NCBI GenBank assembly: GCA_947561395.2
Contig: OX387184.1
Span: 21,477,687-21,541,686, forward strand
Direction of reading: 5' to 3'
From: Buxus sempervirens
Lineage: Eukaryota; Streptophyta; Magnoliopsida; Buxales; Buxaceae
Length of the DNA stretch: 64,000 nucleotides
Shown piece after piece: positions 1 through 64,000 of the stretch; within the stretch, counting starts at the first letter, position 1; the number at the start of each line of letters is the position of its first letter. Below the pieces are notes generated by a model, which was not told where the DNA came from, did not search any database, and worked only from the letters and a program-made list of their open reading frames with translations. A program made the position numbers and the translations under genes.

Positions 1-2175
1 GTATGCGGGCACGGAGAAACTGCACATACTACGCGGTTTCGACCAAACCACATAATATGTGTAGATTTCTACCTGTGTTCTATAAATACCAAACCCAAGC
101 ACATGGCGTGGGTTGGTCATTTCTACCTGATTTTTCGCCATCTCCTCAGCTACTCCAGCCTCCGAATCACTTTGTTCTTCCTCTCCAAGTCCCTTAAACA
201 CCTCAAAGCCATCTTCTACTCACCTCAAGACCTCACCAACCTTTTCCCCTCTCATCATCCTAACAAAAGAAATCATCAAGAAGGAAGGAAGGATCTCTCT
301 TTGCTGTAAGGATCTCTCAAGGAGTTCAAGAGTGACCCAAGACACTTTTAACTTCAAGGTGAGCATTCAACTTCCTCTTGTACATGCTATGTTTCCTTCT
401 CATATGAATAAAAGAATGCTAGTCATGTTGTGAGCATCCTACCCTCTCCCCCATATCTTTTTTTCTCTATTACTGCTCCTCTTTTCTCCTCTTGTGGTCA
501 AGGTAAAGAAGACAACCAAGGGCCATGCCTCAAAGGCATGGCCATACGTGAGAAAGGGTGAGGATTGAGAGTGCTTTCAAGTCTTCCTCATTATATGTTA
601 ACTCTCCCCATAATAAATTGAGTCTAAGGGCTAAGATGTATAAGATTTGAAGTATGGAGGTTCGTAAAGGAAGTAAAATCCGGTTCCTTTCTCTTCCCCT
701 TATCCTTCTTCTGGATCCAATGTACCCCTTAACTCCCGATATCCCTTCCTGGTTTTCATTTGCTTCATTGATTTAGCTTATATGGGCTGACGTTTTGAAT
801 GATCAAGCATGTGTACACTAGGTCTACACACACCTCTTCACTGAAATATATTGAAATGGACTTCTCTAGTGCATGAACACGTCCCATGTATGCACACACA
901 TTGCTCACATCATGGTTTTTAAGCTTGATTTATATGTTTTGATAGTTGGTTGTATCATGCGTGGTTTGGCCGTCGACTCAAGTGACTAGGCTTTTTGGGC
1001 CTCCGGTTCTCTTCTTTCCTTAAGAAGTAGAGAGGCCTCACTAATGAAGCTTGAGGTGGAGTGTCCCTACTCCACCTGAGAGTCTTGATATTCCATTTCA
1101 AGCACAAAGGAAGAGGCCCCAAGCCTTCCTTCTTTTCATTATTCGGTTTAATTATCTAGGAAATAGGTTAAGTGGTGCTTAAAATCAATTCGGAAGCTTT
1201 CGTGGGTCGGTCGAATGACCCCCACCTGATATCAGACCCACCTAGGGTAGGGGGACCCCTGCTTCCCCCCTAAAAAATTGAAGTTTCTGTTATTTCAGGT
1301 GATGCCCGTACACACAGGGCAATCTGGCCTGATCCGTATGATATATACGGATCAAGCAAATCCGTATGTGTTATACGGATAGCTCACAGAATTGCAGAAT
1401 CTGACTTCTTTTGTAAATAAATTAGATTAAAACCAGTCTTAACCAACTTACCCTAAACCAACATGGTCTTTGAGTAATCAGAGACCTCTTCTACGGAATT
1501 GGGCCTATCCAAGGCCCAACAATGTCTCCTTGTAGGCCTTCCAACCGGGCCCACACCCGTCTTGCTTAACACAAGTCCATCCCCATGGTGGACTCTAAAG
1601 CAACTTGATTCTTTGGGCCTCCTCCAAGCCCAATGAATCCTTTTTAAAAATCTAAACCAATTAAATTCACTTTTGCATCCTCAAATAACATTCAAACCAA
1701 ATAAATCAAATCCAAAAGGCGATTATCCAACGTAACCCCCAAACAGGACTCAGGCTTTCTCTAAAGCCTAAACTAGCATTTCCGTGGGCCCTCCAATGAG
1801 GCCCACCACTTAGACTCAAATCACATGGTCTAAAAAGATAAAAATCAAAACAAAAGGGGACCTACACCATGCATGTGGTCCCCACCAAAGACCAAACCAA
1901 GTTAGCATGCTTGCTTAGGATGGGTGAGGTAAAAAATGAGTTGACTCGCTAAAAGCTAAACCAAGATGACCTGTGGGACCCGTCTTTTGATGGGGCAGAC
2001 TGGGGTGTCTACGGACTTCCCCGAACAGTAACCGGCCCCTTTCCAAGAATCTTAATGCCCAAATCACCTAATAGACATCCTTTAGGCATCTAGATGTTTG
2101 CCTGCACCCCATCAGGCAGTGGCAACTCCCACTTTCCCCCTCACATCGAGTGCGCCACGGGTCGACGTGCGCATA
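1..2175 (+). mobile_element. Long LTR, 5' part outside window (copy A)
   Basis: Equivalent to 44880-47049 of the complete copy at 44229-47049. It has a TATA-like TATAAATA at 81-88 preceded by a decayed quasi-palindrome at about 20-63. Two further palindromes with ATCCGTAT/ATACGGAT arms lie at 1331-1353 and 1360-1380. The end is followed by CTATC (2176-2180), matching the target duplication in copy B. No polyprotein coding is seen, so it is probably a solo LTR of a Ty3/gypsy-type element. The family is inferred only from LTR ends and length. Confidence 0.75.
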
Positions 2176-2283
2176 CTATCCATTTAACCCACTCCATTGC
2201 CATCCTTATACCCATTGCACACCCCTAGTTTTGGATCTAATGGGTGGGGAAAATAGGCTTATTTTTTCATCCAGTATTTTTTT

Positions 2284-2695
2284 GGGCAAATTACACTTAC
2301 CTCCCTTGAGGTATGACATAATTACACTTACCTCCCTTGGGGTTTCTGATATAACACTATCACCCCTTGATGTTTATGTGTGGGTCACACTAACACCCCC
2401 TCACTACACTTTCCGTCCAAAAAATAACGGCAGATCATTAAAAAATAAATAACTTTTGAATATATGACTAAAATTAATTTTCCAAAAATGTATGACTAAA
2501 TTAATTTTTAGTCATACATTCAAAAGTTATTTATTTTTTAATGATCTGCCGTTATTTTTTGGACGGAAAGTGTAGTGAGGGGGTGTTAGTGTGACCCACA
2601 CATAAACGTCAAAGGGTGACAGTGTTATATCAGAAACCCAAAGGGAGGTAAGTGTAATTATGTCATACCTCAAGGGAGGTAAGTGTAATTTACCC
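2284..2695. mobile_element. 412-bp foldback element (MULE-type MITE)
   Basis: The two halves are near-perfect inverted repeats of about 190-200 bp around a short AT-rich centre near 2490. The ends read GGGCAAATTACACTTACCTC and its complement. It is flanked by a 9-bp direct repeat TATTTTTTT (2275-2283 and 2696-2704), the target length typical of Mutator-like elements, though T-rich flanks make that less decisive. Copy B has it at 47158-47569 at the same site, so insertion preceded the duplication. It has no coding capacity, and a transcript would fold into a long hairpin. Confidence 0.8.
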
Positions 2696-3534
2696 TATTT
2701 TTTTTAGATTTTCGGTCCTACAGTATTTTCATAATGGTCTAATTCTCCCAATACCTTGTTTTAGTGGGACCTAGTTTAGGTTAATGATCTTTTTAAATGG
2801 GATGCACCGATCACAATTCACTAGTACACGAGTGCACTAGAAATTGGGTGCACCAGAATTTTCTTTATTGGGTATTTTAAATTCTTGATGTTCAGAATTT
2901 TATTTATTCTAGACGCCTCATACATTGTCCCAAGCATAATATTGTTAATGTCCGAATAGGCTATTATCTAAATCTCAAACAACATGTGTTTTTACATCTA
3001 GATAATCTATTCCAAACGTCCACATATTCTTTTTTGAGAATTTTTCAAAATTGGACGTTTTATTCTCTTCTAAATTTATTGGGTGATGAAAATATATTTT
3101 GCCTCATTGGATTTTGCAGACTTCCCAATCTTTTTTTCATTAAAGGAAATTCAAGGGGTGATCACACGACATACCTTCTTGGGATAATTTTTATCTTTTA
3201 TCCTAAAAGAGGCACCCATATTTTGGACTCCATCATATGTCCATATGGAATTTTTTTTAGGATAAAATCTCAATTTTGGACTCTGTCATACGTCTAGATT
3301 TATGCTCTTTTCCTTGGATGACAGCTTTCATTAAAAATGTTCCTTGGACATAACCTTAACATCCACATTTGGGATGATTTCCAGGCTTCTTTTCTTTGGA
3401 ATAATCTCATGTTTCAGACTTGTGAAAGTGTACTAAAATTTTGAGGTTTCCTATATTTGGGAACCAAAATTAGGATGTCTTTATCGATAAAGTATTTCAT
3501 CTGAATGGTGAAAAAAACCCTAAATAATCTAGTG

Positions 3535-4120
3535 GTTAAGCCCTGATCCTAGTGCTCAATGTAATTTGGGCGAAACCCTAACTTGAGCACCTAAGGGTCA
3601 AACCCATGTTCCTAGTGATCGATTTGGGTTAACCCTAGCTAATTGCCCTAAGGGTTAAACCCATGATCATAGTGGTCGATTTGAGTTAACCCTAATTAAC
3701 CCAAGGGTTAAACCCATGATCCTAGTGATCAATTTGGGTTAACCATAATTAACCCAAGGGTTAAACCCATGATCCTAGAAGCCAATTTTGGTTAACCATA
3801 ATTACCCTAGAGGTTAAACCTAGGATCAATTTAGATTAGACCTAATTAACCTAAGGGTTAAACCCATGATCGTAGTGGTCAATTTGGGTTAACCCTAATC
3901 AGCCAAAGGGTTAAACCTATGACCCTAGTGGTCAATTTTGGTTAAACATAATTAGCCAAAGGGCTAAACCCTTGATCCTAGTGGTCAAACCAGGTTAGCA
4001 TAAAGGTTAAACTTACGATCCTTGTGATCAACCCATGTCAAACCTAATCAACCCAATGGTTAAACCCCCGACCCTAGTGGTCAATTGGTGTCAAACCTAA
4101 TAAACCCAAGGGTTAAATCT
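3535..4120. repeat. Degenerate ~53-bp tandem repeat, about 10-11 units
   Basis: Units begin around GGGTTAAACCCATGATCCTAG and continue with a GTGGTCAATTTGGGTTAACC-like half. Unit length is about 43-60 bp. The repeat sits within the 2821-4290 stretch missing from copy B. It resembles a small minisatellite. The CCCTAA strings inside are not in telomeric register. Confidence 0.75.
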
Positions 4121-4129
4121 ATCATCAAA

Positions 4130-5475
4130 TCCAATTAAATAGAACTCTTTTCAAACCAAACCAAAGACCCCATAAGTGTCACACAAAAGTGTCCCCAAAT
4201 ATTAAACCAAGTGCTCCAAAGCACACCAAATCAAATTAAGGTGCCTTCATGTTAAACCAAGGTACCCTATATTTTCAAATTAAACCAAAAGTGTTCAATA
4301 CTAAACTAAAGTGTCCCTCACATTAAATCAAAAAGCATCCCAAACCAAACTAAGTGTTCTCGGTTGGCTCGATATGTCTCAAATTGAGCGAAACACATAC
4401 AACTCATGGCATCAAGCCAAACCAAATAATGTTTCACATAAACCATATAACCAAACCGGTTCAAATCAGCCCTCCATATATTTCATACTTTTAAACTAAC
4501 CAAATTAAACCATTTCCCCTATGATTCAATTCATTCAAATGGTCAAATAAAACCAAAATCTAAGAGTTCAATCTAAAGTACGATCTATGCGGTCTAATAC
4601 CTTAGAAATGAACCAGATCAAATCAAACTCTTCAAACTTAAGCTGTTTTCCCCTTTCCGGCTTAACCCAAATTCAAACCACTCAAATTAAATCAAAACTC
4701 AAATCGGATCTTAATGGTTCAACCAATCAAAATAAATCAAATCAAACCCAAAGTATGATATTCCATGGTCTACTATTTTGGGAAAAGAATATAAAATTAA
4801 ACCAGACATTAAATCTTGTCCTAAATCAAATCCAAATCTAAATCTGCCAATTTTCGAACTACGTTAGGCTTGATCCCTTAAAAGGTACATAGGCAGCTCG
4901 AAAAATATAGAACTTGTGTTCAGCCACAACTAAAAATAAAGCAAATCAAATCCAAATCAAAATTGTCCTTTTGAACTACATGACTTGATCCCAAAAATTT
5001 GGGTACGTAGGCAACTCGACAAAATTAAACTAAGTTCAGCTACAATTAAAACAAACCGAATCAATCCGAACCATGCAAGTAATCAAGTCTTGTGAATTAA
5101 GTTAGAATCAAGGAGTTTTCTCTAATAAGGGGATTTTTTGTAGCCTAGATGCCCTGGATGGGTCTGCACCCCATGAAATAAAAACTCATGTAAATGGGTG
5201 AAATCATGTTTGATAAAAAATGATAAAGATTCAAATTTTTGGTCAACACTGACTATCCCCATTCTCCCTATCTTCCGAATTTCCATCCACTCCCATCCGT
5301 TTGTTATGGTTAAGTGACCAAAAGGATTAAAAAATTATGTTTAATACAAGAAAGAAACTCAAAAAACAAAAAAAATGGGGTTTGTTCAACTTTGATATAT
5401 GTGCTCTCCCATATGACTGATTGTTTTAAAGTTCATTACTTAACAGAGATGTGACTAGTCATCTCGCTTCCTGTG
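4130..5475. other. Intergenic, AACCAAA/AATCAAA-rich, no gene seen
   Basis: The strand is strongly biased to A and C, with many AACCAAA and AATCAAA words. Short open frames here are low-complexity and show no family resemblance. From about 4291 the stretch is shared with copy B (47697 onward). Confidence 0.6.
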
Positions 5476-5479
5476 GTGG

Positions 5480-5690
5480 CCTTATCTGCAGCCCCATTGT
5501 TAAGCCTCAACAGGATTAAGCCACGTGGCCAAGGACATCCCACCTAACGGAGGAAACCGTCTTCCTTTTCGTTTACCTCTGGAGCACCTGCCGGCAGATG
5601 CGGAAGAAGAATAAAGGATTCCAACGTAATCGAAGCTCTCCCACCTTGATCTCCAGATTCAGAAGAGCTCAAGTTTCTCTCCAAGGTAAG
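5480..5690 (+). promoter_or_regulatory. Promoter/leader-like segment with perfect G-box
   Basis: Contains the palindromic G-box GCCACGTGGC at 5520-5529. It is followed by a CT-rich leader-like stretch and a plausible splice donor (AAG|GTAAGA near 5684). The segment is conserved in copy B (G-box 48927-48936). A diverged copy lies in the opposite orientation at about 31760-32130 (G-box 32060-32069), sharing the flanks around the box and the CACCTGCCGG stretch. It looks like the 5' end of a host gene or a captured promoter. No convincing coding exon follows before the LTR at 7500. Confidence 0.45.
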
Positions 5691-7494
5691 ACACGTTTGA
5701 GTAACCCCTTTTACAGTTAAACCTTGTAAGAAATCTCAATCCCCCATTCTTCTTATAAGGGGTAATGGGGTGTGGGTGAGTGGGTTTTTTTTCTCTTTTT
5801 CTTTCTTTAATTTTTTTATGGGTATTTGAAAAAATCTACTCCATGAATCCTCATTTTTTGGTTATCTTTTGTGGGAAGAGAGAGAGCTTTGAATTGTGGG
5901 TCTTTGTTGGGTTCTCTGCTCTGTTTGGTTTTGAGTTGCAGAGGTCTGCGTTAAAGCACTAACGCAGTCCTCTGGTCAATGAATATCTCCTCTTACACGT
6001 GTTGATGTACATATGCCAAAATTGAAAGAAAACTACAGTCATTGAAGAAAAAGTCAATGTCTTTTTCTTTCCATTATTCCTTTTATAGTGCATATTTGAG
6101 AGTTGAACCATATTTAAACTTTTTAGTTACATTTATACCTTTCAGCCTGAATTATTAGGTTGAAATCAGAATTAACAACTTGCCTTTTATTTTTTGCTGT
6201 TCATTTTAGCAAGAAATTGAGATTATGTTTTAAGAATAATCCATTGTCCAAATACAAATAGCTGTAAGTAGTATGTATAAGCAAAGAAATGCATGCATAC
6301 CTCACCTGTAAAAATTGTCTTCTGTACCTCTGCCTTACAAAAGGGTTTATTATGGCAAATTCTTTGTGCTATGGTCGTGTAATGCCTTACAAAGACAATT
6401 ATGCCATTTTTAGACTGTTATGCTCTATAAGATCACCTAATATTTCATCTTTAAGTTAATTGATGTAAAATGCAAAAGGGTTTATTATGGCAAATTCTTT
6501 GTGCTATGGTCGTGTAATCCATCTGCCCTTTTTCCTTGTTACAATTCAATGTACCTTCTTTTGCCTTTTTCCCTTTTGGACAACAAGTTTCTTTAATTCT
6601 AGCTTCTATTTCATTGAACAGTTGCTTGTTTCCCTTGACTGTCTAGTGTCTACACTGTTGTTCTTTTGTTAGTCAATTTGGTTGTTGTTAGAAGAGGATT
6701 AAGTTTTCCCATTCCAGTCTATCTTACCATAAGTCAATTTTGATCTCACTGTAACACTAATTAATCAATTCTTTTCTTGAAAATTGATTCTTTATTTCTT
6801 TTGAAGGATTTGCAAAATCATATCAGCCCTCTTTCCAACTAAGCTTACCTAATTTTTTTGTAGAATGGGAAAAGACACTGCAGCTTATTGGCATTGTTGG
6901 CCTTGGTCAGGTGTGAGTTCTTTATTATCTGTCTGAAGTATGTTAATATGATGTACCAGTTGGTTAGAATGTTTTCAAGGTCTACAGTTTATAAACTGCT
7001 CTATGGAGTTCAAAGTAGTTTCTATAGTGAAGTTATCTACTTGATAAATTCCACTAGGTTTTTTCTAGTGCCAGTTAAGACATAGTCAGATGATGGCAAT
7101 CATTTGATATTTAGCTTTCATTTAAATTATCAAAGAAATATATTGAATGGTCTAAGAAAACTACATGGGAAAGTGATTATCATATAATTAGGTTAGTTTT
7201 CAGATTAGCCGTCTTTTAAATGGTCATCCCAAAACCTTCTTTCGGTCATGCCCACTAGTGTTTCATTGGTAAGGATGTTCTTTCAATATAGCATATCGTC
7301 ACAGCTACTTCATTTTCTTGACAGAAATTGCTACTTTATTGCATAGATTTTTATACTTTTTTTAGTGTGAAATAATTATGTCACTCTATTTTTTTTTCAT
7401 CTTTAAATTCTCTTTTGTGCTTTTGATGAATCATTTTAGAACCTTTTCAGTTGCTCAGATTTATTCTGAAGTAAAAATAAGTGTTTTGAGCATG
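5690..7494 (+). other. Intron-like or relic transcribed region
   Basis: T-rich, intron-like sequence follows the donor near 5684. One possible small exon lies at about 6864-6911 (acceptor-like TTTGTAG upstream, donor-like CAG|GTGTGAG downstream). It would read EWEKTLQLIGIVGLGQ, which I do not recognise. Copy B keeps it with one substitution. No longer coding frame is present, so this may be a gene remnant cut by the LTR at 7500 or a non-coding transcript. Confidence 0.25.
6332..6393 (+). repeat. Templated insertion private to copy A
   Basis: A 42-bp patch (6342-6383) is an exact copy of 6477-6518 about 135 bp downstream. It is bracketed by a duplicated 10-mer GCCTTACAAA (6332-6341, 6384-6393). 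Copy B has a single 10-mer and no patch. This is the signature of break repair copying from a nearby template. Confidence 0.85.
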
Positions 7495-9852
7495 ATATTT
7501 GTGCGCACCTGATTTCGGTCGCACGACGAGGCGCATGCAAATTGATGCGTGTCTCGGGATTTGTTTGGAGTTGTCACTGCCTGATGGGGTGCAGGCAGAC
7601 ACCTGGGTGCCTAAGTTTGTCTATTAGGGCTTGGTCTGCGGCTTGAGATTCTAAGTAGGTTCTCGGTTGCGGTCTGTGGAAGTCCGTAGACACCCCAGTC
7701 CACCCCGTCGAATGACGGGTCCCATGGTTTCCCTGGTTTGAGTCAACCTTTGGTCTCTCACTCACCCGATTCCTAATCCAGCATTCAAATTTGGTTAAGT
7801 CTGGCGGGACCGCCAAAGTGGTGTGGGTCCCTTTACTTGATTTTATCTTCTTATTATTGAACGAAGTGAGTCTGATTGGGTGGGCCCCGTTGGAAGGTCC
7901 ACGGATCCCTTGGTGGGCCTAAGTCTAAACCTGAGAGGCCCTTTGGGCTTTGGTTCAATGAATTGATTTTATTCAAACTTCAAGTTTTATTATTAAATGG
8001 ACTTTCATGCCAATGTGGGCAGGGATTGCTTTGTGGGCCCCACGATGGATGCCAAGTAGTTTTGATTATCTTTCTTAATCTGTGCCAAAGTGGGCCAGGA
8101 TTTGGGCTTGGGGCCCTTTACCTGGGCTTGGACTTGAAAGCCCAAGTCTTCATGAGTTAGGGTTTGGAAACCCTAAAATTGGTTCGATTTAATGGGCTTT
8201 AGCGGGCCCGATCGGCCCTACCCGTGGTCTCGGCCAAACCATGCCTAAATCTAAGCAACATGCTACTGAAACTAGGCTTGGGTGGGCCTCCAATGGTCCG
8301 GCCCACTCAATTACTTTGATTGTCTTCATTTAGCAGAAATGGGTTTGTCGGGCTTGGTGGGCCCCATTGGAAGGCCCACCGGAAATCAATTTAGATCGGA
8401 TCGGTCCAAGGTCCACCTTGGGTTTCCGGGTCACCCGGAAACCCTACTGGTTCGCCCGGATTGATCAAACAAACCAAAAAAACAACACAAGATCAGAAAA
8501 TGGCAAGAAAAAGCAATCTGACAGTGTAGCCGGCCTAAGATGTATGTTACACACAGGTCTTAGTGTATCTGGCATCTTTTGCCGGCTACGAATACAGCTC
8601 TGTTGATCCGACCTGAGTTGCCGGATAAACATACACAAGCTGTTTTGTGATTTTTGCATTGGGGTTGGGTTTTTAGGCTTCTTGGGGAGTTCCAGTAGCT
8701 GCGGGGGCCCCTGTGTGGGCCCACCATGGTTTTGTGGAGGGGGATTACCCCCTCTCTTTGCCCTTTTTAGGGGGTTTTGCATCATGGGAAAGGAGGAGAA
8801 GGCATAGGGAGTGGCTCTCTCCCATTTGGATTGCCATCTTTCATGAAACAGGGACCAAGCCGTCCCTGTTTTGGCCTCACTTAGTCCATCTACCAACAAG
8901 TGAACAAGACCAAAGGATAGATGACCAAGCAACTAAGCATACGCCAAATTCTACTCACTAACTCATCTAACAGCAAACTAAACACACAAAGGGGGTCACA
9001 TGGATCTTAAGAAAGTAAAAAGACACTATTCAAAACATTGTGCATACAAACACATGCTTGCTTAGGCGTGCTTCCCAAAAGAGAATACCCACGGAGCAAC
9101 CAACCAATTTCCTATCATGGCATGTAAGAGTTGGTCATGGGGTATAGACAAAGGGGGTAGGAACATGCTGGTGGGATTTTCGTGCACCTATACATGCATG
9201 CTACGTGTAACCCGCATGTTAGAGGCATTCATCATCAGAAAACAAGATATAGAAAAGAAAGAAATAAGGGAAAGGGCATTAGGGGGTTACATTAGGGATA
9301 CATTGGATGGGTTCTTAAAAGGGAACATGCTCCCACCCCAAAATGCAATCAAACATGTAATATAATAGCCGGTAACACCAAAAAAATATGGAGAAAGCCC
9401 TCATCCTTTGGAGACTTCCATATTAGAGAGACAAAGGAGAAAACATATGGAAACTAAACATGAGAATGGACTTATGCTAAGGAAAGCAAAATACTCTAAA
9501 AAGCCTTCATTTTTGTATATGTATGAACAAAGATGATAAGAGTCAATACCTGAGGGTTTTAGAACCCTTTTTGTTGAGTATGGAGCTCCTCTTGAAGCCA
9601 AACAGCAGCAGGACAGTCCTCCTCCAGCATCAACAGCCACCAACACTCTCTTTGGTTGAGTGGAAGTCAAGAAGATGAGAGAAAGTATGGGTAGGATGGG
9701 CTTAGGACTACGCTTGAGGGGCTTAGGGAGCAAGGACGGGTGAGAGCGGGTGGTTTCGTACCTGGGATAGTGGAGAAGAAGAAGTGGAAATAGCCCAAAA
9801 GAAGCTAACCCCCGAAATGGGGCTGGTGTTGCCTTTTTATAGAAACATTTTT

Positions 9853-9955
9853 GTATCCGGCATTTAATGTCGGATACACTACACTTCCTTTGTATCCGGT
9901 ATATTATGTCGGATACACTGCACCTCCTTTGTATCCGGCATATTATATCGGATAC
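9853..9955. repeat. Three 25-bp quasi-palindromes at exact 39-bp period
   Basis: Palindromes start at 9853, 9892 and 9931. Each has an 11-bp arm like GTATCCGGCAT, a 3-bp centre and the complementary arm like ATGTCGGATAC. The first lies 11 bp from the minus-strand TATA box. Copy B starts are 53206, 53245 and 53284. Confidence 0.9.
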
Positions 9956-10034
9956 AAACACAATCATTTCCAAAATTTAATTTTTTGCGCGTATCTGTCA
10001 GCGAATCCGCGCGAATCTTACTGGCAAATCTCTT

Positions 10035-10098
10035 GTATCCAGCAATATATGTCGGATATGAATTAAAGCATGTGTATCCGACATATTTGATAAGATAC
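10035..10098. repeat. Second palindrome pair, same 39-bp period
   Basis: Two more 25-bp palindromes of the GTATCC/GGATAC type start at 10035 and 10074. Copy B equivalents start at 53387 and 53426. They lie about 80 bp beyond the first cluster. Confidence 0.85.
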
Positions 10099-10883
10099 AA
10101 ATCAAAAAAATTACGGATTTGCCCCTCGACTTGACCAATTTGACTGATTCGACCGATTTGACACTTTTGGATATCTGTAGATTGCCCCTTGTGAATTTTG
10201 GTTTAGTCCCTGAGATATTTAGCAAGTTTTTTATTTTTAAAGATTGCCCCCAGAGATATTTTGCTGCGTTTGCTGCCACGTGTGCAGTTCTTTTGCCACG
10301 TGTGCAGTTTCCGGCTTTGCTGCTCGGGAACTTCAACTGCTCATATCATCTTCATACGGACTCCGATTTGGGCAAACTCAATTGCGTTAGAACCATATCG
10401 GAGTCCTATATCCATTGGGATAGGGCTAAGCACCTGGCACGGGGTTCGGCAAAAGGTCAACTTTCGGCTCACCCTCAAGTTTGACCGGCCCATAGATCCT
10501 TCATCCGGACTCCGATTCTAGCAAACTCAGTTGCGTTGGAATTGTGTCGAGATTTTCTATCCATTGAGATAAATCAAGGTGGCCAATTATCACTTGATTA
10601 AAAAGTCAACTTTTGTCCCCTTAGGGTTTGACTTTTTAGCCGGGTTTTGCATTTCCGGCTCTTCCAGGAGCGCAAAAATGAGGTGCTTACAATATTGTTA
10701 AGTGAACTTCTCACATCAATGGTCTATCCATGGATAAGAATGTGTTTTTCTATTTCTCTTTTTGTTTTGTTAGGGTGGGGGGTTGGGGTTTTAATTATAA
10801 GCCTTTTTATGAGCTAAATCTCAAAAAGAATTTAGGGCATGCCATGTTTTTCTTATGTGCCCTTGTATTGATTTTGTTCAATG

Positions 10884-13444
10884 TGTAACGACCCGAAACC
10901 AGGTCTGCCCATCCAAGGCACTCACTTGTCCCCGGTCGTCACGGGTTGGGTTTTCGACCCAATAAAAATACGGATAATTTAAAACTTCTCCTAATACAAG
11001 TGAATGTGGAAGAACAGTTTATGCATGTGCGTATCAAAAGTGTATGTATATAGAAATAACAAGTCCCGTGGTGGACTTCAGAGTTAAATCCAAAGCTATT
11101 ATGGTTATTACAAAAGATAGGTATCTAGTCACTCCTCTTAGTTATAAGGTTTACAATCCAAAATATACAACTACCAAATACAAGAAAATAAAACTCTAAG
11201 TGGGACGGTAGTAATCCTCCTCTCTATACCCTAGTGCTTTCTTCTTTCCTTTGTCCCCAATCCGTTCCTTCGCATCGGACGTCGACAACTTTGAAAACAA
11301 AAACGATAAAACAACTTAGGAGACGAATGTCTCAATAAGCAACACATGCACGCTCAATAAAACACAATTCATGCAAATATCATTCAGTAAAAACCATGAC
11401 ATGCGGGTAGTTGAAATAATAGAAAAATAATCAACAATTCAGTGTAATACAAGTGGTGTAGTTCGGTGCTTACGTGTATAAGTCAAACAATTATTATACA
11501 ATCACACATCAATTCTTATCACTTTATTATCTAGGTGGTTTAATACATATTGCACATGACCCCATCTAACTCCACCGATTCCTCATGGTGGGCTAAGCAT
11601 CCAACACCGATTACCCTTGGTGTTAGGCATCCATACGCCAATTACCCTTGACGTAGGGCATGCATGCCGATTCCCCATAGCAATGGGCATCAGCCACCGA
11701 TGTTCCTTGGTGCAGGAATAATACAAGATAATACAACAAAACGAAAGTAACTTGGTCATGGCATTATATACAAACACACCTACTTAAGATTTATGGATCC
11801 ATACCTTAAGGTTGTTCATTATGCAAATTCCTTTAATCAATTTCATATATCATATCTTATGCCACTCACACATGTATAAATTCAAGGGTAGCTCATACCC
11901 TTACTCGTATCAACTTGGGCCAACGCCCTATATACAACATCTCATGGAACCGGGCCTCTGCCCTCCATGTATATAATAAAAAAATAACGGGGCAATGCCC
12001 TTCATGTCATGCTATACAAATGGGCCAATGCCCTAAAATAGTTCACATGCTCTTCTAGCAACCAATAACAACAATCAAACAAGAATATTACCTCATGCAT
12101 CAATTTATACTTCAATCTGAGAAAATAAACGATTTTATTTGATAACCAATACCAATTCTTTAAAAATCCTTCCACATCTCTTTTGGCTCTAATTCCTCAC
12201 TCCCAAGTGTCATTTGGAAGGGATTTACACTAAGGTTCGAGCTTAAGATCAACTAGTGTTGGAGAAGGAATCGAAATTCCAAAAATTTCAATTTATACAT
12301 GGGCGCTCAGGAGGGGTCGCCTGGGCGACCAAGGTAGGTGCCCAGCCTATTTTTTTTTCTTTTTTTCACGTCGCTGATCTCATCGGTTAGGTGATAGGGG
12401 TGAGCGACCTACCCACTCTCACTCCGACGCAAATCTTCCTAAACAGTACTTCACTCTCGGGTTTTTTAGTTTTCAACAGGTTTGGCTTTGAACGAAATAA
12501 ACATAGACGAGTCGCTCGGCATGGTCGCCTGGGCGACCATGCTAAGCGACTCTTCTCAATCGTGACTTGTTTTTTGCTCATTTTGGTTTGTTCTTCCATA
12601 CAAATCCTATTCTAAGATCTCTAACACTCCAAGAACATACTAATAGCTCAACAATAACCTCCTCCTAGACCTAGAATCATGGTTTGTTCATTTCCAACCC
12701 AAAATCAAATGAAACGTGCCCTAGTTCCACAAATTGGTTTCAAAACGTGAAATCAATTGAAATAGGAGCTGGAAGGGTGTTGCTTACCTCTAGCAAGAAA
12801 GCTAGCTCAACCTCTTGCTCCTATAGCAAGCCACGAACAGCACCCTTGTGCCTCCTTGAAGGTTCCTTCACAATCCTCCAAGCAAAATCCCCAAACGAAA
12901 ACCACCAACCTTGTTCTTCTTCTTCTTTTCTTGCAAGAGTCTCTCCCCTCACTTTGCCCAACAAGATGGAGAGAATGGCGAGAAGAGAAGAGAGTGTGTG
13001 AGGAGAAGACTGGGAGGAGAATGAGAGTGTAGGGAAGAGCTTGGAGAGGAGAAGAGGGTTTGCTTATTTTTTGGGGGTTATACGTATGCGGCAACACTTA
13101 ACAAAAATTTTCCCCAATAGTTAAAAGCAACTTCCAAGATTGCCCTTCTCCCTCAAGACACCAATATTTACCATCTTGTCATTCTCATTCTACTGCACAC
13201 AAGGATTTACAACTAAGCAATTCTCTCACATGGAATAAATTTATTTAATGTTCTAGGAGTTGCTCAAATGGAAGGGATGCCTACCTTAACACCTTTCTGA
13301 TAACTTTGACTTAGCCACTTGGTTGGCTTCAAGTCTGAGCGTCTCCCACTTCACCTTCAACGCACAACAAAGGAATTTTTAGAATTGCTAAATACCTCTT
13401 GCGTGATTACTTAAACAAATGATCTAAGAATTTGGGGTCTCACA
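10884..13444. mobile_element. Solo LTR, 2.56 kb (copy A)
   Basis: Begins TGTAACGACCCG and ends GGGGTCTCACA, flanked by CAATG (10879-10883, 13445-13449). The ends are those of plant Ty3/gypsy LTRs. No coding domain is seen. It includes perfect or near-perfect palindromes built on GGTCGCC/GGCGACC (12315-12330 and 12509-12552). It sits just upstream of the FAR1-like remnant. Copy B has the same insertion (54235-56176), there altered by a nested fragment and deletion. Confidence 0.85.
12509..12552. repeat. 44-bp palindrome inside LTR
   Basis: Outer arms GAGTCGCT/AGCGACTC and inner arms GCATGGTCGCC/GGCGACCATGC surround a 2-bp centre, with one 2-bp unpaired step on each side. A shorter relative, GGTCGCCTGGGCGACC, lies at 12315-12330. 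Confidence 0.85.
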
Positions 13445-14108
13445 CAATGTGTCCTTGTAGGAGAGCAACACTGCTCTCCTCCTATAGAATAATTCTTTCA
13501 CATTAGATTTTTTGTTCTATGTTTGTTCATATCCTTTCTAGGGAGTTACTAGCTAAGATGTGCAATTTGGTTACATGGGGACATTAGGAGCAAATATGTC
13601 AACTCAAAATAAGAATAGTGAAGAGAGTGGTGATTTAGTGGTTGTACCAAATGTTGAGCCGCACTTTGTTCCTAACATAGGGAAAGAGTTTGATTCACTT
13701 GATTTGGCATATGATTTTTATAATGCATACGGTAGGTTTGCTGGGTTTAGTATACGGAAAAGTCAGGTGAAAAAGGATGGTAGTGGTGTGATAGTTAGTA
13801 AAATATTTCGTTGTTCAAAAAAAGGATTGAATACTAACTCATCTGCTGTTCGGCTGTTCGGATTAGACCGGCTGCCCGCACAAGGTGTGGATGCAAGGCT
13901 TTTATGAGAGTCTGATTGAATAGTGATGGGAAGTATTTCGACTTTAAATGAGAGTCATAACCATGACATGCTTCCCTTCAACATGAGTCATCAGTTGAGG
14001 TCACAGAGAAGAATTACCCCTGGCCAGGCAGCTCAAGTTGAGATTGCTAAATGTGTTGGATTACTGCCAAGAGCTACCATGGAACTTTTGAGTACACAAG
14101 CTGGCGGG

Positions 14109-14462
14109 TGTGACATCTTGGCTGTCTGAGTGGGCGGCTGTGATGTGGGCGGGGTGAGAGACCTAGGCGAGCTACCACAGTGGCGAGCTACCAGGCGAGG
14201 ATGTGAATATGGTTGGGATCCCACAACGCTCGGGGATGCTATAAGTAGTCTTAAGACCCCCAAATTAGCAAGAGGCCTTTTAAGGAGCAACACGGGACTA
14301 AATCCCCTGGGAACCCTAAAGTTAAGCGTGCTCGTGTGGGAGCACTGCTAGGATGGGTGACCCCTGGGAAGTTTTCTCGTGTTATCCTTAAGAACAAATC
14401 CGTGAGGGCCCGTGGGCCCAGAGCGGACAATATCTTGCTGGTTATGGGTCTGGGGCGTTACA
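14109..14462 (+). mobile_element. Cassandra-like solo LTR carrying a 5S rRNA-like region
   Basis: 354 bp, TGTGACATC...GGGGCGTTACA, flanked by GCGGG (14104-14108, 14463-14467). Positions about 14290-14391 resemble plant 5S rRNA, with the hallmark GTTAAGCGTGCT and GGATGGGTGACC blocks that include the internal pol III promoter. Cassandra TRIM elements are known for 5S-derived LTRs of this size. Copy B has the empty site (GGCAGGG near 56827), so insertion followed the duplication. One LTR only, so solo. Confidence 0.9.
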
Positions 14463-16207
14463 GCGGGGTTGCAAATGTTGGATTTGTGTGTGAAGATTTT
14501 AGCAATTACTTGCGTATAAAAAATAAGATACAGATGCAAAAGGGGGATAGTGGTGCAATTACAGCTTACTTTCAGAAGAAGCTTTGTGAGGATAGGGCAT
14601 TTTTTCATGCCATTGACATGGATGAAGATGACATGATAACCAATATATTTTGGGCAAACGGGCAAATGGTTACAGACTATCATTATTTTGGAGATGTTGT
14701 AAGCTTTGATATGACATTCAAGACAAACATTGAAAACCGGCCACTTGCATTGTTCGTAGGATTGAATCATCATAGATAGACAGTTGTTTTCGGTGTTGCC
14801 CTTCTATATGAGGAAAGCAGTGATGCATTTTCTTGGTTGTTCAAGACTTTTGTGAATTGTATGCATGGAAAAGAGTCACAAACAATTATAACAAATCAAG
14901 ATCAAGCAATAGGAAAAGCCATTAATTCTGTCTTGCCTCGAACAATTCACCGCAATTGTATTTGGAATTTGTATCAAAATGCTGCAAAGCATCTTAGTTC
15001 TATATTTCACATTTGCTAAAGCTTTTAAATATTGCATATACAAGTGTGAAAATGATTCCGAGTTTGAAGAGGCATGGCGTGACATGATTGAGAGGTTTAA
15101 TCTTTTTTAAAATGAGTGGTTGGAAGCAAAGTATAAGGAAAGGGAGAAGTCGTCATTAGCGTATGGTTGAAACCATTTTTGTGCTGATATGCTTAGTACC
15201 CAGGTATCAGAGAGCATGAATGCATCCATAAAAAATGCGTTGAATCGACAGCAAAGTATGGTGTGGCTTTTGAACCAAATTAATGTTGTGGTGGGGAGGC
15301 ATCGATATAATGAGTAGGCAAATGATGGCAACATGATGCTGAAGAGGAAAGAACCCCATCTTTTCCAACCACTCTTTAGCCATGCATGCAAGTTGTACAC
15401 TCCGGCAGTTTACGAAAAGCTTAAGAAGGAAGCAATAAACATTTGGTCATTCAAGAGTCAAGACTCTTCAAAAACCAGCGATGTCGAGATCTTAAAGATT
15501 GTTAAGAAGGCTGAAAGGATCTAGCAGGAGCACACAGTAATATATAACAGTGTAGTTGGAGATGTGCAATGCAGCAGTAAGAAGTTTGAATTTGCAGGTA
15601 TTTTGTGTAGGCATATATTCTTGATTTATTTTTTTAAGGATGTTACTAAGATCCCAGAAAAGTACATCCTAAAAAAGTGGAGAATAGACGCGAAGGATGG
15701 ATTACAATGCATCACGTCACAGCGTGCACCGAGTGAAAGTAATGAGATGGGTAAAATGTCCACTCAATATTCTTATGTTTGTTCTACTCTGATTCAAATC
15801 GCCTCTAAATCAACTGCATGCCAAAAAGCAACCGACTATGTTATGGAGATGGCAGGAAAGATGAATGAGGTAGTTGAACAAATTGTCAAAGGTACTGTTT
15901 TTCAAGAGCTTCCAAAGGAGGACGAAACTTCGAGAATGGCTGTATCAATTGATAATGAGCAAACTTTAAATGGTGAAGGAAGATCTATCTATGAGGTCCA
16001 TACCGATGTTGCAGATATTAATGTGGTTGAGGATGACGTGATTGAAGAGGTTGGAAGTTGTGTAAATTAGCAAACATTTGAATCTTAAGAGCTTTGTGGG
16101 GAACAGCATCTTGATGCAATGGCGGGATATTATGATGAAGTCACCACTTCACAAAAGCGCATTGAAAATGCAAAAGGTGTCAAAGTGAAGGAAAGAGCCA
16201 AGCGTGG

Positions 16208-18172
16208 TGTAAAATCCCGAATTTTAATGATATTAAAATTTGGACTTTATTGATGACTAATTAATTTAATTGGTGGAAAATTCCAGGGGAAGAAGAAGAG
16301 GAAGTCAATTAGAGAAAATTTCAGAATTAAATTATGAGGATTAATTAAAATGGTGGTAGTTGGTTGTGTGGCGTTGCAACAGATCAGGACCATTTGAAAC
16401 ACTTGAGTTGGGCAGCAACTATAAATAGCTGCCAAATTTCGGTTTGAAAGTTTAGTCGCTAGATCGATAATTCTGGAGCATCTGAGAAGGAAGGGGGAGA
16501 GATCTAGGGTTTGAAGATTGAAGGTGGATGACCAGTTCTAGAGAAGACAAAATAGTTCAGATCTAGAGGACATTTGATTTGAGAAAGAGCTGGAATTCGT
16601 TTGGAGCTAAACGAAAGTGCATGGTTTGATCTGATCTGGTGGAATTCTGCAAAACAGAGAGTAATCAGGTGAGTTACGATTATAAAATGTAAATTTGTCA
16701 GAATTAAGAACTATTAGAGGTTAGAGATCAAAACTGGGAAGGTTTTTGAGAATTTATGTTGTGCTTCAGAGAATTAGTTAAGAGATCGAGCAATTCGTGG
16801 ATTGAGCTCAGATCTGTGATCTTTGGAAGGAATTGAATTGAATCTGAACTAAACAGAGGTAAGTAGCACCTTTGAAACATTGATTCCTGCTTTGATTTCG
16901 TTTGTTTTAAACTTGATCATGATTTAGAAGGAAAAGCTCTATTCCATATGTATAATGGAGAACAATTTGGAAATTGTTCTAAATCTGTTTTAATTAAATC
17001 TAAGAGTATGTAATTGAGTTGTTAAGTTGTTATAGAATGAAATTGAAGTGTTTCGGAGGATAGAAATTAGGTCAAAGTTCCTGAATTTCAAGTTATAGAA
17101 AGAGGAATGGTTACGAGTTTATTTTGTTCAAGGATTGCTCAACCTAGGCGCCCAGGCCAAGCGATCAAGGTGTTAGGAAATTGCATGGGCGCAGAGCACA
17201 TCAGCTAGGCCATGTGCCAGGCGACCCAAGCATTAAAATTTATTATGGTCGCTCAGCTCAGGCGCCTATAGCAACCACGATATAACTATGTTTTATTGTT
17301 AACCATTCAGTGGTTTTTAGTTATAGAAATATTTTAGTCAGATCTAAAGAGTGAGCAATTAAAGTTAACTAAATTAAGAAATATTTTCTGGCAGGGATCG
17401 AATAATTCATTTTTAATAAGAAATTGTGCAATTGTTACAAGAATAAGCTTATTTAAAAATATGTGGTTACTAATTTCAAAATAAAGTGAGTTAATGGGAA
17501 CCCTTGCAATGTCTTAAACAATCAGTAGATGCAACAATGAATTTGGATTTTTATCTAAACTTGAGATTGAGATTTGGTTCTGGATTCTGATTTCCTCCGT
17601 GTACTCGAGGATGCCCCATGTATTTGGGATGATGATGCCTCTGTGTACTCAGGGATGCCCCGTGTGCTCGGGATGAGATAATTATATTTAAGTTGAGTTT
17701 GTGCTTACTAGATATCATATTTGATTGGTGTTTTCAAGTCTAGTTGGCATAGCTCGATATGGATCCATTTAGGAGCTAGATAGTGGAAATGATTGTTCTT
17801 TGCTAGATGTAATTCTTTGTTTGCGCATGCGTTCCATCGTGTACTCGATGAGGCCTTCTCTGTATTGGTGGGCTGCGGCTTTCCCTCATTTTATCGTGTA
17901 CTCGGACTATGACTGGTTAGTATATGCCAACCCTTCGTTGTACTGGTAGGGTTCTCCCGCAATAAGACAATGATCGTGTACTCTGCTTCACATATAAGTC
18001 GGGAGGTGGCATAGTGGACATTGACTTTACTCTAATTAAAGGCAGTCTTATTTCATGAGTCTTATTGAGACTTAATGTTTTAAATTCAATATTGCGGATT
18101 GGTTCTACTTGTCGGATTATTGATTATAATTATATTAGAATTTGAACTTGTGGATAAATTATTCTGGTTAAT

Positions 18173-18238
<66 letters not shown>

Positions 18239-18691
18239 GTTATCATTATCGTGATATGTTTTACAACTGAATCATGTTTTAGAACTATAAAACTGTATTT
18301 GAGCATGCATGTGCTACTTTCTGAGATATTCGTATATCATTAAATTTTGTTTTGTTTTCAGATCTTGGTGAGGACGTTACTCCACGAGTAGATACTACAG
18401 ACGGTTACCCGGAGTATAGGGAGGAGGACTACTACATGGAGGAGTAGTAGTTATTTTGACTTTAGATTTTGTTGTTGGATACTATATTGATTTGTGAGTA
18501 GTTGTATTAATTTATGTTATGATACATTTTGGATTGGTGATTGGGATTAGTAGACTCTGATATTGATGAACTTGCGTTTTGATCATTTTATATTCATGTT
18601 TTCCTTTAATCTGGTATAGATCCTGTGGATTAAATAACACTTCGGACTCGAGTTACAGTTTCATTAAGTAACCCGGATCCAGGACGTTACA
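16208..18691 (+). mobile_element. Solo LTR, 2.48 kb, inside FAR1-like gene (copy A)
   Basis: Begins TGTAAAATCCCG and ends GGACGTTACA with target duplication CGTGG (16203-16207, 18692-18696). TATAAATAG at 16420-16428 suggests plus orientation. The middle has GTGTACTCGGGATG-like repeats (about 17590-17990) and a TA microsatellite. The ends fit Ty3/gypsy chromovirus-type LTRs (inference). The site is shared with 58573-61006. Confidence 0.85.
18176..18235. repeat. (TA)n microsatellite
   Basis: About 60 bp of uninterrupted TA. The matching place in copy B (60541-60550) has only about five units, so the tract changed length after duplication or was mis-sized in assembly. Confidence 0.95.
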
Positions 18692-19883
18692 CGTGGTGGT
18701 ATGAGTGTGCACAGGAAGGTGGATGCCTTAACTCAAGCAACGAGAAAAAAAAGGAGTAAAACACAAAACAAAAAGAGTGGTGGTGAAAAGCACGTGGTGC
18801 CACCAACTCAAATTGATTTTCTTGTGATTCCACAATCAGCTGAATCTTGTCCTATGTTTCCATATCCTAATGGTCAAATGGTTCATCTACTAACTACCTA
18901 ATATCTCATTTTTTTGTAATTGAACCCTCCTCCTCTTCTAACACACATATGCTAACTTTTTTGTTTTTTCATACACAGATGCCTGCACACTGTTTTCATT
19001 CCTTCTTATACAATGCCAATTCACCCATGGTATCAAGGAGCAATAATATTTTACGCCAACAAAATTCCACAAAGAAGTCACAAAAAGCTACTATAATATC
19101 GTATTACAATGTTCAACACCAACAAAAGTCATGAAAGTATAAAATTCAAGCTCCTCATTCCAAATCCTTTTACTAGTTATCAAAAACTCATTAAATTGAT
19201 GAAATATATGAAAAGCATCTTGCATCTTGGGAGAAGGTAGGCAAAAAGAGTATGTGGACTTGCATGAAAAAGTCTTGGATAGTCATGACAAAATTCATAT
19301 ATTAGGTGAATACTGATGACAGCACCTGATTTGGACTTTAGACATTTCATATAAATTGACAGATATCCTACCACCAATGAAAATAACATCAAATTTACAT
19401 TACTATATTTATCAATACAAGGAAAATCAGATGAAGGTGACATACAATTCATATTACTCTATTATCGATTATTTTTGGAGACAATAAAAGAAAAACAATT
19501 TTCAAACTTCTCCATCTTCCATCCAAACCATGGATGGAAGATTGTTTTCATTTGACATCCTTCGTTTTGTTTATAACATTCATGGTCCCAGCACCACAGA
19601 TTTTCCATATACCTCCACGATTTCCCTTGAAAGTAGCTTTGAAGTCTTCTAAACGAAGTTATAGAGATCACACCCAGGCCTTGGTTCTACAGACCCAATG
19701 CAAAGGACAAGAAACAGTCAAATCGATGCAAAGGGGACTGGTTCAACCAAAGTAATAGTTCTATTCAGCTACAAGACAGTCACCAAAATGTTCATTTTGT
19801 ACACCCATCATGAGGCATTATCATCAAGAATCACACAACAATTACTCCTAGGAGAGATTAGTCACAGTCTCGCCTATTCCCAA

Positions 19884-20192
19884 CTAATTTGATGAAATAA
19901 TACCAATTTTAATTGGATACATCCTTGAACTCACAGCATTTATGTAGGAAACAAGTTCACTCGGAACTTGTTTCCTACATAAAATTATTCTTTCTATTTG
20001 CAACATTGACACTGGACCTGGCAATACACGTCCGTCCTCGTGATATAAGTCTCTAGTTGGGTGCCATGATTTGCTCTTGGAGAAAGAAATCTGTGAAGTA
20101 GATCTCTTGGCACCAGCACCGATTGATCTGCAGCGTTCCCACATCTTCCGAATCAGACTTTTATTCTTCTTCTCTTTATTGAACACATCCAT
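19884..20192 (-). pseudogene. SAUR-like N-terminal fragment (copy A)
   Basis: A 102-codon open frame. Its N-terminus (SLIRKMWERCRSIG, then SKSKSWHP) resembles the variable leader of some SAUR small auxin-up RNA proteins, and GRVLPG resembles the start of the SAUR core. After that the similarity ends: no core of the VYVG...HPLF type follows. It is therefore best read as a truncated pseudogene. Copy B is at 62153-62461 with few changes. The family call rests on remembered pattern only. Confidence 0.4.
19941..19981. repeat. Perfect 18-bp hairpin
   Basis: Arms TATGTAGGAAACAAGTTC and GAACTTGTTTCCTACATA flank a 5-bp loop ACTCG. It is identical in copy B (62210-62250). It lies where the SAUR-like similarity has already ended. 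Confidence 0.9.
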
Positions 20193-20951
20193 TAATGATC
20201 TCTCTGATTAAAGGCTAATTCAGACCAACAAGGGACCAAATTCGAGGAAATACAAGGTTAATTTGCTTGGTGCAGCTTAAGTATTAGCCTCTGTCATAAA
20301 CTAGATGAAACAAAGAATCTCATCTTCGGCGACATTGTGTTACTCACACTTCGTTGAACTTTGAAACAAAACTCTAATTATCACCCAAAACCCAAAAAGA
20401 ATCCCTCAACAAATTGAGCAAGAAACAAACAAATAAGGACTACCAAAAAGATTCCCAACTCCTGATGTACAGGAGGTTTTTGGATCATGAACAAGAAACA
20501 AGTAAATGATACTTGGGAAATATCCAATCATCTCCCCTGATAAAAGTTTTATCTAACGATGACTATTTTCCCCATTTTTCACCTTTAATTAGAAACGAAT
20601 GAATTTCTATCCATGAAGAAGGAGATCAATACAGAACTGGATAAAAATAAAAGGAGATTAGTTGAGCAATAACCACAACGAACCAAACTTTAGCAAAACC
20701 ATCAAATAAGTATATACCAGACCATTATAAATCTGAGAATAGAAAGCTTACATATCCAGGACCCTCTGGCTCATTAGTGATTTAGAGTCACCTCAAATTT
20801 GGTGAAAGGGCACCAATTTCATTGGACAATCGGATACTTAGAGGACCTGTGAAACTGGAATCAAAGGACCTGCGAACACTGGCTCTTGAAATAATAAAAG
20901 CGGAACTAAATCATCAATAAACCCTAATAAAGAAAGCTAAAGAAAACTTAT

Positions 20952-21224
20952 TGATGAAAATAGAAGAATTCATATCTTGAGCAATAATCCTTGCTATATA
21001 TTTTGTATCTTTCATGGGAGTATTACTTTACAATTTATAGTATCTCTCCTAACATGAATAAAGAAAGAAGCTATACAATCTGGAAACATTCCACAGAAGA
21101 TCTACAGCTGTACAATCAGTTAAGTAACACTTCAAAATAGATCCTACAATTAAGGAACCAATTGTGTAATCAGTTAAAGAAGTAAATCTCCAGATCCTAC
21201 AATTAAGGAACTAAATCTTCAACA
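20952..21224 (-). repeat. Copia 3' LTR
   Basis: 273 bp. In element sense it begins TGTTGAAGATTTAG and ends TTTTCATCA. It pairs with 31359-31659. Confidence 0.9.
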
Positions 21225-21423
21225 CTCCCCCTCAAGTTGGTGCATAGATATCACACATGCCCAACTTGTCTACTAATTTTGAGAAGATTCGATTTGAAAC
21301 GGCTTTAGTAAGAAGATCAGCCAACTGATCCTCTGATATGATCTTAGGTAACTCCAATATACCCTCATCAAGCTTCTCTTTAATAAAGAATCTGTCCACC
21401 TCAACATGTTTTGTACGATCATG

Positions 21424-21885
21424 TTAGACTGGATTGTGGGCAATATCACATGCAGCTTTATTGTCACAATACAATTGAATTGGTTGCATAGATGAGTACC
21501 CCAAATCTTGCAAAAGAAGTTTCAGCCACAATGCTTCACAAAGTGCAAGGGCCATACCTCTGAATTCGGTTTCTGCACTTGAACGAGCAACAACATTTTG
21601 TTTCTTGCTTCTCCATGTAACAAGGTTACCACCCACAAACGTAAAGTAACCAAAAGTCGATCGCCTATCATCTTTTGCTCCAGCCCAATCAGCATCAGTA
21701 TAGGCATTGATGTTGCAACAGTCTGTATTTTTAGTGAACAGAACCCCTTTTCCAGGTACAGATTTTAAATACCTCAAGATGCGCATGACTGCATTCATAT
21801 ATTGCTCTCCAGGATCATGCATAAATTGACTAACAATACTCAATGCATAAACAAGATCCAGTCTTGTATATGCTAAGTACATCAA
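21424..21885 (-). pseudogene. Copia RNase H region
   Basis: Contains the Copia RNase H signature YTDADWAG, then FVGGNLVTWRSKKQ, SSAETEFRGMA and a C-terminal YCDNKAA. Part of the 20952-31659 element. Confidence 0.9.
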
Positions 21886-22029
21886 TCTCCCTACAAGTTT
21901 CTAGTATCTCACTTTATCAGTTGGAACTTGGTCTGACTCAACATACAACTTCAAGCCTTCTTCGACCGGTATATCAACTGGTTGACATGCTGACATTCCA
22001 GTTTCCTGTAATAGGTCCAAGGTATACTT

Positions 22030-22626
22030 TCACTGTGACAGAAATATCCCTTTCTTGGATCTAGATACTTCGATCCCAAGAAAATATTTTAAGGAACCAA
22101 GGTCCTTCATTTCGAATTCTTTGGATAAGTACTCTTGTAGTGCCTTCTTTTCTTCTGGATCATTCCCTGTGACTACCATATCATCTACATATATAATGAG
22201 TGCAGTGATCTTACCTTGTTGCCTTTTTAGAAACAATGTATGATCTGAATTGCTTTGATGATATCCAAAGCCTATCATGGCTTTTGTAAACCTTCTAAAC
22301 CATGCTCTTGGGGATTGTTTCAATCCGTACAATGATTTCTTCAATCTGCACACCTTCTGACTATGTTTTGCTAGTGCCATGCAACCTAGTGGAAGATCCA
22401 TATAAACTTCTTCAGATAATTCTCCATGTTGAAAGGCATTCTTCACATCAAATTGTTGCAATGGCCACTCTAGGTTTGCAGGTAAAGACAACAACACTTG
22501 AATAGTGTTGATTTTAGCTCCAGGTGCAAATGTCTCTGTGTAGTCGATCCCATAGGTTTGGGTGTACCCTTTTGCCACAAGTCTTGCTTTATAACGCTCA
22601 ACCATGCCATCTGCCTTGTACTTCAC
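22030..22626 (-). pseudogene. Copia reverse transcriptase region
   Basis: Shows KARLVAKGYTQ, the DVKNAF catalytic block, KSLYGLKQSPRAW and the YVDDM active-site block. Part of the 20952-31659 element, whose pol is split by the nested LTRs. Confidence 0.92.
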
Positions 22627-22827
22627 AATTTAAATCCATCAACATCCCACTGGCTTCTTCCCTGGTAGACAATCAACAAGTTCCCAAGTTTTATTTTTTT
22701 ACGAGGTGTGCGCACCTAAATCTAGATCGCACACGTGGGATTTGTGCGTGCCTCGGGACTTTCGGAGTCGCCACTGCCTGAGAGGTGCAGGCAGACACAG
22801 GGATGGCCTATTCGGGTCTAAGTCTGG

Positions 22828-25800
22828 TGTGCGCGTGGTCGCACCAGAAAATTCGGAGTTTGGATTCGCCACTGCCTGATGGGGTGCAGGCAGACACCTG
22901 GGTGCCTAGGTTTTTCTATTAAGGCTTGGTCTGCGGCTAGAGATTCTAAGAAAATTCTCGGTTGTGGTCTGGGGAAGTCCGTAGACACCCCAGTCCACCC
23001 TGTCGAATGACGAGTCCCACCTTGGTTTTGAGTCGATTTGGTTTCTCACCCAATTCCTAATCCAGCATGCACATTGGTTGAGTCTGGCGGGACCGCCTGA
23101 ATGGTGTGGGTCCCTTTACTTGATTTTATTTCCTTAACTTAGAGTGATCTGAGTCTGATCAGGCGTGCCCTGTTGGAAGGCCCGCGGATTCCTTGATGGG
23201 CTTGGCTAAGCCTACATGTTCCCTGGTGGGCCTCAGTCTATCTTGAGAGACCCTTTGGATTCTGGTCCAATGAATTGATTTTATTTGGAATTTCAGTTTG
23301 GGAATTAAGTGATTTTCATGCCAAGTGGGCCGGGATTGCTTTGTGGGCCCCATTGGTGGGCCTCACAGTGGTGGCCAAGTGACTTTGAGTTATTTTGATT
23401 AGTTTTTGCCAAAATGGACCAGGCCTTGGACTTGGGGCCCTTAGCCTGGAAATTAGGGTTTTAACCCTTCAAATTCGGTCAATGGGCTTGGCGGGCCCGA
23501 TAGGCCCTACCCGCAGTCTCGGCCAAACCATGTCTAAATCTAAGCGTGCTTCCAAAATTGGGCTTTGGTTAAGCCTCTGGTGGTATGGCTCACTCAATTG
23601 ATTTATTTACTGATTTAAAGCAAAGTGAGTTAGTCGGGCTCGGTGGGCCCCGTTGGAAGGCTCACTGGAAATCAAATTGAACCAGGCTGGTCCATGGCCC
23701 ATCTTGGGTTTCCGGTTAACCAGGAAACCCTTCTGGTTCATCCAGATTGATCAAAAATATTAGGGAAATAGCACAAAATCATGAAATAGCAAAAATGGCA
23801 TTCTGGCAGTGTAGCCGACCTGAGGTGTCGGCTACACATAACATTTCTTGTAGCCGTCAACTTAGGTCGGCTACAAACAGGACCTTGCTGATCCAACCTG
23901 AGTGGTCGGATCAGCACAGAAAGTGGTTTTTTTGGGTTTCGCCAATGGGCTTGCGTTCTTAGACTTCTTGGGAGGTTCTAGTAGTCTTGTGGGCCCCTGT
24001 GTGGGCCCACAGTGGTTCAGATGAAAGCCACTTGGCTTCTCCCAAAAGGGGGCTTCAAGACCAAGCTATGGGAGATCAATGGGGGCTCCATCTTTCTTTA
24101 TTTTGGGTAAATCCAGCAGAGGAACAGAGGTCATGTACCTCTGTTCTGGTTGTTTATGGCCAAGATAAACAGCAATCAAGACGAACAATCAAAGAAAGCA
24201 AAAAAGAAATCATTTAAAGCATGCTTCACTTGGGCACATTCCGAATCAAGATGTGCATTGTGTGTGCTTATTGCGTCTAAGAACCAAGACTGATCTGTGG
24301 GCATGCAAAATCAATGTAAATGATAGGACACATTAAGAATCTAAAGATATTCCTAGCAAGCAAACATGCACATACACCTAAAGCCCGTGTCTAAACCAAG
24401 TGGGGAGGTTTCATGTGGTCGAAAACAGCAGCCAAGGTAGGGAGAAAACCATGGTAAATCATACGAGAACCATAACCGAAGTTACATGCACACGATCCCA
24501 AAAGAAACCATAACCGGCTCATCAAACAAATGAGCATAGTATGCGTACGCACATGGAAGTAAACTAGCATGCATGATCTTAAAAATGCAACTAAAGAAAA
24601 CTAGCATGTATCACCTAAGACCTTTCACATGGCAGAATCCGTACGGCTTATTCTCATGGCCTAAACAAATACCTAAAGAAGGGAGAAGAAGGGGGATTAC
24701 GTAGGGATACAAGGGACAATCAACCATGAGGAAACATGCTTCCTCTTGAAAGAACAACGCATGCAAATAAGAAGGAAAACAGCAAGTACACCCCAAAAGT
24801 GTACAAAAGAAGCCTCTCACCCTCCCGTAGTGACATTCATACACTCATCCTTACCTCTGGTTACTACCATGCCATGAAATGGGGGCAAAAACACATACAA
24901 ACCACTTTGAAAAGTTGCCTTGGGGCATGGGAGAAACCAAACTCATGAAACATCATGAAATGCACTCATTCTTATATATGTAATGTAAAACATGTTAGGA
25001 AACAAATCCTGAGGTTTTACAACCCTTTTTGGGATGTGTTGGCACCTCCTTGCAACAAGGAAAGTAGCTGGAGCTCCTCCTTTGGCCACCAACAGCAGCT
25101 CCTCTCTTCTTGTTTGGGTGAAAAATGAAGAAGAAGAAAAAAGGAAAGTGGGGGTAGAATAGGCAAAAAAGAAGTGTTTAGGGTTTGGGGAGAAAGCTGG
25201 GGGGAAAAGGAAGGGCTTTCGTGCCTGGAACAATGGGGGGAAGACGTGGAAGCAAGCCAAGAAGAGCCAACCCCCGAAATGGAGCTGCTGTTGCCTTTTT
25301 ATAGACAACTTTTTGTATCCGGCATTTAATGTCGGATACACTATACCTCCTTTGTATCCGACATTTTATGTTGGATACACTGAACTTCCTTTGTATCCGA
25401 CATAAAATGTTGGATACAAACACAATTATTTCAAAAATTCAATTTTCTACGCGTATCTGTCAGCGAATCACCCGCAAATCTCGCGGGCAAATCTCTTGTA
25501 TCCGACAATATATGTCGGATATGAAGAAAAGCATGTGTATCCGACATATATGGTCGGATACAAGCAAGATATTTACAGATTTGCCCCTCGACTTGACCGA
25601 TTTGACCAATTCGACCGATTTGACACTTTGGGATATCTGCAGATTGCCCGCTGCGAATTTTGGTTTAGTCCCTGAGATATTTGACAAGTTTTGGATATTT
25701 AAAGATTGCCCCCTGAGATATTTTGCTGCGTTTGTAGCCACGTGTGCAGTTCTTTTGCCACGTGTGCAGCTTTTGGGTTTTGCTGCTCGGAAACTTCAAC

Positions 25801-26177
25801 AGCTCATATCTTCTTCATCTGGACTCCGATTTGGGCAAACTCAATTGCATTAGAACCGTATCGGAGTCCTCTATCCATTGGGATAAGATTAAGCAATTGA
25901 TTCGGGGTTTAGCAGAAATTCAACTTTCGGCTCCCCCTCAAGTTTGACCGGCTCATATCTTCTTCATCCGGACTCCAATTTGAGCAAACTCAGTTGCGTT
26001 AGAATCTTGTCGGAATTTCCTAATCATTAGGAAGAAGTATGGTGGCCACATTGCACTTGATCAAAAAGTCAACTTTTGTCCCCTCAAGGTTTGACTTTTC
26101 TGCTGTCTTTTAGCACTTTTTTTTTTGTTTTCTTCTTTTTTTTTCTTTTTGGTTTGATCAAAATTTGGGGGCTTACA
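22828..26177 (-). mobile_element. Nested LTR N2 inside N1
   Basis: 3.35 kb, TGTGCGCG...GGGCTTACA, with target repeats TCTGG (22823-22827) and TCTAG (26178-26182), one mismatch. The minus-strand TATA (TATAAAAAGG, 25294-25303) lies 11 bp from the first of five 25-bp palindromes. This is the same arrangement as the 7500-10691 LTR, of which it is a diverged relative. Confidence 0.82.
25315..25561. repeat. Five 25-bp palindromes in N2, 39-bp phased
   Basis: Starts at 25315, 25354 and 25393 (period 39), then 25498 and 25537 (period 39). Arms are of the GTATCCGACAT/ATGTCGGATAC type. Cluster spacing equals that of 9853-10098. Confidence 0.9.
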
Positions 26178-26792
26178 TCTAGTCTGCGGCTTATTAGAGA
26201 TCTAGCTAAGTCCTCGGTTACGTCCAAGGAAGTTCGAAGACACCCCGGCCCGTGCCCGTCGATTTGACAGGTCCCTTGGGTCTCCCTGGTTTTTTAGTCA
26301 AGTTCACCCTTTCTAGACCAGCATACCACTTTTTAGGTTTGACGAGACCTTCTGATGGTATGGGCCCCTTTTTATTTCATTTTGTATCTTTTTATTTAAG
26401 TGAGGTGGGTCGGATACGGGCCCCGTTGGAAGGTCCGTAGGATGCCAAAATTGGACTTGGGCTAGGGGCCCAATAGAGTTATTGGGTAACCCCTTCTTGG
26501 TTTGGATTTGTTTATTGAATTAATTCAACATTTTAAGGGCTTGGATTTGGCCCAATAGCACTTAAGCAAAGGCCTTGGGCCCGTTTGTTGAAAACGGGCC
26601 TGGTTTAGGCCAGTCAAAATGTGGGTCCCACTGGTGGGCCCAGGAGGTCTTGATGGGCCCAATAAGGCCCATGGTCTACAAATGGGTTTAGGATAGCCCA
26701 AACAACTTTACAAGGTTGGGTCAAGCCGGTTCGGGTCGGATTCGGGTCCAACCGGGTCAAAAAAGTTAATTTTTTAAGTTATTTTAAAATTG

Positions 26793-26895
26793 ACCGCATT
26801 TGTTATACGGTTTTGTCTGAACCGTATATACAATACGGTTCAGGCTGGACCGCATAGCAAATACGGACATGCCTGGACCGTACAACAAGTACGGT
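26793..26895. repeat. Palindrome cluster 1 in N1
   Basis: Four palindromes at 26793-26811, 26820-26840, 26850-26866 and 26877-26895 (spacing 27, 30, 27). Arms are of the CCGTAT/ATACGG type with AT-rich centres. Confidence 0.85.
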
Positions 26896-27679
26896 TTCTG
26901 TCCGATTTTGCATTTTCATGCCGATTCCAGTCGGGATCAATTTGGTTGTCTTTATGGAGCTGTCCGGTGACTTCTGTTGAGGTTCCCAGCTTTGTTACAT
27001 AAGTCCAAATGCTCCATCTTCAATCCATATCTCTTCATTTTCTTTATATTCCTCTAAGGAATTCATCTTCCTTTCTTTTTGTCCATTTACGCAGCTTGGG
27101 AGCATGTAATATTACGAGGGAAGGGAGAGAGGGAAAAAAGGATTTAGGGGATACATTTGGAGACTTAGAAGAGGACATCACCCTCTTAAAATATGCACAT
27201 AAAACAAGTTAACCAAATCATGTTATCTTATATGTTTTCTTTTACTTTAAAAGCCTACTTTCCCTTCCTTTCGCGTAGAGATACCCATTTTTCATGGGAT
27301 CTCTCATGCCATGCAAAACATAATAAACAAGTTAGAGATAATGTGACATAAGCAAAGAGAAAAGAAAAAGTCTAAAGATTTAAAACAAAAGGATTTTCAT
27401 ATATGTTAAGTAAAAGTTTACCGAGAATGCTACCGTACAACTACCTTCTTGTTTTGGCGTGTTGTGGTTCTCCGTGAGATTTCGGTAGCGCTTCCGCACT
27501 CCCGTTGATTTCCCAAAGTAGACTTGAAAAGGGGTTCTCCTACTGTGGGTGGGAAAGGATTGAAGACAAGGAGAAAGGTTGTGATCTAGGGGTATTTTGG
27601 GAATATTTTTAGGCTGACAAGGTTTCAACATAGTAGGGACGTGGCAAAACACGTAGAAGGAGAGGGGAAGGCTTGGGGG

Positions 27680-27847
27680 GACCGTATAGCAAATGCGGTC
27701 AAGGCACGACTGTATATCAAATACGGTCGCGCCGCCCTCGTGAGCGAATCGCCAGCTATCCCTCCATACGGAACGCATGTCCCGCTTCTAGAATCCATGA
27801 CTGTATTTACTATACGGTCATGTCTTGCCCGTATAGTAAATACGGTC
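27680..27847. repeat. Palindrome cluster 2 in N1
   Basis: Four 21-bp palindromes at 27680, 27708, 27799 and 27827, in two pairs each spaced 28 bp. Arms are of the GACCGTAT/ATACGGTC type. Confidence 0.85.
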
Positions 27848-29090
27848 AGGCACGTTTTTAAAGTGCCCGGATTTGAGAAATTTTATTAAATTTGATTTAT
27901 TTAAAGATTTTATTCGATTTTTTTTATTATTTTATTAAAAAATCTAAGATTTCTCATTATTAAAATATTAAAATATTAAGATATCTTTTATTAAATGCTC
28001 TTTTTATTTATTTTATTCATTTTATCAATTTATTTGGCTTCTTGCAGCTGTTTTTTGCCACATGGGCAGTTTTCTTGAAACTTCAACTGCCCATAACTTT
28101 TCCTCCGGTGTCTGATTTTAGCAAATTTAGTGTCGTTGGAATCGGCTCAGAACCCACTATCCACTGGGATCAATTTGGGCAGCTACATTGGGGTCGAGCA
28201 AAAATTCAACTTTTCACTCTCCAAAAGATTGACCGGTTCATAACTTTCTCATCCGGACTCCGATTCCAGCAAATTTAATTGCGTTAGAACCGTGTCGGAG
28301 TGCTCTTTTCAATGAGATGAAGTTTGATGGACAAATTTGTTTGAATCAAAAAGTCAATTTTTTTACCCCCTCAGGGTTTGACTTTTCATTTTTCTTCATT
28401 TTAGGGGTGCTAACACAAGGCATTCATCTCTTCATTCATAGCAACTTTCCATCTTGGGTCAGCTAAGGCTTCCTGCACACTGTTAGGAATAGGTACAGTA
28501 GATAATTGATTCACAAATGATTGATTTGATTCAGACAAATTTTTGTAAGACACATAATGACTCATGGGATATTTAACTTTACTAGAAAGTTCAGGTTCAT
28601 ATGTGGGTTTAGGAATACCTCTGGTTTGACGCTATGGCAGCTGTTTTATTGGTGGTTGAGACTCTCTATCAGGAACATCCTCAGTAGATGATTGGTGTGG
28701 TATATTGACGAGAGGCTCGCACTCGAATAAGAATGGACTGATGCCTTCTGATTGTGTTATTCCTTCTATTTCACGGATGCCTTCTGGTTGTGTTGCTCCT
28801 TCAGTTCCTGGCCATTCATCACCATTCAAATCCAGTTCAGCAATATTTTCTGTTCTTTCTGTGACAGAAGGTTCTGTTGCAACAGGTGTTGCAACATCGT
28901 TAGCACAGATCTCTCCAGCAGCAGTTTCTTCAGAGATCTGATATTCATACTGTAATAAATCATAATCTAGAGTCTGAATTTCCTTCTGGTACTCCCCCTG
29001 AAGTTCAGACTCAGATAAGAAATACATTTCATTTTCATGGAAAACCACATCCATTGTGATAAACATGCGTCTAGTTGGAGGATGATAACA

Positions 29091-29738
29091 TCAGTACCCC
29101 TTTTGGTGTATAGCATATCCAACAAAAACACATCGCAACGCTCGAGGAGCTAACTTGTTGCATTGATGTTTATAGAGATGGACAAAAGCTACACAACCAA
29201 AGACATGAGGGGGTAAATTTGGGACGCTTGTTGCACCAACAGCATTAGTATGAACTTGGAGTGATGTCCGGAAGTCAATAGAGCAAGAGGGAACTCTATT
29301 GATCAAATATGCTGCAGAAGTAAGTGCTTCTCCCCAATAGGATAATGGCATATAGGCTGCGATCAAGGAGGCACAAACAACTTCCAACAAATGTCAATTT
29401 TTTCACTCTGCAACTCCATTCTGTTGGGGTGTATTGGAACAAGTAGTTTGATGGATAGTGCCATGGGCTTGCAAAAACTGTTGAAGTTCAGAACTTTGAT
29501 ATTCTCCACCATTGTCATTCCGAAGAATCTTGACTTCTGCATTGTACTGAGTTTCAATCATTTTATGAAAATTTTGAAATAATGAGTTCACTTCACCTTT
29601 GGATTGCATTAAATACAACCAAGTCATCCTTGTACAATCATCAATAAAAGTAACAAACCAACGAGATCCTCCCAAAGTTGTGACTTTAGATGGCCCCCAG
29701 ACATCAGAATGTATCACCATAAAAGGAAGTGGACTCAA
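29091..29738 (-). pseudogene. Copia integrase region
   Basis: Contains the integrase core HSDVWGP, TFIDDCTR, DNGGEY and HQTTCSNTPQQNGVAE. Upstream, 29742-30107 holds the GAG-pre-integrase HRRLGHA motif. Part of the 20952-31659 element. Confidence 0.92.
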
Positions 29739-30302
29739 TGTTTAACTCAATGAAAATGGAGTTTGATGGCTTTTCGCCATTTCACATACATCACAATGGA
29801 AACTAGAAACATCCACTTTTGTAAATAAACTAGAAAATAATTTCCTTAAATAACCAAATGAAGCATGCCCAAGACGTCTATGCCATATCCAGATTTCAGA
29901 CATCTTCTTCTCCCCCTCATAGCCATTTACTGTGAAGATTTGTTGTAACTTGTTTGAGATTCTTGACACCAAATCCAGGTAGTATAGCTTGCCTCGTCTA
30001 ATACCACAACCAATCGTCTGCTTTGTTTGGATGTCCTTAAAAACACAACAATCAGGCCAAAAAATCACAACACAAGATAAGACTGTGGTTATTTGAGAAA
30101 TTGACAATAGGTTATATTATAAAGATGGGACAACCAAAACAGAAACTAGATTCAAAGTATCAGTGAGGGTCAAGGATCCTTCCCCAATAACTGGGGTAGT
30201 GTTACCATTGGCAGTGGAAACAATTTTCTATGAGGAGGGTTTAAGAAGTTTTACCTATCTAGAATCAAATATCATATGATCTATAGCACCAGAATCAATT
30301 AT

Positions 30303-31085
30303 CTATGCACTATTAGAAACAGGTGAAGAAATATTAAAAGCCTTACCACCGTTATCTGTAGTTGTTACTAACGCTGAGGAGGTCTGTGTTTGAACATCTG
30401 TTCCGACATCTGTTGCAACAACAGCAGCAGTTCCAGTCTTCTTCTTCCAGGCTGCACGGCTATGATCCCACCATTCTGGATATCCTACCAGTTCAAAGCA
30501 TCGACCTTTGGTATGCCCAGTCTGATTGCAATGGGTGCATTTATATGCAAACTTATCAACACCATTGGTGCGCTTTGGAGGGAAGTCTCTTCGACGGTCC
30601 TCCCGGTTGTGGGTTGGGTGGTTGCGGGTCACCATGGCTAAAGCTTCAGAATTTTCAGATTCCCCAACCAGAGTTGCTCAACGTACCACCTCTCTTCGAA
30701 TCAATGCATAGCATTCTTCCAAATCTGGAACTGGTTCTTTGCGTAGAATCTCTCCACGAACTTGATCAAATGTTGCATCCAATCCAGCAAGAAATATGTG
30801 CACCCTTAGTCGTTCAATAGACTTTTGGTATGCAATGATATCATCAGGATCCTTCATGACAACTTTATCACGATGATCCAATTCTTGGAAAACTCCGGTT
30901 AACTCTCCATAATATTCTAAGAGAGACTTTCCCTTTTGTGTGGCTGTGAATGCCTTTTGATTTAAGGCAAACACTTGCAACTCATCACTTCCATCATAGA
31001 AAGCTTTTGACAAAGCACTCCAGATTTCATAGGCAGTGGATAAGCGTAAATAACGCTTCATAATTTCTTGAGTCATGGACATCAA
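30303..31085 (-). pseudogene. Copia gag region with CCHC knuckle
   Basis: The 5' half (30678-31085) is a UBN2/retrotransposon gag-type frame (AYEIWSALSKAF, YYGELTGVFQEL). The 3' half (30303-30635) has the zinc knuckle CTHCNQTGHTKGRC and the plant Copia motif ELVGYPEWW. Part of the 20952-31659 element. Confidence 0.9.
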
Positions 31086-31358
31086 TATCCATCATTTCAC
31101 TTTCTGATTTTCAGCATACCATCTTTCATAGCCATCTTCAAATTCTGTAGGTGGCTTTGTCTTACAACGAATATAAGAGAGTTTCTCTCTTAAGAATAAT
31201 TCCAGCATTAAAAATACCTTCAGATTGAACAACAACAGGAACCGATCTTGTTTAAGATGGTTCTGACATGTTGTTGGAGGAAGAAGCCATCACGTTTGTG
31301 TTGTTGGACGTGGTGGTTCAACAACGAGCATAACGATCTGAACCAGGCTTTGATACCA

Positions 31359-31659
31359 TGATGAAAATAGAAGAATTCAGATTGATGAAAATAGAAGAAT
31401 TCAGATCTGGAGCAATAATCCTTGCTAGCTATATATTTCGTATCTTTCATGGGAGTATTACTTTACAATTTATAAGATCTCTCCTAACATGAATAAAGAA
31501 AGAAGCTATACAATCTGGAAACATTCCAGAGAAGATCTATAGCGGTACAATCAATTAGGTAACACTTCAAAATAGATCCTACAATTAAGGAACCAATTGT
31601 GTAATCGGTTAAAGAAGTAAATCTCCAGATCCTACAATTAAGGAACTAAATCTTCAACA
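31359..31659 (-). repeat. Copia 5' LTR
   Basis: 301 bp. It is longer than the 3' LTR mainly because of a 24-bp tandem duplication at its inner end (31359-31405). The primer-binding site lies directly beside it at about 31343-31358. Confidence 0.9.
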
Positions 31660-31759
31660 CTTATAAGTTCCAGAGCAAGTATCAAAACCGGAATCAAAGG
31701 ACCTGCAAACACCGGCTCTTGAAATAATAAAAGGGGAACTAAGAAAAAAAACCCCTTTC

Positions 31760-32130
31760 CCATGACCTCAGACAAAGACCCCTCTGTCAACCCCAAGCAG
31801 AGAAAAAATAAAATAATGATGGGAGAACAACACCGAATGTGAAATCGAAGTGGAAGAGGACGATTGGTGTTCTTATCAATTCCTACCGGCAGGTGCTACA
31901 GATCTAAACAGAAAGCAAGAAGGGTGTTCGTACCTTCTTCAATTTCGTTTTTGGGGTTTTTTTTTTTTTTTAACTTTCATCTTTAATTTTTTTTCCCTAG
32001 AGAACCTCTGTTAACAAAGAAGGAGAGAACGGTTTCCTCTGTGAGGTGGGATGTCCATGGCCACGTGGCTTGATCCTGTGAAGGCTTTCATATTGGGGTT
32101 GCAGATAAGGGCATCACAATACATTTGTGA
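31760..32130 (-). promoter_or_regulatory. Inverted, diverged copy of the G-box leader segment
   Basis: The reverse complement resembles 5490-5690. It has G-box GCCACGTGGC (32060-32069) with matching flanks (GACATCCCACCT) and a CACCTGCCGG leader motif. It lies about 600 bp upstream of the hexose transporter and points away from it, so it could be half of a bidirectional promoter or a relic of a gene disrupted by the Copia. Confidence 0.4.
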
Positions 32131-32292
32131 GTGTAACATCGTACAAAAGACGTGTCAACCGCTGTATTGTTAAGTTTGTTAATGTTCTTCCTGTTGGCCT
32201 TGAGTTCTAAAATGAAAACCTAAGACGAATATAATCGAATTTCCTAACCATCGAATTAATCAAAAATCAGAGAGGATATAATTCGGATTGGA

Positions 32293-32426
32293 AAATTAAT
32301 TTTTAGTGATTTTTTTAAAAATAATTAAAATTAATTTAGAGCATTGTCCTGAAGTTTAACTTTTAGTAAAACTTTATCGACATAATCAAAATTTTATTTT
32401 AATAAATTATCACTAAAAATTAATTT
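32293..32426. repeat. Short inverted repeat (possible MITE remnant)
   Basis: Perfect 18-bp arms AAATTAATTTTTAGTGAT (32293-32310) and ATCACTAAAAATTAATTT (32409-32426) enclose 98 bp of AT-rich DNA in the transporter upstream region. Confidence 0.7.
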
Positions 32427-32538
32427 CTCCAAAACTTTTTAATAAGAGTGCGCGCGTGGTAGATGATAGAGTTGTATTAGGATTTAGAAAGCTAAGCAGT
32501 TCTCTACACGAATTAGGATTATCGGTTCCTCTATAGTC

Positions 32539-32546
32539 TATAAATA
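32539..32546 (+). promoter_or_regulatory. TATA box of hexose transporter gene
   Basis: TATAAATA about 175 bp before the ATG, giving a leader of roughly 150 nt. No competing TATA is closer. Confidence 0.6.
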
Positions 32547-32618
32547 ACCACTTCCAATCTTAATTCTTAATCATCTTCTCTTATTACTTCTTTCGCTTCG
32601 TCCATTTCGTCTGCAGAT

Positions 32619-32695
32619 AGTGATCAAGAGACTTCTATTTCTTCTTTCGTCCGCAGAGATCAGTGATCAAGAGACTTCTATTTCTTCTTTCGTCC
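32619..32695 (+). repeat. 34-bp direct repeat in transporter 5' leader
   Basis: Identical 34-bp copies at 32619-32652 and 32662-32695 (period 43), starting AGTGATCAAGAGACTTC. CT-rich leader; no upstream ATG is added. Confidence 0.9.
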
Positions 32696-32721
32696 ACGAG
32701 TATTGAAGAGAGAAAGCTTCA

Positions 32722-34696
32722 ATGGAGGGCAGTGGTTATCCAGGGAAGTTAACAGCCTATGTAGTGTTCACTTGCCTCGTCGCTGGGTGTGGTGGTCTCA
32801 TCTTTGGTTATGACATCGGCATCTCCGGTAAGAAATTAATTCATACTACGTGATATATCATGGTTTTCTTGATTTTAATGGCCAATCGATCTTCTTCTTC
32901 TGATGCATGGACCCATATTTTAGATATATGGTTTTCTTGATTTTAATGGCTGATCGGTCTTCTCTTCTGATGCATGGACCCATCTTTTACATATATAGGT
33001 GGAGTGACGTCGATGGCTCCTTTTCTTCTGAAGTTCTTTCCTTCGGTTTACCGAAAGGAGGAACTCGACCAGTCCACGAACCAGTACTGCAAGTTCGACA
33101 GTCAGATCCTCACATTGTTTACCTCGTCGCTCTACATCGCCGCTCTTATAGCGTCCTTGTTCGCGTCAACCGTAACCAGAAAACTCGGAAGGAGACCTTC
33201 CATGCTCTTCGGTGGTATCACTTTTCTTATCGGAGCAGCCATTAACGCCGGCGCTGTACATATTTCCATGCTCATCATCGGTCGAACTCTACTGGGTATT
33301 GGTGTTGGTTTCTCCAGTCAGGTATCCATCTTGGTTTTTTTTTTTTTTTTTTCAAATTTCCGCTTTTGATTTAAAGCTATATCTACTTAAACAACTACTT
33401 TCATGCAAAAAAAATATTCTCAAAGAGTTTAAGGCGCCATAGTTTCGTATTAGGGTTTTGTTCAGATTCAGAATTCAATAACTGTACGTTTATTTGTTTA
33501 CAGTCGGCGCCTCTTTACATCTCTGAGATGGCGCCCTACAAGAGACGTGGAGCACTCAACATCATCTTCCAGTTATCCATCACGGTTGGAATCTTCTTAG
33601 CCGAGATCATAAACTACTTCACCGCTCAGATCAAGGGTGGTTGGGGATGGCGGTTGAGCTTGGGTGGCGCCGCCGTACCGGCGCTGCTCGTCATCGTCGG
33701 AAGCTATTTTCTTCCAGACACTCCGAACTCCATGATCGAGAGGGGGGAATATGCCAAGGCCGAAGAGATGCTTAAACGCGTTCGAGGCACCCCAAATGTT
33801 GAGCGTGAATTCAATGACCTGGTTGCAGCCAGTAACGCATCAAGAGAAGTGGAGCATCCATGGAGGAACCTCTTGGAAAGGAAGTACAGGCCTCACTTCA
33901 CCATGTCCTTACTGATTCCTTTCTTCCAGCAACTCACCGGCATTAACGTCATCATGTTCTACGCTCCTGTGCTCTTCAGGACAATGGGGTTCGGCAGTAA
34001 TGCCTCTCTCATGTCCTCAGTTGTAACTGGCTTAGTCAATGTCGTCGCTACAATTGTTTCGATTGTTCTTTCTGATAAGAAAGGGAGAAGATTTCTTTTC
34101 CTGGAAGGCGGAATCCAAATGTTCATCTGTCAGGTAAAATCAATCATGAACTCCTTCATCCCTTCTTAATTCAATCAATCAAAACTGTTAATTAATGAAT
34201 TACTTCAATTCATCTACAGTCATGTGTTTAATTTAATTTCTTGTTGCAGGCCATCATCACTGTTCTGATTGCCATAAAATTCGGGGTGAGCGGCAAAGTT
34301 ACAGACATTCCGACGGGTTACGCGTCGGGCATGGTGGTGGTCATCTGCCTGTATGTTGCAGCTTATGCTTGGTCATGGGGTCCTCTTGGATGGTTGGTGC
34401 CGAGCGAGATCTTCCCGCTTGAGATCCGATCAGCTGCTCAAAGCATCAATGTATCGGTGAATATGTTCTTCACCTTCGCAGTTGCGCAGACGTTTCTGAG
34501 CATGCTGTGTCATCTCAAGTTCGGGCTGTTCATCTTCTTTGGGGCTTTTGTTGCCGTGATGACCGTTTTTATCTACTTCTTTATGCCGGAGACCAAGAAC
34601 GTGCCAATTGAAGAGATGCTGAACGTTTGGAAGCAGCACTGGTATTGGAAAAAATATGTTACCGAAGAAGATGATTGCAGACGAGTGAAAGTATAG
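32722..34696 (+). CDS. Sugar transport protein (STP-type H+/hexose symporter)
   Basis: Plasma-membrane monosaccharide/proton symporter of the MFS sugar porter family. Exons 32722-32827, 32999-33321, 33504-34133 and 34250-34696 have GT-AG borders and sum to 1506 nt (501 aa plus stop), near the usual STP length. Visible features: [17 protein letters not shown] in TM1 with the proton-coupling Asp31; Cys66 and Cys440 at the places of the STP lid disulfide; RKLGRRP loop signature; [34 protein letters not shown] sugar-binding helix; [23 protein letters not shown] near the end. The start is the first ATG after the leader and fits the family N-terminus. The frame is intact with no damaged motif. It is single in this window, but a further copy may lie beyond 64000 if the duplication unit is 44.9 kb. 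STP subtype not assigned. Confidence 0.95.
32862..32997 (+). repeat. 68-bp tandem duplication in transporter intron 1
   Basis: Two similar copies, 32862-32929 and 32930-32997. The used acceptor AG (32997-32998) ends the second copy. The first copy has an AG at the end of ATTTTAG (about 32921-32922), a possible competing acceptor. Confidence 0.85.
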
Positions 34697-35557
34697 ACAG
34701 CAGTTCTTTTGTTCGGATTAGAAAATAGGAATAGGGTTTGGCTTTCTTTTTTTCTTTTTTAAGCAGTAATTGCAGTAGAGAGACCTATTTTTGTTATATA
34801 CAATGTAGATATAGATTTGCTTTTTTATTTGAATTATGTGCACGTTTTATGAATCTCGAAATTTGTCTCTCACTTCTTAATTAATGAATCGCATATTTCC
34901 GCTTTGTTATTGCCATTCGATTTCCCAACAAAATCCATCAAGAGAAGGATACTGGGGTGTTAATTAAACTTCAAAAAGGCGAAAATAAAAATAATGATTA
35001 GATTGGGTTGTACGCATCTCAAGAAAGAAAGACGATGATCCAAAACAAAAAAAAAAGATTAGGTAAGAAACAAACTATAGATTGAAAGAGAAGAGACTAA
35101 GTCAATTCAGCTAATTAACGCTTCACGTTAATGTGATTCTTTTGACTATGTTCAGCAACCAGCCAAACAGCAACCGTGTTTATGGCAATTTAGCAGTAAG
35201 AGAATCCGGTTCCAATATTCTCTTGTAATTTCACAGTTAACTTCTTTCCTTCCTGAGTTTGAGTTTTTTTTTCACTTTCCTTTGTTTTTTTTATATACAC
35301 AGAAAGATTATGATGTCGGCCTTGAATTTAGTTAAGAGAGATGATAGAAAGTAATGCAGATTGTTGCATACCGGCTTTGATTTTGCTGGTTGCTCTCTCT
35401 CAATTCAATGAACTCACCCTATTAATGAAAATGCAATAAAATAATTAGTTACTGTGCCAAAATAGGATCAGAACAAATAAAAACTGAGCCAAAGACTTGT
35501 GAGCTTTGCAAATCCAAATTCATTTTTTTCCCCTCTTTTTTTGTCCTTACATCTCCG
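34697..35557. other. Intergenic between transporter and MADS gene 3' ends
   Basis: The two genes converge here. AT-rich; 3' UTRs are expected at both sides. No clear PI C-terminal motif exon is seen on the minus strand. A candidate 47-nt exon at 35372-35418 (GT-AG bounded) has no family similarity. Confidence 0.5.
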
Positions 35558-37255
35558 TTATGCAGTGTTCTCCCCATTTTCTTCCTCTTTTCTTGGATTC
35601 TAGGGATAACAACCCTTTCCAATTTCATGCAACTTCAAAATTTTTAATATAATAATGCTATAGTTAGACTTCTATGATCCAAATTATGATTCTTACATGA
35701 AACTGTCAGATTTTGGATTTTAATTGAATCCTGTTTGGTACATGAGATTTTATAAGTTAGTTCCAAATGCTAGTATGCTACAATAGGACCAAGTTTTATT
35801 AGCACAATCAGTAGATTGGGTAACTAGCAAATCACTACCAAAAAAAAAAAAAACTAGCAAATCACTTGAAGACCAACACATTACTTATTTATTACTAAGA
35901 CAGCCACAAAGAGAAATCTAAACCTGCAATTCAACTGGAAATTATTCTTAACAAATCAAACTACTAATGGTTATTGGGAGATCTCGATCAACATACCTTC
36001 TCCTCATGCATCTTGAACAGCTCCATCTGTCAAGGAAATGAAATTGAGAAGATCACATCATTCTCAAAATTAGCCATTTAAGAGATTAGATAACTAAAAC
36101 AAAGTAACATTGCATGTTTGTAAGAATTACCCTCTTGGAGCAAACTTTGCGAAGGCCTTCATCAAGGGCTTCCTCCAAGTGCATGAGATCTCTGAGAGGC
36201 AAATTTGAAACATCCTCACTCTTGAGGTGCCTGAACCATATTTCATTTTACATGGAAGGGAGGTTAAAATCTCAGGTACAAAATCTATATAGGTAGTACC
36301 CACAAATGCATATGAAATCGCGCACGCGCAGACATAGAGGGAGAAAGAGAAAGAAACAAATGAATTCACCTGAGCATGGTCTCCAGAGCAGCATCCTCTT
36401 TCCTGATTTTTTCTATTTCATTGTTGAGATACTGTGAAATATATTTGTAGAAACCCAATTAGCTTGGTCTTCATTGAGGGACAGAAAATTTGAAAAAGAG
36501 ATGGAGATGAAACCAAATTTTGTTTACACAGAAATAACAGTTCATGCATGTTTCCATATTCTGCTATATGATCAACTAGCAAATAGTTCACTTCTTCCAT
36601 TCAAACATGCATCACTAAAAAACTACATAACTTGGGATTTCTAGCGTCTCTTAAGCAAAAATCAGTTCATGGAGCAGAGAGATAGATCATTGGCAGATCT
36701 GTCTTTATACATTTAATTTTACATTTTTATATGCTTAAATGTGAAAATGTTAAGAATTTTCTAAACAAGATCCTCTCATAAACAGATCTGCAAACTACTG
36801 ATCTATAGATCTATTCAAAGGAGCCAGATTAAAAACCGTAGATATCTCCACTAAAATGAAAAAAATCAAACCTACCTCATGCGTGGTATCCCACAACTTT
36901 TTCTGAGATAGCTTCTGGTACTCATCCAACACCTTTTTCATACTTCACCATTAAAATGGAAAAAGAAGAAAAAAAAAGGGACGATAATGAGACTGTCAAA
37001 CAAATAAAAAATCCAACAAGGAACCCATGAAAGACTAACAAGAAAGGACAGAAAGTTCGATGAAAAAACTCCATACGTAGTATTATCGCTACAGAGTTCA
37101 AAAACCTTCCCAGAACTAGAGATGATATCAACGGAAGTAGAAGCTTCACAGGGAATAGCGATCTCTTTAGCCTTCTTAATGATCCCACTTCTTCTCTTTG
37201 AGAAAGTCACCTGCCTGTTATTGGGGTTCTCTATCCTCTTGATGTCAATCCCCAT
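35558..37255 (-). CDS. PISTILLATA/GLOBOSA-like MADS-box protein, C-terminally truncated
   Basis: B-class MIKC MADS-domain transcription factor. Exons, high to low: 37077-37255, 36876-36942, 36370-36431, 36131-36230, 35997-36026 and 35558-35599, total 480 nt, 159 aa. Internal exon sizes 67, 62, 100 and 30 match the PI lineage. MADS domain: IKRIENPNNRQVTFSKRRSG then KKAKEI. I-region: LDEYQKLSQKKLWDTTHE, at the place of the PI KHEXL motif. K domain: RHLKSEDV, LMHLEEALDEG. Exon 6 starts NPRKEEEN, aligning to the family EEEN block, then stops at TAA 35558-35560, so the PI motif (MPFxFRVQP) is absent. Oddities: the N-terminus lacks the usual GRGK, and IPCEASTSVDI is divergent. It may be a decaying or altered paralogue. 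Confidence 0.82.
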
Positions 37256-37354
37256 CTCTCACCAAAGCTCACCCTTTGCACTTCTTGTTGTTCTCTATCC
37301 TCTTGATGTCAATCCCCATCTCTCACCAAAGCTCACCCTTTGCACTTCTTGTTG
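37227..37354 (-). repeat. Perfect 64-bp tandem duplication across MADS start codon
   Basis: 37227-37290 and 37291-37354 are identical. Each holds the ATG and first ten codons of the MADS gene. The 64-bp unit is not a multiple of three, so the upstream ATG is out of frame with the main one. Confidence 0.95.
37269..37319 (-). CDS. Upstream ORF of MADS gene
   Basis: Created by the 64-bp duplication. It repeats the first ten residues (MGIDIKRIEN) then NKKCKG and a TGA at 37269-37271, 13 nt before the main ATG (37253-37255). If transcription starts upstream of it, ribosomes would meet this ORF first. It could lower main-frame translation. Transcript start is unknown. Confidence 0.5.
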   Translation of the reverse strand: MGIDIKRIENNKKCKG

Positions 37355-38168
37355 CAAAGAGATGAAGAAAGGAAAGTAATGTAGGACAGAAAAATGAATA
37401 CTTTCGGAAGAGTTCAGAAAGTAAGATCTGTTTTTGCTCCCTTGACAAAGACAACTGATATCAGAATAACTTGCGTTTGTTTGCTTTAGCTTTCTAGTTT
37501 GTTTTGGGGTCTTATCTGGGGCTTCAGTCCACAGCCTTAAAGAGTGTCAGATCCTTCCTGCTACTTAAGCAGCTAACCATCCATCAATCAAAAATGCTTT
37601 TAGAAATTTTTTATTTATGGTAGCCATTCACTCTCCTTGCTACTATTTAATATAGGTGGAATATTTTTTTCTCAACGGGCGGAGCGGAGGGTTTGAACCC
37701 AGGATCTTAGCATTTGCCTAAAGCTTTGATACCATTTAGAACACCGTTCCCACTAAAAGCTCAAACTTATAGTAGGGGTGAACTTTATATATTTAATATA
37801 TTCTTTAACAGCTACAGTGCCATGAAAGATGTATTTTAGATAGTTTTCAAAGTTTGATCAACCACTGCGTATTTTCTGATTCACCAATGAAGTTAATTAA
37901 AGTCTATTAGTTATCCCAAAAGCTAATATATAACATTGTTTTTAGTCATCAATTATGATTGGCCTAGCCTGATTATCATTTTACATTTTCAAATCCAAAT
38001 TTTCAAGAATTAGTTTTACATTCATTTCAAATTTCAAATATTCTTCATGTTTGTTGAGTTAATGCACTTTCAAGAAGTTCTAAGAATGTAAGCAACCGAC
38101 TCATTTCTAAATCGGTTGAATAAGTCGGCAATCTTTATGTCATTTGACTATCTTTAATAAGTCGGCTA
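37355..38168. other. MADS upstream / intergenic region
   Basis: Putative MADS promoter side, AT-rich. No TATA box is clearly placed. A stretch at 38096-38170 has repeated AAGTCGGC words just before the outer LTR. No gene seen. Confidence 0.5.
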
Positions 38169-39646
38169 AAGTCTGTGAGACATGGGAAAAAATCTACCTA
38201 GTGACTTTCCAGTCATCACACAAGATTCATAAAATGGGAGAGTCGCCACCATTCAATCAAGGTGTGAATGGACACCAAAATCATCAAAATAAGCACAAAA
38301 GTCAAATCTAGATTAAGAAGAATTCCACTTTACAATAAAAAATCCAGAGATGGGTAAGGGGATTAGATTATGAATGGGGGAAGGTGTTAGGCACCCCCAT
38401 TCACCCAAACAAGGTGGTTGCCAAGTGTTGTTCATGCTCAAAATAAAGAAAGCTTGCTAATAATCAAAAAGGCTTAAAAAGGATTAAACACATGTATGAT
38501 CCCTCCACATGAGAAGTCCAATGAATCTTAGACTTTTTATTATGGAAGTATCACTTCTGGGACATCACTATTAAATGAAAATCAAAGCAAAACTTGAACA
38601 CAACCAAGTTAAAACAAATCCGGAAAATCGGTAAAAGATGGAGCCATTTGTCTTGAAATCATCCAAATCAAATTTAAATTGAATCAAACCAAATCCATTT
38701 GAAAGATTATGATAAATAGAAGACTCAGGAAAATTTTCAAGTAGATCCGATTAAAATCCTAAAAGTTATGCTCATTTGAAATCCACTGTTGTAAATCGAT
38801 AAAAGTAACAAGTGGGCAACCTTGGAAATTCATTTGGGGAGATTGGCTACATATAAATCCTTGAAAATTTGCGTGAATGAAGTATGAAGTGCCATATTTC
38901 CAATGAAATAGGCCTCACACCAAACTTCATTCAGATGTGACTTGTGTGACCTCACGAACATGCCGAGAGGATCACAGATCAGCACAGAATTGTGCTATAG
39001 GGTAGTTCTGAGTAAATCAGTCACACAAGACACAAATGAAATCAAAAAATTGTGAAACCAATTGGTTTGAAATTAGACTCCCAAAGGAAAACACCAAAAC
39101 CAAAATCACTCAAATCGGACTTAAATCGAGTAGATGGTGCTCATTCAAAGTGACAGGTTCAGCAATCTAGCCTGAACTGACCTGTCGACTTTGATTGAAT
39201 GGTGTCAAAAATCCACTTCATAAAAATGGCTGAAATTTTACAGACATGAACTAGACAATCTCACATTTCACATGTCCTTGAAATCACTCCAAAATTCATT
39301 CGGATGATGAAGTTATGAGTGTCCGAAGTTAGGGTACAGATGCTGTCTAGTTTTGCCATTTTTAAGTAAAATCAACCCAAAACAGTGATCAAGTGTGTGT
39401 AATTCGTGCTATCCAAACCAAAATCATTTGAAAAAAAATTGAAAAACCTCCAGGAGGAAATATGGCACGAAATTGGCTCACCATTCTCTTCGATTGGAGA
39501 GAATATGCCAAAACCCTAAAATGGAGCAAAGATGCCCAAAACCGAGAGGTTAGACCATGAGGTCTTCAATACTCAAAGGTAAACTTGCTTGAAAATCATT
39601 AAGAAATGTCCCAGAAATGCTTGGGGCCATTTATTTCAGATCTATC

Positions 39647-41447
39647 TGTGAGACATGGGAAAAAATCAAATCCAATGACTTCCTCTATCATCACACGAGA
39701 TTGAATAAAACAAAGAGTCGCCACCATTCAATTTAGGTGTGAATGGACACCAAAATATTAAATAAGCACAAAAGGCAAATTTAGGGTTAAAACAACCCTA
39801 TTAAAAAAAACAACCAGAGATGGGTAAGGGGATTAAGTTATAAACAGGGGAAGGTGTTAGGCATCCCTATTCATCCATACAAGGTGGTTGCCAGGTATTG
39901 TTCATGTTAAAATAAAGAAAAAAAGCTTGCTATAAAAATCAGGAAAAATCACATAAAGACAAAATTGTATGGTTTCTTCATACGAATAGTCTGATTGATC
40001 CAGAACATTCAAATATGATCATACCATTCCTAGGGTTTCATGATCAAAATAAAATTGAGATAAAATCAATTTAAAGTGAAATCTTCAAAATCTGGTTTCA
40101 AGTTAAATTCTAGAAATCTAGAAAAATATGATTTTTATAAAATATTTCAAAATTGAACTTGAATATTCCAGGACATAGATAAAGCCCAAATTTTACATTA
40201 AATCCAAAAATAAAAACCAAAAATACCCACGTTGATGAAGAACATCAAAAGGGGAGAACTTAGACCGTAGGGTCTTCTCTCAATAATGAAAAACGATTTA
40301 AAAACCACATCATGAAACCCTAGAATTTATTTTCAGCCTTCTGGATCCAGATCTATCATATTGATCATGATAAATCCAAGATCTTAGCCTAAAACCACAA
40401 AAATCACGAAAACAGTGCTGTAGGTGCAAAAGTGGTGAAAATCCAAATTTTATATAAAAAAAAAAGTGGGGATCTCATGCTATAAAATCATGAATTCATG
40501 TTATTCATTCAGATATGAAATAAAATCATTAAAACATGATCAAGATATCAAAAGCAGCCACATCTCACAGATTAGAGCACATGGGGGTCTACCCTACGGA
40601 TCTACCTGTTCTCTTTTCCCCTAGCTCTCTCTTCACGTTTTACGGCTAGAGAGTATTCTTGAGATACTTGGAGATAGGTTTGGTTACACAAACACAATCA
40701 TAGGCTTTATTCTAGAAAAAAAAGAGAAAAACAGATATGGGGTTCTATTCTAGGGATCCACCTGTTCTCTTTTCCCCTAGCTCTCTCTTCACGTTTTACC
40801 GCTAGAGAGACTCTTGTGGTACTTGGAGGCAGGTTTAGGAATACAAGTACAAAAGATGGCCTTATTCTACAGCAATGGAGAAGATCCTATTACTTCTAGA
40901 ATTGAAGACAGAAAATAAAAGGGAAAAGGGACTTACCTGGATTAAGCAAGCAAGACAGCAGGGGTTCCTTTCTTCTCTTGGAGCTTCTTAGACTTCAAAT
41001 TTTCGTGGCCTTTTGCTTGAGGAAAGGCCCTCTATTTATAGGCAAACCCAGGGGTATGGTTGGTCCAAGGTTTGGCAAAATAGAGTTTCAGTTTGAGTTA
41101 AACACAAGATCATGCCCATCCTTTATTCACAAAGATATTTCGCACGAATAAAATATATAATTCGCTCATTTAAAGGGATATTAGACTAAAGATAAGGCTC
41201 AGAAATCGAGAGAAGAACAGAATTCGCACGAGTCTAGAGTGCCCGTAAATGATTTACGGTCCAACGATGTCCGTATATTTACTACAGGCGCTGCGTGCCC
41301 GTATTCAGAATTCGAGCATGCTTAGCCCGTAGTGGCAATACGGTCCAGGCTCTAATTATTGATTTTCATGCCTTTTTGGCCTGTTTTAACTTCCAATTAA
41401 TGTTTTCATTATTTTCTCATTTTGTAGTGCAATTTTGGGTGTCTACA
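39647..41447 (-). mobile_element. Inner LTR of the same family, nested
   Basis: 1801 bp with the same ends as its host LTR (TGTGAGACATGGG...GTGTCTACA) and target duplication CTATC (39642-39646, 41448-41452). Minus TATA-like site near 41029-41040. CCGTA-type palindromes at about 41240-41350. Younger than the outer LTR. Confidence 0.88.
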
Positions 41448-42167
41448 CTATCACAATGAATACGATAGATCCAAAATACAAGCCGATTCGAAAAAAAAAC
41501 AAGTGCAATGGGTGCATGTGTAAAAAAACGCCTCAACACATCATGACATATAACATTCAAGGCATATTAATCAAATGGGGGTTCTATAACTAGGGTTCCA
41601 TCCCCGTTCTTGTTTCCCTTAGTTCTCTCTTTGCCTTTTTCGGCTAGAAATAATCTTGGGGGTACTTTGAGTAGGGAATGGGGTTTCACACAATCATAGG
41701 CCATTCAAGAGGGTTCTATGACTAAGGGTCAACTCCCATTCTCGTTTCCCCTAGATCTCTCTTCACGTTTTACGGCTAGAGAGAGTCTCGAGGTACTTTG
41801 AGTAGGGAAAGGGGTTTCAAGCACAAACAATAGGCCATTATTCTACAGAAAGGTAGAAGAAGAGAACTAACCTTAGAAATTAAAAACAGAAAATTAAAAG
41901 AGGGTTAGGGCTTACCTGGGTTCTGGAAGCAATGGGGCAGAGGTTTCCCTTCTTCACTCGGAGCTCTTCAATCTCCAACTCTTGGCCATTTGCTTGAGGA
42001 GAGGCCTCCTATTTATAAGCAAAGGTTAGGGTTAGAGGGAACCCTAATGGTAGACACAAGGAAGTGTCTAGCATTCTCCCACTTAACCCTAAGGCTATTT
42101 TCGAGATTTCCACTTCTTAAACAAAGGATAAAACAGTAAAAAGTGAAAACTTTTGAGCAAAATCCTT

Positions 42168-42271
42168 GTATTCGACAACTCAGGTCGGATACAAGGCATA
42201 TTTTTTTGTATCCGACAAAATACATCGGATACAATACACTTTATTTGTATCCGATGATGTCTGTCGGATAC
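42168..42271. repeat. Three 25-bp palindromes in outer LTR
   Basis: 42168-42192, 42208-42232 and 42247-42271 (spacing 40 and 39). Arms GTATCCGA.../...TCGGATAC are almost the same as in the 7500 and 22828 LTRs although the LTR ends differ. Confidence 0.88.
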
Positions 42272-42389
42272 AAAGAAAATCATTTTATCCGAATTTTTGT
42301 GTCGGCCATGAGAAAACAAACTGTTTTTTTTAATGTTTTGGCCAATTATTCATTATTTTCTCAACGCAATTTGGGGTGTCTACAAAGTC

Positions 42390-44223
42390 CCCTTGTTATG
42401 TCGGTTCAAAGAAGTCTATAAATAGGTACAAATGCAGTTCATATCATTATTTGCAGCTTTTCATAGGATTGCTTAAAAATTTACCGTTATACCATCTACA
42501 ATACACATGGCATGATCCAGGCTGCAAATAAGGTTGTAGATAAAGGCCCTACAGGATCTCAACTGAAACCCAGTGTTAACTTCTACATACATATAACACA
42601 AGGACTAATTCATGGGCTCTCCCCTACTTGTATAAAGTCTCTTCTATTTCTTTCTTTTACCAATTCTATATTCCAACAATGTTCAAATATATTGTTGATT
42701 CTTTCAGAAACAGCCATATATGTTGAAGTTGTCCTAGTTCTAGACTACACAATTAGATATTAGCACAAGTTTAATTCTACTTGGTGTCGTGGAAAAAATT
42801 TCAGACAACAAGTGTGCACATATGTGTTTCAATTCCAAGGCAGCTACCAAACATTAGGGCCGCATTTGGATAACGAGAAGTTGTGTTCATGGGTTTCTTA
42901 GGACAAAGTTTCTTTCTGTTTTAGATAGGGTTTTCACAGGTCGGGTAATCATGCCCAGTCTGAGATTACCGACTCACTCTTGGACAAGCTTTAGCTTGGG
43001 GTTGCATGCGACAGCGTCTGTGATAAGTGAGCGCTCAAGCGACTCCTTAAACACTCTCTAGCTCTAACGGCAGATTTTGCAGGCTTTTCAAACTTATTCA
43101 TTCTAGAGCTCGATGTGGCGCTCATGCTTGGAGTGGGCGGGAACCTTCAATCATCAAATAAGCTCTCAAGCTCAAGCCTAGGTCATGCGGCAATTAGGTG
43201 ACACGTGCAATCTTGCTAAACCGACTTTTGGCACGGAATTATGCCAACACGAAGTCCGAACACCTATAGAATAATTTGTAAAAACTAGTTCAAATGAAAA
43301 GATGAATGCTTACATGTTTGCCTTGCTGGTTTAAAGGGTTAATAAATTCTTAAATGGTGAGCCCAAAATGTAAGTGATTATAGCGGGGCAGGCTTGGACT
43401 TCTAGGTGTTTCCATTGGGTGGGCTTAAAGTCACAGATTTGATCTTCTAGTTGGACAGGCTTATACAAAGACTATATAGCTTATACATGATCTCTGGCCA
43501 GTCTGAGCCAACCCAGTTAGGGATGGCAACGGGCCAAGTTTTGGTGAACTAGAACCCATTGCCATCCCTAACCCGCCCCTACCAGGTTCGTAACAGGGCG
43601 GGGCCGAGTCTAACTCCGTTTGGAGTGTGAAATATTTAAAAAAAGTATTTTTAAAATAGAATATGTTTATTAATAAGGCAAAATTAGTAATTGAAAATTA
43701 GTAATAATTTTTAAAAATAATCCTAATCCAGTAACCAAATTCTTGGTAATGGAAAATTAGTGATAATTTTTGGAAACAATGGTGAATCAGTTTTACTGTT
43801 CATGAAGGACTTTTTCCAAAAATGACCTCAACTTACTTGTAAAAAATTTGTTTATTATCATGTCTTAATGAGGTTAAGAAGTGTTTTGAGGGCATTTTTG
43901 GAAGAAGTCTTATGTGAATGATAAAATAACACTCATTCTCAATTATTTTAAAAAAGGATCACTAATTCTCAATTATCAAGAATTTAATGATTGAATCAGG
44001 GTTATTTTTTAAAAGTAACACTAAAAACCAATCCCCTATTAATAATATATTTTTTAATATGATATGTAATTTTATATATGATAGATATAAAAATAATATT
44101 TAAAACATATAAAGAAAGTTCTTTAATACATAAAGGTCATGTTCAAGGTGGGTTCAGCTAAACCCAAACCCAACCCTAACCTGACTTTAGCCATCCAGCT
44201 AACCATTGCAAGGGCAGAGCGAG
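42390..44223. other. Intergenic, no gene seen
   Basis: AT-rich with a poly-AT stretch around 43620-44110. The only structure found is the small hAT-like foldback at 43517-43571. Confidence 0.5.
43517..43571. mobile_element. hAT-like TIR foldback remnant
   Basis: Arms TTAGGGATGGCAACGGG (43517-43533) and CCCATTGCCATCCCTAA (43555-43571), one mismatch, with a 21-bp centre. TAGGGATGGCAA-type ends are common in plant hAT MITEs. No clear 8-bp target duplication. Confidence 0.5.
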
Positions 44224-44228
44224 CTACC

Positions 44229-47049
44229 TGTAAGCACCTCATTTTTGCACCCCTCTAAAAAGCCAGAAAACAAAACCCTAAAAGACAGGTCAAAACCCTA
44301 AGGAGCAGAAGGTGACTTTCTACCTGAGCCCGAATTGATTGCCATGCCCTATCCTAATGGATAGAGAATCCCAACACAGTTCCAACACAATTAAGTTTGC
44401 ATGAATCAAAGTCTAGATGGAGAAGATTTGAGCAAAACAACCCCAAGGGTAAAATGGTAATTAAGCACAGAAGGACATGTCGCTTACAAGTGTGTGGGCC
44501 TTACTTGTTAAATGGCAAATTTAAGTGCTAAAAGGCAAAAAACAAAGACAGAATAAAGATAATATCAGTAAAATCTTAAAATATCTTAAATTAATTAAAA
44601 TAAATAAAAAATAAAAAATCGGAAGAACCCGATTCGTTCAGAGTAGGCGGCTGAGTCACCTCAGCTGTCAACTCAAGCCAAAGATCGCATACTATATGTG
44701 GTCGCTTCGCGGCTGCATATAGTATACGGTTGATTTTTGCGGCGCGCCGTTCGAGCAACCAATCGCGCCAAGCTGTGGGACGAAAATGTGCAGACGCTTT
44801 TAGCGCTCTGACCGATGCGCTGTGCACGTCAAAGTTGTCCCCTAATTAATGTTGAAAAGACGTGCCGCGTCAGCATAATGTATGCGGGCACGGCGAAACT
44901 GCACATACTATGCGGTTTCGACCAAACCGCATAATATGTGCAGATTTCTACCTGTGTTCTATAAATACCAAACCCAAGCACATGGCGTGGGTTGGTCATT
45001 TCTATCTGATTTTTCTCCATCTCCTCAGCTACTCCAGCCTCCGAATCACTTTGTTCTTCCTCTCCAAGTCCCTTAAACACCTCAAAGCCATCTTCTACTC
45101 ACCTCAAGACCTCACCAACCTTTTCCCCTCTCATCATCCTAACAAAAGAAATCATCAAGAAGGAAGGAAGGATCTCTCTTTGCTGTAAGGATCTCTCAAG
45201 GAGTTCAAGAGTGACCCAAGACACTTTTAACTTCAAGGTGAGCATTCAACTTCCTCTTGTACATGCTATGTTTCCTTCTCATATGAATAAAAGAATGCTA
45301 GTCATGTTGTGAGCATCCTACCCTCTCCCCCATATCTTTTTTTCTCTATTACTGCTCCTCTTTTCTCCTCTTGTGGTCAAGGTAAAGAAGACAACCAAGG
45401 GCCATGCCTCAAAGGCATGGCCATACGTGAGAAAGGGTGAGGATTGAGAGTGCTTTCAAGTCTTCCTCATTATATGTTAACTCTCCCCATATTAAATTGA
45501 GTCTAAGGGCTAAGATGTATAAGATTTGAAGTATGGAGGTTCGTGAAGGAAGTAAAATCCGGTTCCTTTCTCTTCCCCTTATCCTTCTTCTGGATCCAAT
45601 GTACCCCTTAACTCCCGATATCCCTTCCTAGTTTCATTTGCTTCATTGATTTAGCTTATATGGGCTGATGTTGAATGATCAAGCATGTGTACACTAGGTC
45701 TACACACACCTCTTCACTGAAATATATTGGAATGGACTTCTCTAGTGCATGAACACGTCCCATGTATGCACACACATTGCTCACATCATGGTTTTTAAGC
45801 TTGATTTATATGTTTTGATAGTTGGTTGTATCATGCGTGGTTTGGCCGTGGACTCAAGTGACTAGGCTCTTTGGGCCTCCGATTCTCTTCTTTCCTTAGG
45901 AAGTAGAGTGGCCTCACTGATGAAGCCTGAGGTGGAGTGTCCCTACTCCACCTGAGAGTCTTGATATTCCATTTCAAGTACAAAGGAAGAGGCCCCAAGC
46001 CTTCCTTCTTTTCATTATTCGATTTAATTATCTAGGAAATAGGTTAAGTGGTGCTTAAAATCAATTCGGAAGCTTTCGTGGGTCGGTCGAATGACCCCCA
46101 CCTGATATCAGACCCACCTAGGGTAGGGGGACCCCTGCTTCCCCCCTAAAAATTGAAGTTTCTGTTATTTCAGGTGATGCCCGTACACACAGGGCGATCT
46201 AGCCTGATCCGTATGATATATACGAATCAAGCAAATCCGTATGTGTTATACGGACAACTCATAGAATTGCAGAATCTGACTTCTTTTGTAAATAAATTAG
46301 ATTAAAACCAGTCTTAACCAACTTACCCTAAACCAACATGGCCTTTGAGTAATCAGAGACCTCTTCTTCGGAATTGGGCCTATCCAAGGCCCAAAAATGT
46401 CTCCTCGTAGGCCTTCCAACCGGGCCCACACCCGTCTTGCTTAACACAAGTCCATCCCCATGGTGGACTCTAAAGCAACTTGATTCTTTGGGCCTCCTCC
46501 AAGCCCAATGGATCCTTTTTAAAAATCTAAACCAATTAAATTCACTTTTGCATCCTCAAATAACATTCAAACCAAATAAATCAAATCCAAAAGGGGATTA
46601 TCCAACGTAACCCCCAAACGGGACTCAGGCTTTCTCTATAGCCTAAACTGGCATTTCCGTGGGCCCTCCAATGAGGCCCACCACTTAGACTCAAATCACA
46701 TGGTCTAAAAAGATAAAAATCAAAACAAAAGGGGACCTACACCATGCATGTGGTCCCCACCAAAGACCAAACCAAGTTAGCATGCTTGCTTAGGATGGGT
46801 GAGGTAAAAAATGAGCTGACTCACTAAAAGCTAACCAGGATGACTCGTGGGACCCGTCTTTTGATGGGGCAGACTGGGGTGTTTACGAACTTCCCCGAAC
46901 AGTAACCGGCCACTTTCCTAGAATCTTAATGCGCAAATCACCTAATAGACATCCTTTAGGCATCCAGGTGTCTGCCTGCACCCCATCAGGCAGTGGCAAC
47001 TCCCACTTTCCCCCTCACATTGAGTGCGCCACGGGTCGACGTGCGCACA
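44229..47049 (+). mobile_element. Long LTR, complete (copy B of the left-edge LTR)
   Basis: 2.82 kb, TGTAAGCACC...GTGCGCACA, flanked by CTACC (44224-44228) and CTATC (47050-47054), one mismatch. TATAAATA at 44960-44967. A hairpin lies at 44688-44728 and a 43-bp palindrome at 44900-44942, 17 bp upstream of the TATA. Same terminal sequences as the 7500-10691 LTR in reverse orientation, so the same broad family. No coding domain; probably a solo LTR. Confidence 0.82.
44900..44942. repeat. 43-bp quasi-palindrome upstream of LTR TATA
   Basis: 19-bp arms TGCACATACTATGCGGTTT and AAACCGCATAATATGTGCA, one mismatch, 5-bp loop CGACC. In copy A (about 21-63) it has decayed, with changes mostly at CG sites. 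Confidence 0.88.
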
Positions 47050-47157
47050 CTATCCATTTAACCCACTCCATTGCCATCCTTATACCCATTGCACACCCCT
47101 AGTTTTGGATCTAATGGGTGGGGAAAACAGGCTTATTTTTTCATCCAATATTTTTTT

Positions 47158-47569
47158 GGGCAAATTACACTTACCTCCCTTGAGGTAGACATAATTACAC
47201 TTACCTCCCTTGGGGTTTTTGATATAACACTGTCACCCCTTGACATTTATGTGTGGGTCACACTAACACCCCCTCACTACACTTTCCGTCCAAAAAATAA
47301 CGGCAGATCATTAAAAAATAAATAACTTTTGAATGTATGACTAAAAATTAATTTTCCAAAAATGTATGACTAAATTAATTTTTAGTCATACATTCAAAAG
47401 TTATTTATTTTTTAATGATCTGCCGTTTTTTTTGGACGGAAAGTGTAGTGAGGGGGTGTTAGTGTGACCCACACATAAACGTCAAGGGGGTGACAGTGTT
47501 ATATCAGAAACCCCAAGGGAGGTAAGTGTAATTATGTCATACCTCTAGGGAGGTAAGTGTAACTTACCC
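47158..47569. mobile_element. Foldback element (copy B)
   Basis: Same 412-bp foldback and site as 2284-2695, with small differences in both arms. Confidence 0.8.
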
Positions 47570-47689
47570 TATTTTTTTTAGATTTTCGGTCCTACAGTAT
47601 TTTCATAATGGTCTAATTCTCCCAATACCTTGTTTTAGTGGGACCTAGTTTAGGTTAATGATCTTTTTAAATGGGATGCACCGATCACA

Positions 47690-47702
47690 ATTCACAATTC
47701 AA
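47690..47702. other. Deletion junction in copy B
   Basis: Copy A bases 2821-4290 (about 1.47 kb, including the 53-bp repeats) are missing here. The joint reads CACAATTCACAATTCAATAC, with short TTCA-type homology, as expected of end joining. Gain in A is the less likely reading because no target duplication is present. Confidence 0.7.
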
Positions 47703-48886
47703 TACTAAACTAAAGTGTCCCTCACATTAAATCAAAAAGCATCCCAAACCAAACTAAGTGTTCTCGGTTGGCTCGATATGTCTCAAATTGAGCCAAACAC
47801 ATACAACTCATGGCATCAAGCCAAACCAAATAATGTTTCACATAAACCATATAACCAAACCGGTTCAAATCAGCCCTCCATATATTTCATACTTTAAACT
47901 AACCAAATTAAACCATTTCCCCTATGATTCAATTCATCCAAATGGTCAAATAAAACCAAAATCTAAGAGTTCAATCTAAAGTAGGATCTATGCGGTCTAA
48001 TACCTTAGAAATGAACCAGATCAAATCAAACTCTTCAAACTTAAGCTGTTTTCCCCTTTCCGGCTTAACCCAAAATCAAACCACTCAAATTAAATCAAAA
48101 CTCAAATCGGATCTTAATGGTTCAACCAATCAAAATAAATCAAATCAAACCCAAAGTATGATATTCCATGGTCTACTATTTTGGGAAAAGAATATAAAAT
48201 TAAACCAGACATTAAATCTTGTCCTAAATCAAATCCAAATCTAAATTTGCCAATTTTCGAACTACGTTAGGCTTGATCCCTTAAAAGGTACATAGGCAGC
48301 TCGAAAAATATAGAACTTGTGTTCAGCCACAACTAAAAATAAAGCAAATCAAATCCAAATCAAAATTGTCCTTTTGAACTACATCATGACTTGATCCCAA
48401 AAATTTGGGTACGTGGGCAACTCGACAAAATTAAACTAAGTTCAGCTACAATTAAAACAAACCAAATCAATCCGAACCATGCAAGTAATCAAGTCTTGTG
48501 AATTAAGTTAGAATCAAGGAGTTTTCTCTAATAAGGGGATTTTTTGTAGCCTAGATGCCCTGGATGGGTCTGCATCCCATGAAATAAAAACTCTTGTAAA
48601 TGGGTGAAATCATGTTTGATAAAAAATGATAAAGATACAAATTTTTGGTCAACACTGACTATCCCCATTCTCCCTATCTTCCGAATTTCCATCCACTCCC
48701 ATCCGTTTGTTATGGTTAAGTGACCAAAAGGATTAAAAAATTATGTTTAATACAAGAAAGAAACTCAAAAAGCAAAAAAATTTGGGGTTTGTTCAACTTT
48801 GATATATGTGCTCTCCCATATGACTGATTGTTTTAAAGTTCATTACTTAACAGAGATGTGACTAGTCATCTCGCTTCCTGTGGTGG

Positions 48887-49095
48887 CCTTATCTGCAGCC
48901 CCATTGTTAAGCCTCAACAGGATTAAGCCACGTGGCCAAGGACATCCCACTAACGGAGGAAACCGTCTTCCTTTTCGTTTACCTCTGGAGCACCTGCCGG
49001 CAGATGCGGAAGAAGAATAAAGGATTCCAACATAACCGAAGCTCTCCCACCTTGATCTCCAGATTCAGAAGAGCTCAAGTTTCTCTCCAAGGTAA
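48887..49095 (+). promoter_or_regulatory. Promoter/leader-like segment with G-box (copy B)
   Basis: Counterpart of 5480-5690, with G-box GCCACGTGGC at 48927-48936 and the same donor-like site near 49090. The intron-like region up to 50847 is also kept. Confidence 0.45.
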
Positions 49096-50852
49096 GACAC
49101 GTTTGAGTAACCCCTTTTACAGTTAAACCCTGTAAGAAATCTCAATCCCCCATTCTTCTTATAAGGGGTAATGGGGTGTGGGTGAGTGGGTTTTTTTTCT
49201 CTTTTTCTTTCTTTAATTTTTTATGGGTATTTGAAAAAATCTACTCCATGAATCCTCATTTTTTGGTTATCTTTTGTGGGAAGAGAGAGAGCTTTGAACT
49301 GTGGGTCTTTGTTGGGTTCTCTGCTCTGTTTGGTTTTGAGTTGCAGAGGTCTGCGTTAAAGCACTAACGCAGTCCTCTGGTCAGTGAATATCTCCTCTTA
49401 CACGTGTTGATGTACATATGCCAAAATTGAAAGAAAACTACAGTCATCGAAGAAAAAGTCAATGTCTTTTTCTTTCCATTATTCCTTTTATAGTCCATAT
49501 TTGAGAGTTGAACCATATTTAAACTTTTTAGTTACATTTATACCTTTCAGCCTGAATTATTAGGTTGAAATCAGAATTAACAACTTGCCTTCTATTTTTT
49601 GCTGTTCATTTTAGCAAGAAATTGAGATTATGTTTTAAGAATAATCCATTGTCCAAATACAAATAGCTGTAAGTAGTATGTATAAGCAAAGAAATGCATG
49701 CATACCTCAACTGTAAAAATTGTCTTTTGTACCTCTGCCTTACAAAGACAATTATGCCATTTTTAGACTGTTATGCTCTATAAGATCACCTAATATTTCA
49801 TCTTTAAGTTAATTGATGTAAAATGCAAAAGGGTTTATTATGGCAAATTCTTTGTGCCATGGTCGTGTAATCCATCTGCCCTTTTTCCTTGTTACAATTC
49901 AATGTACCTTCGTTTGCCTTTTTCCCTTTTGGATAACAAGTTTCTTTAATTCTAGCTTCTATATCATTGAACAGTTGCTTGTTTCCCTTGACTGTCTAGT
50001 GTCTACACTGTTGTTCTTTTGTTAGTCAATTTGGTTGTTGTTAGAAGAGGATTAAGTTTTCCCATTCCAGTCTATCTTACCATAAGTCAATTTTGATCTC
50101 ACTGTAACACTAATTAATCAATTCTTTTCCTGAAAATAGATTCTTTATTTCTTTTGAAGGATTTGCAAAATCATATCAGCCCTCTTTCCAACTAAGCTTA
50201 CCTAATTTTTTTGTAGAATGGGAAAAGATACTGCAGCTTATTGGCATTGTTGGCCTTGGTCAGGTGTGAGTTCTTTATTATCTGTCTGAAGTATGTTAAT
50301 ATGATGTACCAGTTGGTTAGAATGTTTTCAAGGTCTACAGTTTATAAACTGCTCTATGGATTTCAAAGTAGTTTCTATAGTGAAGTTATCTACTTGATAA
50401 ATTCCACTAGGTTTTTTCTAGTGCCAGTTAAGACATAGTCAGATGATGGCAATCATTTGATATTTAGCTTTCATTTAAATTATCAAAGAAATATATTGAA
50501 TGGTCTAAGAAAACTACATGGGAAAGTGATTATCATCTAATTAGGTTAGTTTTCAGATTAGCCGTCTTTTAAATGGTCATCCCAAAACCTTCTTTCGGTC
50601 ATGCCCACTAGTGTTTCATTGGTAAGGATGTTCTTTCAATATAGCATATCGTCACAGCTACTTCATTTTCTTGACAGAAATTGCTACTTTATTGCATAGA
50701 TTTTTATACTTTTTTTAGTGTGAAATAATTATGTCACTCCATTTTTTTTTCATCTTTAAATTCTCTTTTGTGCTTTTGATGAATCATTTTAGAACCTTTT
50801 CAGTATCTCAGATTTATTCTGAAGTAAAAATAAGTGTTTTGAGCATGATATT

Positions 50853-53800
50853 TGTGCGCACCTGATTTCGGTCGCACGACGAGGCGCATGCAAATTGATG
50901 CGTGCCTCGGGATTTGTTTGGAGTCGTCGCTGCCTGATGGGGTGCAGGCAGACACCTGGGTGCTTAAGTTTGCCTATTAGGGCTTGGTCTGCGGCTTGAG
51001 ATTCTAAGTAGGTTCTCGGTTGCGGTCTGGGGAAGTCCGTAGACACCCCAGTCCACCCCATCGAATGACGGGTCCCATGGTTTCCCTGGTTTGAGTCAAC
51101 CTTTGGTCTCTCACTCACCCGATTCCTAATCCAGCATTCAAATTTGGTTAAGTCTGGCGGGACCGCCAAAGTGGTGTGGGTCCCTTTACTTGATTTTATC
51201 TTCTTATTATTGAACGAAGTGAGTCTGATTGGGTGAGCCCTATTGGAAGGTCCACGGATCCCTTGGTGGGCCTCAATCTAAACCAGAGAGGCCCTTTGGG
51301 CTTTGGTTCAATGAATTGATTTTATTCGAACTTCAAGTTTGATTATTAAGTGGACTTTCACGCCAATTTGGGCAGGGATTGCTTTGTGGGCCCTTGAGTG
51401 GGCCCCACGATGGATGCCAAGTAGTTTTGATTATCTTTCTTAATCTGTGCCAAAGTGGGCCAGGATTTGGGCTTGGGGCCCTTTACCTGGGCTTGGGCTT
51501 GAAAGCCCAAGTCTTCATGAGTTAGGGTTTGGAAACCCTAAAATTGGTTCGATTTAATGGGCTTTAGCGGGCCCGATCGGCCCTACCCATGGTCTCGGCC
51601 AAACCATGCCTAAATCTAAGCAACATGCTACTGAAACTAGGCTTGGGTGGGCCTCCAATGGTCCGGCCCACTCAATTACTTTGATTGTCTTCATTTAGCA
51701 GAAATGGGTTTGTCGAGCTTGGTGGGCCCCGTTGGAAGGCCCACCGGAAATCAATTTGGATCGGATCGGTCCAAGGCCCACCTTGGGTTTCCGGGTGACC
51801 CGGAAACCCTACTGGTTCGCCCGGATTGATCAAACAAACCAAAAAAACAACACAAGATCAGAAAAAGCAATCTGACAGTGTATCCGGCCTAAGATGTCGG
51901 TTACACACAGGTCTCAGTGTATCCGACATCTTTTGCCGGCTACGAATACAGCTCTGTTGATCCGACCTGAGTTGCCGGATAAACATACACAAGCTGTTTT
52001 GTGATTTTTGCATTGGGGTTGGGTTTTTAGGCTTCTTGGGGAGTTCCAGTAGCTGCGGGGGCTCCTGTGTGGGCCCACCATGGTTTTGTGGAGGGGGATT
52101 ACCCCCTCTCTTTGCCCTTTTTAGGGGGTTTTGCATCATGGGAAAGGAGGAGAAGGCATAGGGAGTGGCTCTCTCCCATTTGGATTGCCATCTTTCATGA
52201 AACAGGGACCAAGCCGTCCCCGTTTTGGCCTCACTTAGTCCATCTACCAACAAGCGAACAAGACCAAAGGATAAATGACCAAGCAACTAAGCATAAGCCA
52301 AATTCTACTCACTAACTCATCTAACAGCAAACTAAACACACAAAGGGGGTCACATGGATCTTAAGAAAGCATAAAAAGACACTATTCAAAACATTGTGCA
52401 TACAAACACATGCTTGCTTAGGCGTGCTTCCCGAAAGAGAACACCCACGGAGCAACCAACCAATTTCCTATCATGGCATGTAAGAGTTGGTCATGGGGTA
52501 TAGACAAAGGGGGTAGGAACATGCTGGTGGGATTTTCGTGCACCTATACATGCATGCTACGTGTAACCCGCATGTTAGACGCATTCATCATCAGAAAACA
52601 AGATATAGAAAAGAAATAAATAAGGGAAAGGGCATTGGGGGTTACATTAGGGATACATTGGATGGGTTCTTAAAAGGGAACATGCTCCCACCCCAAAATG
52701 CAATCAAACATGTAATATAATAGCCGGTAACACCAAAAAAATATGGAGAAAGCCCTCATCCTTTGGAGACTTCCATATTAGAGAGACAAAGGAGAAAACA
52801 TATGGAAACTAAACATGAGAATGGACTTATGCTAAGGAAAGCAAAATACTCTAAAAAGCCTTCATTTTCGTATATGTATGAACAAAGATGATAAGAGTCA
52901 ATACCTGAGGGTTTTAGAACCCTTTTTGTTGAGTATGGAGCTCCTCTTGAAGCCAAACAGCAGTAGGACAGTCCTCCTCCAGCATCAACAGCCACCAACA
53001 CTCTCTTTGGTTGAGTGGAAGTCAAGAAGATGAGAGAAAGTATGGGTAGGATGGGCTTAGGACTACGCTTGAGGGGCTTAGGGAGCAAGGAGGGGTGAGA
53101 GCGGGTGGTTTCGTACCTGGGATAGTGGGGAAGAAGAAGGGAAATAGCCCAAAAGAAGCCAACCCCGAAATGGGGCTGCTGTTGCCTTTTTATAGAAACA
53201 TTTTTGTATCCGGCATTTAATGTCGGATATACTACACTTCCTTTGTATCCGGCATATTATGTCGGATACACTGCACCTCCTTTGTATCCGGCATATTATA
53301 TCGGATACAAACATAATCATTTCCAAAATTTAATTTTTGCGCGTATTTGTCAGCGAATCCGCGCGAATCTTGCTGGCAAATCTCTTGTATCCGGCAATAT
53401 ATGTCGGATATGAATTAAAGCATGTATATCCGACATATTTGATCGGATACAAATCGAAAAAATTACGGATTTGCCCCTCGACTTGACCGATTTGACTGAT
53501 TCGACCGATTTGACACTTTTGGATATCTGCAGATTGCCTCTTGTGAATTTTGGTTTAGTCCCTGAGATATTTAGCAAGTTTTTGATTTTTAAAGATTGCC
53601 CCCCGAGATATTTTGCTGCGTTTGCTGCCACGTGTGCAGTTCTTTTGCCACGTGTGCAGTTTCCGGCTTTGTTGCTCGGGAATTTCAACTGCTCATATCT
53701 TCTTCATACGGACTCCGATTTGGGCAAACTCAATTCCGTTAGAACCATATCGGAGTCCTATATCCATTGGGATAGGGCTAAGCACCTAGCACGGGGTTCG

Positions 53801-54043
53801 GCAAAAGGTCAACTTTCGGCTCACCCTCAAGTTTGACCGGCCCATAGATCCTTCATCCGGACTCCGATTCTAGCAAACTCAGTTGCGTTGGAACCGTGTC
53901 GGGATTTTCTATCCATTGAGATAAATCAAGGTGGCCAATTATCACTTGATTAAAAAGTCAACTTTTGTCCCCTTAGGGTTTGACTTTTTAGCTAGGTTTT
54001 GCATTTCCGGCTCTTCCGGGAGCGCAAAAATGAGGTGCTTACA
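50853..54043 (-). mobile_element. Solo long LTR (copy B)
   Basis: Counterpart of 7500-10691 with the same target duplication ATATT (50848-50852, 54044-54048). Palindromes at 53206, 53245, 53284, 53387 and 53426 keep the 39-bp phasing. A further set of three decayed palindromes with TATCCGAC/GTCGGTTA arms lies at about 51876-51981. Confidence 0.85.
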
Positions 54044-54234
54044 ATATTGTTAAGTGAACTTCTCACATCAATGGTCTATCCATGGATAAGAATGTGTTTT
54101 TCTATTTCTCTTTTTGTTTTGTTAGGGTGGGGGTTGGGGTTTTAATTATAAGCCTTTTTATGAGCTAAATCTCAAAAAGAATTTAGGGCAGGCCATGTTT
54201 TTCTTATGTGCCCTTGTATTGATTTTGTTCAATG

Positions 54235-56176
54235 TGTAACGACCCGAAACCAGGTCTGCCCATCCAAGGCACTCACTAGTCCCCGGTCGTCACGGGTTGG
54301 TTTTTCGACCCAATAAAAATACGGATAATTTAAAACTTCTCCTAATACAAGTGAATGTGGAAGAATAGTTTATGCATGTGCGTATCAAAAGTGTATGTAT
54401 ATAGAAATAACAAGTCCCGTGGTGGACTTCAGAGTTAAATACAAAGCTATTATGGTTATTACAAAAGATAGGTATCTAGTCACTCCTCTCAGTTATAAGG
54501 TTTACAATCCAAGATATACAACTACCAAATACAAGAAAATAAAACTCTAAGTGGGACGGTAGTAATCCTCCTCTCTATACCCTAGTGCTTTCTTCTTTCC
54601 TTTGTCCCCAATTCGTTCCTTCGCACCGGACGTCGACAACTTTGAAAACAAAAACGATAAAACAACTTAGGAGACGAATGTCTCAATAAGCAACACATGC
54701 ACGCTCAATAAAACACAATTCATGCTAATATCATTCGGTAAAAACCATGACATGCGGGTAGTTAAAATAATAGAAAAATAATCAACAATTCAGTGTAATA
54801 CAAGTGGTGTAGTTCGGTGCTTACGTGTATAAGTCAAACAATTATTATACAATCACACATCAATTCTTATCACTTTATTATCTAGGTGGTTTAATACATA
54901 TTACACATAACCCCATCTAACTCCACCGATTCCTCATGGTGGGCTAAGCATCCAACACCGATTACCCTTGGTGTTAGGCATCCATACGCCAATTACCCTT
55001 GACGTAGGGCATGCATGCCGATTCCCCGTAGCAATGGGCATTGTGCGCACCCGATTTCGGTCGCACGACGAGGCGCACGCAAAGCGATGCGTGCCTCGGG
55101 ATTTGTTTGGAGTCGCCACTGCCTGATGGGACCTGAGTGCCTAAGTTCTTCTATTAGACTGGTCTGCGGCTTAGAGATTCTAAGTAAGTTCTCGGTTGCG
55201 GTCTGGGGAAGTCCGTAGACACCCCAGTCCACCCCGTCAAGTGACGGGTCCCATAAGTTTCCTTGGTTTGAGTCAACTTTGGTCTCTCACTCACCCGATT
55301 CCTATTCCAGCATGCCATTTTGATTAAGTCTGGCAGGACCGCCAAAGTGGTGTGGGTCCCTTTACTTGATTTTATCTTTTTTAATTAAGATGATCTGGGC
55401 CTGGTGGGGTGGGCCCCGTTGGAAGGCCCACGGTATCCCTTGGTGGGCCAAGTGTGGCCCTTTGGACTTTGGTTCAATTCGAATTGATTTTCTTTTGGAA
55501 TTCAAGTTTGATTAGTTAAGTGGATTTCATGCCAAAAGTGGGCCGGGATTGCTTTGTGGGCCCTTGAGTGGGCCCCACAGTGGTTTGACAAGTGATTTTG
55601 ATTATCTTGATTAATTATACCAAAATGGGCCAGATAATGGGCTTGGGGCCCTTTACCTGGGCTCGGGCTTGAAAGCCCAAGACTTTCTGAGATAGGGTTT
55701 GAAAACCCTGCACTTGTTTGGTTTAATGGGCTTAGTGGGTCCGATAGGCCCTACCCGTGGTCTCGGCCAAACCACATCCTACTTTAATCATGCATGGCCC
55801 AATTAGGATTTGGGTGGTCCTCAAGTGGTCTGGCCCACTCAAATCTTTTATTATCTTAGTTAAGCAAAAATGAATTGGTCGGGCTTGGTGGGCCCCGTTG
55901 GAAGGCCCACTGGAAATCAAGTTGGATCGAGGGTCCAAGTCCCATGTTGGGTTTCCGGGTGACCTGGAAACCCTATTTAATGATCTAGGAGTTGCTCAAA
56001 TGGAAGGGATGCCTACCTTAACACCTTTCTGATAACTTTGACTTAGCCACTTGGTTGGCTTCAAGTCTGAGCGTCTCCCACTTCACCTTCACAGCACAAC
56101 AAAGGAATTTTTAGAATTGCTAAATACCTCTTGCGTGATTACTTAAACAAATGATCTAAGAATTTGGGGTCTCACA
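54235..56176. mobile_element. Solo LTR (copy B), altered by nested fragment
   Basis: Counterpart of 10884-13444 with target duplication CAATG (54230-54234, 56177-56181). The middle is replaced by the fragment 55042-55973, and about 1.55 kb of the host LTR is absent. Confidence 0.85.
55042..55973 (-). mobile_element. LTR fragment private to copy B
   Basis: Starts TGTGCGCACCCGATTTCGG, the terminal sequence of the 7500-10691 family, and matches it diverged over about 930 bp before joining host LTR sequence at TATTTAATG. One end is clean; the other is a deletion joint. Copy A is uninterrupted here (11690), so it arrived after the split. Confidence 0.82.
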
Positions 56177-56291
56177 CAATGTGTCCTTGTAGGAGAGCAA
56201 CACTGCTCTCCTCCTATAGAATAATTCTTTCACATTAGATTTTTTGTTCTTTGTTTGTTCATATCCTTTCCAGGGAGTTACTAGCTAAGAT

Positions 56292-59200
56292 GTGCAATTT
56301 GGTTACATGGGGACATTTGGAGCAAATATGTCAACTCAAAATAAGAATAGTGAAGAGAGTGGTGATTTAGTGGTTGTACCAAATGTTGAGCCGCACTTTG
56401 TTCCTAACATAGGGAAAGAGTTTGATTCACTTGATTTGGCATATGATTTTTATAATGCATACGGTAGGTTTGCTGGGTTTAGTATACGGAAAAGTCAGGT
56501 GAAAAAGGATGGTAGTGGTGTGATAGTTAGTAAAATATTTCGTTGTTCAAAAAAAGGATTTAATACTAACTCATCCGTTGTTCGGATTAGACCGGCTGCC
56601 CGCACAAGGTGTGGATGCAAGGCTTTTATGAGAGTTTGATTGAATAGTGATGGGAAGTATTTCGACTTTAAATGAGAGTCATAACCATGACATGCTTCCC
56701 TTCAACATGAGTCATCAGTTGAGGTCACAGAGAAGAATTACCCCTGGCCAGGCAGCTCAAGTTGAGATTGCTGAATGTGTTGGATTAGTGCCAAGAGCTA
56801 CCATGGAACTTTTGAGTACACAAGCTGGCAGGGTAGAAAATGTTGGATTTGTGTGTGAAGATTTTAGCAATTACTTGCGTACAAAAAATAAGATACAGAT
56901 GCAAAAGGGGGATAGTGGTGCAATTACAACTTACTTTCAGAAGAAGCTTGGTGGGGATAGGGCATTTTTTCATGCCATTGACATGGATGAAGATGACATG
57001 ATAACCAATATATTTTGGGCAAACGGGCAAATGGTTACAGACTATCATTATTTTGGAGATGTTGTAAGCTTTGATATGACATTCAAGACAAACACTGAAA
57101 ACCGGCCGCTTGCATTGTTCGTAGGATTAAATCATCATAGACAGACAGTTGTTTTCGGTGTTCACCTTCTATATGAGGAAAGCAGTGATGCATTTTCTTG
57201 GTTGTTCAAAACTTTTGTGAATTGTATGCATGGAAAAGAGTCACAAACAATTATAACAAATCAAGATCAAGCAATAGCAAAAGCCATTAATTCTGTCTTG
57301 CCTCGAACAATTCACCGCAATTGTATTTGGAATTTGTATCAAAAAGCTGCAAAGCATCTTAGTTCTATATTTCACATTTGCTAAAGCTTTTAAATATTGC
57401 ATATACAAGTGTGAAAATGATTCCGAGTTTGAAGAGGCATGGCGTGACATGATTGAGAGGTTTAATCTTTTTTAAAATGAGTGGTTGGAAGCAAAGTATA
57501 AGGAAAGGGAAAAGTGGTCATTAGCGTATGGTCGAAACAATTTTGTGCTGATATGCTTAGTACCCAGGTATCAGAGAGCATGAATGCATCCATAAAAAAA
57601 TGCGTTGAACCGACAGCAAAGTATGGTGTGGCTTTTGAACCAAATTAATGTTGTGGTGGGGAGGAATCGATATAATGAGTTAGCAAATGATAGCAACATG
57701 ATGCTGAAGAGGAAAGAACCCCATCTTTCCCAACCACTCTTTAGCCATGCATGCAAGTTGTACACTCCGGCAGTTTACGAAAAGTTTGAGAAGGAAGCAA
57801 TAAACATTTGGTCATTCAAGAGTCAAGACTCTTCAAAAACCAGTGATGTCGAGATCTTAAAGATTGTTAAGAAGGCTGAAAGGATCTAGCAGGAGCACAC
57901 AGTAATATATAACAGTGTAGTTGGAGATGTGCAATGCAGCTGTAAGAAGTTTGAATTTGCAGGTATTTTGTGTAGGCATATATTCTTGATTTATTTTTTT
58001 AAGGATGTTACTAAGATCCCAGAAAAGTACATCCTAAAAAAGTGGAGAATAGACGCGAAGGATGGATTACAATGCATCACGTCACAGCGTGCACCGAGTG
58101 AAAGTAATGAGATGGGTAAAATGTCCACTCGATATTCTTATGTTTGTTCTACTCTAATTCAAATCGCCTCTAAATCAACTGCATGCCAAAAAGCAACCGA
58201 CTATGTTATGGAGATGGCAGGAAAGATGAATGAGGTAGTTGAACAAATTGTCAAAGGTACTGTTTTTCAAGAGCTTCCAAAGGAGGACGAAACTTCGAGA
58301 ATGGCTGTATCAATTGATAATGAGCAAACTTTAAATGGTGAAGGAAGATCTATCTATGAGGTCCATACCGATGTTGGAGATATTTATGTGGTTGAGGATG
58401 ACGTGATTGAAGAGGTTGGAAGTTGTGTAAATTAGCAAACATTTGAATCTTAAGAGCTTTGTGGGGAACAGCATCTTGAAGCAATGGCGGGATATTATGA
58501 TGAAGTCGCCACTTCACAAAAGCGCATTGAAAATGCAAAAGGTGTCAAAGTGAAGGAAAGAGCCAAGCGTGGTGTAAAATCCCGAATTTTAATGATACTA
58601 AAATTTGGACTTTATTGATGACTAATTAACTTAATTGGTGGAAAATTCCAGGAGAAGAAGAAGAGGAAGTCAATTAGAGAAAATTTTAGAAGTAAATTAT
58701 GAGGATTAATTAAAATGGCAGTAGTTGGTGGTGTGGCGTTGCAACAGATCAGGACCATTTGAAACACTTGAGTTGGGCAGCAACTATAAATAGCTGCCAA
58801 ATTTCGGTTTGAAAGTTTAGTCGCTAGATCGATAATTCTAGAGCATCTGAGAAGGAAGGGGGAGAGATCTAGGGTTTGAAGATTGAACGTGGATGACCAG
58901 TTCTAGAGAAGACAGAATAGTTCAGATCTAGAGGACATTTGATTTGAGAAAGAGCTGGAATTCGTTTGGAGCTAAATGAAAGTGCATGGTTTGATCTGAT
59001 CTGGTGGAATTCTGCAAAACAGAGAGTAATCAGGTGAGTTACGATTATAAAATGTAAATTCGTCAGAATTAAGAACTGTTAGAGGTTAGAGATCAAAACT
59101 GGGAAGGTTTTTGAGAATTTATGTTGTGCTTCAGAGAATTAGTTAAGAGATCGAGCAATTCGTGGATTGAGCTCAGATCTGTGATCTCTGGAAGGAATTG

Positions 59201-61216
59201 AATTGAATCTAAACTAAACAGAGGTAAGTAGCACCTTTGAAACACTGATTCCTACTTTGATTTCGTTTGTTTTAAACTTGATCATGATTTAGAAGGAAAA
59301 GCTCTATTCCATATGTATAATGGAGAACAATTTGGAAATTGTTGTAAATCTGTTTTAATTAAATCTAAGAGTATGTAATTGAGTTGTTAAGTTGTTATAG
59401 AATGAAATTGAAGTGTTTCGAAGGATAGAAATTAGGTCAAAGTTCCTGAATTTCAAGTTATAGAAAGAGGAATGGTTACGAGTTTATTTTGTTCAAGGAT
59501 TGCTCAACCTGGGCGTCCAGGCCAAGCGATCAAGGTGTTAGGAAATTGCATGGGCGCAGAACACATCAGCTAGGCCATGTGCCAGGCGACCCAAGCATTA
59601 CAATTTATTATGGTCGCTCAGCTCAGGCGCCTATAGCGACCACGATATAACTGTGTTTTATTGTTAACCATTCAGTGGTTTTTAGCTATAGAAATATTTT
59701 AGTCAGATCTAAAGAGTGAGCAATTAAAGTTAACTAAATTAAGAAATATTTTCTGGCAGGGATCGAATAATTCATTTTTAATAAGAAATTGTGCAATTGT
59801 TACAAGAATAAGCTTATTTAAAAATATGTGGTTACTAATTTCAAAATAAAATGAGTAAATGGGAACCCTTGCAATGTCTTAAACAATCAGTAGATGCAAC
59901 AATGAATTTGGATTTTTATCTAAACTTGAGATTGAGATTTGGTTCTGGATTCTGATTTCCTCCGTGTACTCGAGGATGCCCCATGTATTTGGGATGATGA
60001 TGCCTCTGTGTACTCAGGGATGCCCCGTGTGCTCGGGATGAGATAATTATATTTAAGTTGAGTTTGTGCTTACTAGATATCATATTTGATTGGTGTTTTC
60101 GAGTCTAGTTGGCATAGCTCGATATGGATCCATTTAGGAGCTAGATAGTGGAAAGGATTGTTCTTTGCTAAATGTAATTGTTTGTTTGCACACGCGTTCC
60201 ATCGTGTACTCGATGAGGCCTTCTCTGTATTGGTGGGCTGCGGCTTTCCCACATTTTATCGTATACTCGGACTATGACTGGTTAGTATATGCCAACCCTT
60301 CGTTGTACTGGTAGGGTTCTCCCGCAATAAGACGATCATCGTGTACTCAGCTTCACACATAAGTCGGGAGGTGGCATAGTGGACACTGACTTTACTCTAA
60401 TTAAAGGCAGTCTTATTTCAAGAGTCCTATTGAGACTTAATGTTTTAAATTGAATATTGCGGATTGGTTCTACTTGTCGGATTATTGATTATAATTGTAT
60501 TAGAATTTGAATTTGTGGATAAATTATTCTGGTTAATCGGATATATATATTGTGTTATCATTATCGTGATATGTTTTACAACTGAATCATGTTTTAGAAC
60601 TATAAAACTGTATTTGAGCATGCATGTGCTACTTTCTGAGATATTCGTATATCATTAAGTTTTGTTTTATTTTCAGATCTTGGTGAGGACGTTACTCCAT
60701 GAGTAGATACTACAAACGGTTACCCGGAGTATAAGGAGGAGGACTACTACATGGAGGAGTAGTAGTTATTTTGACTTTAGATTTTGTTGTTGGATACTAT
60801 ATTGATTTGTGAGTAGTTGTATTAATTTATGTTATGACACATTTTGGATTGGTGATTGGGATTAGTAGACTCTGATATTGATGAACTTGCGTTTTGATCA
60901 TTTTATATTCATGTTTTCCTTTAATCTGGTATAGATCCTGTGGATTAAATAACACTTTGGACTCGAGTTACGGTTTCATTAAGTAACCCGGATCCAGGAC
61001 GTTACACGTGGTGGTATGAGTGTGCACAGGAAGGTGGATGCCTTAACTCAAGCAACGAGAAAAAAAAGGAGTAAAACACAAAACAAAAAGAGTGGTGGTG
61101 AAAAGCACGTGGTGCCACCAACTCAAATTGATTTTCCTGTGATTCCACAATCAGCTGAATCTTGTCCTATGTTTCCATATCCTCATGGTCAAATGGTTCG
61201 TCTACTAACTACCTAA
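56292..61216 (+). pseudogene. FAR1-RELATED/MULE-transposase-like pseudogene (copy B)
   Basis: The better preserved of the pair. FAR1 DNA-binding region 56292-56639. Uninterrupted 245-codon frame 56647-57384 with the MULE core (SFDMTFKTN, HHRQTVVFGVHLLYEE, IITNQDQA). Middle frame 57605-57889. SWIM region 57929-58010 with the full C-S-C...C-R-H pattern that copy A has lost. The C-terminal part runs to 58435, and a basic tail follows at 61016-61216 after the LTR. Shifts and stops between these frames are shared with copy A, so it is not expected to make a full protein. It lacks the Cassandra-like LTR. Confidence 0.85.
58573..61006 (+). mobile_element. Solo LTR inside FAR1-like gene (copy B)
   Basis: Counterpart of 16208-18691 with target duplication CGTGG (58568-58572, 61007-61011). 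50 bp shorter, explained mainly by the short TA tract. Confidence 0.85.
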
Positions 61217-62152
61217 TATCTCATTTTTTTGTAATTGAACCCTCCTCCTCTTCTAACACACATATGCTAACTTTTGTGTTTTTTCATACACAGATGCCTG
61301 CACACTGTTTGCATTCCTTCTTGTACAATGCCAATTCACCCATGGTATCAAGGAGCAATATTATTTTACGCCAACAAAATTCCACAAAGAAGTCACAAAA
61401 AAGCTACTATAATATCGTATTACAATGTTCAACACCAACAAAATTCATGAAAGTATAAAATTCAAGCTCCTCGTTCCAAATCCTTTTATTAGTTATCAAA
61501 AACTCATTAAATTGATGAAATATATGAAAAGCATCTTGGATCTTGGGAGAAGGTAGGCAAAAAGAGCATGTGGACTTGCATGAAAAAGTCTTGGATAGTC
61601 ATGACAAAATTCATATATTAGGTGAATACAGATATCCTACCACCAATGAAAATAACATCAAATTTACATTACTATATTTATCAATACAAGGAAAATCAGA
61701 TGAAGGTGACATACAATTCATATTACTCTATTATAGATTATTTTTGGAGACAATAAAAGAAAAACAATTTTCAAACTTCTCCATCTTCCATCCAAACCAT
61801 GGATGGAAGATGGTTTTCATTTGACATCCTTCGTTTTGTTTATAACATTCATGGTCCCAGCACCACAGATTTTCCATATACCTCCACGATTTCCCTTGAA
61901 AGTAGCTTTGAAGTCTTCTAAACGAAGTTATAGAGATCACACCCAGGCCTTGGTTCTACAGACCCAACGCAAAGGACAAGAAACAGTCAAATCGATGCAA
62001 AGGGGACTGGTTCAACCAAAGTAATAGTTCTATTCAGCTACAAGACAGTCACCAAAATGTTCATTTTGTACACCCATCATGAGGCATTATCATCAAGAAT
62101 CACACAACAATTACTCCTAGGAGAGATCAGTCACAGTCTTGCCTATTCCCAA

Positions 62153-62461
62153 CTAATTTGATGAAATAATACCAATTTTAATTGGATACGTCCTTGAACT
62201 CACAGCATTTATGTAGGAAACAAGTTCACTCGGAACTTGTTTCCTACATAAAATTATTCTTTCTATTTGCAACATTGACACTGGACCTGGCAATACACGT
62301 CCGTCCTCGTGATATAAGTCTCTAGTTGGGTGCCATGATTTGCTCTTGGAGAAAGAAATCTGTGAAGTAGATCTCTTGGCACTAGCACCGATTGATCTGC
62401 AGCGTTCCCACATCTTCCGAATCAGACTTTTATTCTTCTTCCCTTTATTGAACACATCCAT
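62153..62461 (-). pseudogene. SAUR-like N-terminal fragment (copy B)
   Basis: Counterpart of 19884-20192 with three or so residue differences. The same loss of SAUR core applies. It contains the perfect hairpin at 62210-62250. Confidence 0.4.
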
Positions 62462-63221
62462 TAATGATCTCTCTGATTAAAGGCTAATTCATACCAACAA
62501 GGGACCAAATTCAAGGAAATACAAGGTTAATTTGCTTGGTGCAGCTTAAGTGTTAGCCTCTGTCATAAACTAGATGAAACAAAGAATCTCATCTTCGGCG
62601 ACATTGTGTTACTCACACTTCGTTGAACTTTGAAACAAAACTCTAATTATCACCCAAAACCCAAAAAGAATCCCTCAACAAATTGAGCAAGAAACAAACA
62701 AATAAGGACTACCAAAAAGATTCCCAACTCCTGATGTACAGGAGGTTTTTGGATCATGAACAAGAAACAGGTAAATGATACTTGGGAAATATCCAATCAT
62801 CTCCCCTGATAAAAGTTTTATCTAACGATGACTATTTTCCCCATTTTTCACCTTTAATTAGAAACGAATGCATTTCTATCCATGAAGAAGGAGATCAATA
62901 CAGAACTGGATAAAAATAAAAGGAGATTAGTTGAGCAATAACCACAACGAACTAAACTTTAGCAAAACCATCAAATAAGTATCTACCAAACCATTATAAA
63001 TCCGAGAACAGAAAGCTTACATATTCAGGACCCTCTAGCTCATTAGTGATTTAGAGTCACCTCAAATCTGGTGAAAGGGCACCAATTTCATTGGACAATC
63101 GGATACTTAGAGGACCTGTGAAACTGGAATCAAAGGACCTGCGAACACCGGCTCTTGAAATAATAAAAGCGGAACTAAATCATCAATAAACCCAAAATAA
63201 AGAAAGCTAAAGAAAACTTAT

Positions 63222-64000
63222 TGATGAAAATAGAAGAATTCATATCTTGAGCAATAATCCTTGCTGTATATTTTGTATCTTTCATGGGAGTATTACTTTA
63301 CAATTTATAGGATCTCTCCTAACATGAATAAAGAAAGAAGCTATACAATCTGGAAACATTCTAGAGAAGATCTACAGCTGTACAATCAATTAGGTAACAC
63401 TTCAAAATAGATCCTACAATTAAGGAACCAATTGTGTAATTGGTTAAAGAAGTAAATCTCCAGATCCTACAATTAAGGAACTAAATCTTCAACACTCCCC
63501 CTCAAGTTGGTACATAGATATCACACATGCCCAACTTGTCTACTAATTTTGAGAAGATTTGATTTGAAACGGCTTTAGTAAGAAGATCAGTCAACTGATC
63601 CTCTAATCTGATCTTAGGTAACTCCAATATACCCTCATCAAGCTTGTCTTTAATAAAGAATATGTCCACCTCAACATGTTTTGTACGATCATGTTAGACT
63701 GGGTTGTGGGCAATATCACATGCAGCTTTATTGTCACAATACAATTGAATTGGTTGCATAGATGAGTACCCCAAATCTTGCAAAAGAAGTTTCAGCCACA
63801 ATGCTTCACAAAGTGCAAGGGCCATACCTCTGAATTCGGATTCTGCACTTGAACGAGCAACAACATTTTGTTTCTTGCTTCTCCATGTAACAAGGTTACC
63901 ACCCACAAACGTAAAGTAACCAAAAGTCGATCGCCTATCATCTTTTGCTCCAGCCCAATCAGCATCAGTATAGGCATTGATGTTGCAACAGTCTGTATTT
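63222..64000 (-). mobile_element. Copia element, 3' end (copy B, cut by window)
   Basis: Same target (CTTAT 63217-63221) and 3' LTR (63222-63494) as 20952-21224, followed by RNase H sequence (63694-64000). The rest lies beyond the window, so whether the nested LTRs N1/N2 are present in B cannot be seen. Confidence 0.9.

Follow-up and report, generated by a model that had tools for sequence, protein, structure and literature searches.

The closest described counterpart of the arrays reported here is the "RM box" of the Sireviruses, Ty1/copia retrotransposons whose LTRs carry multiple copies of CGG-CCG palindromes just upstream of the TATA box (Bousios et al. 2010, PMC2829016). In the sections of that paper available to us there are 8–32 RMs per element, with more copies beside the envelope-like gene, and the authors call the RM box Sirevirus-specific, within a Ty1/copia data set (PMC2829016). 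In maize, the palindromes of Sireviruses are hotspots for small RNAs (Bousios et al. 2016, as cited in PMC5311732 and PMC10760457), and Ty3 elements generally lack an obvious structure peak, according to the accessible text of PMC10760457. Within Ty3/gypsy, the available sections of a recent survey distinguish the Tat clade by its two RNase H (RH) domains, give the placing of the second between RH and integrase (INT) as the Ogre/Retand arrangement, and report a plant mobile domain (PMD) in extra ORFs of 57% of the Ogre elements surveyed (Neumann et al. 2019, PMC6317226).

The arrays of Buxus sempervirens described here resemble RMs in being repeated CGG/CCG palindromes upstream of a TATA box, with copies beside an accessory gene, and in retaining a conserved motif amid divergent surroundings; the Citrus RM (AATCCGGCTWRCCGGATT) and our class I units also have ATCCGG...CCGGAT in common (PMC2829016, in part). 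They differ in that the carriers are Ty3/gypsy Tat rather than Ty1/copia elements, in that the triplets are ordered CCG...CGG and separated by 11 bases (N11) rather than mostly CGG...CCG separated by 4–7 (Table 3 of PMC2829016), and in that most array-bearing LTRs have about five units, with a constant period and a near-constant distance to the TATA box, rather than 8–32 per element. A palindrome-rich, variable cis region of the LTR with strong predicted structure is shared with the maize Sireviruses. The carriers share with Ogre/Tat elements the second RNase H between RH and INT and the occurrence of PMD in extra ORFs, but the parts of PMC6317226 available to us mention no palindromic promoter array. 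A preliminary description of this locus knew of no described system with such a layout; this stands for Tat elements, since we found no report of palindrome arrays in gypsy/Tat LTRs in the open-licence literature, but not in general, as palindromic CGG-CCG arrays upstream of TATA have been known in Sireviruses since 2010 (PMC2829016). The arrays are a real and very regular feature; they extend Sirevirus-type palindrome arrays to another lineage, in which N11 is a new invariant.

Arrays in the window

The window, that is, the whole stretch of DNA that was analysed, comprises 64,000 nucleotides of the B. sempervirens genome (GCA_947561395.2, contig OX387184.1). The LTRs N1, N2 and N3 and their arrays are as follows.

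7500–10691, minus strand: N1, a solo LTR (TGTAAGCACC...GGTGCGCACA) of a Ty3/gypsy Tat-type family, about 3.2 kb, as read from the sequence
7495–7499 and 10692–10696: target-site duplication (TSD) of N1, ATATT
9834–9841, minus strand: TATA box of the N1 LTR promoter (TATAAAAA), 23.5 bp from the nearest unit centre
9852–9878, 9891–9917 and 9930–9956, minus strand: proximal cluster of N1, three palindromic CCG-N11-CGG units, period 39
10034–10060 and 10073–10099, minus strand: distal cluster of N1, two degenerate units, period 39
8525–8630, minus strand: second, decayed cluster of N1 in the transcribed R/U5, CCG/CTG starts at 8530, 8569 and 8608, period 39
22828–26177, minus strand: N2, a solo LTR of N1's family that interrupts the tail of N3, TSD TCTGG/TCTAG (4/5)
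25314–25563, minus strand: U3 array of N2, units at 25314, 25353, 25392 and at 25497, 25536, period 39
23810–23914, minus strand: R/U5 cluster of N2, TGTAGCCG-type units, CCG-N11-CGG at 23815, 23854 and 23893, period 39
26178–28415, minus strand: main part of N3, a related solo LTR (TGTTAGCACC) of the period-28 class, with its tail at 22708–22827
26794–26894, minus strand: R/U5 cluster of N3, CCG-N11-CGG at 26794, 26822, 26850 and 26878, period 28
27682–27845, minus strand: U3 units of N3, GACCGTAT type, exact dyads at 27682 and 27829
42167–42272, minus strand: array of the outer LTR (which starts TGTAGACACC at 42384), three units, TATA box at 42010–42017
53205–53452, minus strand: copy of the N1 array in a duplicated segment

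The five quasi-palindromes that had been noted in N1 are real, although as 27-mers they start one base ahead of the 25-mers first reported (9852, 9891, 9930, 10034 and 10073). Both the exact 39-bp period within each cluster and the 11 bp between the first unit and the minus-strand TATA box were confirmed. The whole array occupies 9852–10099 within the U3, with a distance of 104 bp between the clusters. The two distal units have the degenerate plus-strand right arms CGGATATG and AAGATACA, the units of the array register as tandem repeats (period 39, 2.7 copies, 89% match), and in the R/U5 cluster an exact dyad is present at 8608 only. Throughout the window CCG-N11-CGG occurs 37 times, which is more than chance would give: all other gaps between 0 and 45 yield 0–11 occurrences, and five dinucleotide shuffles of the window yield 0–5 at N11.

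N2 had been described as an unrelated insertion that repeats the geometry of N1. Its five unit starts hold (25315, 25354, 25393, 25498 and 25537 as 25-mers), but it is not unrelated, being 85.7% identical to N1 over 888 bp. The third unit of its R/U5 cluster (23893) carries one mismatch. N3, which has the TSD CGAGG/CAAGG (4/5), itself sits within a Ty1/copia element (RVT_2 at 22030–22629, rve at 29403–29741); this element occupies 20919–31661, has LTRs of about 300 bp and is interrupted by N3 with N2 nested inside it. The period of the R/U5 clusters of N1, N2 and N3 matches that of each LTR's own U3 array (39 or 28), and a TATA box is absent at the expected place. In the outer LTR three units do follow one another at 39–40 bp (42167, 42207 and 42246, spaced 40 then 39 bp), as had been noted, but the layout is not that of N1: the array belongs to another class and its TATA box is about 163 bp, not 11 bp, from the nearest unit. 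Four more CCG-N11-CGG-like units with a period of 28 (two exact, two with one mismatch) lie at 41243–41343.

Near 53205 the N1 array recurs as a duplicate, because the window from 1 to 21.7 kb (1–21730) recurs near-colinearly at 44.9–64 kb (44880–64000), with 97.5–98.6% identity in the main pieces. This is a large duplication of tandem type, offset 42–45 kb downstream, in which the N1 LTR was copied along. Also present in both copies are an inverted repeat (2284–2695, with 198-nt arms 16 nt apart and 95% complementary; counterpart at 47158–47569) and MULE transposase-like frames (14255–14779 and 56644–58435; PF10551, with SWIM in the second). Two open frames at 33375–34696 match a sugar transporter (PF00083) and are probably exons of a host gene.

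Array classes in a sample of LTRs

All sequences come from one genome, and genome-wide counts cover 676.5 Mb in 247 contigs. A pattern for the junction of polypurine tract (PPT) and 3' LTR matched 4,411 sites (control 1). From the first 100 matches listed we picked 40 U3s by type of LTR end, so that the sample is stratified rather than random; selection was independent of the array, and all 40 lie on contig C1. Sorted by eye, they fall into class I (TATCCG arms, period 39) with 10 members, class II (CCCGTA arms, period 28) with 11, class III (GACCGCA type) and class IV (TATCCG arms and period 39, the array lying 180 bp from TATA) with two each, and a group of 15 that are array-free. As 15 of the 40 sampled LTRs lack the array, it is not indispensable. 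Adding L039, L048, L049, N1 and N2 brought classes I and II to 13 LTRs each. The LTRs L001–L008 gave no match to the U3 query and were left out of further analysis, while L009–L038 were left out of the rates given below because they had been picked by similarity within the array itself.

Most array-bearing LTRs have about five units in a 2+3 layout. A free scan of class I gave 39.0 for 36 of 37 within-cluster distances, the other being 78, with one unit lost, and class II yielded 34 within-cluster distances of 28.0; units far upstream in seven class I LTRs and between the clusters in three class II LTRs were set aside as chance. In class I, L050 has an extra unit, displaced by 12 bp and attributed to chance; in class II, the scan did not detect one of the distal units of L078. 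The gap between the clusters measures 103–105 in class I and 100–111 in class II. From the centre of the last unit to the TATA box the distance is 23.5–25.5 bp in 26 of 29 LTRs of classes I–III (class I 12/13, class II 12/13, class III 2/2), the exceptions being L050, L067 and N3, in the last of which no TATA box was found.

CCG-N11-CGG as the conserved unit

Among the half-sites TATCCG, CCCGTA, GACCGCA and AGCCG, CCG alone is common, and 11 bases separate the triplets in every class. The conserved unit is the CCG-N11-CGG dyad, not a 25-bp palindrome or a 39-bp period; the period that had first drawn attention is real, but it may be 39 or 28 and is not the invariant. CCG-N11-CGG occurs 45 times in the 10 sampled class I U3s, 47 times in the 11 of class II, twice in the two of class III (both in one LTR), five times in the two of class IV and twice in the 15 array-free LTRs; shuffles average 0.13 per LTR. 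A gap of N37 rivals N11 in class I (49 occurrences) and class IV (seven), and N39 reaches 29 in class II. The N37 excess in classes I and IV follows from CCGG arms combined with the 39-bp period; N37 and N39 alike arise between neighbouring units and are particular to one period or the other, so that 11 is the sole peak that classes I, II and IV have in common.

Genome-wide, CCG-Nk-CGG was found 163,369 times with N11, 43,280 times with N10 and 40,613 times with N12, an excess of about 120,000 dyads at N11. The reversed control GGC-Nk-GCC shows no peak at 11 (143,005, 126,325 and 105,655 for k of 10, 11 and 12); its counts exceed those of CCG-N10-CGG and CCG-N12-CGG because it lacks CpG. The dyad lies at most 30 bp upstream of CTATAAA 6,674 times with N11 but only 76 times with N10 (reversed controls 318 and 307). 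Counted as TTTATAG followed by a dyad at 0–30 bp, these are 3,397+3,277 sites for N11 (control 167+151) and 37+39 for N10 (control 156+151). In a hand count of the 100 matches listed, the gap between TATA and dyad was 15 in 68, 14 in 16, 16 in six, 17 in four and elsewhere in six, so that 94 of these 100 fall at 14–17. Spacer letters differ among class I, class II and the antisense modules described below, and the distance to TATA is therefore kept without sequence. Exact arm pairs 0–30 bp apart number 20,413 for class I (control 97) and 7,962 for class II (control 121); for class I, the gap was 16 in 69 of the 100 matches listed, 29 in 26 and 15 in five by hand count, the gap of 29 reflecting a half-site shifted by 13. 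Helical phasing was considered and rejected: 39 and 28 bp correspond to 3.7 and 2.7 turns, which are not whole numbers, so the units do not lie on one face of the DNA.

Conservation and turnover

Evolutionary rates were compared in 12 of the 13 class I LTRs (L050, with no unit beside TATA, was left out) and in 10 of the 13 class II LTRs (L067, L075 and L088 were left out); unit positions were partly imposed in this comparison, and an unconstrained scan gave matching distances. In class I, mean pairwise identity is 0.87–0.97 in the outer arms, 0.52–0.66 inside the units, 0.58–0.65 in the spacers, all of which are 16 bp long, and 0.70 in the stretch between the clusters. Two 200-bp stretches of upstream U3, which contain 11 and 13 gap intervals, have identities of 0.80–0.85. 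Over 100 bp downstream of the array, identity is 0.65, with nine gap intervals, a divergence like that of the spacers. The arms are thus the slowest-evolving part, with CpG kept in 111 of 120, and the inner bases and spacers evolve faster than the upstream U3 and much like the downstream stretch. Class II is young and less diverged (arms 0.93–1.00, inner bases 0.74–0.97, spacers 0.88–1.00, upstream U3 0.85–0.88).

It had been proposed that spacing is kept while the intervening bases drift, and class I bears this out, its spacers having fallen to 58–65% identity with no change in length. Two simpler possibilities, that the arms evolve at the rate of their flanks and that regular spacing merely reflects recent descent, do not fit class I: the arms are 87–97% identical, against 80–85% upstream and 65% downstream, and the spacing persists despite the divergence of the spacers. 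Descent nevertheless plays a part. The U3s of classes I and II are 70–75% identical over their first 360–400 bp or so, and the alignment ends before the array, whereas that of two class I LTRs with N1 and L039 runs through it. Because the two classes align outside the array only, the array sequence has turned over while N11, the 2+3 layout and the distance to TATA stayed; because the classes share an ancestor, the conserved geometry is partly a matter of descent.

The carrier elements

By their sequence, the carriers of the arrays are Ty3/gypsy Tat elements of an Ogre-like, very abundant family. The LTR start TGTAAGCACC has 10,942 copies genome-wide (reversed control 346), and the LTR/PBS junction GTGCGCACA-N5-GCGACTCTGCTGGGG was found at 1,698 sites with at most two mismatches (control 0). 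One copy of the family with both LTRs (L039 and L040, about 3.2 kb each and 9.96 kb apart, 96% alike over the 3.1 kb compared) is a non-autonomous class I element, in which a gypsy-type gag (Retrotrans_gag) is present and pol was not found in the scanned frames; tandem repeats lie upstream of the gag frame, at 5683–6330 of L039. Five stretches about 4.5 kb downstream of LTR/PBS junctions were taken and the frames of four scanned, which revealed gag (Retrotrans_gag, Ty3_capsid) in three (L042, L044 and L045). For pol, we scanned the next 5 kb of two stretches with long open frames: L046 has RVT_1, RT_RNaseH, RVT_3, Integrase_H2C2 and rve in this order in one frame (3–3218), and L047 has the same order spread over four pieces. 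These carriers therefore combine a gypsy-type gag with the order RT, RH, second RH and INT of Tat elements. Membership in the Sireviruses was ruled out both by the order of pol, with RVT_1 and INT after RT rather than RVT_2 and INT before RT, and by the primer-binding site, as the junction is not CA-ATTGG-TATCAGAGC.

The LTRs of both pol carriers belong to class II. As none of the class I copies scanned had pol, N1 is placed by U3 similarity and shared junctions and not by genes of its own; the U3s of N1 and of the class II pol carriers are 74–75% identical over about 300 bp. The frequent, though not universal, Ogre trait of PMD in an extra ORF is also present. A 498-aa PMD ORF precedes gag in a class II carrier (L107, 1271–2764; E 1.8e-22), and a class IV element (L106) has an antisense PMD ORF (E 5.2e-10), making two of the three carriers scanned; PMD was not found in the scanned pieces of the class I copy L039.

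Internal arrays and the antisense PMD module

The coordinates of the arm-pair matches suggest elements of about 20 kb on contig C1 that have the array in the LTR and in three further places, one of which may be R/U5. We examined the internal arrays of one such element (L090–L093). One of them runs in the opposite direction, with four units followed by a TATA box and then by an antisense ORF, of which the next piece matches PMD. This TATA box is 24.5 bp from the nearest unit (62.5 from the chain minus a 38-bp step). Among the 100 TATA-dyad matches listed, 21 start with TTTATAGCAT, like the antisense module, by hand count. We consider this putative PMD promoter the best single argument for the array as promoter machinery. 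Against it, the arrays of L091 and L093 in the same element, like the R/U5 clusters of N1, N2 and N3, have no TATA box at the expected place.

The antisense gene of Grande and Retand elements is said to have a promoter of its own, going by the title of a cited study. As in our element, the antisense accessory ORF of Grande/Retand lies between pol and the 3' LTR, but its common domain is TRP28 in the available portion of PMC11963269, whereas here it is PMD and the promoter carries the palindrome module of the LTR.

Possible role of the array

In order to account for these observations, we propose that the array is an upstream part of the LTR promoter and a candidate binding array for a symmetric dimeric protein, to which we give a probability of roughly 0.7. 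Upstream promoter sites for a dimeric DNA-binding protein had already been suggested in the preliminary description, and the constancy of N11 and of the distance to TATA makes this the best-supported reading. Each unit would be the site of a dimer that reads one CCG triplet per half, exactly 11 bp apart, the TATA box being preceded by a distal pair of sites and a proximal group of three, the last centred about 24 bp away. At that distance, we propose, bound dimers could help to set up transcription. Binding by a protein is our inference, as is the view that this protein is dimeric, serves as an activator and not a repressor, and comes from the host instead of the element. Against this reading, the class IV array is 163–180 bp from TATA, and the R/U5 clusters are found downstream of the promoter.

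Sites of Gal4 type, CGG-N11-CCG, likewise have two triplets 11 bp apart that are read by a dimer; the order here is CCG-N11-CGG, and to our knowledge fungal zinc-cluster factors are not expected in plants. We know of no factor that binds CCG-N11-CGG, and found no report of such a site in the open-licence literature. The ARF (TGTCGG) and SBP (CCGTAC) cores were rejected because they are not constant across units, and LBD proteins as the binding factor found no support in the portion of the open-licence literature available to us.

The U3 palindromes might instead act as RNA hairpins, at the 3' end of the element's RNA or in antisense, in packaging, in 3' processing or as double-stranded RNA for small-RNA silencing, and a fold needed in the RNA had been the other suggestion for N1. 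The array does fold well. Against shuffles, N1 has a z of -7.0 in sense and -10.4 in antisense. Among 28 hand-chosen U3s (22 with arrays, six without), a 110-nt window fell below -40 kcal/mol, the cut-off for miRNA-like structure in maize (PMC10760457, in part), in 21 of 22 with arrays against one of six without. Small RNAs may therefore arise from this stretch, as they do from the Sirevirus palindromes of maize. However, the minimum-free-energy fold of the N1 sense strand pairs different units with one another, only in antisense does one unit make a local hairpin, and an Rfam search over 7400–10800 gave no match. Covariation was assessed in those units that had the length typical of their class and lay one or two periods from another unit. 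The inner positions of class I covary symmetrically: the pairing observed at positions 10 and 11 was reached by none of 1,000 shuffles and that at positions 9 and 13 by 10 and five, while position 12 goes in the opposite direction. When each LTR contributes a single unit, pairing is 0.61, compared with 0.50 after shuffling, and a sliding partner gives 0.13–0.35; such covariation exceeds what a site of two triplets needs. Class II shows little covariation (0.765 against 0.745 shuffled). On the class I sense strand, G-U is slightly ahead of A-C in the arms alone (11 against 7) but not inside (15 against 22), in arms and inner pairs together (26 against 29) or over all 13 pair positions (34 against 51). 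This absence of an overall G-U preference agrees better with a symmetric protein site, or with templated mutation from arm to arm, than with RNA pairing, which is not favoured despite the strong folding and would also leave the constant N11 and the fixed distance to TATA unexplained; we consider a role as RNA hairpins improbable.

That the arrays have no function, having arisen by tandem duplication and descent with their palindromy maintained by quasipalindrome-templated repair or errors of reverse transcription, seems to us very improbable. The units are tandem in N1, the classes are related LTRs, and the symmetric inner covariation, of which class II has little, could be mutational in origin. 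But the spacers of 12 class I LTRs have diverged without change in length next to 24 gap intervals in 400 bp of upstream U3, all but one of the distances in the free scan are 39.0 and the exception is twice that, N11 has outlasted the replacement of both flanks and period, and spacers of differing sequence keep 14–15 bp to TATA in 84 of the 100 matches listed. A version of the dimer reading, and overlapping with it in probability, is that the sites are read by a product of the element itself, such as the PMD protein, in a private loop of transactivation or anti-silencing. A PMD ORF precedes gag in the class II carrier, that of the class IV element lies in antisense downstream of an array and TATA box of its own, and the motif varies by class and is mostly shared within one U3, as would be expected of a class-specific factor. 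Against this, a PDB sequence search with the PMD protein found no relative, we know of no DNA-binding activity of PMD, and the class I pieces, from one of only three carriers checked, are without it; an element-encoded reader is unlikely in our view. Hardly less doubtful is a code running through the lineage, in which the dyad array of Tat/Ogre elements, often 24 bp from TATA, would serve a dimeric regulator dedicated to them, perhaps the PMD protein that they encode, and drive both the genomic RNA and an antisense PMD loop, the CCG-CGG theme of the Sireviruses being independent. As the flanks diverge between classes and N11 and the distance to TATA are fixed, the classes might then be insulated from each other's regulator.

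A promoter array bound by dimers is the likely mechanism, judged from these sequence comparisons. If so, most of the roughly 120,000 excess dyads would be putative binding sites spread by one retrotransposon lineage, and N11 set against N10 and N12 would offer a spacing-specific probe for a protein that activates these elements or makes them targets of silencing. The palindrome story of the Sireviruses would extend to the other LTR superfamily, in which the maize survey saw no obvious structure peak, and dyad plus TATA would be a simple signature of such promoters, including the hidden promoter of an antisense accessory gene.

Comparison with Sirevirus-type LTRs

The Sirevirus-type junction occurs at 499 exact sites in the genome, and of the 100 listed we sampled 12 with 1.6 kb upstream, recognised by the junction alone. 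The N11 dyad is absent from 10 of the 11 stretches scanned. The remaining one (L099, 71–334) has five such dyads, irregularly spaced and with AACCG arms; these are part of an adjoining LTR on the opposite strand, which starts TGTAGACACC and matches L090, and so belong to the Tat-type superfamily; they represent a further class of CCG-N11-CGG dyad. Three of the 12 Sirevirus-junction LTRs (L095, L099 and L102) contain a different palindrome, GAACGTTCGC(T/C)GAACGTTC, and copies of this GAACGTTCGCTGAACGTTC type are 73 bp apart in L099 and 62 bp apart in L102.
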